Shown here piece by piece: positions 1 through 64,000 of a stretch of 64,000 bases of DNA. The notes under the pieces are model-generated. The model had not been told where the DNA came from and searched no databases. It saw nothing but the letters and a program-made list of their open reading frames with translations. Position 1 is the stretch's first letter, and every line of letters begins with the position of its first letter. Made by a program: the position numbers and the translations under genes. The DNA comes from Cenococcum geophilum 1.58 (Eukaryota; Ascomycota; Dothideomycetes; Gloniales; Gloniaceae). The stretch spans positions 496,001 to 560,000 of the forward strand of contig KV748208.1 in the NCBI GenBank assembly GCA_001692895.1, in the 5' to 3' direction.

Positions 1-132
1 TACGCTACGCGTGCCTATAGAAACCCCTTACCTCGCACCTTAGACTCCTCCTTCTCCCTTAAGGATTCGTCTACTGTACAATATACCCTATTGTTCTATC
101 ATTGGACTCCCTATCTATATCCTTACCTTACA
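1..132 (+). repeat. 5' LTR, 3' portion only
   Basis: Bases 1-132 match the last ~130 bases of the LTR at 6053-6262 with only a few transition differences (for example TTACA versus CACA at the end). The start of this LTR lies outside the window. Confidence 0.8.
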
Positions 133-367
133 TTTAAATCCTTACTAATCCCCTTAGGAGGATAGCCGGTTTAATTTCCTACGATCCACAATACCTCCGA
201 AGACAAGATTAACGCCTACACTTAACGGCAATACGCCCGCGATACAACAACAGAGCGCCTTAGCATCTAGTGTAGATAAAAACGCTACTAGCACACTAGT
301 AGAATCTAAGCCACCTTCTAAATCTTAAGATTAGACATCTACGAACGCTAGAGACCAGTTTGACTTA

Positions 368-1470
368 TATACCTGGGCTTAATAGGAGCTTAGTAAGGTT
401 ACCAGCGTTCTACTAAATACTACTGACCTAAAGGAGCTAGATAAGCTGGCTAATAAAATAGCCAACTTATGGAGCATTATCGACTTAATAAAGCCCTCCC
501 GTTGTCTCTCTAGTAAAGAGCATAAGTTGTATAGCGAACGCATACAACGAATAAATCTCAACACCCTAGTTAAGAAGTCACCGCCTAATATTAGTAGCAC
601 TACTTAATAGAAGTTCAACTGGTAGATTGCTGTAATTAAGAATCGATTTAAGATCTACAACGCTAACTATAACTGCAAGCGACGTACGCGCTAGGCCATT
701 AAAGGTTTTATAAAAGAGAAGACAGTCGCCTAACTAGTGTATCGCCGTCTAGGCGCCAAAGATAAGGGTCCTCTACTATGGGACGAACTTAAGACTATAG
801 TCTAAGACTAGATTAAGAACCCTACAGTAAGACGCTTTAAAAATGCTATTATGTACTATACAACTGTAATAAAGGAGAACTAGAAGTTTAACACCTTCTT
901 AGCCCGTATACGTAGCTTAAAGGACCTTTTCTTATACACCCCTTTCGTCAACCCTAATTAAGAGGTAGACTTTTAGTTCTTATGCCTCCCAACCTACCTA
1001 TAAGTAGAGCTCTTCCGCTAGAACTTTGCTATATAGGTAAGAACTGCTAAAGACCTCTTTACAGAAATCCGCCGTATAAAGTAACTGCTTTACACTACAA
1101 AGCTCGCGGAAGACCGCGCAGCTAGTAGCGGCAGATCCTCGCGTTTAAAGCGCGGTCGTAGTATAGGCTCCGCAGGGTTAGGTTTAGAGGACAGAACCCT
1201 AAAAAGGCGACGCTTTCCTAACTAAGCTTTAAGGGAGACTACTTAACAGCCGGACGGCTCTAAGGACCCCCTAAACGCCGGCGCTATAAATGCAAATCGC
1301 TAGACAAACGCAGCTTTTAGAAAACCTAAGGCCCTAGCGGCGCACCTCTTAGCTATAACTAGGGCCTAATACGGAGGGAAAAGAGGAATGTATTATGGTA
1401 TATATTGCGATAGATACGCCCTAGCGAAGTCCGCCTATATACTTAATATAATAATAGGTGCCAAATCAAC
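368..1470 (+). pseudogene. RIP-mutated gag-like polyprotein of LTR element
   Basis: A single frame can be followed for about 1.1 kb and is broken only by TAA/TAG codons that sit where Gln (or Trp) codons would be expected. The middle has the pattern common to fungal Copia-type gag (UBN2-like) proteins: an aromatic-rich capsid helix region, then ARIRSLKDLF near 906-940, then further helices. A cysteine/aromatic stretch near 1390-1440, in the same frame, looks like a decayed CCHC zinc knuckle (YGIYCDRY, Cys to Tyr by G-to-A). It follows the 5' LTR directly. No intact product is possible. The family call rests on pattern and position, not on a database match. Confidence 0.6.
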
Positions 1471-1490
1471 CTTAATGCCAAGCTACCTAA

Positions 1491-1664
1491 GACTAGGATA
1501 CCGTATACCCTAAACGCATTATGCGTAGGATATTGTAACCTAACGTTAAAGAATAAGACTAGGATACTGTATACCCTAAACGCACACCTTATATAGGCGC
1601 ATCGCGACCTAATGTTAGATATAAAAAGACGCGGATAATATATACCCTAAACGCATTATACGTA
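1491..1664 (+). repeat. Tandem repeat, ~66-70 bp unit, split by hAT insertion
   Basis: Units begin near 1491, 1557 and 1629 and share the core TATACCCTAAACGC followed by a CGTAGG...CGCGACC-type segment. The array continues on the other side of the hAT element at 4851. Confidence 0.75.
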
Positions 1665-1672
1665 GGACATCG
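1665..1672. repeat. 8-bp TSD of hAT transposon, left copy
   Basis: GGACATCG, repeated exactly at 4851-4858 on the other side of the element. An 8-bp TSD is diagnostic for the hAT superfamily. Confidence 0.93.
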
Positions 1673-4600
1673 CAGTGATCTTGTTGGATTGGCGGCAATT
1701 TGGCGTGGCGTGGCTGGATTTGGATTGCATTGGCGGTGGATCTACTGATTAAATGGGTGGCGTGGAGTGGATCTTAAAGCTCTGGAGCTCCTGGAGCGCC
1801 AGTTCTATACCTAATTAGAAGGAGGAGGCTGAGGAGGAAGGATTAATGAGGTGTTAAAGCGTGATGTAGAGCTAATCGGAAGGGTTGTATAATGACTTGA
1901 GTTTGAAAATATAAGTCTTTTTCCATATAATCTAGGAAGCCTGTTTATCTTCCTTCCCTTTTTACTACCTCCCTCTATACACGACTACTTTATGACTCTA
2001 TTTTGCCTTCCTTAATTACTATGTAGCAATATTTCCCTATACGCGTATTAGAGCCCTCCGATAATGTTATCCTAGCGCCTAAATTAATTAATCTAAAGGT
2101 AGACGACTTTAAAGACTTTAACGAGTTTAGGTTATATAGTAAATAGTATATACGGTGTAAAGCTCTAATAAAGAAGCTGAAGAGTATAAAGTAATAAATA
2201 TTACCAATTTAGTAGTAGGGGGAGGATATATTTCTAAAGGATTTAAACAGTAGTATAACGTTTTACTACTGCTGGCTTTATAAGAAATAAAAGCGAGTCT
2301 AAAAACTTATAACTGTATTAAAGGGAAGATATATAGCTTTAGATTACCTTTATGATAATTATAATATAAATAGGTCTACTGGCGAGCTTGAAGAAAGGCG
2401 TCCTTCTGATTTAGATTAGCTAATAATTGAGGAGTATTTTGTTTAGTGGTCGCTTAAACTTTATTATAACTTTATAAGCTTTAAATAGCTCCTAATTCGA
2501 TGGATTGTATATTGCTATATTGCCTTCTTCTAATTTAAGAATAAGTATTTCCGCCAGCTTTTCTTCTTCCTATATTTAGGCCTTGTAAAGCTTCTTCTAA
2601 AAGCCGTAAGTATAATTTATGGCTGGGTAATTAAGGCGTATAAAAGACGGAAGGAAGACTTAAAGAAGGACTTTAAGGAAGCTTAAAGCGCGATATTAAT
2701 ATCCTTTAATCTTTGGACGTCACTAAACTCTTATATAGTCCTTAGTGTAGTTGCCTATTTTATTAACTAGAGAGGTAAGCGTCGCTAGGTTGTTTTAGGC
2801 TTGTGAGAGGTCCTTAGTAAATATAGTGGTGAGAATTAAGTAGGTGTACTTATTACCCTTTTTAAGGAGTATAAAATCTATGGCAATATAGGATATTTTA
2901 TGGCTAATAATGTGGAGTTAAACGATATGTATATTAATGCGGTCCTTTAAGCTCTCTATTGAAATATGTTAGTAAAGTAGCGAAAGGCACGTTAACTATA
3001 TTGCTTTGGCTATATTACGAACCTCTGCGCCTAGGCGTTTATTATAGGGAAGGACTCTGAGAAGATTTATAAGTAGCTCTCTATTATATATCGCGATATA
3101 GACATAGCGACCGTTAAGAAGCTCTGGAGAAAGCGCGGAGTAGTTGGATTGCTTTATAATATTGTTTGATTTATTTAACTAACGCCCTAGTGTTATAGTT
3201 TCTTCGCGAGGATCTAAATGGGAGGCTTGTTGGCTGAATTTGATAGCTTAGAGGTGAGTAATTCTTATATAGGAATTTGGTGTTAAGAAAATTAAGGGGT
3301 TTAATTGGCTCGGTTATAGATCTTCTATACTCCGGTAGAGAATTGCGTAGAGTCTCTATATGGTTGCAATATTTAATTTACCTTTAAATTAGTACTAATA
3401 CCTCCTAGCTTATCTAGAATAATTAAACGCGTTGGAATTCTCTTTTTATGTCTATTACGCGCTTCTTAAACTGTAAATAACGCGTAAAATAGTTCTGCGA
3501 TAGCTATACACCGATATCTAGCTTAAAGCCTCTCTTGAAGGATGATGTACTTTATACGCACTATTAGTAGGAACTTGAACACCTATATAACTACTTGGAA
3601 ACGTTCTATAAGGCTACTCTTATGGTAGAAGGCAATATAATAGGCCTTACGGACTACTTTTAAACACTTAACTGGCTTTTAAATAAGCTTAATACTATAA
3701 AGCAGAAGTTTTTTAAGCTCTTAATTAAGAAGTAGAAGTAACGGCAGGGTTGCTAGGAAGCGTAAAGTTATAAACATCTTGTAGGTTGTGCGGAAGCTGT
3801 ATGGGAAAAGTGCGAGAAGTATTATAAGAAGGCTGATGATACTGCGGTATACTATATAGTAATCGTACTTAACCTAATGCTTAAGATGAAGTGGTTTAAG
3901 TAGTAATAGGAGAATTTAAATAAGAAGCAGAAGTGGATTCTAATAGTTAAAACTTTAGTTAAGGAGCTTTGGCTTAAATATAAAGGTAAATATCTATTAG
4001 ACCTCTTAAACCTACCTACTTTAAATTCTCTACTGCGGTAGGCGTAGAAGTTGTATACCTTTGCTTAAGCTCATAAGCGCCTAAAAACCTCTTACTAAGT
4101 TAATTTAACTTAGTTGCCCGATAAGGACAGCTTTAAATCCTACCTTGAAACGAACTGTAAGCCTATTAACGAAAATGAATACTTTAATATAATATAATAC
4201 TGGCTAGATTGCTATAAAAGTCAGCTAGATCTTGCTTGCTTTGCCCTTAATATCCTTATAATACCCCCTATGTTAGACAAATGCGAGAGACTGTTTAGCA
4301 GTTATAAGATCCTTTTAGAAGATCGTTGTTCTTAATTGCGGATGGATATAATTAAGGTAAACGAGTATCTTTAACACTTGTATGGGCCTCCGCAGAAGGG
4401 TGTATTTAATGATTAAGATGTTAGAGAGGTAGAGGGAGAGCCTGTAGCTCTATTAATATTATCTGCGTAAGCTTCTATGGCTTATAAAGCTGTAGAAACT
4501 TAACCTTAACCAGCTGTAGTAGTTGGAGAATCTTGGGGTAAGGGCTTTGAGGAGGAATTTAATGTAATTGAGGGCTTTAAGGAAGAGGATACACCTGGCG

Positions 4601-4850
4601 ATAATGTAGGAGATATTGAGGACGATAAGATTATTGGGGGGGACTCTAGGGAAGTTGATCTGACGTCTTTTTAATAGGTTTAACTACCTTCTACTTCTTA
4701 AATACAACACCAAAATCGTGCTAAGACTTTCTATATATAGTATATATCTACACTAAAGCGCCGCGGCGCTTCTGGCGTTAAATTGTATATTTGGTGGATG
4801 GAGTGGATTTGACCTTAGATCTATGCCACGCCAATCTAATAAGATCACTG
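1673..4850 (+). mobile_element. hAT DNA transposon, 3178 bp, RIP-mutated
   Basis: Terminal inverted repeats begin CAGTGATCTTGTTGGATTGG at the left; the right end reads as its inverse with G-to-A changes. Both ends are flanked by the exact 8-bp duplication GGACATCG. The interior carries a degraded hAT transposase on the plus strand ending in a recognisable hATC dimerisation domain. It inserted into the tandem repeat of the gag-only LTR element. Length, TSD and TIR all fit an originally autonomous fungal hAT. Confidence 0.93.
2019..4400 (+). pseudogene. hAT transposase, RIP-killed
   Basis: From a possible ATG near 2019 the frame reads as a hAT transposase with many TAG/TAA in place of Gln codons. 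The RNase H-like core shows a W-T-S-x-N-x-Y motif near 2713-2735, then FMANN near 2898, where an Asp-to-Asn change by G-to-A removes an expected catalytic Asp. A ring of conserved residues follows around the Cys-Phe-Gly-Tyr-Ile-Thr-Asn segment near 3000. The C-terminal hATC domain lies near 4190-4380 (PPMLDKCERLFSSYK). The protein would cut and rejoin DNA at the TIRs. It is non-functional: dozens of stops and a lost catalytic residue. Confidence 0.88.
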
Positions 4851-4925
4851 GGACATCGCGACCCAACATTAGATAGGAAGAGGACTTAGATACCGTATAC
4901 CCCTAAACGCATATCTTACGTAGGC
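4851..4925 (+). repeat. Continuation of ~70-bp tandem repeat after hAT (starts with TSD copy)
   Basis: Begins with the right TSD copy GGACATCG and carries on the same CGCGACCCAACATTAGATAG / GATACCGTATACCCC unit seen at 1491-1664. The array is one locus split by transposition. Confidence 0.75.
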
Positions 4926-5166
4926 GTATCGCGACCCGATAATAATAACCCTATAAGGGACTTGCGTATCGCACGTTACCTTACTAGCACTAACTTTACG
5001 CAGAGTCTCGTGCTATAATAAGTAGTAATAGTGACTGCCCTAGCTAAAACGGCTTTAAGGAATACCCCTAAGTTACTAGTCTATTTATAGAGTATAAGGG
5101 ACGCCTTTATACGCTCTATATGTAATTAGTTAACCTAGAGGCGGGTTCCTACTGGAGACCCTTAAG

Positions 5167-5305
5167 TGGAAAAGAAGACTTAAATACTGTATACCCTAAA
5201 TGTATATTATATGCAGGCGTATCGCGACCCAATATTAGATAGGAAGAAGACTTAGATACTATATACCCCTAAATATATCTTATACAGGCGCATCACAACC
5301 CAACA
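5167..5305 (+). repeat. Two further units of the ~70-bp tandem repeat
   Basis: Two units again carry the TATACCCTAAATGT / TATACCCCTAAATAT core and CGCGACCCAATATTAGATAG, separated from the first block by about 240 bp of unassigned sequence. The differences are transitions. Confidence 0.65.
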
Positions 5306-5450
5306 TCTATACCTATATTAATGACTTATACTAGATAGGTCCGTCTATAACTAAGGTCCTTTAACTAGGGTCTTTAACCTACTAGTAACCTGCCAGTAGT
5401 AACCTGTACTAATAACTTACACTATTCCACGTATATACTATATAGATAAC

Positions 5451-5698
5451 GCGTAAGGCTAAAGCATAGGTTAGCGGTGGGTTTAACGGGTATATAGCCT
5501 TACCGTCCTAAACTAGCTGTATGTAAGTAACCTATAACCTACCCGCGAAGTATATACGGCGCTATGCCTATATAGCGCAAGGCTAAAGCAAGGGTTAATA
5601 GCGGGTTTAATGGGTATATAGCCTTACCGTCCTAAATCTAGCTGTATATAAGTAACCTATAACCTACCCGCGAGGTACTAGCGACCTGCCTACACAAG
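5451..5698 (+). repeat. Tandem duplication, 124-bp unit, two copies
   Basis: The sequence starting GCGTAAGGCTAAAGCA at 5451 is repeated from 5575 (GCGCAAGGCTAAAGCA), with matching GGGTATATAGCCTTACCGTC and TAACCTATAACCTACCCGCG segments. It lies in the non-coding 3' half of the gag-only element. Confidence 0.8.
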
Positions 5699-6052
5699 TA
5701 AGCTTTTGGAATATTTCTTGTCTACCAAATTCGGGCAATAGTATTAAGCTACTAGCTCTACCTGTTAAATGGACCAATTAGGATTTTCCATACCGGGTAT
5801 ATAAAATCGCTATTGGCTTAGTAAAATGTAGGGAAGTCTTGGCAAGCTAAATCTAACTAATTAGATAACTTTAACCGGCGGTCAAAGTTCCTTAACATCT
5901 TCGCGCCGCAAGTGTACTACCTATCTCTCTATACGCAAAATCAGGACGCTCTTTCTCTTCTAATTTTTTCCCTTATTAAGGTTTTTATAGGGTTTTATCA
6001 AGGCCTAAGCATATAAAGGATCGGGGACGACCCTTTTTAAAGGGGGGGGCAT

Positions 6053-6262
6053 TATTAGGTAAAATCTAAGTAGATAGCTATATAGCTGCGAGGTACAGGC
6101 GACCCGCAGGTAACTTACCTATAAGGCACGTGCGCTGCACGTGCCTATAGAAACCCCTTACCTCGCACCTTAAACTCCTCCTTCTCCCTTAAGGATTCGT
6201 CTACTGTACAATATACCCTATTGTTCTATCATTGGACTCCCTATCTATATCCTTACCTCACA
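6053..6262 (+). repeat. 3' LTR of gag-only element
   Basis: Preceded by a G-rich tract (6040-6049). It ends in CACA at 6262, where the 5' copy ends in TTACA at 132. The start is inferred from the polypurine tract and a TATTAGGT motif, presumably TGTTAGGT before RIP. The start could be off by a few bases. Confidence 0.7.
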
Positions 6263-6996
6263 CTAGGTACTCTTTAAGGTATTATTATATTATAAGCAGC
6301 TCTTCTTATAATATACTATATAATAGGCCAAACTTTAGCGTTATACTAGGTTTAAGTTCTATCTTAAAATCGTGCTTATCTTAATATAGGGGTAGTTAGT
6401 TTATAAATTGTTTCTTAAATATATTAATTAGGTTATAATATTCTTTAGGTATAAGAGGTTGGGGGTTAATATATTGCTTTAGTTTTAACGCCTTCTTAAT
6501 ATCTTCTAGTATTATAGTAAAGATCTTATAGTCTCGTTTTCTTACTAACAAATAAAAGGGTGCGGCTTGTATTATATAAAATTTAAAGGGTTTTAATATA
6601 TTATCTTCTCATTCTTTACTATAGTTAATAGTTATAACTTTATTATATTAGTTTAAGGTTTGTAATAAGGGCAATTTATATTATATTAAATTTAAATAGT
6701 TTTATATATATTTATAAGGCAAGTAGTATTTTAAGTAATAACTTTAGCAGTAGGTTATACGGAATTTTAGTATTTCTTTAACCTAGCTAATTAAAGGGTT
6801 ATATCGTTTTAGCTATCTATATCTAAGTATTACCTTATAATACTTTAAGGGTATTATAAATAGGGAAATGTATTTAAGGTGTTTGCCTATCTATATCTTT
6901 ATAAGAGTATAGTGCGTTAATTTACCGTATATTAAAGGCTTACTATTAAAGGCTTATAGGCCTTAGGGCTTATTAAGTTTCTTTAAATTTAAGCGT
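6263..6996 (-). pseudogene. Gypsy protease C-terminus and start of reverse transcriptase
   Basis: The reverse complement reads as the classical Gypsy segment between protease and RT. A DYKIFTIILEDIKKAL-like stretch (about 6495-6545) is followed by PKEYYNLINIFKK and HDFKIELKP near 6360-6450, then the first RT residues up to 6263. The protease half just upstream contains GKLTHYTLIKI and the motif that ends the retropepsin fold. Stops are Gln-derived TAA/TAG. It is continuous with the frame at 9893 onward once the nested element is removed. Confidence 0.82.
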
Positions 6997-7001
6997 TAAG
7001 T
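6997..7001. repeat. 5-bp TSD (TAAGT), left copy
   Basis: TAAGT immediately before the LTR at 7002 and again at 9893-9897 immediately after the second LTR. It joins the two halves of the Gypsy protease frame. Confidence 0.88.
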
Positions 7002-7194
7002 TGTTCGTACTAACTTAATAGCACAAGTAAGTCAGATCCAGGGGCACGAAATACGTATAGTATCGTATACTCTTTTAGATAATAGTGACTTGTCTTTCTA
7101 ATCGTATATAAAGAGGTAGAATTTAAGGGGTTTCCTAAGCTCGCTTAGCTCACGTAACTGCGTCCATAAATTCCCGTTCAAACTTATTTAGACA
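7002..7194. repeat. LTR, 193 bp (left)
   Basis: Matches 9700-9892 along its whole length with transition-type differences. Starts TGTTCGTACTAAC and ends TTATTTAGACA. Confidence 0.88.
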
Positions 7195-7500
7195 CTGGCG
7201 GTACTTAAAAATAAAACCACTTATATATAGCCTCTGTAATTACTTTAATAAAACCGTAAAGTATAAAAGAAATATATAAGAAATAAAACTATAAAACCCA
7301 AAGAAATACGTAGGAAATTCCTCTATATAATAGGTGCTATAATTATATACTAGCGGTACTTAAAAATAGAACCGCTTATATATAGCCTCCGTAATTTGCT
7401 TTAATAAAACCATAAAATATAAGAGAAATGCGTAAAAATAAAACTATAAAACATAAAGGAAATGCGTAGGAAATCCCTCCTAAAGTACCTTTTTGGTCGT
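7195..7500. repeat. Tandem duplication, 156-bp unit, two copies
   Basis: TGGCGGTACTTAAAAATA near 7196 recurs as TAGCGGTACTTAAAAATA near 7351, and similarity continues through the ATGCGTAGGAAATCCCTCC / ATACGTAGGAAATTCCTC segments. It lies directly beside the left LTR. Confidence 0.8.
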
Positions 7501-7529
7501 CTTCTAAACGGTGCTTTAAGCCAGCCGTA

Positions 7530-7665
7530 AATCCTGCTTACGGTCTATAGAATAAACTATACGGCCTTCCGTCAGGCTATAAATAAGCTATATAATCTTC
7601 TAGTGGGCCGTAAATAAACTATATAGCCTTCCAATAGGCCGTAAATAAACTATAAGTACTCCGTA
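7530..7665. repeat. Short tandem repeat around GGCCGTAAATAAACTATA
   Basis: Three or four imperfect copies of a GGCCGTAAATAAACTATATAG-type unit, each about 35-40 bp, inside the small LTR element. Confidence 0.55.
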
Positions 7666-7699
7666 AAGCTAGGTAAGCTTACTTAATAAGCCTAATAGG

Positions 7700-9163
7700 C
7701 TAATACGCCTTAACTAGAACGGCTTTTCGGCTAATAGGTAGTTAAAACGGCGGTACAGGCGGTGGATTTTGGTACTACTAGCAGTAGCGGCGGTCTATAA
7801 AGGAGGTAGTATATATTCCTTAACTAGGGTGTTCCTTCTCCTATATAACGGCTAAAGACTAGGTAGCAAAGGGTAGGTTAAATAAGGCCTTTAGTTAGTA
7901 AGTAGACGTAATATACGCCCCTAGGGGGTCATACGTAGGTTAGTCCATATACAGCTGCATATTAGGGTTAGTATTGGCAGCACTAGGGTAAAGATACTAG
8001 GCAGGAGGAAGACTAGGTAGGGTAAGGGCAGTTGCCGCAGGCAGTAATTACTAGGCAGTTTACGGAGGTTTATATAAGCTTAGCTACCGTGGCTCCTTAG
8101 CTTTAGTTAACAAAGATAGTAAAGCTAGCGGAGCTTACGCGGACGTAGCTTATATAGGCGGAGCTTACGCTAACAAAGCTTACGTAGGCAGAGCTTGTAC
8201 AGGCGGGGCTTACGCTGACGGAGCTTTTACAAGCAGAGCTTATACAAACGGAGCTTGCGTGGGCAGAGCTTGCGCGGACGGGGCTTACGCGGACGGGGCT
8301 TACGCAGACGGAGCTTATGCGGGCGGAGCTTATATAGACGGAGCTTATGGAGACGGAGCTTATATAGGCGGAGCTTGTATAGACGGAGCTTGCGCTAACG
8401 GAGCTTATATAGACGGAGGTTGCGCGGGCGGAGCTTATATGGGTGGAGCTTGTGCGGACGTAGCTTGTACAGAGAGGGCTTGTACGGACGAGGCTTATAT
8501 TAACGGAGCTGTTATAGTAGCTAGGGTAGGTAGGTTGGGTAGAGGATTGTTCTTTAAGGCTTACGGGCTTATTACATTCTCTTAATCGTTCGCTTGGTCT
8601 TAATTTCCGCTAGAGTCTACCTATCAATTTCTACTAGAGTCTACCTAAGTCTCATCCTTATCTAACGTCTTAATAGTCTCTTCCTTTAACGTTATATATG
8701 GCAAGAGTCCTACTATTTCTCTTTTAGGCAGTGGTAGACTTATATATATCTCTGGTCCTATAAAACCAGAGATCCTATTAAGGTTAAAAGTGGCGAAGAA
8801 TCTATTGGTATTAATATGGTCTAGGATTTCTTCTTTAGTCCATTCTATTTAGTCTTCCTCGCACAGTATATTATATAAAGATTGTATAATAGTGACTTGC
8901 TTATTAACCTATACGCCTTAGTTATATAGGAGGGTTTATAGGTTGTAGAGAGCTATATAGTTATAAGTCTTAAAGGTAGCTTCCATAAAGTCTACAAAGT
9001 CTTCCTTATATAGTTCCCACATATCGTTATTTAAAAAATTGTAATGTCCGTATTTAATAACTTTAAACTTAATATAGTCATTAATGTTGTTTATAGACGT
9101 AAGGTCGACTCCCTAACTCCACTTCTCTTAACCTTCATTAATTTACTTTCTAATGTCTGCCAT
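7700..9163 (-). pseudogene. Gag-like protein with pentapeptide-repeat C-terminus
   Basis: A minus-strand frame starts at ATG 9163 and is broken only by Gln-type TAA/TAG (plus a TGA) codons. The N-terminal ~190 residues (9163 to about 8600) are rich in Trp/Tyr/Phe helices, with MWELYKEDFVDFMEATF and a segment ending in ISGFIGPEIYISLPLP, resembling small gag/UBN2-type proteins. The frame then enters the 15-bp minisatellite (8130-8510), which encodes Ala-Pro-x-x-Gln-type pentapeptides. Further down it becomes unclear. The plus-strand frame across the repeat (8259-8585) is a mirror of this coding repeat. I do not recognise the family; a nucleocapsid-like role is inferred from position between LTRs. 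Confidence 0.5.
8130..8510 (-). repeat. 15-bp coding minisatellite, about 25 units
   Basis: Units read GGAGCTTACGCGGAC and variants on the plus strand. The 15-bp period keeps frame, and on the minus strand each unit encodes five residues (Ala-Pro-Ser/Pro-x-Gln type). Confidence 0.9.
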
Positions 9164-9189
9164 ACTATATAGTATAATAGCGGGTAGTA

Positions 9190-9480
9190 GTGGCTCGTAG
9201 CGGGTGGAAGAGGTCTTATAGTGGTCCGTAAAGGTAATTGGCGGGTCCGTAACGGTTTACAAAAGGGTAAAAGGTTTCCGTAAGGGGTCTTAACAGGTCT
9301 GTAGTAGTTTACAGAAGGGTAGAGGGTTTTCGTAAGATCTTATAACGGTCCGTAAAGGCAATTAATAGGTCCGTAGTAGTTTGTAGAAGGGTAAAAGTGC
9401 TCCGTAACAGTCCGTAAAAGTAATTAACGGGTCCATAACGGTTTATAGAAGGGTGAGAGGGTTTAAGGTTTGAAGGAGGT
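9190..9480. repeat. Tandem repeat, ~62-bp unit (GGTCCGTAAAGGTAATT)
   Basis: GGTCCGTAAAGGTAA-type segments at about 9222, 9347 and 9409 alternate with GTAGTAGTTTACAGAAGGGT-type segments. Copies differ mostly by transitions. Confidence 0.7.
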
Positions 9481-9699
9481 TAAGGGTAGGAGTCTATACA
9501 GGTCTATATTCGCGTCTATTATACTTTTAGTAAACCGTACTAAGACTTAAATAAGTATATAGAGTTGGTAATAGTCCGTAATCCCCAACTTCTAACCTTC
9601 TAGTAGGTCGTACTAAGAGTCTAAACGGGTAGTTGCTGTCAAGTATCGCTTAGGGGGAGGTATTAAGTAATTGCTAATCTATGCGCGCTCACTAATTAG

Positions 9700-9892
9700 T
9701 GTTTATACTAACTTAATAGCACGAGTAAGTTAGATCTAGGGGCACGAAATACGTATAGTATTATATGCTCTTTTAAATAATGGTGACTTGTCTTTCTAAT
9801 CGTACATAAAGAGGTAGAATTTAAGGGGTTTCCTAAGCTCGCTTAGCTCACGTGACTGCGTCCATAAATTCCCGTTCGAACTTATTTAGATA
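9700..9892. repeat. LTR, 193 bp (right)
   Basis: Matches 7002-7194. It is followed by TAAGT (9893-9897), the second target-site copy. Confidence 0.88.
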
Positions 9893-11400
9893 TAAGTTTT
9901 CGCGTAGTTTATATTAATAAAGCCTATATTAGTGGCTCCGCTATCTTTAAGGATTTATACTTCCTTCTATTTTCTAAGTATTTAAATTTTGCTAAGTATA
10001 TTAAGGGATTTATATTGTATATTAGCGCTAAAAGAGCCTAAATACTTATACTCTTCCACTTTTTATTTTAAGGCGTAACTTAGCCTAAGGATAATTTATT
10101 TTCTAAATTAATTAAAGGCGAAGTACTTTATAGCGACTAAGTATAAGTTATAAAATGAGTATAATTTATAGAATAAGTGCGACTTAAGGACTAAAAGGAG
10201 CTATGGCGGACCTTTTTAAAAGGGTAAGTTTGGCAATCCCTTTAAATATATCCCTTTTTTCCATATCTAAAATATTCTCCATTTACGGCTTATATTCTTT
10301 ATTTATTAGTTTTTAAGGGTATATAGGGTTAAGTAGTGTTAAGGTTTATAGGGTTATATATAGGGCTTTTAGGTCTTAAAGACGGATCGCGCTTTAGAGT
10401 ATATATTAATTTTATAAAGTTTTAAACGTAAGGTGTAGTTAGCTTTAGGGAATAAGTCTATTTATTATATTAAAGGTCCTTATTAATTTGTTAACATATT
10501 ATAGCAAATTTAGGTACATCCTTTGGCAGTTCTCTACTTACTAACTATACTCTAATTTTATCTAAAATAGCTTAACGGAGAATAGTAACTCTAGCGGCTT
10601 TATTCTAATCTAGTTTGCTAATAAGGCCTAAAAATTCCAAAAAGAAACTAGTAAAGTCTCGGTTCCGTTATTATAGGTTTTTAAGTTTAGTAATAGCTAT
10701 ATATTCGCGGCTAGCGTTATTATATATTTATTCTAGTAAAGAGATAAAGATTTTAAAATTAATAAAGGTGCTATTACGGAAAAATGGGTCTATAGTTTAT
10801 ATAGCGTCTTTATTTAAATAAGACATTCTATAGCTAATCTTGCTAGCTTTAGTAGGGTATTAGTTATAGTTTATTAAAAGTTTAAGATGGAGCTTAGTTA
10901 TAAAGGGACGTAGGTTATTTTAATTTTTATTAAACATTAGGGGGTTAGGAAGCTTTTTAGATTTTATAGTAGGTATTAGGTTCGTTATAGGTATAGGTTA
11001 AGCTATTATTATTAGTTTAGGGTTTATATTTAATAGGTTAGGTTTATATATAGTTATTTTAATTTTATTTATAGATATTGCTATTAGGGTCTTTAACGTA
11101 AGTGCTTTAAGGTTATAAAGTTCTTTATAGATTGCTCCTATTAATTACTAGTGCTAAGTTTTTAATATCGCTCGCTATTGGGCCAAAGCATCTATAAAGC
11201 ACTGTTATATTATAGTTAACTATTCCCTAACTAGGGCTATAATACTTATAGTTAACGCGGAGGGTTTAAGTTTATTTACTATTTTAATAGTAGTTGTTTT
11301 AACGTAATATAGTATAAGGGCACTAAGAGACTTTAGGGAAGATTTAAAGAAATAATATAAATTCTATCTAAATCTAAGGGTATATAGCTCTCGCTAAGAA
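9893..11400 (-). pseudogene. Gypsy gag, zinc knuckle and start of protease
   Basis: On the minus strand from about 11300 down to 10450 lies a Gypsy-type gag. Its capsid helices run through LRPFITKLHLKL near 10910, then a YRMSYLNKDAI region, an INFKIFISLLE segment and an FTSFFLEFLGLISKLD segment near 10600-10660. A CCHC zinc knuckle in decayed form (RYGKKGYI, then RDCQT) lies at about 10236-10280. The protease active-site motif DSGAT is intact at 9931-9945. Stops are TAA/TAG at expected Gln positions. The frame stops at 9893, where the nested LTR element begins, and resumes at 6996. Confidence 0.83.
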
Positions 11401-11473
11401 CAAGACGTTACGTAAAGAAGAGAAAGGGAATAATAAGAGAATCGTATAATTAAATAGTTAGGGGCTTAGTAGT

Positions 11474-11657
11474 CGATGTATGCGTATATACGCACGCGGT
11501 CTTTAATAGACTTTAGTAGAATTTAATTAATCTAGTAGAATTTAGCAGAAGTTAATTAAGCTAGCAGAATTTGGCAGAATTTGGTTAAAGCGTTAGAATT
11601 TATCTGTTAAGTGTTTCACTAAGACATTCCTACTGTAACTGGGCTAGTCCCGTTACA
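11474..11657 (-). repeat. 5' LTR of the minus-strand Gypsy
   Basis: The outer edge is the near-palindrome TGTAAC...GTTACA at 11634-11657, a common start of fungal Gypsy LTRs (TGTAAC on the minus strand). The inner edge is uncertain; I placed it at a TGTATGCG segment by analogy. There is no second LTR in the window to confirm the length. Short repeats of TAGTAGAATTTAATTAA type fill 11510-11600. Confidence 0.5.
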
Positions 11658-14375
11658 ATTGCCTTATATAATCCACGCCAATATATAATACGCTAAGTAC
11701 TTTAGGTTAACTCTAAGCCTATTACCTTTCTTAAGTTTAAACTTCTATTTTATTAACCTAAATAGTACTAACATTTCTATTAGCATTAAAATACGTTATT
11801 TACTTCTCTAATCCTCTATTTTTTCTTCTAAATCTTTTAATATTATAATTACTACTCCTTTAATATAACCTACGAAGGCCGACGGCTTTGAAAACGGTCT
11901 ATCTGCTAAAACGCAAGGAACACTAAAATCTCTACCTTTTGGAATTTGTATACAATTTTAACCCAATATCCAAAACTCTTAATTAAAGTATTATACGATA
12001 GAGAAGAAGCAGATTAGTTATTCCCCAGAATTTTACAATAGTTAAATTCAAGGCGCAATTGCTATTTATTTGTTATCGCGGGCCTAGAATACGCAAAATA
12101 CTTGCTTAAAAAATTGGACCGGTTTTAAAGCCGTCGGCCTTCATATATATCTCTCTATAATTACTTAGTCTGGGATAACTCGTTTATCTAACTATAGGTA
12201 AAAACTCTTTTAATTATTTTTATCTCGCTATCTATACCACCTTTTGTATAATTTTACAAGCCTTTATAATCTTTTTATAAGGAAATAGTGTTTTATATAT
12301 CGTTTTTTAAATTTAGTTAAGATTTCTAAATTCTCTTATTATTCTAGTTCTTATAGCCATTTAGCCCTTAGTATACATACCCTTAGCCTATTAGTAACCT
12401 CTTATATAGATACTCTATTCTTTAAACATCTTGTATTTTAAACCCTTAATATCCTTTCTATTCTTACTTTGTAGTAATTCGCTCTTTAAATTCTATTTAG
12501 CTTTTTTCTAGCCTATATCTAGTAAGTAGATCTTTAAGATTCTTAAACCTTTAATTATAGTGTTGAATTTTTAACCTATAGGCTAAGCACTATACTCTTC
12601 TAATATACTAGACCTTATTCGTTCTTTAAAATCTTAGTTCCCTAAGAGCTTACGTTTTATACTTATCCACTCATTAGAATACTAAGCTACTACCTTAGTC
12701 TACTTAAACTCTTCCTTATCGGCTTGTTAGCTCCTTTTACCTATTTAATAGTTTTTCTCTCTAGCTATTTCTTCTATTCCTATAGACCCTTAGGTTTTTA
12801 GCCTTTTACCTTTATTAAGTAGTAAAGTAATACTAGCAACTATTTAAATACTCTTTCTTACGTTTTATAAAACGATAGATACTATATTTAATAGAGTTAT
12901 AACCCTTATTACCGATCCTTACTCTATAGCTATTTTGGTCTCTATCTCTATTATTACGTCCTTAAGGTTTACGTACTCCTAGTAAGCCGCCTCTATTGCC
13001 TTATTATTACTATATTCCGTATTTATTCTAAATAGGTTTATTAGATCCTTAGGTATATTATATTTATATATATCTTTCCTATACTAAAGCTTATCTTACT
13101 TATTACCCAATTCCTATATACTTTATAGTCCTCTTAACTTAGGTTCTTATAACCAATAGCTTACGCTATACTTAGCGTCTTTGTAAATTTAGTATATATT
13201 ATTATAATAAAAGCCGAAGTATTTAATTGAATACTCCTTTATTCCTCTAAGTATACTAATATTTTTTTAATACGTTTATATCTCAGGTGCCCCTTACTAT
13301 ATTAGTACTCTAACCGTTCCTATAGCCTCTAGTATAATATCCTTATTTTTTTATAATGTATATAAGCTCCTTTTTTAAACTATTTATTCTACTATAGAGT
13401 CTACCTAAACGTCTTCTACTACTAATATCCCTAGTTTAGCCTCTATTTCTTAGTCCTATAATTACTTAATCCTTAACCTTTAGGTTTCTATAGGTTTCTA
13501 TTTCCTTTTTTTTTAAAATTTTAGTACTACTTAAGTCTATTAGCTCTACGCCGTACTATAGTTTAAATACCTATTACTATACCTCCTTCGCGTACGCCGG
13601 TCTCTATTATTCTTTATTCTATAGCCGGTTATCTATCTTAATAGCTTACTTAATTAATTCTCTTATATCGCTTAGATCGTCTATTAGTATTATTATATTC
13701 TAAACTTTAGCCTTTAATCCTTATTAGTATTATACTATTAACGCCCCTTAATTTATTTAGTCTATACCGCAAATGTCTAAAACTGCGTTATATACTCTAT
13801 TGCTAATCCCTTTTATATAAGTTAATATGTCTTTCCTTTGGCCGTAGCTATTAATTCTAAGTCTTTATATATTTCTATAAGCTTACTAACTAATCTTTAC
13901 TGGCTTAAGAATATATACCGCGCCTTTAAATTAGTAGTTACTAATTTATTAACTTATATCTTTGTAAAATAGGGGTTAAACCACTCTAATACCTTTCCTG
14001 TTAGAAACAACCCTATATAGGCTACTTAGTTAATTAGTTTCGCTAACTTGCGTCCTTTATAACGAATCTTAAGTTATATTTATATAAGGAATCCTTTTAG
14101 CTTATATTTTCCTTCTATAAACCTTTTATTTAATAGCATCTTAATATCTTCTTTTTTAAAATCCGCGAGCTATTTAATAACGGCTAGTTAATTATTATCT
14201 ACCTATTCTATAAAACTCTTAAGTTATACTATTATAACTGTCTGTAAGCTGGTATTCTATATACTAGTATCTCCTCCTAACCTTAAGGAAGTTACTACTA
14301 TTGATAGTATTATAACCGGTTAAGTCTGCGCTTTAAATAGTACATTATTAACTTATTATTATAACTAGTATAACA
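11658..14375 (-). mobile_element. Minus-strand fragment of chromodomain-Gypsy family (gag and linker), cut at 11657
   Basis: The reverse complement aligns by eye with the first 2.6 kb of the full-length Gypsy at 19641-27537. It shows the gag start, the zinc-knuckle region, the Cys/Tyr-rich AFCYNN-like segment and the long linker up to the position equivalent to about 22700. It follows a related LTR (14376 onward). It ends exactly where the TGTAAC LTR of the other Gypsy starts, so that element inserted into it. A 271-bp MITE lies inside. RIP stops throughout. Confidence 0.82.
11873..12143. mobile_element. MITE 1, 271 bp, TA-flanked (Tc1/mariner-Fot1 type)
   Basis: Ends are inverted repeats of about 26 bp: CGAAGGCCGACGGCTTTGAA at the left, and the same sequence inverted with T for the first C at the right. 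TA dinucleotides flank both ends (11871-11872 and 12144-12145). Sequence on either side joins the Gypsy linker frame without a gap, so this is a clean insertion. No coding capacity. Confidence 0.88.
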
Positions 14376-14524
14376 AAGCCTTATAGGAAATACTACAGTA
14401 GACTTATTAATAGGCTAGGTATATAGATAACAATAGTTAATAAGCTTGATGGTAAAGTAAGTACCTAATAGATTAGCTCTAGTTATATTCTAAGATTTAC
14501 TATAAAGAAAGAACTATCTAGGTA
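14376..14524 (-). repeat. Gypsy LTR, inner part (interrupted by the 2.3-kb TIR element)
   Basis: The reverse complement matches the last ~150 bp of the LTRs at 19641-20063 and 27115-27537, including CCTAGATAGTTC, the TCTTAGAATATAA-ACTAGAG segment and the CTAAGGCTTTGTTA-like end. It continues beyond the inserted element at 16852. Confidence 0.82.
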
Positions 14525-14567
14525 CATTAGGAAATTTTTTTTTGGGCACGTTGTCGCAAGCGAAAAT

Positions 14568-14745
14568 CGGGGTCTGCAAAACCTGCGTAAGTCGCAATTT
14601 TGGCAATTTGCGGCAATTTGCAGCAATTTACTATAAATACACAAGTAGCCTGTGCAAATTGCTGTAAATACGCAAGTAGCCTGTGCAAGTTACTGCAAAT
14701 TGCTAAAATTGCTAAAATCGCGACTTAAGCAGACCCTAATTTTTG
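14568..14745. repeat. Subterminal inverted repeat in the 2.3-kb TIR element
   Basis: Segments containing GGGGTCTGC and AAGTCGCAATTTT (14570-14610) recur inverted at about 14705-14745 (AAAATCGCGACTTAAGCAGACCC). Between them are repeats of GCAATTTGC and GTAAATACGCAAGTAGCCTG. Subterminal repeats like these often bind transposase; that role is inference. Confidence 0.7.
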
Positions 14746-14755
14746 GCTGCAATAA

Positions 14756-15700
14756 AAATACCACAAAGCTCCGCACAAAGCTCTACTAAGGCTCTGCACG
14801 AAGCTCTGCACAAAGCTCTACATAAAGCTCTACACAAAGCTCTACACAAAGCTCTACACGAAGCTCTACACGAAGCTCTACACAAAGCTCTACACAAAGC
14901 TCTACACGAAGCTCTACACGAAGCTCTACACGAAGCTCTACACCGAAGCTCTACACGAAGCTCTATACAAAGCTCTACACGAAGCTCTACACGAAGCTCT
15001 ACACAAAGCTCTACACGAAGCTTTGCACGAGGCTCTACACGAGGCTCTACACGAAGGTCTGCGTACAGAGGCTCTACACGAGGCTCTACACGAAGCTCTG
15101 TACGAAGCTCTACACAAAGCTCTGCACGAAGCTCTACACAAAGCCCTGCACGAAGCTCTACACAAAGCTTTACGCGAGGCTTTACACAAGGCTCTATATA
15201 AAGCTCTGCGTACAGAGGCTCTATGCGAGGCTCTGTACGAAGCTCTGCACAAAGCTCTACACGAAGCTCTACACAAAGCTCTACACGAAGCTCTACACGA
15301 AGCTCTACACAAAGCTCTACACGAAGCTTTGCACAAGGCTCTACACAAGGCTCTACACAAAGGTCTACGTATAGAGGCTCTGCACGAGGCTCTACACAAA
15401 GCTCTATACAAAGCTCTACACGAAGCTCTGCACGAAGCTCTATATAAAGCCTGCACGAAGCTCTACACAAAGCTTTGCGCGAGGCTTTACACAAGGCTCT
15501 ATATAAAGGTCTGCGTACAGAGGCTCTATACGAGGCTCTATACGAAGCTCTGCATGAAGCTCTACACAAAGCTTTGCACGAGGCTCTACATAAGGCTCTA
15601 TACGAAGCTCTATATAGGGCTCTACACAAAGCTCTACGTATAGAAGCTCTACATAAGGCTTTACGCAAAGCTTTACGTACGGAGGCTCTACACAAAGCTC
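14756..15700. repeat. 12-bp minisatellite AAGCTCTACACA/G, copy 1, ~78 units
   Basis: Units read AAGCTCTACACG, AAGCTCTACACA and variants, with a phase-changing insert (GTCTGCGTACAGAGG or a RIP variant) near 15056, 15203, 15361, 15508 and 15632, which gives a higher-order period of about 150 bp. Because 12 is divisible by three, long open frames appear in several frames on both strands; I treat them as by-products. Confidence 0.95.
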
Positions 15701-16120
15701 TGTATTGGGTCCCCGCTATATTCCCAATAGCCTCTACATATGCCTCTACTAAGATACCCCTTATATACACCTAAATAGCTACCTTATTTTCTACCCTTCC
15801 TTATATCCTCCCTACCTAGGGAGACACTAGAACAACAGCTAGTAGACAACTATCACCAGAACCAGACGACCACCGTTTAAACGACTATCTAGCAAACGCT
15901 ATAAACGATTTAATTAACCGATCGATTAAATTAAACTAGAGCTTTAATATCGGCCCGTTGCCAAATTAAATTAAGGCCTCCTAGGTAGGCACCTTAGACG
16001 ACTACTGTTCGAATATATAGCTAGCGAACGGCCGTAGAGAACAATTTAAATTAATACAATTAATCGATTAATTAAATTAGGCGGAGCCTTCGATCGGGCC
16101 AACCTTTCCCCTAAATTATA

Positions 16121-16420
16121 GATAGGTAGATATAGACGGTAGTATAAACAGGAGGCACAGACAGTAGGCACAGACGGTAGGTATAAATAGGTAGGCATAG
16201 ACAGGTAGTATAGACAGGTAGGTACAGATAGGTAGGCATAGATAGTAGGTATAGACAGGTAGGCATAGATAGTAGGCATAGGTAGGTAGGTATAGGTAGG
16301 TATAGATAGATAGATAGATAGACAGACAGATAGACAGATAGGTAGGTAGGTAGATAGGTAGANAGGNAGATAGATAGANAGATAGATAGGTAGGNAGGCA
16401 GGNAGGNAGGCACTAGGCCT
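16121..16420. repeat. TAGG/TAGA/TATAGACAG microsatellite with ambiguous bases
   Basis: Runs of GGTAGGTATAGATAG and TAGATAGATAGACAGACAG type. Scattered single Ns fall at 16363-16433. Confidence 0.9.
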
Positions 16421-16851
16421 AGTTAGGAAATCNGTATATAGCNAGCAGATCGTTAGGAATACCGCCAATTAATAATTTAGAGCCTTTGTAAAGAGTATCC
16501 CCCTTATCTTAATTACTTAATAAATAGCTCTACATTTTATATAGTTATATAGAAATATAAAATATACAAAATATAAAATGTATAAAATATGCAAAATATG
16601 CAAAATATATAAAATATATAAAATATACAAAATGTGTAAAATATATAGGCTCTACACGTTTGCTGCGAGTTGCTATAAAATGCGTAGGCTCTATGCAGTT
16701 TGCTATAAGTTGCTATAAAATACGTAGGCTCTATGCAGTTTGCCGCAAAATGCGTAAACCGCACAAGACTATATACAACTGCCGCGACTGTACAGTTTGC
16801 CGCAAATTGCCGCAAACTGCAACAACGAGCCCGAAAAAAAATTTCCTAATG

Positions 16852-17095
16852 TAGGGACTGTGGTCCTTTAAATATATAACCGAACTATAAGGGATCTTTT
16901 ATCCCTTACTTAGGCTTATAACCCTTCCCTACTTATTAGTTTATCTCTCTCTATATATAGATATTACTATACTTTTTACTATATCGTCCTCTTCTATTAA
17001 CTCTTCTATAACTTATACTTAGCTTATTTACTCCTTACCGTATACCTAAGCAATATACCTTATACTACCTCCTAAGAAATATACTAAGTATATCA
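16852..17095 (-). repeat. Gypsy LTR, outer part (after the TIR element)
   Basis: The first bases (TAGGGACTGTGGTCCTTTAAATATATAACC) continue the LTR interrupted at 14524. The matching order in the intact LTR is GGTTATGTATTTAAAGGAC followed by TAATCCCTACCTAGATAG, read on the opposite strand. Beyond about 16890 the sequence diverges from the intact LTRs, so the outer edge is only estimated from LTR length. Confidence 0.5.
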
Positions 17096-17356
17096 GTACG
17101 TTAGTATATTGGTATGCCGCGTATTTCTATATTTCCTCGTTCCTATACTCCAAGTTATATATCTTTAATTTATTATATAACTTGGCTACCCCTTATCCTA
17201 TAGTTTAACCAGTTTTACCGCCTCTTGCACTATCGCTACTAACTCGTTTATATCTTCCCTAACTAGTCGTACTACTGCTAATATAAGGTTCGTAATAGGC
17301 TTAATACTCCTAGCGCCGTTATAGGTAGTATCTTATTATTCTGTCTACTGTAACTA
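17096..17356 (-). other. Start of internal region of another Gypsy copy, truncated
   Basis: It follows (on the minus strand) the LTR at 17357-17820. The sequence just inside that LTR resembles the post-LTR segment of the full-length copies. A short coding-like minus frame is present but too decayed to name. It seems to be cut by the neighbouring LTR. Confidence 0.35.
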
Positions 17357-17820
17357 TAATAGTAAATATATAATAAAGCCTTATAGGAAATACTACGGTG
17401 GATATATTAATAGGCTAGGTATATAGATAGAAGTAAAATAATAAGCTTTAACTAGTAGAGTATATATCTAATAGATTTACTCTAATTATATTCTAAGATT
17501 TACTATAAAGAGAGAACTATCTAAGTAAGGACTATAGTCCTTTAAATATATAACCGTACTCCTAAGAAATCCCTTTATATATAATATAGGTAAGGTATAT
17601 AAAGTATATAAAGTATATAAGTAGAGCTCGTAGATCTTATATATAATGGTATTATTACGTATTACCTAGATAGGGGGCTAAGTTAGGGGTTCAGCTAAGG
17701 ACTTGGCGCTATATATATAAATATATCCTTTTTTTCTACCTTCTTCTACTCCTTAGCTTAAAATTCAAGTTAATAGACTACTAATTGTATAGGCTTGCAC
17801 TCGTTATATTATAGTACTAG
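17357..17820 (-). repeat. Gypsy LTR, inner part (other half at 31033-31184)
   Basis: The reverse complement contains GGAGTACGGTTATATATTTA, a TACTTAGATAGTTC segment and the AAGGCTTTATTA end also seen in the LTR of the full-length Gypsy. It stops at 17820, where a 250-bp LTR begins, and continues at 31033 on the far side. The reunited LTR is about 600 bp, longer than the 423-bp LTR of the intact copies. Confidence 0.72.
17816..17820. repeat. 5-bp TSD (ACTAG), left copy
   Basis: ACTAG before the 17821 LTR; identical ACTAG at 31028-31032 after the second LTR. Confidence 0.9.
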
Positions 17821-18070
17821 TGTTACGGAAGTGGGCACGAGCTAGAATACAATGTACTAAACAGGGTAGTAATTAAAGAAGGCTACGTACGCGTAACTAT
17901 GCGTAGTTGATACAAAGACATTTAGATAAAGAAGAAGAGTCTTTATATGCTAGGTACGGGTATAAATAGGAGTTGTAGGGGAACGTACGTAGGTGTTTTA
18001 GGACGAATGTAAGTATAGGTTAAGAACGTTAAAACGCGTAGAGACGTGAGAACGTGTAAGTCCCGTAATA
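17821..18070. repeat. LTR, 250 bp (left)
   Basis: Matches 30778-31027 base for base apart from transitions. Contains the AAGAAGGCTACGTACGCGTA segment in both copies. Confidence 0.92.
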
Positions 18071-18479
18071 GTACCCCCCCCTTACTTCCGAGCTCCTGCG
18101 AGGCGTGTTATATTATATATATAGAAAAAAAAACCCTAATTAAGGGGAAAACTTTTTTGTTAGCCCTTCTCTGCCTTTCTACGTCCTCCGCTATATAGGT
18201 TCCTCTAGTTTAATCCTTCTATATTTAATTATTAGGCTATTAACTTATTAGGCCTAAAGTATAGCCTAGCTTCTATTACCAGCTATACTCCTATCCTCGC
18301 CACTTAGAGACGCATTGCTAAAGCTTATATAGTCCCTTTCTTACTTCTAGCAGCTCTACGGTCTTCCTTTATATATCTATATATAGTCCCTCCTCACTAG
18401 GTCTTATCTCGAGGCCAGTAGGGCCCCCCCTCTGTAGGGGGTATATCGTGTAGCGTATATAGGGGTAGGTAGGTAGGAA
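18071..18479. other. Non-coding interior of the non-autonomous LTR element
   Basis: Starts with a C-run (GTACCCCCCCC) directly after the LTR, then an A-run and pyrimidine-rich stretches. No open frame or homology recognised. Confidence 0.6.
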
Positions 18480-18685
18480 AAATAGATATCGGATTATAGT
18501 GCGGTATAGTATAGTATTTATAATAAGGTATCTTCTTAGTAGGTTCTTATTAATGCGGTGTAGTATTTGTATTATAGGCAGGTTCTTATTAGTGGTAGTA
18601 TAGTGCTAGCGTAGGTTCCGTAGGCATATCGGCACGGGATCTTATTAGATTTAGGTAGCAGTACGGTGCTAGCAACGTGTTTAGG
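18480..18685. repeat. ~68-bp minisatellite, left part (split by hAT)
   Basis: Contains GTAGGCATATCGGCACGGG, GGTAGCAGTACGGTGCTAGC and GGTTCTTATTA units that match the array at 29819-30500. Confidence 0.78.
18678..18685. repeat. 8-bp TSD of second hAT, left copy
   Basis: TGTTTAGG here versus TGTTCGGG at 29819-29826. The two differences (T/C, A/G) are the RIP-type transitions. Confidence 0.82.
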
Positions 18686-18949
18686 CAGTGTGTCCAACAG
18701 TTAGCTAGCTGCGAGCTTTAGCTTTTATAGCTGACTAACTGCGTCAATTAGACCGCTCGCTGTCAGCTAACTGTAAGGTAAGGTACGCTGACTGTTACGC
18801 TATTAGCTAGCTGTCCCAATTAGGAAATTGATATAGACTTTATGGTGTTTTATTGCGGATTTTTAGTAGTACCTCTTTATGTACAAATATTGACGTTACC
18901 CGATTAAATCCAACCCTAATTTACCTAATATAGTATTTAAATATAGCTA

Positions 18950-19640
18950 AATTCGTCCTGCGCACCCATAGAGGGCTAAAAAGGTAGAACGTTTGGTAGT
19001 GACGTTAGTGGTAAGGTTAAAAAGAAGGCATTGGTAAGGGCTCCGGAGGCTCTATTTCTATATTAGATTTAATTAAATATAGAGCTCTGTTAAATGTATC
19101 TTACTAAGCTAGCTTTTCTGCCTTTGTAGTTGGCTTATAGCCAGTAAGATTAATATCTAAGCTCGTTAACCAAGGTGTAGTTAAACCTCTATTAGAGTTA
19201 ATATAGTTAATTAAACTGCTTAATAAAAGGCCTTTAATTAACTACCATTTTTAATATTAATCTGCTTTAATTATGTCGGCCAATAGTTAATTACGCTTAT
19301 TAGTAATAATCCTTTTAGCTTAGCTAAAGGCTTATTTATATGTAGAGCTTATCGCTAGTATAAAGAACAGATTAAGGGCAATCTTAGCAAGTGTTAGATA
19401 AAGGATTTAATCGATTTTAAGCCACTAGTTAAGAGAATTAGGAATAACATTGTTCTACTTATTACCGTTATTAAAGCGGATCTTAATAAGCTTAAGGCCT
19501 GCGTTATAGTAGCGGTTAAGCTTACTAGTAAGCTTAATACGCTTTTAATTACGCTTTAAGGAAGTAAGGCTCTTATCTACGACTAAGGACTGTATATATT
19601 TATTAGCTAAATTATTATTAGATTTATAAAGAACCTTCCT
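18950..19640 (-). pseudogene. hAT transposase, C-terminal part with hATC domain
   Basis: The minus-strand frame continues from 27543. The hATC dimerisation domain is clear at about 19400-19210: a W near the start, then ILYLTLAKIALNLFFILAIS, then KRAFS/KRIITNKRN-like residues matching the hAT pattern of Leu-Ala-x2-Ala-x2-Leu-x-Ile-x-Ala...Arg-x-Phe-Ser. Stops are mainly TAA/TAG at Gln positions. Followed by a hydrophilic tail to about 18960. Confidence 0.85.
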
Positions 19641-20063
19641 TATTACAGACGCTTTAAGTACGATGTTGTGACTACTTGGGGAAGAGTCGGACGAAGCTAG
19701 TTGGTTGATTTAGGCACGGTTTAGAATAGAGCCGATAGAACTATGTGACGAGGAATAGTAACTAAGGTCATATAATGTTGTACGTAGTATACGTAGTGTA
19801 TAAGGGGAACGTACGTATAATACGTATAACACGTATATTACGTATAAGAAGGATTTTATAGGAGTATGGTTATGTATTTAAAGGACTATAATCCCTACCT
19901 AGATAGTTCCTTCCTTATAGTAATTCTTAAAATATAATTAGAGTTAATCTATTAGGCAACTACTCCACCAGTTATTATTACGTTATTAACTTTAACTTGC
20001 TTTACCTATATACCTAGCCTAATAATAAGCCTACCGTAGTTCCTACTATAAGGTTCCGTTACA
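19641..20063 (+). repeat. 5' LTR of Gypsy A (423 bp)
   Basis: Same length as the 3' LTR at 27115-27537; differences are transitions. Contains repeated ACGTATAA-type segments near 19815-19860. Confidence 0.92.
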
Positions 20064-20106
20064 TAATTACTACCTAGTTATAGTAATAAGTACAGAAAGT
20101 TAAATA

Positions 20107-21190
20107 ACATGCTACTAAAAGCAGCCACTATAACGCTATTAACGGCAGCAACTACTTTAAGGTTAGGTAACACCAGTATAGTAGATACTAATTTATAGCA
20201 ACCTGTAACAGTTGGATAATTATAAAAGGTAATTAACTAGTTAATAACAAACAATGCAGCGCTAGAAGAAAGGGTTAATAGGATAGAAGCAGCGAGGGTT
20301 AAGCTACCATTAATTAAAAGATTCTTAGGAGAAAGATTAAAGCTTAAAGAATTCCTTATATAAATGTACTTTAAAGTTATATAAGAAGGGGTAAAGCTAC
20401 TAATACCTATAGATCGAATAGCCTATATAGGACTATTCCTATTAGGAAGAGTACTTAAGTAATTTAAGCCTTACTTTACGGAGATATAGGCAAATAGGAT
20501 AACGACCACCAATTAAGACGTGCGATTTATGTTCTTAAGCTAGGAAGGTTTTATAAAGCGACTTATATAAATATTTAAAGACCTAGAGGCAGTAACCACG
20601 GTAAAAAGAAAACTCTAAAATATTACGTAATAAACCTTAGCAATTAAGTATATAATATAGTTCTAGACGTTAGCGATATAAGTAGAGTGGAATAATAAGG
20701 CGCTTATAGTACAGTATAAATAGGGACTTAAGGCTAAAGTCTAGGACGTGATTATCCTAATAGAAGAGGCGGATACCCTAAGGGATTTAATAAATTAAGC
20801 GATTAAGATTAATAATTAGATCTACTAAAGGGAATAGGCTAAGAGAGGTTAGGATAGAGTTCTATAGTTATATAAGGTATAGAGTACGTATTAACTAAAG
20901 CTAAGTTAAAAATTATAGTATAGCGTAGAGCTAATAGACCTAAGTAGTACTAGAGAAGCCTATAAGAGATAAAGTAAGAAACTATAAAAACCTAAAGGTT
21001 AAGGATCTAGTAATTATAGGACTAAGGAGTAGAGGCTAAACTAGGGATCTTAGTAGTAGAAGACGTTTAGGCGGACTCTATAGTAAAGTTAATAGTTTAA
21101 AGACGGAGTTTATATAAATTACGGGAAATAAGGTTATTTCGCGAGGGATTATAAAGATAGTTAGAGTAACTATATAATAAAGGGAATAAG
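20107..21190 (+). pseudogene. Gypsy A gag with zinc knuckle
   Basis: After the LTR and a presumed primer-binding zone, the frame shows a gag capsid region. A KRFLGERLKLKEFLIQ-like start near 20325 (stops read as Gln) is followed by IDRIAYIGLFLLGR near 20410-20460 and a QEGFIKRLIQIFKD-like segment near 20540. A decayed CCHC knuckle (YGK, then GYFARDYKDS, Cys to Tyr) lies at about 21110-21160. It would form the nucleocapsid. Stops are TAA/TAG in place of Gln. Near-identical copies occur in Gypsy B and in the minus-strand fragment at 11658-14375. Confidence 0.85.
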
Positions 21191-23100
21191 ACTAATAGTA
21201 GAAGATATATATATATAAAGGGATAATAGTGTGCTATAAGGAACAAAAGAATATTTAATTAGAAATTTTGCGTTTTGTTATAATAATATATACCAAATTT
21301 ATAAAGACGCTAAGTATGGCGTAAGCTATTAGCTATAGGAGCTAAAATTTATAAAGTATAGAGGAACTAATAAACTAGTTCGCAGATCGGATATTAAGGA
21401 TAATAAATTTAATAAAGGCGAAACATTTTATAATAATAAGGCGATAAAGGTAGCTTATTAGGAGTATATAGACTTTAAAGATATTATAATAGAGGTAGAA
21501 GATAATTCCACTATAGAATAGGGAATATTAGTAGGGATTAAGACCCCGCTAAATACGATGTCTATTACTTTGCAAGACGTAAGAGAAGTAGAATAGTAAA
21601 CTACTTTAGTACTTAATAAAGGCAAGAAGCTAAAGGTTTAAGATTTTTATAGTAAGATAAAAGACAACTAAGATTTTTAAGATAAGATAAGGTAGACCTA
21701 AGGACCCACAATGGATAGAAACCGATGGAGTAGGGTAATAGCTTAGTTTAAGGATATATAAATAAGCTTGGGATAGAGTTTCCTATAGGCATAAGACTCT
21801 TAAGACGAGATAAAAACACCTAATAAGCCTAGTTAGACTAAGGTAGGAGCTAAGCTTAAGTTAAAAGCAAGCTTAGGATTAAGAATCCTATAAAACTAAG
21901 ATTTCAAGACATAAATAAGGACTATTAACTAGATTAGAGAATCTGCAGTATAAATAGCAATTAGACTAAGAGATAGATATATAGACCTAGAGGACTTACT
22001 AGGGGAATATAGTGTTCAGCCTAAAGATTAAAAAGTTAATACTAAGATTAAGAAGTAAGAAGACTTTAAGGATCTACTTATAAGACGTAAAAGGAAAGAA
22101 ACTATAGAGGAATTTAGAGTAAGAATTACCTTATAGCAAAAACAGAAAGTAGATAAGAGATCTAGCATATTAGGATATATAAGGGACAAAGCACCTATAT
22201 AAAGAATTACTAATAGGCCTAGAATAGGTATACTAAGAGCTAAGTGGCTTACCGAACTAAAACAAGAAGAGGATTTAGGGATTCTAACTAGGTTCAAAGA
22301 ACGATATATAAAGGGCTATTATAATATAGTAATAAGAAGATACTTCCTTACGGATAAGCTATATATACTCTAGTAGCTATACTAAAAGTAGTATAGGTAA
22401 AGGTATAATGATAAGTAGGAAGACCTTTATATATAGTTGGACGAGAAAGTTATTTAAGACTACCCTATTATAGAAAAAGCGATAAGTTATATTAAGGGAG
22501 CCTTAATTATAATATTAAAAAATCTAGAGGAGCGTTTAGAGGACTAGAGAAGTAAAAGACGTATCTTAGTACCTGCGAATAAAGTTATAATATTTAAATT
22601 AATATAGCAGAGGTTTAAACTTAAGGATAAAGACAAACTAAAAGTTAACCTAAAGTACTAAGCATATTATATATTAGCATGGATTATATATATAGATAAT
22701 ATATATAATATACATAAAGCACTAAAGGATAAGTATTAAAAATATCCTATAAGAATGTATTAGATAACTAAGGAATAGAAATACTAAAACGCTAAGTATA
22801 TATATAGCTAGTATCTAGTAGAAGTTTAGGAGTTAGAAAACTTAATACTTTAGCCAGAAAGATTCCTTACGGAAGAATACCTAAATGGATAATAGTGGTG
22901 GGAATGCCTAGAGAATATATATCTATAGTATATTAAAGATAAAAAGCAAACTAAGTATTGGCTAAAAGTAGACTAAGTATAGATAGGATTAAGTAGCTAA
23001 TAGTTAGGAAAAGTAGAGGCCCACGGGACCAGAGGGAGCTAGTAGTAGAGCCTTAAACCCTTAAAGAAATTTAAGGACAATACCTAAATTTATAAGTTAA
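21191..23100 (+). pseudogene. Gypsy A long coding linker between zinc knuckle and protease
   Basis: About 1.9 kb of frame continues between gag and protease, far longer than usual for Gypsy elements. It includes an AFCYNNIYQIYKDAKYG segment (about 21270-21320, possibly a second metal-binding patch), an acidic/Gln-rich stretch (21480-21850), and a Lys/Arg/Tyr-rich segment (22050-22900) with RYIKGYYNIVIRRYFL. The function is not recognised. The same linker is present in Gypsy B (about 56700-58690) and in the minus-strand fragment, so it is a family trait and not an accident of one copy. Confidence 0.6.
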
Positions 23101-23119
23101 ATGGCAAGATTAACAGTTC

Positions 23120-26100
23120 GAAGTATTAATAGATAGTGGAGTAATAAGGAACTATATCTTACTAGTAGCAGTTAAAAGAATGGGGTTACTATATAGAAAA
23201 AAGGAGCACCCTTACCTATTAGTGATAATTTTAGGAGATCTAATAGCCTATAGAGGAGGCATTATTAATCTTAAAATAGGACCTATTTAGCTAACTATTA
23301 AAGGAAAATAGATTAAGATGTCTTTTAATATATTACTATTAGGGAATAATAAGGCAGTACTAGAAATGCCTTAGTTATAGGAATACAATCTAAAGATTAA
23401 TTAGGTTATAGGTTAGGTTAATATTAGAGATACTTAACGCTATAAGATGCGATAATAAGCTAAGTTGGTATAGTACTAAGTAGGGGCGACCTATAAAGAA
23501 ATAGAAAAAGGACTAAGTTACGTACCAAAAAGATACTATAAGTATGGTAAGAAACTATAGTTACTAGAAAGTAAAAAGCTATTAGAGTATATAGCGTGGG
23601 ACTATAAGATAGAATTAGAACTAAAAATAAGTCTAAAGTTTTTTCCAATCTATAAGCTTACTAAAGAAGAAGGTAGAGCACTAAAAGAGTTTATCTAAGA
23701 AAACTTATAAAAGGGATATATTAGACCATTATAGTTATTAGCGGGTTATCCAGTACTATTCGTACTAAAGAAGAATAGCAAACTACGGCTGTGTATTGAC
23801 TATAGATAGTTAAACAGCATTATTAGGAAGGATAGGTATCCTTTACCCTTAATTAGCGAAATCTAAGATAGGATAGGCAATACGTAAATCTTTATAAAGA
23901 TAGATCTAAAATAGGCGTACTATTAGATTAGAATTAAGGAAGGTAATAAATAGAAAGTAGCCTTTAGGTTAAAGGAAGGACTATATAAACTATTAGTTAT
24001 ACAATTCGGGCTTATAAACGTACTAGCAACGTTCTAAAAGCGTATTAATAATATATTAGGAGAATACTTAGATAAATTTATTATAGTATACCTTAACGAT
24101 ATTATTATCTACTTAATAACTAAGGAAGAACATAGGGAATATGTTAAATGGGTTTTAAGGAAACTACAAGAAGAACAGATGCTAGTAGTAATTAAGAAAT
24201 ACGAGTTCTTTACTAGGAAGACTAATTTTATTAGATTTATTATTAAACTAGGCCAACTTAGTATAGATTTAAAGAAGATTAAGGCTATAGTAAATTAGTA
24301 AGAACCAGAGAACGTTATATAGTTAAGATTATTCCTAGGGTTTTATAATTACTACAAAAGGTTTATAGCGCAATAGTTAAAAGATATTAAGCTATTTACG
24401 CGATTAACAAAGAAGGAAGAACTATGGGTATAGGGAGAGGAATAGTAAGAACTTTTTAAGAAAGTTAAGGAGTTGTTTACCTAGGAGCCAGTTCTTAAAA
24501 TCTATTAATTAGGATTAGAGACGGTTGTAAAAATAGATATATTAGACTATATACTAGGGGCGTACTTTATATAGAAATATTAAGACAAATAGCACCTAGT
24601 AGCATACTATAGTCGGAAGATAATACTACTAGAGTTAAACTATGACATCTATAATAAGGAGTTATTAGGTATAGTTATAGTATTAAAGAAATAAAAAGTA
24701 TTCTTATAAGGTATAAAGAAACTATTTATAGTTAAGACGGATTATAAGAACCTAATAGGATTCCTAATAATAAAGGAACTTAACTAAAGATAGGTTAGAT
24801 AGGTAGAGATACTTATAGAGTACTATTTTAAGATTTAGTATACTAAGGGTACAGATAATACATAAGTAGACGCTCTAAGTTAAAAAGCTAAACTATAAAG
24901 TAACGAGAAGCTATTAGGGGCTTTACTGCGAAAAGATATAGACGGATTAATTAGGTACAATTATCTAAAGATTATAGTAACTTAGGAAAATAAGGAACTA
25001 GAAAGAGTCTATAAAACACTAGAGAGCTTTTAAGTATAAAGAATTCTAGAAGTATAGCTAAAAGATTTATAGACGGATATATATAAGAATTAAGAAGTTA
25101 AGTATATCCTAAGAAGTATAGCAGAGTATTTTATAGAAGATTTCTATAAGGGAATAACTTAGGGATATAATAGAGCCACGGGCTTAGTGTTAAGACTCTA
25201 AGAGGAGTATATTATTAATGGAATCTAGGGACTAGTATAGAAAGTTATAAAGGAATGTTTAGATTGCTAAAGGAATAAACTAATAAGGTATAAGCTATAT
25301 AGAGGGCTATAACCTATTAAAACACTAGAGAGACTATAGAAGGTTATATTATAGGACTTTATTATTAAGTTATTAAAGTTAAGAGACCCTATTACCGGAC
25401 AAAATTATAACGTAATCTTAGTAATAGTAGATAAGCTTATAAAGTAGGGATACTTTATAGCATATATAGAAGAGATATTAGTAGAAAATATTGCTAAAAT
25501 CTATATTAAAGAAGTATTTATAAAACACGGAGTATTAAGCAAGATTATATCGGATAGAGATCTAAGATTTATAGTAGTATTCTAGGAGGTATTCTTAACG
25601 GAATAAGGAGTTAGAGTAGTAACTTCTACCGTATATTATCTGCAGATAGATAGTTAAACGGAAAGATTAAATTAGATACTAGAGCAGTATCTAAGGTACT
25701 ATATTAATTATGCGCAGAATAATTGGGTATTATTACTATTAGTTATATAGTTTATATATAATATAACACCTTAAGAAGGAATAGGTATATTACTATTTAA
25801 GGTAAATTACGGATATAAGCTAAGAATATCGTTATTACTATAATAAGCGAAGAAGATAAGTAGTATAGCTAAAGAAAGAATAAAGATATTAATAAATCTT
25901 TATATAGACCTTATAGAATTAGTAAAGAAAGTATAAGAGAGAATAAAAAAGTACTATAATGCTAAGAGATCTAAGGGACTAGATCTTAAGAAGGGAGATA
26001 AAGTATAGCTACTATANAAAANTTTTAANAGTTAANNACTAAGTAAGAAGTTAGACTANNTTANACTAGGACCTTTTAAAATTANNTAAANGNTTTTACN

Positions 26101-26460
26101 NNTTATATTTAAGTTAGACCTACTAGCTAAAATAAAGATCTACCCTATATAGTATATTGTAATACTAGAGCTAGTATATAGGAATATTAAGCCACTAGTT
26201 TATAAAGTAGACATATATAGAGGACAGGAAAAAGATAAATAGTAAGTTTTAAAGATCGTTAGTTATAAGGACGTTAATAATAAAATATAGTACGAGGTTA
26301 AGTAGATAGGCTATACTAAGACTACCTAGGAACCACTAAAGAATTTAAAGAACGCCATAGGAAAGGTATAGGAGTATTAGAAGAAATTAGGTTAGGCAGT
26401 ATTAATAAAAAAGGATCGCTAAAGAATAAGTTACCTAAGAGGGACCTAAGAAGAGCAGTT
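23120..26460 (+). pseudogene. Gypsy A pol: protease, RT, RNase H, integrase, chromodomain
   Basis: Domains in order: retropepsin with LIDSG at about 23125-23140; RT with LCIDYRQLN at about 23790 and YLNDIIIY (from YLDD, Asp to Asn) at 24085-24111; RNase H around TDYKNLIGFL near 24740; integrase zinc-binding Cys pair ECLDCQRNK near 25251; integrase core Asp at DFIIK (25350), Asp at ISDRDLRF (25550) and Glu at TERLNQ (25655); chromodomain near 26248-26385 ending GYTKTTQEPLKNL. It would copy the element RNA to DNA and insert it, the chromodomain guiding it to marked chromatin. It is non-functional: many stops and catalytic-site changes. Confidence 0.92.
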
Positions 26461-27114
26461 ACTAAACCACTTAGATCTATTTCCTTCTCTGTTAGAAGAG
26501 AATCCGTTTTTTTATTACTAAGTTCCTATAAACCTTATTTTATAAGTTTCTACTCTTTAAAACGCACCTTTTTATAAACCTTCTTAAGACGAAGTAACTA
26601 AGTAGACGCCGTAATACGGGCTTTAAGAGCCTTCTGCTCTACGTTATAAGAATATTCCAGCTTAGTAAGGGCTTAAGATAGTTTACTATTTAGCCGCGTA
26701 GCAGTAGATTAAATATAAAACCCTAAGATAAATTAATTAGGGAACTAGACGACTATTAAGAGTAATAGGTCGCGTATATTTAGTATTAAAGACGAAGCGA
26801 ACGTTATAGGACAAATAAATATTTACTTTAGTGCACTCTAAATAAGAGGACAGTTATTGTAAAAATGGGTTTGCTAACGTAATATAAACTAACCCCTCTT
26901 TTAAATAATAAGAACACGGAGATAGTATAATCTTACTAAGAGATAATATCGCAGCAATAGTATAAGCACGACGTTGCGCTTATAAAGAAGAAATTGCTTT
27001 AGGTATAATAAGTAATAATATTAACCAAATTAATTAGACGGATATTACACCTCTAGTAAATAACTTAGAGATATTTAGAATCTTTAAGGATAAAGATAAA
27101 AAGGAGGGAGATAG
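26461..27114 (+). other. Gypsy A post-chromodomain tail
   Basis: About 650 bp between chromodomain and 3' LTR, also present in Gypsy B. One frame stays readable if TAA/TAG are taken as former Gln (for example RGQLL, RRNCFRYNK near 26980), so it may have been coding. It ends in a purine-rich tract. No domain recognised. Confidence 0.5.
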
Positions 27115-27537
27115 TGTTATAGACGCTTTAAGTGCAATATTATAATTACTTAAGGAAGAGTTAAACGAAGCTAGTTAGTTAATTTAGGTATAGTCTAGGA
27201 TAGAGCCGATAGAACTATATAACGAGGAATAGTAATTAAGGTTATATAATATTATACGCAGTGTATATAGTATATAAGGGGAATATATGTATAACACGTA
27301 TAACACGTATATTATATATAAGAAGGATTTTATAGAAGTACGGTTATGTATTTAAAGGACCATAATCCCTACCTAGATAGTTCCTTCCTTATAGTAATTC
27401 TTAGAATATAATTAGAGTTAATCTATTAGGCAACTACTCCACTAGTTATTATTACGTTATTAACTTTAACTTACTTTACCTATACACTTAGCCCAATAAT
27501 AAGCCTACCGTAGTTCCTGCTATAAGGTTCTGTTACA
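27115..27537 (+). repeat. 3' LTR of Gypsy A (423 bp)
   Basis: Matches 19641-20063 with transition differences. Starts TGTTATAGACGC and ends TCTGTTACA. Confidence 0.92.
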
Positions 27538-27542
27538 TTTCT

Positions 27543-29350
27543 ATATTATAGCTTAGCTAGTTTCTTATTTTCCTTATCTACTTACTTATTAATATAGTTA
27601 TTAAATAAAGTCTCTATGCACCGCTTGGCGTGCTTCTACTATAAGGGCTACCGTTTCTACTTATTGCGAAAGTAGGCGCGTTTAAGAGACGGATAAAGGA
27701 TTACTGCGGCAAAATAGTAAGGGCTCTCGGCCTTTATTTTATTAAAATATTTATTAATCTTTTAGATAGCTATATTAACGCCTAATTTAAGAAAGGAGTT
27801 GTATTTGTTCTTAAGGCTCTACTAAGTTCGCTAGAGGATTTAATAGAGTAGCTCTATATTAGTAATCGACTCCTATAGAGCGCTATATAAGCCTTTAATA
27901 CTAGGACTGTTAGCGTCGCCTTTTATACACTTAGTGGCTAATATAAAAGGCTTTAGGATCTTAATAAGCTACTCTACTTACTGCTAATCTTTATTAGTAA
28001 GCGCGTCCTATAATAGATCGTAGCTATTATTAGCGGGATTCCTCTAAGCTAGTAGATATTTATTAATTGCTTTATAAAGAAGGTAGGCACGGCGGAGTAT
28101 AAAGTAGGTTAAATTCCACTAAAAGTCTCCGTCCTTAATAAATAGAAGCTCTACTTAATTAAAGAGCTCGTCCTTAACGTAGGCCTTAGCTTAGTTCTTA
28201 GCAAAGTCCTTACGGCGTCTTATTAATCGCATAATATATTTAACAATATTATAAACCTTGCCTATGGAGCCTCTCTACTACATAAGGTTAAATTTAACGT
28301 GCTTGCTCGTGCTAATTATTAAGCGTTTAAGCTTGCTTACGCCTTTGCCGTATATTAAAGCCTTAATAATAAGGTTAATAATATAGCCAACGCACTAAAG
28401 CCGTTCCTTTTTAGCCACTAATAGGCTTTATAAGAGGTATTCGTAGAGCTTATTATTATTACTGGCGTTATTAGCCATTAAGAAGCCAAGCTTATAATTA
28501 AATCAATACTTTTAAATTACTGACGCTAGGGCCGTTGCTATATTTTTAGTAGAGTGTAATCCTCGTAGTCGTAAAAGGCCTAAAAGTACTAATTAAAGCT
28601 TTTTACCTTTGTTAATGAAATGGGCCACTATACTAAGTAGTAATATTCTATTTATAGATATCTAGATATTATAGGTAAGATTAATTTTACTAAGTACAGT
28701 AAGGAGGAGGTCTTTAATATTAATGCGTTACTATTTAAATGCAGTTTTAATTTAATTGCTTAGTAATATAGGTGCTTTTATAAGACAGTTCTAAATCTAA
28801 AGACGGTTAAAGGTTAGTAGGGCGCACGTATAAGGACTTATAGCTTAATAAAAGGTAATATCTTATAGAATTATCTAATTAACATAGGCTTAAATATAGC
28901 CAGCTGCCCAAAATGGCTGGCGTTTATAACTACTAGCGGAAGTAAAAGCTTCTGTGCTTAGTAGTTATATTCTACCACTATAACTTTTAAGGTTAATAAT
29001 AAGGTTATACTTTAACTTTAAATGGCCGTTAATATAATTATTACCGTTAATTATAAATAAAGCACCTAGTCTCTAAGCTAAATAGCAAAGCTTATATAGC
29101 TAGTGCCTCTTTTTACCTAAAGGACCGTCCTAAAAAAGGTCTGCTTTATGCTTCCATATTAGTAATATAGGAGCTTTACTTAATAGCAACCGCTTATTAA
29201 TAACCCGGTATCTATATTTGCTAGTAAGCTTACTATATATTATTAGGTAGAGATTATCCTAATTAATAGGAAAGATACAGCCATAGTTCCAATTTATTAA
29301 AGGAGGCTCTTATAATACGGAATCTTAGTTACCTAATTTAGGATCATCGT
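27543..29350 (-). pseudogene. hAT transposase, N-terminal and catalytic part
   Basis: The minus-strand frame from about 29300 reads WKHKADLF, then DGPLGKKRHQLYKLCY near 29095-29150, a BED-type/zinc-finger-like N-terminus of the kind usual in fungal hATs. After that comes the transposase core: LGFLMANNASNNNKLYEYL near 28430-28490 (the Asp-to-Asn position of the second catalytic residue), KHVKFNLM and YNIVKYIMRLIRRR near 28200-28300, then LIKILKPFILATKCIKGD near 27930. The frame reaches 27543, where Gypsy A interrupts it. Stops are Gln-type. The enzyme would have acted on the CAGTGTGTCC ends. Confidence 0.87.
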
Positions 29351-29376
29351 TAATTAAAAGGGGGGAGGAAAAAGTT

Positions 29377-29430
29377 AATTCACAAACCCTACGCGGTGCT
29401 AAAGTTAAATAACGCGTAGATTGTGAATTA
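29377..29430. repeat. Inverted repeat (hairpin) near right end of second hAT
   Basis: TTAATTCACAAACCCTACGCG pairs with CGCGTAGATTGTGAATTA around a short loop. It lies upstream of the transposase start, so a regulatory role is possible but unproven. Confidence 0.7.
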
Positions 29431-29818
29431 AATAAGGAAGAAGTAGAGGAGGAAGTAGACGAAGAAGCTCTACTGCCTAGCTAACGCGTGAAATGCAATG
29501 TACGTTACATTTTATGTGGGTAATAAAATGGTAAGCTTTAGCACGGGTTTCGGCGCGCAATGGAGATATTAGGGAAAATGCTTTATTTATTATGGCTAAG
29601 CGAGAGATTCCCATGGGTTTCCTATTGCTTGGCGTATAATTAACCAACCAGATTATCTAAATATCCTCAACTTCTACCAAAAGCTTTAACTTACTACTAA
29701 ATATTACCGCTAAGACAGCGAGCTGTCAGCTAGCTGCAGTCTTATAGCTGACTGACTGCTTACATTAGCAGCCTCTTGGCAGCGAAGCTGACAGCGTCGC
29801 TGACTCTTGGACACACTG

Positions 29819-30500
29819 TGTTCGGGTTCCGTAGGCGAATTGGCACGGAGCTTATTAATTCATACGGTAGCAGTACGGTGCCAGTAACAGGTTATCTCGT
29901 AGGTATATCGGCACAAGGCTTGTCGGTTTATGCGGTAGCAGTATAATGCTAGCGACGGGGTCGTCTCGTATGCATATCGGCATAAGGCTTGTCGGTTCGG
30001 GCAGTAGTACGATACAAGCGATAGGGTCGTAGGCGTATTGGCACGATGGGTTATTGGGGTCGTTTTGTAGGCGTATCGGCGCGAGGTCTTATTGGTTTAT
30101 GCGGTAGCAGTACAATGCTAGCGACGTGTTCGTATATCTACGGAGCGAAGCTCTACCTAGCCGTGTTTGGGTTGTAGGCTTATTGGCACGATAGGTTATT
30201 GGGGTCGTTTCGCAGGCATATTGGCGCGAGGTCTTATTGGTACGTAGGGTAGTACGTGCAGGTTGGTAGGACAGTAGTAAGATACTAGCTTCTGTGTTCG
30301 TGTTCGTGTTTATATAGCAGTAGGATGCCAGCCAGGTCAAACCAAAGGGCAGTAACGTGCCTATTCGTAATTAGTAGTAGTAGAATACAAGCCATCGAGG
30401 TCGCAGGCGTATTGGCGCGATATCTTGTCGGCAGGTCATAATTCCACAGGCGTATCAGCGTGGTGTCTTGTCATCAGGTCCGTATGCAAATCGGCGCAAA
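29819..30500. repeat. ~68-bp minisatellite, right part (starts with hAT TSD)
   Basis: Units marked by GTAGGCGAATTGGCACGG and variants at about 29831, 29899, 29968, 30029 and 30067 and onward, alternating with GCGGTAGCAGTACAATGCTAGCGAC. Same array as 18480-18685. Confidence 0.85.
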
Positions 30501-30603
30501 GACTTATCGTACTAGTTTAGAACCCTAGCGTCCTAGTCTACCCGCAGCTAGCAGCTCCTATATCTACCCCGTAGGCATAGAAAGGTATACTCCGCGACTA
30601 GTA

Positions 30604-30745
30604 GCCTATCCCTTCGCACGTTGGTTTGCGTCCTACGGTATCGATAAGGGCCTAGCCAATAAGAGGCGCGCATTGGGCGCCCGTGTGTACAGCTGGGCCT
30701 AGGCTTGGCGCCAAGTGTAGGACTCCAACGTGCGAAGGGATAGGC
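30604..30745. repeat. Short perfect inverted repeat, 142 bp, not RIP-mutated
   Basis: GCCTATCCCTTCGCACGTTGG at 30604 is matched exactly by its inverse at 30725-30745, and a further GTCCTAC block pairs inside. The loop contains GCGCGCATTGGGCGCCCG. It is rich in CpA/TpG, unlike everything around. It could be a small MITE; no clear TSD seen. Confidence 0.75.
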
Positions 30746-30777
30746 CCGCTAAGTATAGAAAAGGGATCTAAATGTAG

Positions 30778-31027
30778 TGTTACGGAAGTAGGCATAAGCT
30801 GGAATATAATATACTAAACGGGGTAGTAATTAAAGAAGGCTACGTACGCGTAACTATGCGTGGTTAATATAAAGACATTTAGATAAAGAAGAAGAGTCTT
30901 CGCGTACTAGGTACGGGTATAAATAGGGGTTGTAGGGAAACGTGCGTAGGTGTTTTGGAACAAACGTGAGCACGGGTTAAGAACGTCAAAACGAGCAGAG
31001 ACGTAAGAACGTGTAAGTCCCGTGACA
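30778..31027. repeat. LTR, 250 bp (right)
   Basis: Matches 17821-18070; ends CCCGTGACA and is followed by ACTAG (31028-31032). Confidence 0.92.
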
Positions 31028-31032
31028 ACTAG

Positions 31033-31184
31033 AGTCTTAATTAATTAAGTCGGCGTAATATTATAGAGCTTATAGAGTTTATTATATAACCTTGCCTACT
31101 ACTCGTTATATAGTTCTACTAGCTTTATTATAGCCTATACTACATCCCGTAGCCCATCTAGTTCACTAATAAGTATCCGTAACA
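31033..31184 (-). repeat. Gypsy LTR, outer part (other half at 17357-17820)
   Basis: On the minus strand it starts TGTTACGGATAC at 31184 and includes GCTAGTAGAACTATATAACG, similar to the start of the 423-bp LTRs. It ends at the ACTAG duplication. Confidence 0.7.
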
Positions 31185-31628
31185 CTTCTACATCAGGAAA
31201 TTTTTTTTCGGGCTCGTTGTTGCAGTTTGCGGCAATTTGCGGCAAACTATACGGTCGCGGCAGTCGTATATAGTCTTGTGCGGTTTGCGCATTTTGCGGC
31301 AAACTACACAGAGCCTACGTATTTTACAGCAACTTGTAGTAAACTGCACAGAGCCTACGTATTTTATAGCAACTCGCAGCAAACGCGCAGAGCCTGTGTA
31401 TTTTACACGTTTTATATATTTTATATATTTTATATATTTTGCATATTTTGCATATTTTATACATTTTATATTTTGCATATTTTATATTCCTATATAACTA
31501 TATAAAATGTAAAGCTATTTATTAAGCAATTAAAATAAGGGGGATACTCTTTATAAAGGCTCTAAATTATTAATTGGCGGTATTCCTGACAATCTGCTAG
31601 CTATATACCGATTTCCTAACTAGGCCTA

Positions 31629-31925
31629 GTGCCTGCCTGCCTACTTACCTACCTATCTATCTATCTGTTTATTTACCTATCTACCTATCTACCTACTTAC
31701 CTATCTATCTATCTGTCTGTCTATTTATCTATCTATCTATACCTACCTATACCTATCTACTTATACCTACTGTCTATACCTACCTATCTATGCCTACTGT
31801 CTGTGCCTACCTATCTATACCTACCTATCTATGCTACCTGTCTATGCCTACCTATCTATATCTACCGTTTATACCTACCGTCTATACCTCCTATCTGTAC
31901 TACCGTCTATGCCTACCTATCTATA
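31629..31925. repeat. CTAC/CTAT microsatellite in copy 2
   Basis: Runs of CTACCTATCTATCTATCTG and TATACCTACC type; the inverse of the microsatellite at 16121-16420. Open frames here (poly Tyr-Leu-Ser) are by-products. Confidence 0.9.
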
Positions 31926-32335
31926 ATTTAGGGGAAAGGTCGGCCCAATTAAAGGCTCCGCCTGATTTAATTAATTAATTGATTATATTAATTCGAATCG
32001 TTCTCTACGGCCGTTCGCTGGCTATATATTCGAACAGTAGTTGTCTAGGGTGCCTACCTAGAAGGCCTTAATTCGATTTAGCGACGGGCCAATATTAAAG
32101 CTCTAGTTCAATTCAATCGATCGGTTAATTAAATCGTTCGTAGCGTTCGCTAGATAGTTATTTAAACAGTAGTCGTCTGGTTCTAGCAACGGTTGTCTGC
32201 TAGCTATTATTCTAGTATCTCCCTAAATAGGAAGGATATAAGAAAGGGTAGAAAATAAGGTAGCTACCTAGGTATATATAAGGGGTATCTTAGCAGAGGC
32301 ATATATAGAGGCTATTAGGAATATAGCGGGGACCC

Positions 32336-33320
32336 GATATAGAGCTTCGTATAAAGCCTCCGTACGCAGAGCTTCGCGCAAAGCCTCGTGCAGAGCCTCT
32401 ATATATAGAGCTTTATATAGAGCCCTATATAGAGCTTTATATAGAGCCTTATATAGAGCCTTATATAAAGCTTCGTATAGAGCTTTATATAAAGCTTCGT
32501 ATAGAGCTTTATATAAAGCTTTATACAGAGCCTTATATAGAGCCTCTATACGCAGACCTTTATATAGAGCCTTATATAAAGCCTCGTATAAAGCTTTATA
32601 TAGAGCTTCGTGTAGGCTTTATATAAAGCTTTATACAAAGCTTCGTATAGAGCTTTATACAAAGCTTCGTATAGAGCCTTATGCAGAGCCTCTATACACA
32701 GACCTTTATATAGAGCCTCGTGTAGAGCCTCGTGCAAAGCTTTATATAGAGCTTTATATAGAGCTTCATATAGAGCTTTATATAGAGCTTTGTATAGAGC
32801 TTCGTATAAAGCTTTATACAGAGCTTCGTACAGAGCCTCGCATAGAGCCTCTATACGCAGAGCTTTATATAGAGCCTTATATAAAGCCTCGCGCAAAGCT
32901 TTATATAGAGCTTCGTGCAGGGCTTTATATAGAGCTTCGTGCAGAGCTTTATATAGAGCTTCGTATAGAGCTTTATATAGAGCCTTATACAGAGCCTCTA
33001 TACACAGACCTTTATATAGAGCCTCGTATAGAGCCTCATACAAAGCTTCGTATAGAGCTTTATATAGAGCTTCGTGTAGAGCTTCGTATAAAGCTTCGTA
33101 TAGAGCTTCGTATAGAGCTTCATATAGAGCTTTATATAGAGCTTCGTATAGAGCTTCGTATAGAGCTTTATATAGAGCTTTGTATAGAGCTTTATATAGA
33201 GCTTCGTATAAAGCTTTATATAGAGCTTTATATAGAGCTTCGTATAGAGCTTTATATAGAGCTTTATATAAAGCTTCGTACAGAGCTTCGTGCAGAGCCT
33301 TAGTAGAGCTTTATGCGGAG
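32336..33320. repeat. 12-bp minisatellite, copy 2 (AGAGCTTCGTAT / AGAGCTTTATAT)
   Basis: About 80 units of AGAGCTTTATAT and AGAGCTTCGTAT, the inverse of the copy-1 unit after CA-to-TA mutation. TATACGCAGAGC-type interruptions keep the higher-order spacing seen in copy 1. Confidence 0.95.
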
Positions 33321-33566
33321 CTTTATAGTATTTTTATTACAGCCAAAAATTAGGGTCTGCTTAAGTCGCAATTTTAGCAATTTTAGCAATTTGCAGCAAC
33401 TTACACAGGCTACTTACGTATTTGCAGCAATTTGCACAGGCTACTTGCGTATTTATAGTAAATTGCTACAAATTGCCGCAAATTGCCAAAATTGCGACTT
33501 ACGCAGGTTTTGCAGACCCCGATTTTCGCTTACGACAACGTGCCCAAAAAAAAATTTCCTGATATA

Positions 33567-33820
33567 GTATAAGGTTTATAATAGTACTCTTTAGTTATAT
33601 CGCGTTCTATTAATAAGTCGACCCTTTTATATTTTCGTATTAAAGGCCTATAGATAGCAATAGAGATAGCAATTTTAAATATAGGGGTTATATAAAGCTA
33701 GTAGGGGTTTTATATTTAGGTACTAAGGAATTTACTATCTCGGTTGCCGTCTAAGTCGCTTACTAAGATAAGTTCAGGGGGTAGCCGAGTTTAAGGGGTC
33801 CGAGCTTATATGCGAGATCG
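33567..33820. other. RIP-mutated unassigned stretch before the gene island
   Basis: AT-rich, no frame or repeat recognised. A G-rich run (GAGGGGGGGTGTGGCGG near 33821) marks the change to normal composition. Confidence 0.5.
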
Positions 33821-34072
33821 AGGGGGGGTGTGGCGGTGCTTGACAGGTGATCAGAACAAGGCACCAGCAGAATATATCAGCTTTCGAGACCCTGACCAAT
33901 TTCCTCCACACAAGTTTTGAGCTATTGCATCCCTGCCCTTCGGAATCTGTCTTTCGTCGCTCGTTTGCTGCTCAACGCCCTACCCGGCTTCTTTTTCCAC
34001 CCACGGCTCAATTTACCAGCCACCTTTTGAGGCTGACATCTTCGGGATACACATCACTCGGTCTCCGTAATC

Positions 34073-34948
34073 ATGATGTTTTTCGCAGCACTATCTTTAT
34101 TATCACGACTGCCCTCGGAGTGGAATCTTGCCCTCTGGTCTTTCGCTGTAGCTTTTGTTGCTTCGTTTCCATTCTTTGTGCGGTATTTTAAGATGCGGGC
34201 AGCCCACGAAACCGCCCCATTTTCATTCCTTGAACTACCGGCAGAACTCCGAGAGCTAGTCTACGATCACTTAATTCAAGACCCATCATATCCTCCATCT
34301 GGATCACCACCTAGAGTGCTTTCGTCGTTTGGGTGGCTTCTACCCAATCGCCAAGCGCCCTCCAACAGCAACTGGATTATGCTTGTAAACCGACAAGTTT
34401 ACAGTGAATACATGGACATACTTTGCAAGAAATCAACCTTTACTCTTACTGTGGACCAGATAAACCAAAAAGAAAAAGATCTTTGGCCAATCAGACAGGA
34501 GACTCTTCGGAGCATTCGACAATGTGACCTCCGGATCATCACCACTTCGAGCATGCTAGGAGCCGTTAACCCGCACTTGATGCCCCGTAATTGGCCTATT
34601 CGAGACAAAATCTGCGAGAGTTTGCAGGGCATGGAGAAAATAGAGGGTCTCAACTTGCATGTTCGCGCCATAGGCGATCCCCTTTGGAATCCGCTGTGGA
34701 TATGGTATCACGCTTCACAAGCCTTCAAGGACGCGGGTAAGCTTCAGTTTCGGAGCATTACTTTCAGCTTAGATTCCTGGTCTCCAGGGGAGAACCATCT
34801 TGCGAGAAACAAGGATGGATGCTGGGAGTGGAGGTGCTCTGCGGATCATTTCGTTGCCATCGACCCTGGTCAGTGGCAGGCGACAAATATTCGAGAGTTT
34901 TGTAGCATGCTTTACGGTGAATGTCAAGCATGTAAAGGACCGGAGTAA
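34073..34948 (+). CDS. F-box/2EXR-like hypothetical protein, 291 aa
   Basis: The only intact ordinary gene in the window. Residues 8-37 are hydrophobic and could be a membrane segment or signal anchor if the first ATG is used. A second in-frame ATG at 34193 (residue 41) starts just before FSFLELPAELRELVYDHLI, the typical N-terminus of short fungal 2EXR/F-box-like proteins, so translation from 34193 is plausible. After it come LLPNRQAPSNSNWIMLVNRQ (the usual 'Leu..vNRQvy.E' element), alternating strand/helix pieces, and a short Cys-containing C-terminus (CSMLYGECQACKG). These families are numerous and lineage-specific in Dothideomycetes and relatives; a substrate-receptor role is possible but unproven. 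Codon use and CpA content are normal, with no RIP. Confidence 0.85.
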   Translation: MMFFAALSLLSRLPSEWNLALWSFAVAFVASFPFFVRYFKMRAAHETAPFSFLELPAELRELVYDHLIQDPSYPPSGSPPRVLSSFGWLLPNRQAPSNSNWIMLVNRQVYSEYMDILCKKSTFTLTVDQINQKEKDLWPIRQETLRSIRQCDLRIITTSSMLGAVNPHLMPRNWPIRDKICESLQGMEKIEGLNLHVRAIGDPLWNPLWIWYHASQAFKDAGKLQFRSITFSLDSWSPGENHLARNKDGCWEWRCSADHFVAIDPGQWQATNIREFCSMLYGECQACKGPE

Positions 34949-35312
34949 ATATGCGATTGATTTGCGGAGGAGCGTGTGAAATTTTTGTTAGAATCTACAT
35001 CAAGAAAGCGGCTATGATCCGGATGGTCTGGATTGTTTCTTTCTTCGCGTGGGAGGAAATAATTATAGCATTATGAACGGTTTTGGGATGGTTCTAGTTG
35101 AGAGTATGATACGAAGCATGTATTTATAATTAGATTGAAAACCTTAGCTTCGACACTAGAAAGAGGGCAGATTCAGGGTCTGTGATGGAGTGATAGTAGT
35201 GTTGTGATAGCTGGTTAGATCTATCCCTGAGCGTCTCCGGGCAGAACCATTTACCGAAGTTTTACAACCGCGCTAAACCGCATCAAGAAATCCTTCGTTA
35301 GAAGGTCTGGTA
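34949..35312. other. 3' flank of the gene, not RIP-mutated
   Basis: Normal composition up to about 35310. Probably contains the 3' UTR; no second gene seen. Confidence 0.5.
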
Positions 35313-35690
35313 CGGATATCGCTAACAAAAGTTCTTGCACCTGCCTAATTAGGAAATTAAGCAACTGTGCACGCGCAATCACGGGTGCGCAGCTATCAGC
35401 CTACCCTACGTAAATTTAGACACGATCCCGCTACAAATGCGTAATTTTTAGCGCTACTGCGTAAGCTGCAATACCGGCTACGTAAATTATAGCACTAATA
35501 ATTTATATTAAATTTTAAGTTATAATAACTACTTTAATACTATTAATTATATAATAATTTTAATTTAGAATTTATATAAAAATATAAAAATGTAAAAATG
35601 TAAAAATATAAAAAATATTAACATACTAAGAGAGTTAGTAAATTAATTTCCTAATTAGGAAGGTGCAGGAACTTTTGTTAGCAATATCTA
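35313..35690. mobile_element. MITE 2, 378 bp, TA-flanked
   Basis: Inverted ends of about 45 bp: CGGATATCGCTAACAAAAGT at the left and the inverse of TAGATATTGCTAACAAAAGT at the right (C/T and G/A differences only), continuing through TTCTTGCACCTGCC and TAATTAGGAAATTA. TA lies on both sides (35311-35312, 35691-35692). The centre is AT-rich with AAATATAAAAATGTAAAA runs. No coding capacity. It marks the right edge of the gene island. Confidence 0.9.
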
Positions 35691-35892
35691 TATATAGTTC
35701 GGACCTTTTATATTGCCGCGTATGTATTTTAGGTCGATATACGTTCTTTATACCAAATTATCAAGATACCTATAACCTTTATAGTTATTTCTAGTAAATA
35801 AAAGTACTAAAAAAAACTTAGTAAAGAACACCCTTTTTACCAGATTTTAGGTGGGTATTTTGCTATTATACTTGAAGCGTTTATAAGAAAAG

Positions 35893-36080
35893 CTTTGCAG
35901 CTATACAAGGCTCTACACAAAGCCCTACGTAGGAAGGCCTCTATAATTACAATTACAAAACTCTACAAAGCCTTCCTACGTAGAGCTTTCCTGCGCAAAG
36001 CTTTCCTACGCAGAGCTTCCTGCAAAGCTTCGTGCAGAGCTTTATGTAGAGATTTGTGCAGAGCTTTGTGCGGAGATTTA
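35893..36080. repeat. Small 12-bp-type minisatellite related to the TIR elements
   Basis: Units such as GGCTCTACACAA, AGCCTTCCTACGTAG, AGAGCTTTCCTACGC and AAAGCTTCGTGC, partly as a palindrome around 35940-35960. It shares the AAGCTCTACACA/AGAGCTTTGTG motif of the arrays at 14756-15700 and 32336-33320, but no TIRs of that element were found nearby. Confidence 0.75.
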
Positions 36081-36559
36081 AATGGCAGTAAGGTTTAGGT
36101 TTAAATAGAGCAATAACCACTAGACTGATTAAAATAATTTTTGCAGTATTAGATTCGCCATAATAAGATCTTAAACTTAATGTCGGTCAATTATTAATAA
36201 AGACGTTGGGTGGTAGTTAATTAAAAGATAAAAATTTTAGTATAAAGTTGACCAAGAAGCGGGCCACCCTACGTAGCGAGTATAATAAAATCAATAACGA
36301 GCTTATATATATTCCAAGTAGGCTAAATTAAAGCTTTTTATTACTATTTCGATCGTAATATCGCTTAATTTAATTTATCTACGTTTTGGTGGTAATATAG
36401 ACCCACGCGCCAACCAACTATATAGGCGGCTACCACATTCCTACGACGTCCCTTTCTCGATTAACGACCCGCTAATCCACTCATTTATAGGCTGCGGATT
36501 GCACCTAAATATATAAGAGAGGTGGGCCTAATTCTAATTATATTCACTAGGGCTTAGAA
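36081..36559. other. Unassigned RIP-mutated stretch
   Basis: AT-rich with TTAATTAA-type runs; no frame or repeat structure I can name. Confidence 0.4.
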
Positions 36560-37290
36560 TAGCTCTGCTTAATATAGCAATATTAAGCTCTAGTAGAGTT
36601 ATTCCTTTCTTATACTCCCTTTAAGTTAACTTTTATATAGAGGCCTCCTGCTTTCATAGATCTTTAGATTTTAATTAATTAATATCTTCCTAACTAAGGA
36701 CTCTACCCTTATTAAGAAGTTATCTACCTAACTTCTTATTAATATAAAAGCTTTAATATTTCTTATTTTCTTCCCTTTAAATATAGGAGTTAGTTATAAA
36801 GCCTATTAAAGCTTTAAATAGCTTTCTAAGACGTTATTAGGTTAGAGTCTTAAGTAGGTTATTAAGTCGCGCGATTGTTAATTTATTAATTTAATTTAAT
36901 TTCCCTTATAGTTCTTAGCGTCTTTAGAGTATATAAGGTAGTAGATATATTTAATTCCTCTATATCCTAGCCTTTAGAAGGCTCTATATAGGTAAAAGTC
37001 TTTAAAATAGTAGTAAGATTATAAAGTAGAAGGCCTATCGCTTTTTAGGCCCTATAGATTATATTATAGGTAAATACCTATATATACGCCTTTAGGTAGA
37101 GTTTTAAAAAATATTCCTTATTAATACCTAAGTGGCTATATTAACAGAAGTTCTTTGCTTATTTCCTATAGTAGTAAAAAAAGGTAGCCTAAAATACCCT
37201 ATATTTAGTAGTTAAAGCGTATAAGTTAAATAAGGTAATAGGGCTACTAGGACGATATTATATGCAAGTATATCTTATACGCGGTTATAA
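36560..37290 (-). pseudogene. Fot1/pogo-like DDE transposase, C-terminal fragment
   Basis: On the minus strand near 37220-37250 a segment reads as the hallmark of DDE_1 transposases (LPYLTYTLQPLNIGYF when TAA/TAG are read as Gln). After a frame change come INKEYFLKLYLKAY and a GLLLYN segment (near 36980-37130), matching the conserved 'F.pAf..A.......gFr.aGL.P.np' region, then a basic coiled tail to about 36560. The N-terminal DNA-binding part and catalytic Asp residues are not seen: the fragment is truncated at about 37290. Such enzymes insert at TA, like the MITEs and the 2.3-kb TIR element here. Confidence 0.6.
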
Positions 37291-37469
37291 AAGGTACTCC
37301 TTTTACCGAGCTAACTAGAGGCTCTAGATTTAATTAAGTCTTAGTAAAATTAAGCTATAGATTTAATTAATTAATTATAACCTAATATTATGGTAATAAA
37401 GCTTAAATTTAATATATAATTTAACTCTATCGTAGCTTAATTTAATCTAGGTGCTTCTATTAGCAAGGG
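37291..37469. other. Unassigned stretch between two transposase fragments
   Basis: AT-rich, with TTTAATTAATTAATTA-type runs. Could include an element end; none identified. Confidence 0.35.
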
Positions 37470-38010
37470 CCATACGCATAGAGGTGTATATTGCATAAAG
37501 GACAGCCCAATTTGGTCTTTAGAGGACAACGTCGTCTTACCCACTCCTTACTATCGTGAGATTTCTACGTAGTGTTTACTAAAAGCCCTATAAGAGGTTT
37601 CCTAACCCCTAGCTTAATTATAGTCTTTCTACCTATAGTAACGCAAGCTATATAGCTTCGCTGCTTATTATATAGCCAAATAGGCCTATACCTATACTCC
37701 TCTATAGGTGCCTTATAAATACCCGCATTTTTTATTATATTTACTAGGCCAAGTAGTTTTATAAGGCGTTCGCTATAGTTAAATAATGTATTAATAAGCT
37801 CTTTATAGAAGGCTTTATAGGCGCTATAGATGGGCTAATAGTTAGTAACTAATTTAGTGGAGAGTTTATAGCAATTAATAATGGTTATATTAAGTAAAAA
37901 GTAGTAGAGAGACTTCTAGGACTTTAAGTACGTCCTCTACGTATTATAATATAACCTTAGTTAATTAGCTTAATCAACGCCGCCTATAAAGTGGTTATAT
38001 ATATTAGTAA
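37470..38010 (-). pseudogene. piggyBac-like transposase, C-terminal fragment
   Basis: The minus-strand frame from about 37990 reads IYNHFIGGVDQAN, then QLRLYYNTQR and LKSQKSLYYFLLNITIINCY (stops as Gln), which is the conserved 'YN..MGGVD.aDqlr.yY...R...K....f..llD....NA' block of DDE_Tnp_1_7. It ends near 37475 with a cysteine-rich tail (RRRCPLKTK, CPLCNIHLY), the RING-like C-terminal zinc domain of piggyBac proteins. The N-terminal half is missing; sequence beyond 38020 looks unrelated. Piggybac relics are uncommon in fungal windows. Confidence 0.75.
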
Positions 38011-38019
38011 ACAATTAGA

Positions 38020-38589
38020 CGGTAAGCCTGCATCGGGAAATAGAGGCTCCCCGTTTAGGTAATCCACGCCTCGCTTATAACTTTTGCGCTACACCCTAAC
38101 TAGTAATTTTCCTTAACGACCACTATAAAAGGCCCTCCTTTTGCCGTCTTTTATCCTCCATCCTTCTTAACTTTTTCTCTCTACTCTATCCCTTTTTCCC
38201 TTTACGCTCTTCTTCCGCCCGTCTTAGCTGCCCCTTCTATTACACCCCAATTATCTACTATAAGGCTTTTTTCTTCTTCTTTAAACTCTGCTGTAGTATA
38301 TATACTATCCCTAACTCTACTTCCATTAATCTATTTCTCCCTATTATCTTATTTTTATATATACTATACCGTCTACTTCTAGGCACCCTAAGCCACTACT
38401 AGAGAAGCCACTTTTAGACTTATCTCCGCGAGCAGTTTATAAACACCTCTCCTTCTCTTTTATACACTCTCCCTATCCTTCTCTTATTAACTTTTACTCT
38501 TTCCTTTTAGGTAAGTTATAGCTGCGGTTAAAGTAGTAATACATTTTACTAGTTATATAGTTAATACTAACCTATATATTTAGGAACTT
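38020..38589. other. CT-rich stretch upstream of a plus-strand relic gene
   Basis: Long pyrimidine runs (TTCTCTCTACTCTATCCC, CTTCTTCTTTAAACTC) resemble a fungal promoter, followed near 38515 by TTTTAGGTAAGT. Promoter role is inference from composition and position. Confidence 0.4.
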
Positions 38590-41500
38590 ATTCTCTACCT
38601 TAGGGTTACTAATAGTATTTGCTGCGCACTGCCTAATATATATTTTAGCTAAAGAATATATAGTACTTATACTATTATCTTAGCTCTAATTACCTTATAT
38701 CGCACTCTCTAATTTTAGCCCTTTAGTAAAATACGCTAGCTAATCCGCGCTCCGTTATTTATATCCTACTAGGGCTAAGTCCCTTAGTAATAATATAGTA
38801 AGTTACTAGTATAAGGAATTAATTTCGTTCTTATAACCTTTATATTACTATTATAGCCCCTATAGAATGCTCTACCTTATATAAAGTGTCTAGTATAGTT
38901 ATAATATTATAATGTAACTAGTAGGGAGCTAGTACCTAAAAGTTGGCTAATAATAGCTTAGTAATAGCGTTAGGCGCACTATAAGATATAAATAAAGCCC
39001 TTTAAGCCAACCGTCTAACTAGCGTGGGGCAATACTGGTAAAAATTAGTTATTAATGCGTTATTTAATATAGCTTCGTCCTATATAAGGGGTTGGCCGAT
39101 AATTAAAGGATTAGCTAATAATTAGTGGTTTTATTTAAAGTAATATAGATCCTTAATTAGCTAAAAGATATAGATAGTAGGTTATAACGTAGATAGATAT
39201 ACTAAGATATGGAGAATGGTTTAAAGGGTTTCTTATAATATTTACTAGCTAATTACCTAGGGAGCTGTATATACTCTTATTATAATAGAGCCTTTATAGC
39301 GCCTATAAGTATAATATATAATTGTTTTAGAGACGCTAAGGGTAATAGGACTTTAAGCCGGTCCTTACTCCCCCTAATAGCGGCTCCCTTACATTACCCC
39401 CTATAACTAAGCTTATACGCTAGGATACGACATTTATATAGGTTCCTTAGGATCCTACCTTAGGTAGCATTGTTGGCAGCGGTATATAAAGTGACATTTC
39501 TTAGCTTGGAGAGGTAGCTATATATTTTAACCTCTAAACTAGCTCTTATCCTTATAACTAAAGAAATTAGCAGATCTTAATACTAAAATAGCCTCCTCTT
39601 TTAGCACTCTTTTACTTACCCTTTTACTTTCTCCTATAAAATATATTCCTTACATTCCTCTAATACTTAAGCCTAAGATAAAATCTAAGGCTAAGCCTAA
39701 GGTAAAGCTTAAAATAATAAAACCTAACCCTAGTAAAGCTAGCCCCCTGGAATATAATAGAGAGTAGGCTAATATTAATAACTTTTTAACTAATTTACTA
39801 GACTTTAAAGCGTCGCGTTCTTTAGATCTAGGACTACTAGCTTTAGTAAGAGCTATTAATTCTTTAGGTTTGCTATATTAAGGTATTATCTGCGTCTTAA
39901 ACGGTATAAGATAATAAATATTAGCTAATATATGCGTGTAGACGGCGAAGGTAGTCTTAGCCCCGTTTCTCTGTAGATATTATAAAGTTACTAGCCTAGC
40001 TAGAAAGGGGCTAACTAGGCTATAGGCGTTAAGGAGATAAAATTAGCTATAGATAGGTTGTTTAATAGAGGTAGTCTAGGTAGGCATGCTAATAGCGTTA
40101 CGGCTCTTATTTACTAATTAATAATAGAATTTTCTTTAGTTCTAAAGGACGATATAGCTAAAGTAAGCTATAGTATAGGGGATATCTAATCTAGTAGCGG
40201 GTGGCTAGAATATTAGGATAATGGTCTAGATATAGCTAGTATACGCGCCCTCTCTATAGAGAATACTAGAGGCGTATATAATAGTAAGTAATCTTCCTAT
40301 AGACTTATAGAGTCCCTATTTTAACGTATTTAAAGATAGTCTATTAGAGCGGGATAAACCTCTTTATAAGGATCTAGGTATAATAAGTTAGCTGTCTATA
40401 ATATATAAGTAAAAGTGTACTTTATTCGCTAATACGGCTATCTCCTCTATAAAAGTACTAGACTTAACCTTAGAACCAGCTCTAGAAGACTCTTATTTAG
40501 TAAAGTAATAGAGGTTAGCCTAGTTATAGGGAGAGAGCTTTATATCTAGTCCTATATATATACTAAAGTTAACGCCGCCGCCAGGCCGTAGTAGCCTAAT
40601 TTTACCTCTTAGAACTAGTAATAATTTAAATACTAGTAACCTAAATAGTGGTAATAAAGATAATAATATAAATATCCCGGACTTACCTTAAAGCAATATC
40701 CTTAATTTAGTAAATAGTGGGGATAGTAAATATTAAGGGTATGGGCTAGATATGGGGCCGCTAAAGCCCTTAAGATAATTAGTCTCTCTATATAGATAAA
40801 CGAAGGGCGATTAATATATTAGTGAGGATATATATATAGGTAAAGATAGAAGTAATAGCAGCGATAGTAAGGTTATGGAGAGTGGTAAGGACGACCCTAA
40901 TAGCGACTAGAAGGTGTCCCGTAGGGCTAATATAGTAACTTTATAGCGATATAAATATAGTAATTATTTATTCTAGAATAAGTGGCGCGGTTTAATAGGA
41001 ATAAGTTTTAAATGGCTTAACGGGAGTATAAGGCCTATAAGAATATTATAATATCTAAAGTTATTATTAGTACGCCGCCACTCTGGATTTAAAGTAGATA
41101 TTATAATTTAGTCTACCTTCTTTTAAATATCCTCTCTAGAAGCAAAGGTAGTATATAACTGTACTATTAACTATAAATAGAGCGACTATGCGGACTATTA
41201 GCTAACTAATATTACCCTTTACTAGGTGCTAGAATGTATAATATTAGTAATGGTAATTGTCTATTAGAATAAGATAATGTTAAAGTTATCTTTAAAACTA
41301 TTAATAATTATACGCGACTTACTTAGTAATGTAGGGCAACTTATCTATATAACGCAGTTAACGTTAGATTTATAGCTATTAGTGGGCTGTTAATATAATA
41401 ATGCGCTAAATATATACGCTAGTCTAAGCTTAATATAGTAAGGTAGTAACTATACCGCTAGTAAAACTGGTACGCGTAGTCCGCACGGCAAAGGTGCTAA

Positions 41501-42480
41501 TAATAATGCTATTGGTTTAGATAATAATAAGGATAATAATAATAGAGATAATGATTTTAGGAATGGTAGCTAAAGCTTAAGCAGCGAAAGCTTAGGTAGT
41601 AGTGATTTTAATACTAATACCGCCGCTACTAATAATAGGCGGCTCTATAGAGAATATAGGCGCGTATAAGTCTAAATATATTAGCCGTAGCTAGATTTAG
41701 ATAATTAGCGCTTACTTACGTATAAAAATAAGATGGGTATAAAGTAGAACAATATATTTAGTTACTTTTTAAATTAAACGCTGGGTGTAGTATAGGCGCA
41801 CTAGTATATATTATAAGGGAAGTAATTTATTAAGGCCGCTGTAATATCCTTAGGATCTCCTAAACCGTTCTTATAGAGTAAGGTTTATTATAACTATAGT
41901 ACTTTATCTTATTTACTGCTGGATTCCCTTACTATTTTATTTATAGAATTATATATACTATACTAATATTAAGAAATAATTTTAATCTCCCTAAAGAAGT
42001 TAGTCTCTAGAATTTCTCCTTCTTTTTATTATCTAATTTCGTCTAGAGTAGCGAAGTATTATAATATTATAGAAAATTTAAAGGCCTAGCCTATAATCTT
42101 CTTAATATACTTATTCTATTTTTTTTATATATATCTAGTTAAAACGGAATATAGGGAGTTAAAATAATTAAAAGTATTTAGATTAGAAATAACAGCCTTA
42201 ATACTAATTAGATACTAGCTCTACTTAATAAAAGTTTTCCTCCCGCTCTAAAAATACTAATGAAAGCCTAGGCTTAGAAAACTATTAACCTAGATTACTA
42301 ACGCTAGCCTTTCTATATACCAATATTGTAGTACTTTAAAGAGGGGACACATGTTACCTTTATTTATTTAGTACTCCTTTAGAAATAGTTCTACTAGTGC
42401 TTTTAGCGGCGGAGGGTATTTATACCCTCCCTCTTCGTTATTTTATTTGCGCTAGTATACTAATTTCCTTTTAATTTAAG
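38590..42480 (+). pseudogene. Large unidentified relic gene with a SANT/Myb-like domain
   Basis: Two long plus-strand stretches (about 38590-39500 and 39660-42480) read through if TAA/TAG are taken as Gln; the frame changes near 39590, as at an intron or indel. The second part starts with a Lys/Pro-rich low-complexity tract (39665-39740, KPKIKSKAKPKVKLK), has Ser/Asn-rich linkers (40620-40900, 41500-41640) and carries a Myb/SANT-like segment near 41690-41820 (LLTYKNKMGI, then a TLGVVQAHQYILQGK end matching 'RT.gav..ry..Lq'). I do not recognise the family. Dense RIP implies it existed in more than one copy. Confidence 0.45.
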
Positions 42481-43214
42481 CTGTATTATAATTATTATTT
42501 TCTTTTTTATACCTTTTATGGGCCTTAATATACCCTATAATCTTATATAGGTTAATATAGCCACTATATTTAAACTATTTCTATAATATTAAACCCCATA
42601 TCTAAGGCTAATCTTAATTCTACTAGTAATAATCTATATTAAGTCTAAAGCGTATAGGGGCGAGCGAAGGTAAGTTAAGTATTTTTTTAAGATAGGATAC
42701 GTAGAAATACTCCCGTGGCTGTATATTAAGCACAATTTAATATTTATCCCCAATTCTAACCTATTTACTTCCTACTTTCTCTATAAAGAAACAGTAATCT
42801 ACTTAATATTATGCTTGTGCTATATATTTAAGTAGAGTTGGCTATAATAGGACCGTTAATGCGGGTTTACTTTTAAGTTAATATTATAAGCATAACTTAT
42901 TCTCCGTAATCTTTTCTTTAGGCGTTATCCGCAAACGCCGCTCTTTTTTAGTAGTAAACCCCGCTATGTCTTTTAGAATTTCCTCCCTTTCTCTAATATC
43001 GCTTATAGGGCTTATAGGAGACTTAGATCTTCGGCGGCTTCTATAGGGTTTTTATAAAATATTTATAGTCTATAAGTTCTATAATACTGCGGCGTTGTAT
43101 ACTTTAAAGGGTAGTATAAGAAGGTAGTATAGGAACTATAGGTTGAAAAATTTAGCTTATCATGGCCTTTGCGCTTATATTATAGTTAGTAGTCGTCTTA
43201 GCGTAATTATATTA

Positions 43215-43450
43215 TTATTATAGAAGATTCGAGAAGTCCAGAATAAAATTCACAGAAGAGGAAGACGCGCTGCTTATTAAGTTAAAGAAGGAATAGGATC
43301 TTTTATAGGAATAGATTAAAGACCGCTTTCTAAAAAGAAGTCTTGGATTACTACGGACGCATTACTATTTAAAATTAAAGGCCTGGCCTACTATATAGAA
43401 GAAAAGGGGCCGGCCGAAGATCCTTTAGGCTGTCCCTTATACACCTTAAA
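43215..43450 (+). pseudogene. SANT/Myb domain with AT-hook, relic
   Basis: The plus frame near 43236 reads KSRIKFTEEEDALLIKLKKE, then RFLKRSLGLLRTHYYLKLKA and KKRGRPKI. This is one SANT/Myb repeat (W of the first helix replaced by F) followed by an AT-hook (RGRP). A DNA-binding role is likely for the ancestor. It could be the 3' exon of the large gene before it, or a separate gene. Stops include TAG at a Gln/Trp position. Confidence 0.6.
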
Positions 43451-43599
43451 TACCTTTATACCTTTATACCTTTATACCTCTATCCTAATTAGTATCTAGC
43501 TATATCTTTTATTCTTAGAATTCTTTTAACATATAAGGCTTAACTAAGTGCCTTATTATTATCGCACTAAATAATGCTTAAGTGCCTTTACTTAGAATG

Positions 43600-44700
43600 G
43601 GGACCAGCGGCCTAGTTAGCCTATTAAAGGATTATAACAATTAGGTGCTAAAGTCGCCTTTTTAGTATAATTTTTTTAATATAACGATAAGGCCGTGATC
43701 TAGTAGGCCTAGCATAAATAAGTACTTTTAGCGCGTAATATCTAGCGCGAAAAGGCCGTTTATAAGCGCCTTAGCTAATACCCATGCTTACTACGGTATT
43801 ATAAGACTATGGGTAATAGTATCTGCCTAGAGTATATGCCAATGGGCACGCTTTAAAACTACCTTATATTAACGGCTACGTCCTCCATTATTGCCTTATA
43901 GTGGCGCGACTAGATTATATAGGTAACTAGGGGACTATAATACTTATATAGCAATAATATTATCTAGAGCGACTTTAGTACCTAAAACTGTCTGCTTACT
44001 AATAATCTGTCTCTTTAGATATGCGACTTTACTAGCTTAGGCTTATAAGGACTTATACTAACTATAGGTTTATATAGGCGCTCTTATAAGAGCTAAGATA
44101 AAAGTCCCTCTATTATAAGTAACCTTTTTAGTCTTAGGTTAATAATATATAAGATTATTACTAAAACACTACCTTTTTAGGACTTGTCCGAGGAGAAAGT
44201 GTAATATTAGTTTAGTATAGGTTAGTTTTTGGATACTAAGGGGCTTACGTATAGGGAAGTTATTTAGAAATATTAAATGGGCAGGTATTAAGATTATAGA
44301 TATATATTATAGGACATTTATAGAAATAACTAGCAGCATTTAATTCTAGATTATTAGCAATAATAATATTATATACTCTTATACCCTTAGTATTATCGCT
44401 TAGCAATTTATAACTTCTTCTAGGAGCTATTACCTATCCGCCCCTATAGCCGCAAATAAACCCTCCTAGAAAACAGTATAAGGATTCTATAAATATTAGT
44501 ATGTAATTAAAGACTAAGATAATATTAGCTAGTCCTGCTTACCTTATCCTTAATATAAGCGGTATACTTTCTCTTAATTAGTTAACTAGCCTATATAAAT
44601 ATCCTTAATTATTTAGCAGTTATTTCCGCACTACTTTACTCTTATACTCTCTATTATATAGCTATATTTAACGTATTATATTTTATAGTAATATATTTTA
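43600..44700 (+). pseudogene. Unidentified coding-like relic
   Basis: A plus-strand frame with Gln-type stops runs through much of this interval (for example SSRPSINKYFQRVISSAKRP near 43695-43750 and PPLLPYSGATRLYR near 43880-43915, then YQYVIKDQDNIS near 44490). No domain recognised. It follows the SANT/AT-hook frame on the same strand. Confidence 0.35.
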
Positions 44701-45088
44701 TATATTATATAGAGACGTATTACAAAACTAAGGCGTATTACTTATAATTTAGCGTAGTGTTAATATAGAGGCTTAAAGAGGGGAGGCAAGAATGCGCATT
44801 CCCTTAGGTATTAAGACTCCGCCTACTTTAAATATAAGACAGTTTTCTAGGCGATAGGATATTTCTTTTTATATATTCTATTTCTAACTTAATCTATTTA
44901 TAGCGCATTTCCTGTTATATAAGGGCTGCATAAAAAGGTCCGTAAGAGTATTACTTTTTTAAGGACGGTAAGTAAGAGCCACTTATATTACTATTTATAA
45001 CGCTATAGACGATAGAGAATGCGAAGCTAAAACTATATTTATAACTTAGCTAGTTAAATTAAATTATATAATATAGCTAAAAAAGGAA
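44700..45088. other. Unassigned AT-rich stretch
   Basis: Contains TATATTATATAGAGACG and similar; no frame followed with confidence. Confidence 0.35.
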
Positions 45089-45850
45089 CACCAAAAGCGA
45101 GATCCGACCCATACTGTCCTATAGGGGTTCCTTTCCGTCTCATCTTATCCGCACGGTCAAGCTAAGAGTAAGGATCTCGTCTGTTACTAATGCAGCGGCG
45201 TTACGTCGTGGCTAGAGGGCGCCTTCAAATACTCAACCCTTAACGCCGTCAGAATAGCAGAGTTTTCACAGGTCTTGGCGCCAAGACCCATCCTAACAGT
45301 CAAGAAGACGACTCTATAAAATCGGCCTCTATACCTCTACGCGGTGGAGCCCAGGAACCTAGTATATAGCTATTAGCGTTCTATCTGGATTATACTAATA
45401 GACTACTAGAGCAAACGCAGAGACGTACGTACGGCTACGCAGCGCCGGCACTGCGACGCGGTAGTGCGAAGAAGCTTCTGCTAGGAGGGTGAGCCCCAGT
45501 AGAGGCCTACGAGTACTACTACGTCTTCATACACGTTCTGGTATACCTAAAACACAGCTTCTAAAACGGCGTCCCCCCTTTACTCCCTCCCGTACGGCAT
45601 ACAACTATATATACGGTAACCTACATAGCACAGCGACCAAATACGTACGGCGCTGTAGCCGAACGCATACGGCAACCAAACGCATACGGACCGAACGCAT
45701 ACGGCTGCAACTGAGCGTAACGGTGCATAACTAAACGCATACGGACCAAATATATACGGTTGCCGAACGTATACGGCACGGCGGCCGAACACATACGCCT
45801 TGGGAAGTCTGTAATAAGCCTCTCATTCCCTACCTTACCTAACAGCCTGG
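45089..45850. other. RIP-spared, GC-richer island
   Basis: Unlike both flanks, this segment keeps many CA/TG dinucleotides and balanced base composition (for example GTCTCATCTTATCCGCACGG). A short pair GCGAGATCC / GGATCTCGT at 45099-45178 could form a hairpin. No gene or rRNA/tRNA recognised. Small open frames on both strands around 45489-45860 follow the tandem motif and look incidental. Confidence 0.6.
45640..45795. repeat. Tandem motif CCRAAYRYATACGG, about 8 copies
   Basis: Copies such as CCGAACGCATACGG, CCAAACGCATACGG, CTAAACGCATACGG, CCAAATATATACGG and CCGAACGTATACGG occur every 15-35 bp. Spacing is irregular, unlike a simple minisatellite, so clustered binding sites are one possibility. 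Confidence 0.75.
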
Positions 45851-46342
45851 ACCTACCCACGCGGTATTTTATCTCCCTCTATATTTTAAAACCTAGCTAA
45901 GATATAGGAGAATAAGGATGTAGGGGACCTAGGTTAGGGCCCTAGGACAAGACACCTAGTTACATTCGTCCCGCTAGCTCCTTTAGGGTGGAAATTATGC
46001 TATAAGCAGAAGGACCTAGGCGTATATATATACACATATATATAGGGCAATTAAGGGAGCAAGGGGCAGGCATACAAAATTAAACGGTAATTTAACTTAA
46101 TACTAGGAAGCATGGTATAAGCGGTAAATAGGGCAAGATAGGCAATTAGGATACCCCCGTATAGGGGTCTTAGAGCAGCAACCTAAAAGGTATTTTTCCT
46201 CCCGTTGATATAGTACGGGCGTGCTACCTAGAGGGGTACACTCTGTATTACCACTCACGTTCGCCTTGGAGGTTTTTGTATCTATATTACGGCAGTAGTC
46301 TATATAGACCTTAACTGGGACCGCATTAGACGTTAAACAAGA

Positions 46343-46343
<1 letters not shown>
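45851..46343. other. Unassigned stretch
   Basis: Mixed composition, with a TATATATATACACATATATA run near 46023; no frame recognised. Confidence 0.4.
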
Positions 46344-46373
<30 letters not shown>

Positions 46374-46378
46374 TAATA
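46344..46378. repeat. (AAT)n microsatellite
   Basis: Ten or so ATA/AAT repeats. Confidence 0.95.
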
Positions 46379-46399
46379 TAGCTAAAACTAAGCGGCGTT

Positions 46400-48520
46400 C
46401 GAATAATATAAAGTTGGGCGTTAATAATTAATTAACTTATATATATAATATAAAGGCGTATAAACTGGCTATAGTTAATTTACCTTATAAATAAGAATAA
46501 GCCATAAAAATCTAATTCTTATAAGATATTTTAGTTGGCGGAGGGGTTATATATATCTAGTAACTTTAATATACGGCTAAAATGCGCGTTATAGCGGACG
46601 CCTTACCTATTTTACTGTTTGGCTAGTGGCCTAATTATATATATAATGTTCTGCGCTAGAAAGCTTTAATAGTAGGGTAAGGTAAATCCAGCCGTAGCTT
46701 AGCCCGCTTAGCAATTCTTTTATATAAGTCTTTCTATTAGGCACTAATAACTAAGTAGCTATAAACCTATTAACTGCAGTAATACCTCTATTTTCCCTTA
46801 TAAATTTCCTTTAACCCTACTTCGCTAATTATTTGCAGCGCAGTTCTATAAAGCTGCTCTCCGTTTAAGCCTACGATCCACCTCTTTTTATATTTCTTAT
46901 GTTTTGCCTCTCGCAGTTATTTAGTAATTCTATTCTTACTATTAAGGTAACTATTAGCTTAGCTATTTACCCTTTTTACGTGCCCCTTTCTAGTTAACTA
47001 TAAGTTACATTCTTAGATAAAGTGAATATTAACTAAGCCTTCCTTTCTTAGCTACTAATAGGCTAATAAGTCTTATGTAAATTATAGCCTTCCTTTTTTA
47101 GCCGACTTAGTGTCTCCGTTAAAACCTTTTACATTATATTATCTACTTATTGATTATAGCGGTTAGATATTTTAAACTTCTATTTTATTTCCTTTAACGT
47201 ACTTATAGCTAACTTATATGTCTATTTAGAGAGGTAATAAAGCTCTTACTAGGTAAGAAGAAAAGGATATCCCGAGTTATTGTTTCTCCCTAACTATTAA
47301 AGATAGGACGATATGCTTTAAAGGCGAATATATTTTAATTATTAACTAAGAAACTAACGACTAGAAAATGTTTAAAGAAAATATAAGTAAATATTAGGAA
47401 TATTAGGTGCCTACTAGTTATACTTATTATGTTAAAGGCGCTAGTGTATATTTTAAAGTCTAGAAGATTACACGTTATAGCCTAAAGATATTATTTAGAT
47501 AGTATCTATTATTATAACCACACCAGATAGTAAAGGAGATATTTTATATATAACCCTTTAGGAATAAAGTAGCCTAATATCCTGTTGTCTCTAATTCTTG
47601 TTAACTTTTTTTCTATTTCCATAGCTGACTATTCTAGACGGCCGTTCTAAATGGCTTGAGCAATTTTAAGATGTTGCTAGCTGGTGCATTTATATACATA
47701 TACTTTATTTTTATTAGTAAAATTATTAGTAGGGCCTTGTATATATTTAAAGCTTCTCCTTACCCCTGTTTTCCTTAGATGGTGATAATGAATTGGCTAG
47801 TACTAATTTCTCTTGCTTACTTTCGTCTTTAATGCGCCTTCGTTTTTTATATTTTACTAGCTTCCATAATAGATCGTTAATTACTAGCTATAATTAGTTC
47901 CTTACGCTGTTTTTACTAATCTAGCAGACCAACCTTTAAGAAATTCGCCGTATTTAGGAGACTTTTATAAAAATTCTTTATCTTCCCTAAGTATGTGTAA
48001 TGTGTCTTGTACCATAGGTGGCCATATTTAGACTAACTTAGGCTTAATATTGTTAAGGAGGCAGGTAAATATATTTAAGGCTATTAATCCTCTAGCCCAA
48101 ACGGTAGACGCAAAAGCAATTACCTATAAAATTACCCCGTTAGAACTTAAGCCTTAGATTAACTTGCATCTCTTATAGGTAAATTTCTTCTTAAACTTTA
48201 CGTCCTTAGAATCGAATTTTAAATCTTTAGGACCCTTAAATATTGTAACGATATTTCTTCTAAAGACGGCTAATTATTTTAATTAACCCTTAGCAAAGAG
48301 GTTACCCCTTAATAATTATGCGTTTGACCTATGTTCCTTACTTTCCTTCTAGGCTCGCTGTATCCGCGATTCCTTTAGCACTCGGATTTTATTCTAAACT
48401 TTCTTCGCCGCCTCTAAAAGTTTTAAGCTTAAGTTGCTTAAAGTGTCCTACTAGTTATCGGTTGGATAGACCTTACAGAATTTCGGCTATAATTGTTTAG
48501 TCTTTTTAAGTAGGCCCTTT
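46400..48520 (-). pseudogene. Unidentified coding-like relic, minus strand
   Basis: Two minus-strand frames stay readable in parts when TAA/TAG are taken as Gln (for example LLWKLVKYKKRRRIKDESK near 47830-47890; KRWIVGLNGEQLYRTALQII near 46810-46875). I could not decide which frame is real and recognise no family. It may be several exons or two fragments. Confidence 0.3.
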
Positions 48521-48539
48521 AACTGCGAAAGTATTGTAG

Positions 48540-49799
48540 TTACTAATATGCTAAAAGATTGGGGACTAGTAGGCATAGTGGTGGGGGGAGAGAGGGAGAG
48601 GAGCTAATTAAGTTATATATTATAGGGCCGTTAAAAGCTAAGTTCGGATTTTAAAGTTAGGTAGCTGTCTAATTTATACAGGTCTGCAAACCTTTTAAAG
48701 CGAGGGTGGCTAAGTTTTGTCGCCTAGAGAGGGATGGCGTTAAGGACCTAAAGAATTGGATCTTTAATTAGGGGTTCTTTATAGAGCCCTTCCTAAACGA
48801 TATATAGCTAGATCGCTTGCTGCAATCTAGCCAGTATTACTAGCACTAATTCTACACTTATATCTTTAATTCGACCTAAGACATTGCCTATCTCCTATAT
48901 ATTAATTAGAGCACTTCTATACTTTAGGTAATATTATTCTTTAAGCTCGCTCTAGTGCTAGAGTTAAAATCCCGTATATAAGCTAGGGGACTATTTCTAT
49001 AAATATGGCAAGTATGTATACTATAGCTTTATTTACTATAACAGAGATAGTATTAATATGTCTTAACTAAAGTCTGCTAGGATTAATTAGGGAGGGTAGC
49101 CTATTACTAAAAGAAGGGTATAGATATACCTATAGTACAGCTTATATTATATAAGAAAAGGGTAGATTTAGCCTAAAAAATAATACTATCCAGCTCCTCT
49201 TTCTACTTAGCTCCTTCTTTAAATTAGTATTATGTTACTAAAGCTTTATAGTAGTAATAGATTAAAAGGTATAAGATTAGGTGGATTTTCCTTTAGAGAC
49301 TAGTACTATTAACCTCCTTTAGCTACTTCTCTAATTTTATACTTTAAATTAGCTCTACCCTTTAGGCAATATATAGACTATATTAAAGACCCTAAACACT
49401 CCTTTAAGCAGCCCTACTCTATTACTAGCTTAGCAGCCCCTTACTATATAGTATATTCTATAATTCCTAAAGCTGCTAAAGGTAGCTATAGCAACAAATA
49501 TATTATTTACCTTTACCTCTACCCTAGGAGGCCTAGCTGTTGAGCTACTAGCCCTAGGAGACCCTAAAACTAAAGCGATATTACAAGCCTCTAGGTTAGA
49601 GTATAAGACGGTAAATAAAGTATATGTCTTTACAGTCGTGTATATATAGTCCTACTAATACTATTTCTTTATAGTTAGGATAAGAAAGCTTATTAGTATA
49701 AGATTGCTAAGCCAGTGGCCCTAATAGGAGAGGTTAATGAACTAGACTAATACGTATTTGTTAATTGTATTTAAATTAGTAAGCATAATACTCTTTATA
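48540..49799 (+). other. Possible N-terminal part of the AAA+ relic, or separate sequence
   Basis: Plus-strand frame pieces with Gln-type stops (for example RLERDGVKDLKNWIFN near 48720-48770) precede the AAA+ gene. A link to it is only positional. Confidence 0.3.
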
Positions 49800-51850
49800 A
49801 GTGTCTTTAATTACTAAAAATAAATTATAGATAAAAAACTAAAGACTCAACGTCTTATATTAATATTAAGTTTAAGGGTTTATAAGACGTTCTAAGGAAG
49901 GTCCTTAAAGATATTTATAAGATTTACCTAAGAGAGAATAAGCCTTTAGTGCGGAAAATCTCCGCTATTAAAACTTACCGGTTTATACCGCGTATAGGTT
50001 AAATAAAACGTCCTATATAATTTTATCCCGGAACTAGAATTATATTAAAGTAGTATAAATATTAACTCTAAAAATAAAGTGTATTTAAAACATTTAGACC
50101 TCTTAATTAGCTTTATTAAAACTACCTATATATCTATAACTAAACGCCTCTAACCCCTTCTTAAGAATTATAAAATTATATATAATCTACTCTAGGCTCT
50201 CTTTAAGCTAAGCTTAGAGGTATATACTATTTATTTTAGTACTAGCGAACTAAGATACGTTATATTTAATTATAGTAAGGAGAAAGTAAGACTAAGCGGA
50301 GCTAAGTACTTCTATCTAGACTATTACTACTTTAATTTTAATAGGAAAGTATTTAGGGAAGCCGCCCTTAGGCTTACTATTAAGAAGTTTTACAAAATAA
50401 AACGGATAGACTTTCTCTAGGTATTTCCTTTAGAGTACTACTAAAAATTAAGCGAGATTAGAGTATAGCTAATTAGGTATAGTTAAACGTTTAATAACTT
50501 AAGAGGTGTCTACTACCGCTAGTACTAAGGGACTGCCTTCTATAAGGATAATAACGGCAATAAGATTAGAGTCTTTGTTAAGAGCCGAATTATAGTTAAT
50601 ACGGCGTATTTCTGGCAAATTAACCCTAATTACGCTAGACTAAAAATTAATAAGTCGCCGGAAATACTAGACTTATTAGCCATCTTTAATTTTATAGGGG
50701 GCTTAATAGAAAGGAAAGACTAAATTAAGAGGATAGATTTAGATCTAACTAAAATAAAGGATTAAGATTTCCTAGTTAGCAGCCTAACTATACTAGGTTT
50801 TAGTTTAGGTAATAAGCTCTAGTATACGTTATTTTTACTTATATATAAGCGGCATTTACTAACGCGTTATAGTTAAGTTTATAGTTACTAATATTAGTAA
50901 TATTATATAGAACCCTTCTTCCTTTAATAACCTTAGGATTCCTACTTAGCAGAAAGAAATTATTTAAGCTCTTAATAATACCTACTTATCTTAGGACTCT
51001 TACCCTATCTTAGATTACTTTATATTAGGTAAAAGGTATAGACTTATTACCGTTCTATAGTATATTACTAAGCCCTCTCTTATACAATTAGTTATACTAT
51101 TATCTACTAAGATAAGTAAATTAGTGGGCTGCTTAGTGTTAGTAAGACCTTAATAGTAGAGCCGATATTAAAATACCTTAGGAGACTACTTTACGTTATA
51201 CGTCTCTATTCCCTTATAATTGCGGCTCTTCCTAACTAAGTAGATTTTTGCTAGAGAATTAGGCATAACCGCAGATGCACTTAAGGAAAAGCTTTCTTTT
51301 ATTTTTAAGATGGTAACTTACTAAAAAGCTATTCTGCTCCTTAATAAGGCGGACGTATTTATGGAATAGCGTGCTACTAATAATATTTATCGCAATGCCC
51401 TTATTTGTATATTCTTGCATAAGCTTAAATACTATAAAGGAATTTTATTTCTTACAACTAATTAGGTAAAGATAATTAATAAAGCCATTATAAGCAGAAT
51501 ACACCTCGCGCTTTAGTATGGTCTATTAGATTAGATTACTTAAAAGGTAGTTTAAAGGAGTTTCCTTAATAAGGCAAGCATAATAAAAGGAGCTGTAGAT
51601 TTTACGGAAAAGGACCTTAATATTTTAGTAGGGAAGAATCTTAATAGCTAAGAGGTAAGAGTCTTTATGTCTATAGTAAAGCCAAGCTAATTAATTTTCC
51701 GATCTAAATTAAAAATACTATTTTTATGGCTTAAGTATTGGCTAGCTATAAAGAGATATAAGTGTCCTTATTATATTTAGAATTCACTATTAATGCAAAC
51801 GTAGAATTTTAGTATAATTTTATAGGAGGAGGTAAGTTTAATAATATATA
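49800..51850 (+). pseudogene. AAA+ ATPase with N-terminal DUF7025-like region, RIP-killed
   Basis: About 50080-50640 reads like the DUF7025 region of large fungal AAA ATPases: TYISITKRL, LSGAKYFYLDYYYFNF near 50300, RIIVNTAYFWQINPNYARL near 50590-50645. The AAA+ module follows. A Walker A remnant, GLLSVSKTLIVEPI, lies near 51127-51170 (the Gly residues of GPPGVGKT changed by G-to-A). Walker B is LLLNKADVFMEQRA near 51340-51380 (Asp-Glu to Asn-Lys). Then come NALICIFLHKLKYYKGILFLTTNQ (sensor 1), ISRIHLAL (arginine region) near 51496, and a lid ending near 51690. Family members are cytosolic/nuclear ATPases of unclear role. This is not a transposon gene, yet it is fully RIP-mutated. Confidence 0.85.
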
Positions 51851-52479
51851 GTCCTATACTTAGCTCTCTTAATTTTACTAGAGTATTAGGGGTCTATAGA
51901 ATATATACCTTTTTAGCGCGTAGGCAGATATACATTTAGGATTTAGCTATCTTTTTCTTTTTTTCTTTTTTCCTATTTATACTTATTAATAGTTAGAGGC
52001 AGTATATTACTTAACTATATTATTTATTGGCTAGTAATATATATATATATATATCCTAATAACTTTATATTATATAGCTTTAACGTAATATAGATATATA
52101 GCCTTAATCCCAAAATGTGGAATCTAATATTACTAAATAGAGTTAGTTATATAAGTAGGTTTTTATTAAAAATAAGATAGAGAAACTAGAACTTTATTAT
52201 TTTTTTTAAATATACTATCTATATAGGATGGCGTAGAAATTAAGAAAAGAAAAGCTAGTAATTTTAAATGGTTTTAAATAAAGTTTTATACGGGATAGAA
52301 AATAATAAAAGTATTATTTTTATAGCCACTTTTCCCGTATAGAAGGATATTAAAAGAGGTAATATTATTATTAAGAGGAGCTCTTGCTACACCCGGCCTA
52401 AAATGACTAAAACCAACTAAAAGAACCCTGAAAAACACCTAGAGAATCCCCTTAAGATGCATGCATTATAGGGGAGGTA
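51851..52479. other. AT-rich gap with TA-run
   Basis: Contains a (TA)n run at about 52036-52054 and pyrimidine runs near 51950-51975; no gene. From about 52380 the sequence becomes the presumed 5' region of the LINE. Confidence 0.5.
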
Positions 52480-52559
52480 TATATTAAATAACGGTAGTTT
52501 GCACTCGCGCGCGTCCACCAGAACCACGCCTAGTAATAGCCCTCTATAATAAGAACAGG

Positions 52560-53780
52560 CGAATACTATACCATAAAGCGGAAAGACCTTTATTAAGAAG
52601 GCATCTAATAAAATACAAAGCCTATTAGACGCGTTTAGTATCCGCAGTTATAGGGGAGCAACCGTTAGCTATAACGAACTAATATAGCTAGCAGAATAGC
52701 TCCGCTAGTCCAGCGAACCTTAGGCGCCCCTTTAGTAAACCCTTAATTAAATCCTCCAACGGCTAAGTAAAATTAAAAATAAATAAAACCCCTCCTTACC
52801 GGCGAACCGCACCTAGGCCGCTATAGCTGCGCGTCTATAGTATAGGGAACCTACCCCCCTAAAGACAACATCTGGGTATATAATTATAATATAACTAAAT
52901 ATAGAAAAAGTAGAGGGGCTTAGGGGATAATTAGAAACAGAAGTCCTTATAGAGATTTATAAAGAGGTTTATAACGCTATTATAGTCCAACACCTTAAGA
53001 GCGGAGGTATTAGAGTTACCCTAAGGGACTAATAGGTAAAGGAACGAGCCGTTAGGGTAGGGGATAGGCTAGGAGAACGTATTAGTATAAAAGTGCTCTG
53101 TAAAGATTACCTAGTTAAAGTCCTAGCGGTTCCCCTAAGCCTTAGGGTAGAAAAGGGACGCTAGGTGGACAATATAGCAACTATATATAAGATAGTAAAA
53201 TAAACGGAACGCCTTATACTAGGACTTAAGATTACCTAAATCTAATGGCTTTAATAGGAAAATATAAACTAAGTATATAATAAAAATAATAAAAGAATAT
53301 AAGGGTCGCTAAAGACTTGCTAGGGAAACGCTAGTTAAACGTATATCTCCCTTATTATCAGTATATATATACTAGGAATGTAAAAACTCCTTATTTAAAA
53401 AGGTATTATTATAAATAGCCTTATATACAATATAAGGCTCTATAACTATAGACTTTGCCTAAAACAATACTATCGTTATATATAATAGGGGCACACCTAA
53501 TCTATATACGCAGCATAGGTATGCTACGGCCACTATGCAGGCCCCTATAATATAAGACACTACTTAAATTAAGACTAAATAAAATACGTAAACTGCTACT
53601 AAAGTATATATAAGGCGTAGGAGAGAGAAGACTGCATTAAATATAGGAGATAAAAGGTTAGGGCTTAACAGCTACAGGAATAACTGCACGCTAGGTTATA
53701 TAAATAGAAATAATAGGTAATAAGCTAGGGGAGCGCAGGTGCCTTTCTAGCGTTTCCTACCTTTAATACTAGGGGGATAG
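52560..53780 (+). pseudogene. LINE ORF1 (gag-like) with zinc knuckles
   Basis: The plus frame reads IQSLLDAFSIRSYRGATVSY near 52620-52670, then VRVGDRLGERISIKVLCKDY near 53050-53115 and a TERLILGLKITQIQW segment near 53200-53250, typical of Tad-type ORF1. Near 53455-53570 is a pair of decayed CCHC knuckles (QYYRY, GHT, then CYGHYAGP). The product would bind LINE RNA. Stops are TAA/TAG at Gln sites. Confidence 0.78.
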
Positions 53781-53789
53781 GCTAGCTAT

Positions 53790-55164
53790 CCTAAGCCTTA
53801 ACGGGCCAGAAGTAACGCTATATAATATTATTAGACTATATAGGGACATAAGGGTCATAGAGGATATAAGGGAGAGGACGCCCTGTAGGAAGACCCTTAT
53901 AGACAGCTATAGCAAGCTTAAGACCGGGATAATTAAGAATTAGACTTAACGCGGCAAATATAACATTTGTAGCTAACTCTTAAAGGGCATATAGCTAATT
54001 AGTAAGAATAGGGGAAGAACCGAAGACAATAATAGATTTAAATATAGAAGCGCTAGTAGGAACACAAGACACGGAAATAGAAAGCTTTATATAAAATAAG
54101 TAGTAACTAGGGTGTAGATATAAGAGATAGAAGTTTTAAATATTCTAAAAAAAGTAAAAATAGAAGAAGCAAGGAATAACGGAGAGGCGAAGGACCCTTA
54201 CTAGGGGTCCACCACCTATCCATTATATAGTATAACTATAGTAATATAAACCACCGTCTTATAAGGCCCTTACTAGACAGTCTAGACCTAGAGAAACACT
54301 ATATCCTTACTATATAAGAGCCGTACTACAATACCTACATATAATCGATATACTGCCCCTAAGGATTCTAGCTCCTATATAAACCAAAAGCAGCTATACG
54401 CGTATGCTTTATAGTTAATAAAACTATTAGCCTATCCTTATGGTTATAGCAGGCAGTTAATCTAGATATTATAGTTATAACAATCCAGACATATAGAGGA
54501 CTGGTATAAATTATTAATATATATAACCCTAGGGTTAAAGGGGTCCTATAAATAGAGAACATTATATTAGTAATAAGCTTACTTAAAACTAAAGGTATAG
54601 AGTCTATCCTATTAGGAGATATAAACCTCTACCACCCGCAATAGGGGGGTATTTATGTCGCTGCTAAATAACAGGCAGAGTGCCTACTAAAAGCTATAAA
54701 CACCTAGGGCCTTAAGCTAGCCACCCCCCCTAGAGCAATTATATAGTAATAAGGATCCGCTAGAAGTACAATTAACCTTACATTTATAGACGAAGGCCTA
54801 TACTAGAGACTTGAAAGGTGCAACCCTAAAGAAGAATAGGCACTTACCTTAAACTATATCCCTATCTAAATATAGCTAGATTTAGACATTAAGGCGCAAC
54901 TAAATAACAAAAGATATATAATAAGGATGCTTAAGGCAGACAGCTTCCTTAATATAGTTAAATAATAACTTTAAGACCTAGAAGAAATCCACCTAATACT
55001 AAATAAGCGAGGCTTATTAGCTACCCCTAAGGAAATCGACTAAAAACTAGAAAGGATTTAGGCAGCGATTAAAAATGGGCTAAAAGAGCACTACCCGGTC
55101 TTAAGACCGGGCCCCTATACGTAATACGCTTAGTCCGCATAATATACGGTTCTTATAGCTAGCC
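53790..55164 (+). pseudogene. LINE ORF2, endonuclease part
   Basis: The endonuclease/exonuclease/phosphatase domain is clear near 54610-54800: LLGDINLYHPQQGG (the GDFNxHHPxW motif, decayed), then AAKQQAECLLKAI, LKLATPPRAI and STINLTFIDEGL, followed by ERCNPKEEQALTLNYIPI near 54810-54860. Upstream of 54600 the frame is less certain. It would nick target DNA to prime reverse transcription. The frame stops at the Gypsy B insertion and the RT part follows at 63136. Confidence 0.85.
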
Positions 55165-55169
55165 AATAA
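55165..55169. repeat. 5-bp TSD (AATAA), left copy
   Basis: AATAA here and at 63136-63140 directly after the 3' LTR of Gypsy B. Confidence 0.9.
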
Positions 55170-55594
55170 TGTTACGGACGCTTTAAGTACGATGTTATGA
55201 CTACTTGGAGAAGAGACGGAAGAAGCTAGTTGGTTAATTTAGGCATGGTCTAGGATGGAGCCAATAGAATTATGCGACAAGGAATGGTAACCGAGGTTAT
55301 ATAGTGTGCTATATATTAAACGAGAGGAATAAGAGGAACTTACGTACCTTATATATAAGACGTATATCACGTATAAGAAGGATTTTATAGGAGTATAGTT
55401 GTGTATTTAAGGACCCTTAGTCCCTACCTAGATAGTTCCTTCCTTATAGTAATTCTTAGAATATAATTAGAGTTAATCTATTGGGTAACCACTCCACCAG
55501 TTATTATTACGTTGTTAACTTTTATACTTGCATTTTTTATATACCTAGCCTAATAACAAGCCCACCGTAGTTCTTACTACAAGGTTCCGTTATA
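55170..55594 (+). repeat. 5' LTR of Gypsy B (425 bp)
   Basis: Pairs with 62711-63135 at equal length. The same family as the 423-bp LTRs of Gypsy A. Confidence 0.93.
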
Positions 55595-55639
55595 TAATTA
55601 CTACCTAGTTATAGTATTAATATAAGAAGTTAAATAATA

Positions 55640-56700
55640 TGCCACTAAAAGTAGCCACTATAACGCTATTGACGGTAGCAACTACTTTAAGGACAGGAGG
55701 TGATACTAGTATAGCAGATACTGACTTACAGCAACCTATAACAGTTGGACAGCTATAGGAAATAGTTAACTAGCTAATAGCTAACAATATAGTATTAGAA
55801 GAAAGACTTAATAGGATAGGAGCAGCAAAGATTAAGCTACTATTAATTAAGAGATTTATAGGAGAGAGGTTAAAGCTTAAAGGATTCCTTATATAAATGC
55901 ACTTTAAGGTCTTATAAGAGGGAGTAAAGTTACCTATACCTGTGGATCGGATAGCTTACGTAGGACTATTCTTATTAGGAAGAGCACTTAAGTAGTTTAA
56001 ACTTTACCTTATAGAGATACAGGTAAACGGAATAACGACCACTAACTAAGACGTGTGATTTATATTCTTAAGTTAGGAAGGATTTATAGAACGACTTACG
56101 TAGATATTTAAAGACCCGGAAGAAATAACTATAGCGGAAAAAAAACTCTAGAACCTTATATAACAAACTTTAGTAATTAAGTATATAATATAGTTCTAGA
56201 TACTAGTAATATAAGTAAAGTAAAATAATAGGGCGCTTAAGGTATAGTATAAATAGGGACTTAAGGCTAAAGTCTAGGACGTAATTATCCTAATAGAAGA
56301 TGTGGACACCCTAAGAGAATTAATAGATTAGGTGATTAAGATTAATAATTAGATCTACTAAAGGGAATAGGCTAAGAGAGGCCAGAACAGAGTTCTATAG
56401 TTGTATAAGGCGTAGAGTACGTAATAATAAAAGCTAAGTTAGAAACTATAGTATAGCGCAGAGCTAATAGACCTAAGTAGCACTAAAGAAGCCTATAAGA
56501 GATAGAGTAAACTATAGAAACCTAGAGGACAAGGATTAGATAATTAAAGGTCTAAGGAGCAGAGGCTAAATCAGGGATCTTATTAGCAGAAGATATTTAG
56601 GCGGACTCCATAGCAAGAGAAATAGTTTAAAAAAGGAGCTTATATAAATTGCGGAAAACAGGGTTATTATATTAGAGACTATAGAAGTAGGTAGAGTTAC
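55640..56700 (+). pseudogene. Gypsy B gag with zinc knuckle
   Basis: Parallel to Gypsy A gag: KRFIGERLKLKGFLI near 55848, VDRIAYVGLFLLGR near 55940, then a knuckle INCGKQGYYIRDYRS at about 56645-56690 in which one Cys and the CGKxG core survive. Stops are Gln-type. Confidence 0.85.
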
Positions 56701-58690
56701 CATATAGTAAAAGGTATAAGACTAGTAGACAATATATACGTATAAAGGGATAATAATATACTGCGAGGAACAAAAGAATGTTTAATTAGAAGTTTTGCGT
56801 TTTGTTATAACAACGTATACTAAATTTATAAGGACGCTAAGTACGGCGCAAGCTATTAGCTATAAGAGCTAGCACCTATAGGATATAAAGGAACTAATAA
56901 ACCAGTTCGCAGATCGGATATTAAGGACGATAAATTTAACCTAGGCGAAATATTCCGTAATAATAAGGTAATAAGGGCCGCTTACTAGGAGCGAGTAGAC
57001 CTTAGAGATGTTATACTAGAGGTAGAGGATAATTCCACTATAGAATAGGGAATATTAGTAGGGATCAAAACCCCACTAAATACGATATCTATTGCTTTAT
57101 AAGACATAAGAGAAGTAGGATAGTGAACCACTTTAGCACTTAATAAAGGCAAAAGGCTAAAGGCTTAAGATTCTTATAGCGAGATAAGAGATAACTAAGA
57201 TTTTTAAAACGAGATAAGGCAAGCTTAAGGACCCATAATAGACAATAACCGATAGAGCAGAGCAGCAGCTTAGTTCAAAAACATACAAATAAGCTCGGGA
57301 TAGAAGTTCCTACAGGCATAAGATTTTTAAGATAAGATAAGTGAGATTTAAGACTCTTAAGACGAGATGAGAACACCAAGTAAGCCTAGTTGGACTAAGG
57401 CTGGAGCTAAGCTTAAGTCAGAAGCGAGCTTAGGATTAAAGAACCTAAGGGGTTAAGAATTCGGAGTATAAATCAGGACATCCATAGATAAGAGGTAAGG
57501 AGCTTCTTTATAGATTAGAGAATCTATAGTATAAACAGTAATTAGACTAGGAGACGAATACATAGACCTAGAGGACTTACTAGTTAAATAAAGTATTTGG
57601 ACTAAAGATTAAAAAATTAATACTAGAATTAAAAAGTAAGATGACTTTAAGGATTAGAGCGCAAGGCGCAAACTAAAAGAAACTATAGAAGAGTTTAGGC
57701 AAAGAATTATTATATAGTAAGAATAGAAACTAGATAAGAGATTTAGTACATTGGGACGTATAAAGGACAGAGCACTAGTATAAAGAATTACTAATAGACT
57801 AAGAGCAGGTATACTAAGAGCAGGTATACTAAGAGCTAAGTAGCTTACTAAACTGGAAGATAAAGAGGATCTAGGGATTCTAACTAGGTTTAAGGAACAA
57901 TATATAAAGGGCTGTCACGATATAGTAATAAGAAGATACTTCCTTATAGACAGACTGTATATACTCCAGCAGCTGTACTAAAAGTAGTATAGGTAAAGGC
58001 ACAATAATAAGTGGGAAGATTTCTATATATAGTTAGATGAAAAAGTTATTTAGGACCACCTGATTACAGAAAAGGCTATAATATATATTAAAGGAGCCTT
58101 AATTATAACGTTAAAGGATCTAGAGGAACGTTTAGAGGACTAGAGAAGTAAGAGGCGTATCTTAGTACCTATGAATAAAGTTATAACGTTTAGATTAGCA
58201 CGATAAAGGTTTAAACTTAAGGATAAAGACAAGCTAAGAGTTAACTTAAAGTACCTAGCACACTATATGTTATTATAGATTGCGTATATAGACGATATAT
58301 ATAAAATGTATAAGAATCCGAAAAAAAAGAATTGGAAATACCCTATAAGGATATACTGGATGACGGACGAGTAATAGTACAGGAATGCTAAATATATGTA
58401 TAAATGGCATCCAGTAGAGGTCCAAAAGGAAGGAAGTTTAGTACTTTAACTAGGAAGATTCCTTACGGAAGAATGCTTAGATGGACAACAGTAGTAGGAA
58501 TGCCTAGAAAATACGTATCTATAGTATATTAAAGATAAAAAGTGAACTAGGCATTAGCTAAAGAGTGAGCCAAGTGCACTAGGATTAAGTAGCTAATAGT
58601 TAGGAAAAGTAGAGGCCTACGGGACTAAAGGGAGCCAGTGGTAGAGCCTTAGACCCTCAAAGGAATTTAAGGACAACACCTAAATTTATG
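56701..58690 (+). pseudogene. Gypsy B long linker between zinc knuckle and protease
   Basis: Same ~2-kb linker as Gypsy A: the AFCYNNVY-like segment at about 56795, the acidic/Gln-rich part, and GCHDIVIRRYFLI near 57910-57955. One short in-frame duplication (GILRAGILRAK near 57810-57840) is not in Gypsy A. Function unknown. Confidence 0.6.
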
Positions 58691-58699
58691 AGTTAATTG

Positions 58700-61600
58700 G
58701 TAAGATCAGTAGTTTAAAGCGCTAATAGATAGTAAAGCAACGTAAAACCATATCTCACTAGCAGTAATTAAGAGAATGGGATTACCTTATAGATAAAAGG
58801 AGCAACCTTACCTATTAGTTACAATTTTAGGAGATCCAATAACCTATAGAGGAGGGATCATTAATCTTAAAACAGGACCTATTTAGATAACTATTAAAGG
58901 NANANAAATNGAGATGTCTTTTAATATCCTACTATTGGGACGGGATGAGGCAGTATTAGGCATGCCTTAGTTATAGGAATACAATCTAAGGATTAATTGG
59001 ATTACAGGTTAGGTTAATATTAGAAATACTTAACGTCGTAAAATGCAATAATAAGCCAAGTTGGTATAGTACTAAGTAGGAGCAACCTATAAAGAAATAG
59101 AAAAAGGACTAAGTTATATACTAAAGAGATGCCACAAGTACGGTAAGAAACTATGGTTACCGGGAAGTAAGAAGCTATTAGAATATATAGTATAGGACTA
59201 TAAGATAGAGTTAAAACCAGGAATAAGTCTAAGGTTCTTTCTAATCTATAAGCTTACCGAAGAAGAAGGTAGAGCGTTAAAAGAGTTTATCTAGGAAAAT
59301 CTATAAAAGGGATATATTAGACTATTGTAGTTATTAGTGGGTTATCTAGTACTGTTTATACTAAAGAAAAATAGTAAATTAAGGCTGTGTATTAACTATA
59401 GACAGTTAAATAGTATTACTAGAAAGGATAGGTATCCTTTACCCTTAATTAGCGAAATTTAAGATAGGATAGGTAATACGCAAATCTTTATAAAGATAGA
59501 TCTGAGATAGGCGTACCATTAGATTAGGATTAAGGAAGGCGACNAATNGAAGGCAGCCTTTAGGTTAAAGGAAGGACTATACAAACCATTAGTTATGCAA
59601 TTCGGGCTTATAAACGTACTAGCAATGTTCCAAAAGCGTATTAATAATGTATTAGGAGAATACTTAGATGAATTTATTATAGCATATCTTAACGATATTA
59701 TTATCTACTTAATAACTAAGGAAGAATANNGGGAANANNTTAAATNGGTNTTAAAGAGACTATAAGAAGAATAGATGCTAGTAGNAATNNAGAAATGCGA
59801 GTTCTTTACTAGGAAGACCGATTTTGTTAGATTTATTATTAAACTAGGCTAACTTANTATAGATCTAAAGAAGATTAAGGCTATAGTNAATTNGTAGGAA
59901 CTAGANAACGTTATATAGTTAAGATNGTTCCTAGGGTTTTGNAATTACTGNAGAAGGTTTATAGCGCAGTAGTTAAAGGATATTAAGCCACTTATAAGGT
60001 TAATAAAGAAAGAAGAACTATAGGCATGGGGAGAGGAGCAAAGAGAACTTTTTAAGAAAGTTAAAGAGTTGTTTACCTAGGAGCCAGTTTTTAAGATCTA
60101 TTAACTAGGACTAGAGATGGTTATAGAGACAGATGTATTAGACTATATACTAGGGGCATGCTTTATATAAAAGCATTAAGATAGATAGCACCTAGTGGCA
60201 TACTATAGTCGAAAGATAACACCACTAGAGTTAAACTATGACATCTATAATAAGGAGTTGTTAGGTATAGTTATAGTATTAAAGGAATAGAGAGCATTCT
60301 TATAAGGTATAGAGAAACCATTTATAGTTAAGACGGATTATAAAAACCTAATAGGATTCCTAATAACGAAGGAACTTAACCGAAGATAGGTTAGATGGGT
60401 AGAGATGCTTGTAGAATACTATTTTGAGATTTAATATACTAAAGGTACAGATAATATAAGGGCAGATACTCTAAGCCGTAAAGCTAAACTATAAAATAAG
60501 GAGAAGCTATTGGGGGCTTTATTGCGAAAGGATATAGATAGATTAATTAGGTATAATTATCTAAAAATTATAGTAACTTAAGAAGACAATAAACTAGAGA
60601 AAGTCTACGAGATACCGGAAAGCTTTTGGGCATAAAGAATTCTAAAAGTATAGCTAGAAGATCTATAGACGGATATATATAAAAATTAAGAAGCGAAGTA
60701 TATCCTAAGAAGTATAGTAGAGTAGTTTGTAAAAGACTTCTATAAGGGACTAACTTAAGGACATAATGGAGCTATGGGCTTAGTGTTAAGACTCTAGGAG
60801 GAGTATATTATTGACGGAATCTAAAGAATAGCTAGAAAAGTTATAAAGGAATATCTAAATTGCTAAAGGAATAAACTAATGAGGTATAAGCTATATAGAG
60901 GGCTATAACCTATCGAAATACTAGAAAGACTATAGGAGGTTATATTATGGGACTTTATTATTAAGTTGCCAAAATTAAAAGATCCTATTACTAGATAAGA
61001 TTATAACGCGATCTTAGTAATAATAGATAAGCTTATAAAGTAGGGATACTTTATAGCATATATAAAAGAAATCTTAGCGGAAGATGTTGCTAGAATCTAC
61101 GTTAAAGAAGTGTTTATAAGATATGGAGTACTAAGTAAGACTATATTGGATAGAGATCTAAGATTCGTAGTAGTATTCTAGGAAGTGTTCTTAGTGGAGT
61201 AAGGAGTTTAAGCAGCAACTTCTACCGTATACTATTTGCAGAAAGACGGTTAAATGGAAAGATTAAATTAGATACTAGAGCAGTATTTAAGGCATTATAT
61301 TAATTATATATAGAATAATTGGGTATTACTGTTACTAGTTATATAGTTTATATATAATATAACACCTTAAGAAGGAATAGGTATATTACTATTTAAGGCA
61401 AATTACGGATATAAGCTAAGAATATTATTGTTACTATGGCAAGTAAAGAAAATAAGTAGTATAGCTAAAGAAAGAATAAAGACGTTAATAAATCTTTATA
61501 TAGACCTTATGGAATTAGTAAAGAAAGTATAAGAGAGAATAAAAAAGTACTATAATGCTAAGAGATCTAAGGGACTAGATCTTAAGGAGGGAGATAAAGT

Positions 61601-62050
61601 ATAGTTACTATATAAAAATTTTAAGAGTTAACGACTAAGTAAGAAGTTGGACTATGTTAAACTAGGACCTTTTAAAATTATATAGAGGATTTCACTGGTT
61701 ACGTTTAAGTTAAACCTACTAGCTAAAATAAAGATCTACCCTATATAGTATATCGCAATGCTAGAGCCAGCATATAGGAATATTAAGCTACCGGTCTATA
61801 AAGCAGACACGTATAGAGAATAAGAAGAAGATAAATAGTAAGTATTAAAGATTGTTAATTATAAGGACATTAACGACAAAACATGGTATAAGGTTAAGTG
61901 GATAGGCTATACTAAGACTACTTAGGAGCTACTAAAGAATTTAAAGAACGCTATAGGAAAGGTATAGGAGTATTAGAAGAGATTAGGTTAGGCAGCATTA
62001 ATAAAGAAGGATTGCTAAAGAATGAGTTACCTAAGGGGGACCTAAGAAGA
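58700..62050 (+). pseudogene. Gypsy B pol: protease, RT, RNase H, integrase, chromodomain
   Basis: Protease LIDSKAT at about 58720 (Gly to Lys by GGA-to-AAA); RT start [10 protein letters not shown] near 59380-59410 and AYLNDIIIY at 59682-59711; RNase H near 60330; integrase Cys pair YLNCQRNK near 60855, core residues at DFIIK (60955), LDRDLRF (61150) and MERLNQ (61255); chromodomain at about 61848-61990 with WYKVKWIGYTKTT, better preserved than in A. Roles as for Gypsy A. Non-functional. Confidence 0.92.
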
Positions 62051-62710
62051 GCAGTTGCCGAACTATTTAGATCTATTTCCTTTTCTGTTAGAGGAGAGTC
62101 TGTTCTTTTATCGCCTAGTTTCTATAAACCTTGTTTTATAAGTTTCTACTCCTTAAAACAAACCTTCTTATAAACCTTTTTAAGATAAAGCAGATAAGTA
62201 GACGCCGTAATTTAAGCATTTAAAGCCTTCTATTCCGCGTTATGGGAACGTTCTAACTTAGTAAGGGCTTGCGATAGTTTACTATCTAGCCGCGTAGCAG
62301 TAGATTAAATATAAGACCCTAAGATAAATCAATTAAGGAATTAGACGACTATTAAGAGTAATAGGTTGTGTATATTTAGTATTAGAAGTAGAGCGAACGT
62401 TATAGGATAAATAAATATTCGCTTTAGTATACTCCAAGTAAGAGAACGGTTATCGCGAAGATAGGTTCGCTAACGTAATATAAACTAACCCCTTTTTTAA
62501 ATAACGAGAATATAGAGACGGCATAATCTTACTAAGAGATAATATTACAGTAATAGTGCAAGTACGACGTTGGGCGTGTAAAGAAGAAATTGCTTTAGGT
62601 ATAATAAGCAATAATATTAACTAAATTAATTAGACGGATATTATACCTCTAGTAAACAACTTAGAGATGTTTTAAATCTTTAAGGATAAAGATAAAGAGA
62701 AGGGAGATAG
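62051..62710 (+). other. Gypsy B post-chromodomain tail
   Basis: Same 650-bp tail as in Gypsy A, ending in a purine-rich tract (AAAGAGAAGGGAGATAG) next to the LTR. Possibly coding; no domain recognised. Confidence 0.5.
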
Positions 62711-63135
62711 TGTTACGGACGCTTTAAGTATAATATTATAACTACTTAAAGAAGAGACGGAAGAAGCTAGTTAGTTAATTTAGGCACGGTCTAGAATGGA
62801 GCCAATAGAACTATGCGATAAGGAATGGTAACTAAGGTTATATAGTGTGCTACGTATTAAACAAGAGGAATAAGAGGAACTTACGTACCTTATATATAAG
62901 ACGTATATCACGTATAAGAAGGATTTTATAGGAGTACGGTTGTGTATTTAAGGACCCTTAGTCCCTACCTAGATAGTTCCTTCCTTGTAGTAATTCTTAG
63001 AATACAATTAGAGTTAATCTATTAGGCAATCACTCCACCAGTTATTATTACGTTGTTGACTTTTATACTTGCATTTCCTACACACCTAGCCCAATAACGA
63101 GCCCACCGTAGTTCTTGCTACAAGGTTCCGTTACA
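62711..63135 (+). repeat. 3' LTR of Gypsy B (425 bp)
   Basis: Starts TGTTACGGACGC and ends CCGTTACA; followed by AATAA. Confidence 0.93.
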
Positions 63136-64000
63136 AATAATAAGTAAGAAGGAAATACTTAAGTAGCCATAATCCTAAAGATAAGAGATAATATAAAGAC
63201 ATAAGAAACTAGTTAAAGAATACCCTAAAAAAAGAAGTAAGGAATAACTAGAGATAATTTATAAATAAGTACACTTTTAACCCAAGCCTCCCCTATAATA
63301 AGGGCCTGTAGGCTATAGTAAAATAGGTAAAGAAAAAGGTAGGGCAACTAGTAGAAGACCTATACTTACCACCCCTATAAAGAGTAGGGGAATTATAGGC
63401 TACTAACAATAATAATAAGAAGGCAAAGATTCTTATAGAAAGGTTTTTCCCCTAACCGGCTCTAGTAGACCTTAATAACATTATGGGTAAAGCACCAGTA
63501 ACTTGCCTACGGGTTAACAGCGATATAATAATAGAGGAAATGGCTAGAACTATTAGCCGCCTTTTAAATAACACAGTACTAGGTTTAGATAGGATTCTAA
63601 ATAAGGCCTTAAAGACCTATAGACCACTTATAGCACCCTAGCTTATAGATATAGCTAAAGCATACTTTGCTATAGGATACTACCCACAACTTGGAAGATT
63701 TATAACGACGGTTGTTCTATAAAAAAAAGGTAAAGCAGATTACTTAATCCTAGGAAGCTACCGCCCTATTGCCTTAAAAAACACCCTTAGTAAGATCTTA
63801 AAAAAGGTAATAGCGGACCGCATAATAGACACGGCTAAGAAATACGCCCTACTACTATAAAGCTAAATAGGGGTAAAAAAGAACCGCTTAACACTATTAG
63901 TACTTACGCTACTTGCTACTACTATTAAATCTATATAGGCGATGCGAAGGGACTTTATAGTATTAATACTCAGCCTAAATATTAGTGGCGCCTATAATAA
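63136..64000 (+). pseudogene. LINE ORF2, reverse transcriptase part (runs off the window)
   Basis: The plus frame from about 63250 reads toward the RT domain: TTVVL at about 63708, then the finger motif ILGSYRPIALKNTLSKILKK near 63748-63810, VIADRI near 63810, QIGVKKNRLTLLVLTLL near 63865-63915 and LILSLNISGAYNN at 63960-63998 (the conserved '.slDvsgAFDnV' with Asp to Asn). It continues the endonuclease frame cut at 55164. The catalytic YADD box would lie outside the window. Confidence 0.88.

What the first reader, a model, noticed from the sequence alone, without database searches (positions are those of the whole stretch)
14525..33564. An unusual minisatellite-carrying TIR element in two inverted copies
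Copies at 14525-16851 and 31191-33564 share TA-flanked inverted ends (CATCAGGAAATTTTTTTT...), subterminal AATTTGC repeats, a ~1-kb array of a 12-bp unit and a tetranucleotide-type microsatellite, and no gene. A TIR element whose bulk is a 12-bp minisatellite does not fit the usual MITE pattern and I know of no named family like it. It spreads minisatellites and microsatellites around the genome as cargo.
Basis: partly seen in the sequence, partly recalled or inferred. Interest (0 to 1): 0.75.

Follow-up and report, generated by a model that had tools for sequence, protein, structure and literature searches.

The report
Fungal transposon family carrying minisatellite arrays
Two copies of a gene-less jumping element in a fungal genome turn out to belong to a family of probably hundreds, every examined member of which carries its own block of short tandem repeats, and the family was probably moved by a little-known fungal transposase type (Plavaka) whose genes found here all look damaged.

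Summary
The copies at 14525-16851 (+) and 31191-33564 (-) are real, with a TA duplication each and unrelated flanks. They belong to a large family: 330 end matches against 1 in the control, 355 left-end matches against 0. I delimited 46 elements: 42 of 46 have a matching 2-bp flank (33 TA, 9 other), and 19 of 46 have a related empty site. All 46 carry the 12-bp array (132-1566 bp) and a TAGG-type microsatellite; 25 of 46 carry a further 20/27-bp array. So it is a non-autonomous DNA transposon that carries minisatellites. It is not strictly TA-specific, which fits Tc1/mariner poorly. Its termini (CATCA..TGATG) and 2-bp duplications match those published for PlavakaB. Here 7 of 58 variant ends lie within 13 kb of a Plavaka match, all 7 oriented around it (0.9 expected); no whole Plavaka element could be read. 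All 123 scored Plavaka rows (of 266 candidates) contain stops. Copies differ mainly by RIP-type transitions (c1-c2: 252 transitions, 0 transversions). TIR elements with internal tandem arrays are known (BrickBuilt, Tetris), so this is a new variant of a known kind. A function for the array is untested.

The parts
14523..14524 (.). TA target-site duplication, left of copy 1
   Evidence: related empty sites keep a single TA
14525..14558 (+). left terminal inverted repeat of copy 1 (CATTAGGAAATTTTTTTTTGGGCACGTTG...)
14559..14730 (+). left subterminal region with GCAATTTGC-type and 31-bp repeats
14731..15740 (+). 12-bp minisatellite array of copy 1 (TRF 14762-15701, 76.9 copies)
15790..16110 (+). 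middle segment, found again elsewhere in the genome (45 match rows, best 40 of 1358 candidates scored); in other subfamilies a motif here is expanded to a 20/27-bp array
16118..16393 (+). 13/14-bp and TAGG/TAGA microsatellite
16546..16743 (+). AT-rich 9/27-bp repeat and right subterminal 40-bp repeats; the latter hold 3 copies of the array's 10-bp core
16818..16851 (-). right terminal inverted repeat of copy 1
16852..16853 (.). TA target-site duplication, right of copy 1
31189..31190 (.). TA target-site duplication beside the right end of copy 2 (copy 2 is inverted)
31191..31224 (+). right terminal inverted repeat of copy 2
31649..31925 (-). microsatellite of copy 2
32302..33358 (-). 12-bp minisatellite array of copy 2, collinear with that of copy 1 apart from gaps of 12, 11 and 24 bp
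33531..33564 (-). left terminal inverted repeat of copy 2
33565..33566 (.). TA target-site duplication beside the left end of copy 2

Best explanation
This is a non-autonomous DNA transposon family of a large-genome Dothideomycete (probably Cenococcum geophilum or a near relative). Its members are 1.5-3.2 kb, have an imperfect inverted repeat of about 34 bp beginning CATCAGGAAATTTTTTTT, carry no transposase as far as examined, and make 2-bp target-site duplications with a strong preference for TA. SHOWN: separate insertions with related empty sites, several hundred end matches, tandem arrays in every one of 46 copies, and copy-to-copy differences dominated by transitions, in CpA/CpG where tested. 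INFERRED: the element was moved in trans by a Plavaka-type (PlavakaB) transposase, because termini and duplication length fit the published PlavakaB description and Plavaka genes here lie beside, and oriented inside, ends of a closely similar kind. INFERRED: the arrays were seeded by short motifs inside the element and grew and shrank by slippage or unequal exchange, so each transposition plants a ready-made, changeable minisatellite plus microsatellite at a new site. INFERRED: RIP later mutated the copies and the transposase genes, so the family is probably immobile or nearly so now.
For: Ends: 330 matches vs 1 in the reversed-pattern control; 355 left-end matches vs 0. Duplication: 42 of 46 match over 2 bp, 33 TA and 9 other; 3-bp agreement in 1 of 46; of 29 elements also found by queries without TA, 26 match, 20 TA and 6 other. 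TA is 16.3% of dinucleotides in the window. Empty sites: 19 of 46 have a gap-free related site in held sequence, among them L039 with the non-TA target GT (AC on the other strand). Arrays: 46 of 46, 46 of 46 and 25 of 46 for the three array types. RIP: c1-c2 252 transitions, 0 transversions; changed sites CpA 144 of 259, CpG 74 of 213, CpT 24 of 419, CpC 9 of 154. Array change between close copies: L030-L035 ends differ at 1 of 447 sites, yet arrays differ by blocks of 49, 40, 36 and 30 bp; L044-L048 57 transitions, 1 transversion, blocks of 583, 57, 53, 50 and 49 bp. Plavaka: published PlavakaB termini 5'-CATCA..TGATG-3' and 2-3-bp duplications (PMC12730594, passages); CATCA in 36 of 46 left and 35 of 46 right ends. 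7 of 58 variant ends lie within 13 kb of a Plavaka match, all 7 with the gene inside and the end downstream of it, five of them at 6.1-6.6 kb; expected 0.9. The 282-bp C3 end held (in L045) aligns with the right ends of all 46 elements, past its base 60 in 45 of 46 and past base 120 in 16 of 46; 36 of 46 left ends match it too, but over the TIR only, 34 bp or less.
Against: The C3 end used for the alignment is 9.7 kb from its gene and could belong to another non-autonomous copy. The end class next to Plavaka (GGGCTGGTTG) differs by one base from the common class (GGGCTCGTTG) and was singled out after looking. None of the 100 listed ends lies within 13 kb of Plavaka (1.6 expected); the one end that does (C53; 0.9 expected) pairs with a left end that puts the gene outside an ordinary element. 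4 of 46 elements lack a matching 2-bp flank. Not all pairs are transition-only: L030-L035 show 39 transitions and 14 transversions, L043-L052 62 and 28, L048-L053 52 and 39, over whole alignments that include hard-to-align arrays. The 46 elements are those I could fetch, not a random sample.
Confidence: 0.76

Rival explanations
1. A Tc1/mariner (pogo/Fot1 or Tc1-like) MITE-like family: TA duplications, moved by one of the many DDE_1 or DDE_3 transposases of this genome.
For: 33 of 42 matched duplications are TA, and the genome holds many DDE_1 and DDE_3 matches, some without stops.
Against: 9 of 42 matched duplications are other dinucleotides, one with an empty site (L039). Matches within 7 kb of 205 known ends are at chance: DDE_1 1 vs 2.4 expected (149 of the 150 listed entered), DDE_3 2 vs 2.4 (150). 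Only the best 150 of 713 and 150 of 406 candidates were scored, so a partner could be missed.
Confidence: 0.09
2. A PIF/Harbinger-ISL2EU group element with 2-bp duplications.
For: Relatives of Harbinger can make 0-, 2- or 3-bp duplications, and a TA-duplicating lineage (PHISTA) is described (PMC12730594, passages); the genome has 66 DDE_Tnp_4 matches.
Against: ISL2EU duplications are given as AT, and PIF/Harbinger TIRs as usually beginning with A or G (PMC4482050, passages); here TA or other, and C. 1 near pair vs 1.1 expected.
Confidence: 0.04
3. Segmental duplication or spread by recombination rather than transposition.
For: c1 and c2 are 14 kb apart, inverted, and have the least gap length of the 105 pairs compared.
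Against: Flanks are unrelated, each copy has its own TA pair, and c1 has related empty sites.
Confidence: 0.02
4. The array is not passive cargo but a cis-acting part of the transposon (transposase binding, spacing or enhancement).
For: Present in 46 of 46 copies, always on the left side. A 10-bp core of the unit recurs 94 times in the right-hand 300 bp, all on the array's strand, 0.1 expected; the copies share descent, so these are not independent.
Against: The right-hand core is in 30 of 46 elements and in none of the other 16, which carry the array too. Array length varies tenfold (132-1566 bp); L046 has only 10 core matches. The core is absent from the 282-bp C3 end.
Confidence: 0.14

Closest known systems
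PlavakaB transposons (CMCT clade; PMC12730594, passages)
   Same: Termini 5'-CATCA..TGATG-3' and 2-bp duplications; Plavaka (PF18759) matches in this genome lie beside ends of a closely similar kind
   Different: No transposase inside; bulk is tandem arrays; an ascomycete host, whereas the Plavaka families in the passages seen were reconstructed from Agaricomycotina (the abstract also names Pezizomycetes for a gene type that Plavaka can carry)
BrickBuilt MITE of Porphyromonas gingivalis (PMC4596501, abstract and passages)
   Same: Element with inverted ends and no transposase remnant whose body is a minisatellite (23-nt unit, 1 to 22.8 copies), several copies per genome
   Different: Bacterial, 19 copies in one strain, duplications that vary in length (3 of 4 copies checked)
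Tetris, foldback-like element of Drosophila virilis (PMC4079207, abstract)
   Same: Non-autonomous TIR element with internal tandem repeats, which fed longer arrays
   Different: Repeats of about 220 bp inside the TIRs; here a 12-bp array on one side only and a TIR of about 34 bp
MITEs with hitchhiking (GTCY)n microsatellites in insects, and minisatellite propagation by transposable elements in rice (both seen only as references and a table row in PMC6947457)
   Same: Transposon carrying a micro- or minisatellite to new sites
   Different: Other hosts, other elements; the papers themselves were not seen

Membership tests
Plavaka, PlavakaB lineage (as non-autonomous derivative) | Termini 5'-CATCA..TGATG-3' | tested here: met
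   CATCA in 36 of 46 left and 35 of 46 right ends, both in 29 of 46; the others read CATTA, TATCA, TATTA, CGTCA, CACCA or CGTTA
Plavaka, PlavakaB lineage (as non-autonomous derivative) | 2- or 3-bp target-site duplication | tested here: met
   42 of 46 match at 2 bp; 3-bp agreement in 1 of 46
Plavaka, PlavakaB lineage (as non-autonomous derivative) | Autonomous partner with Plavaka transposase bounded by the same ends | tested here: inconclusive
   7 of 58 variant ends near Plavaka matches, all oriented around the gene, 0.9 expected; the C3 end aligns past the TIR with 45 of 46 right ends; no complete element could be read
Plavaka, PlavakaB lineage (as full member) | Encodes the transposase | tested here: not met
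   No gene in c1 or c2; the other 44 elements were not scanned for genes one by one; at most a non-autonomous derivative
MITE | Length of about 50-1000 bp (as given in PMC4596501, passage) | tested here: not met
   1501-3226 bp, median 2366 in 44 elements, the 2 with nested inserts left out; TIR, duplication and copy number fit
Tc1/mariner | TA duplication (strictness recalled, from no call) | tested here: not met
   9 of 42 matched duplications are not TA
CACTA/EnSpm | 5'-CAC..GTG-3' termini with 3-bp duplications (PMC12730594, passage) and Transposase_21 (PF02992; link recalled) | tested here: not met
   Termini CATCA, duplication 2 bp; PF02992 found nothing, but its control genomes did not ring either
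Foldback element | Long TIRs built of tandem repeats (as for Tetris) | tested here: not met
   TIR about 34 bp; 12-bp array on the left side only

The most novel reading that the evidence does not exclude
The 12-bp array is a working, constitutive part of the transposon: a tandem platform of transposase-binding or spacing sites just inside one end, akin to the subterminal repeats of CACTA-type elements (recalled) but grown to minisatellite scale. These elements would then be selected to carry minisatellites, and a lineage of Plavaka derivatives would act as minisatellite generators.
Probability: 0.13. Interest if true: 0.75.

Novelty: new variant of a known kind. Interest (0 to 1): 0.5.

Why it matters
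Where a genome's minisatellites come from is usually argued from a few loci. Here probably hundreds of copies, planted by transposition at independent sites, start from related arrays, and many differ mainly by RIP-type transitions, so array growth and shrinkage can be measured copy by copy with transversions as a rough clock (c1-c2: three array indels and no transversion; L044-L048: several hundred bp for one transversion). It would also add a non-autonomous branch to Plavaka, in an ascomycete, and a case of a family probably orphaned when RIP damaged its transposase genes.

Tried and rejected
Segmental duplication of the two copies: rejected (unrelated flanks, separate duplications). Long copies as autonomous elements: L025 and L026 (8.2 and 7.2 kb) hold inserts with direct repeats near their ends, probably degraded LTR-type elements, not classified further; the 7.5-kb C6 pair is two ordinary copies in the same orientation 1.9 kb apart. 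Ends followed by a G-free stretch: 0 matches, 5 in the control. Partner transposases: PF13359, PF03184 and PF13358 at chance near known ends; PF02992 no match. C53 common-class end beside Plavaka: first taken as a link, then dropped. A first version of the C3 alignment printed only the best 60 rows and seemed to show no left-end match; the full list has 36 of 46 left ends, over the TIR only. Long ORFs in the arrays: period-12 products, not treated as genes. Array as RIP decoy: in c1-c2 the array differs at 13.5% of sites and the middle at 12.2%, so no protection or special targeting is seen; left and right ends differ less (5.1% and 6.2-6.7%). In print: the listings (titles, start of abstracts) showed no minisatellite-bearing Plavaka element and no such family in Cenococcum; only open-licence papers are held, and the supplement of PMC5023957, where its tandem repeats are listed, was not seen. 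Rows not used for the 46: loci L001-L024 (3 kb each, some with a whole element) were not delimited; L032 and L037 match the middle segment but show no recognisable ends; single unpaired ends in L036 and L045 were left out.
Full report
WHAT IS THERE. Copy 1 is 2327 bp at 14525-16851; copy 2 is 2374 bp at 31191-33564 on the other strand. Each has, from left to right: a TIR of about 34 bp; subterminal GCAATTTGC-type repeats; a 12-bp array of about 76 units; a middle segment; a 13/14-bp and TAGG-type microsatellite; an AT-rich repeat; 40-bp subterminal repeats; and the other TIR. There is no gene: the long ORFs are reading frames of the array.

COPIES. The window lies in an unnamed 177-Mb genome. 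A 31-base end pattern with up to 2 mismatches has 162 forward and 168 reverse matches, the control 1. A variant-end pattern adds 58 (control 0), and a left-subterminal pattern with up to 3 mismatches has 355 matches (control 0). Some subfamilies hold an inverted second copy of part of the left end, so matches and elements are not one to one; probably a few hundred elements exist. I delimited 46 from the fetched loci, the two window copies among them: the first batch was clusters in contig order on C1-C4, later ones mainly pairs of ends less than 4 kb apart. Loci L001-L024, L032, L037 and two unpaired ends were not used.

INSERTION. 42 of 46 have the same dinucleotide on both sides: 33 TA, and AG (2), CA, GT, CC, TC, TT, AA and GA. 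The four that do not match are L026, L028, L033 and L062. Because the pattern contained TA, I counted apart 29 elements also found by DNA queries without it: 26 match, 20 TA and 6 other. For 19 of 46, the two flanks joined with one dinucleotide find a related, uninterrupted site in the sequence held, with no gap within 8 bp of the junction; such sites are by nature in repeated sequence. At six of the 19 (L036, L049, L053, L054, L057, L058) the longest such relative reads CG, CA, AA, CA, TG or CG where the element has TA, so part of the TA excess may be later CpA/CpG change or plain divergence. TA makes up 16.3% of dinucleotides in the window.

DIVERGENCE IS LARGELY RIP-TYPE. c1 and c2 align end to end with 252 transitions, 0 transversions and three gaps of 24, 12 and 11 bp (another scoring gave 251 and 1). 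The gaps lie in the 12-bp array. The changed cytosines are in CpA (144 of 259) and CpG (74 of 213), far less in CpT (24 of 419) and CpC (9 of 154). Over the 105 pairs of 15 elements there are 17997 transitions and 987 transversions, array alignment errors included; some pairs have tens of transversions. In 17 aligned right ends and 9 middle segments, 80% and 83% of differences from the consensus are C-to-T or G-to-A; in the left ends only 23%, because two subfamilies are mixed there. c1 and c2 have the least gap length of all 105 pairs, which suggests that one came from the other, or both from one donor, by a local jump; this is inference. Divergence of c1-c2 is lower at the ends (5-7%) than in the array, middle and microsatellite (12-13.5%).

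ARRAYS. All 46 elements carry the 12-bp array (at least 8 core matches; 132-1566 bp, median 864) and the microsatellite; 25 of 46 also carry a 20/27-bp array (at least 5 core matches). The motif of that second array, GACGACCGTCGCCAGA, is present about once or twice in the middle segment of c1-type copies. Close copies already differ in array length (L030-L035, L044-L048). The 10-bp core of the 12-bp unit also occurs 2-5 times in the right-hand 300 bp of 30 of 46 elements, on the array's strand, and in none of the other 16.

WHO MOVED IT. The published description of PlavakaB, termini 5'-CATCA..TGATG-3' with 2- or 3-bp duplications (PMC12730594, passages), fits. A search for the Plavaka domain (PF18759) gave 123 scored rows out of 266 candidates, which I entered as 110 loci; every row has stops inside, in frames read without regard to introns. 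Of 58 variant ends 7 lie within 13 kb of one, all with the gene inside and the end downstream of it; uniform placement predicts 0.9, and 0.24 with that orientation. All 6 ends that read GGGCTGGTTG or TAGGCTGGTTG are among the 7; the class was noticed after the fact. Of 100 listed ends none is near (1.6 expected), and the one (C53) pairs with a left end that leaves the gene outside. One of the 7 ends (C3) was partly in hand: its 282 bp align with the right ends of all 46 elements, up to 189 bp, past base 60 in 45 and past base 120 in 16; left ends (36 of 46) match only over the TIR. DDE_1, DDE_3 and DDE_Tnp_4 matches were at chance near ends.

HOST. A protein encoded at 34073-34948 has its best named relatives in Lepidopterella palustris (67%) and Lophium mytilinum (60%); the best hit of all is an unnamed environmental protein (94%). 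Cenococcum geophilum, placed in the same order as Lepidopterella, has a published 178-Mb genome with 81% repeats (PMC5023957, passages). The identification is likely but not proven; no row shown (120 of 149) names Cenococcum.

VERDICT. A real, large, non-autonomous transposon family of probable Plavaka type, in which every examined copy carries tandem arrays that make up much of its length. Inverted-repeat elements with internal tandem arrays are known in bacteria and insects, so the kind is not new; the combination with Plavaka, several arrays per element and a RIP clock did not appear in the searches named in Tried and rejected.

Noticed in passing
window 8128-8510: Another tandem array (15-bp unit with an AGCTT core; TRF); I saw none of this family's ends around it.
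   Followed up: no
window 35962-36080: Short array of 12/15-bp units resembling the family's unit (7 core matches on the minus strand), outside the two copies; perhaps a relic.
   Followed up: partly
window about 20000-26500 and 55500-62000: Two copies of a long repeat with purine skew, about 35.5 kb apart; relatives of it elsewhere hold family members, which gave several empty sites.
   Followed up: partly
window 34073-34948: A 291-aa protein gene between the repeats, with relatives in many Dothideomycetes and a 94% identical environmental protein.
   Followed up: partly
L025 and L026: Family members split by inserts of about 4.4-5.4 kb with direct repeats near their ends, probably degraded LTR retrotransposons.
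   Followed up: partly
L055: Two family members in the same orientation, 1.9 kb apart.
   Followed up: yes
window 16363-16443: Scattered N letters in and beside the microsatellite of copy 1, so its exact sequence in the assembly is uncertain.
   Followed up: no
G000 contigs: All 123 scored Plavaka rows carry in-frame stops, mostly TAG and TAA, whereas several DDE_1 and DDE_3 rows have none.
   Followed up: no
C53:959877-962413 and 962878: A pair of family ends (an ordinary element by its ends, not read) about 0.5 kb before a Plavaka match.
   Followed up: partly
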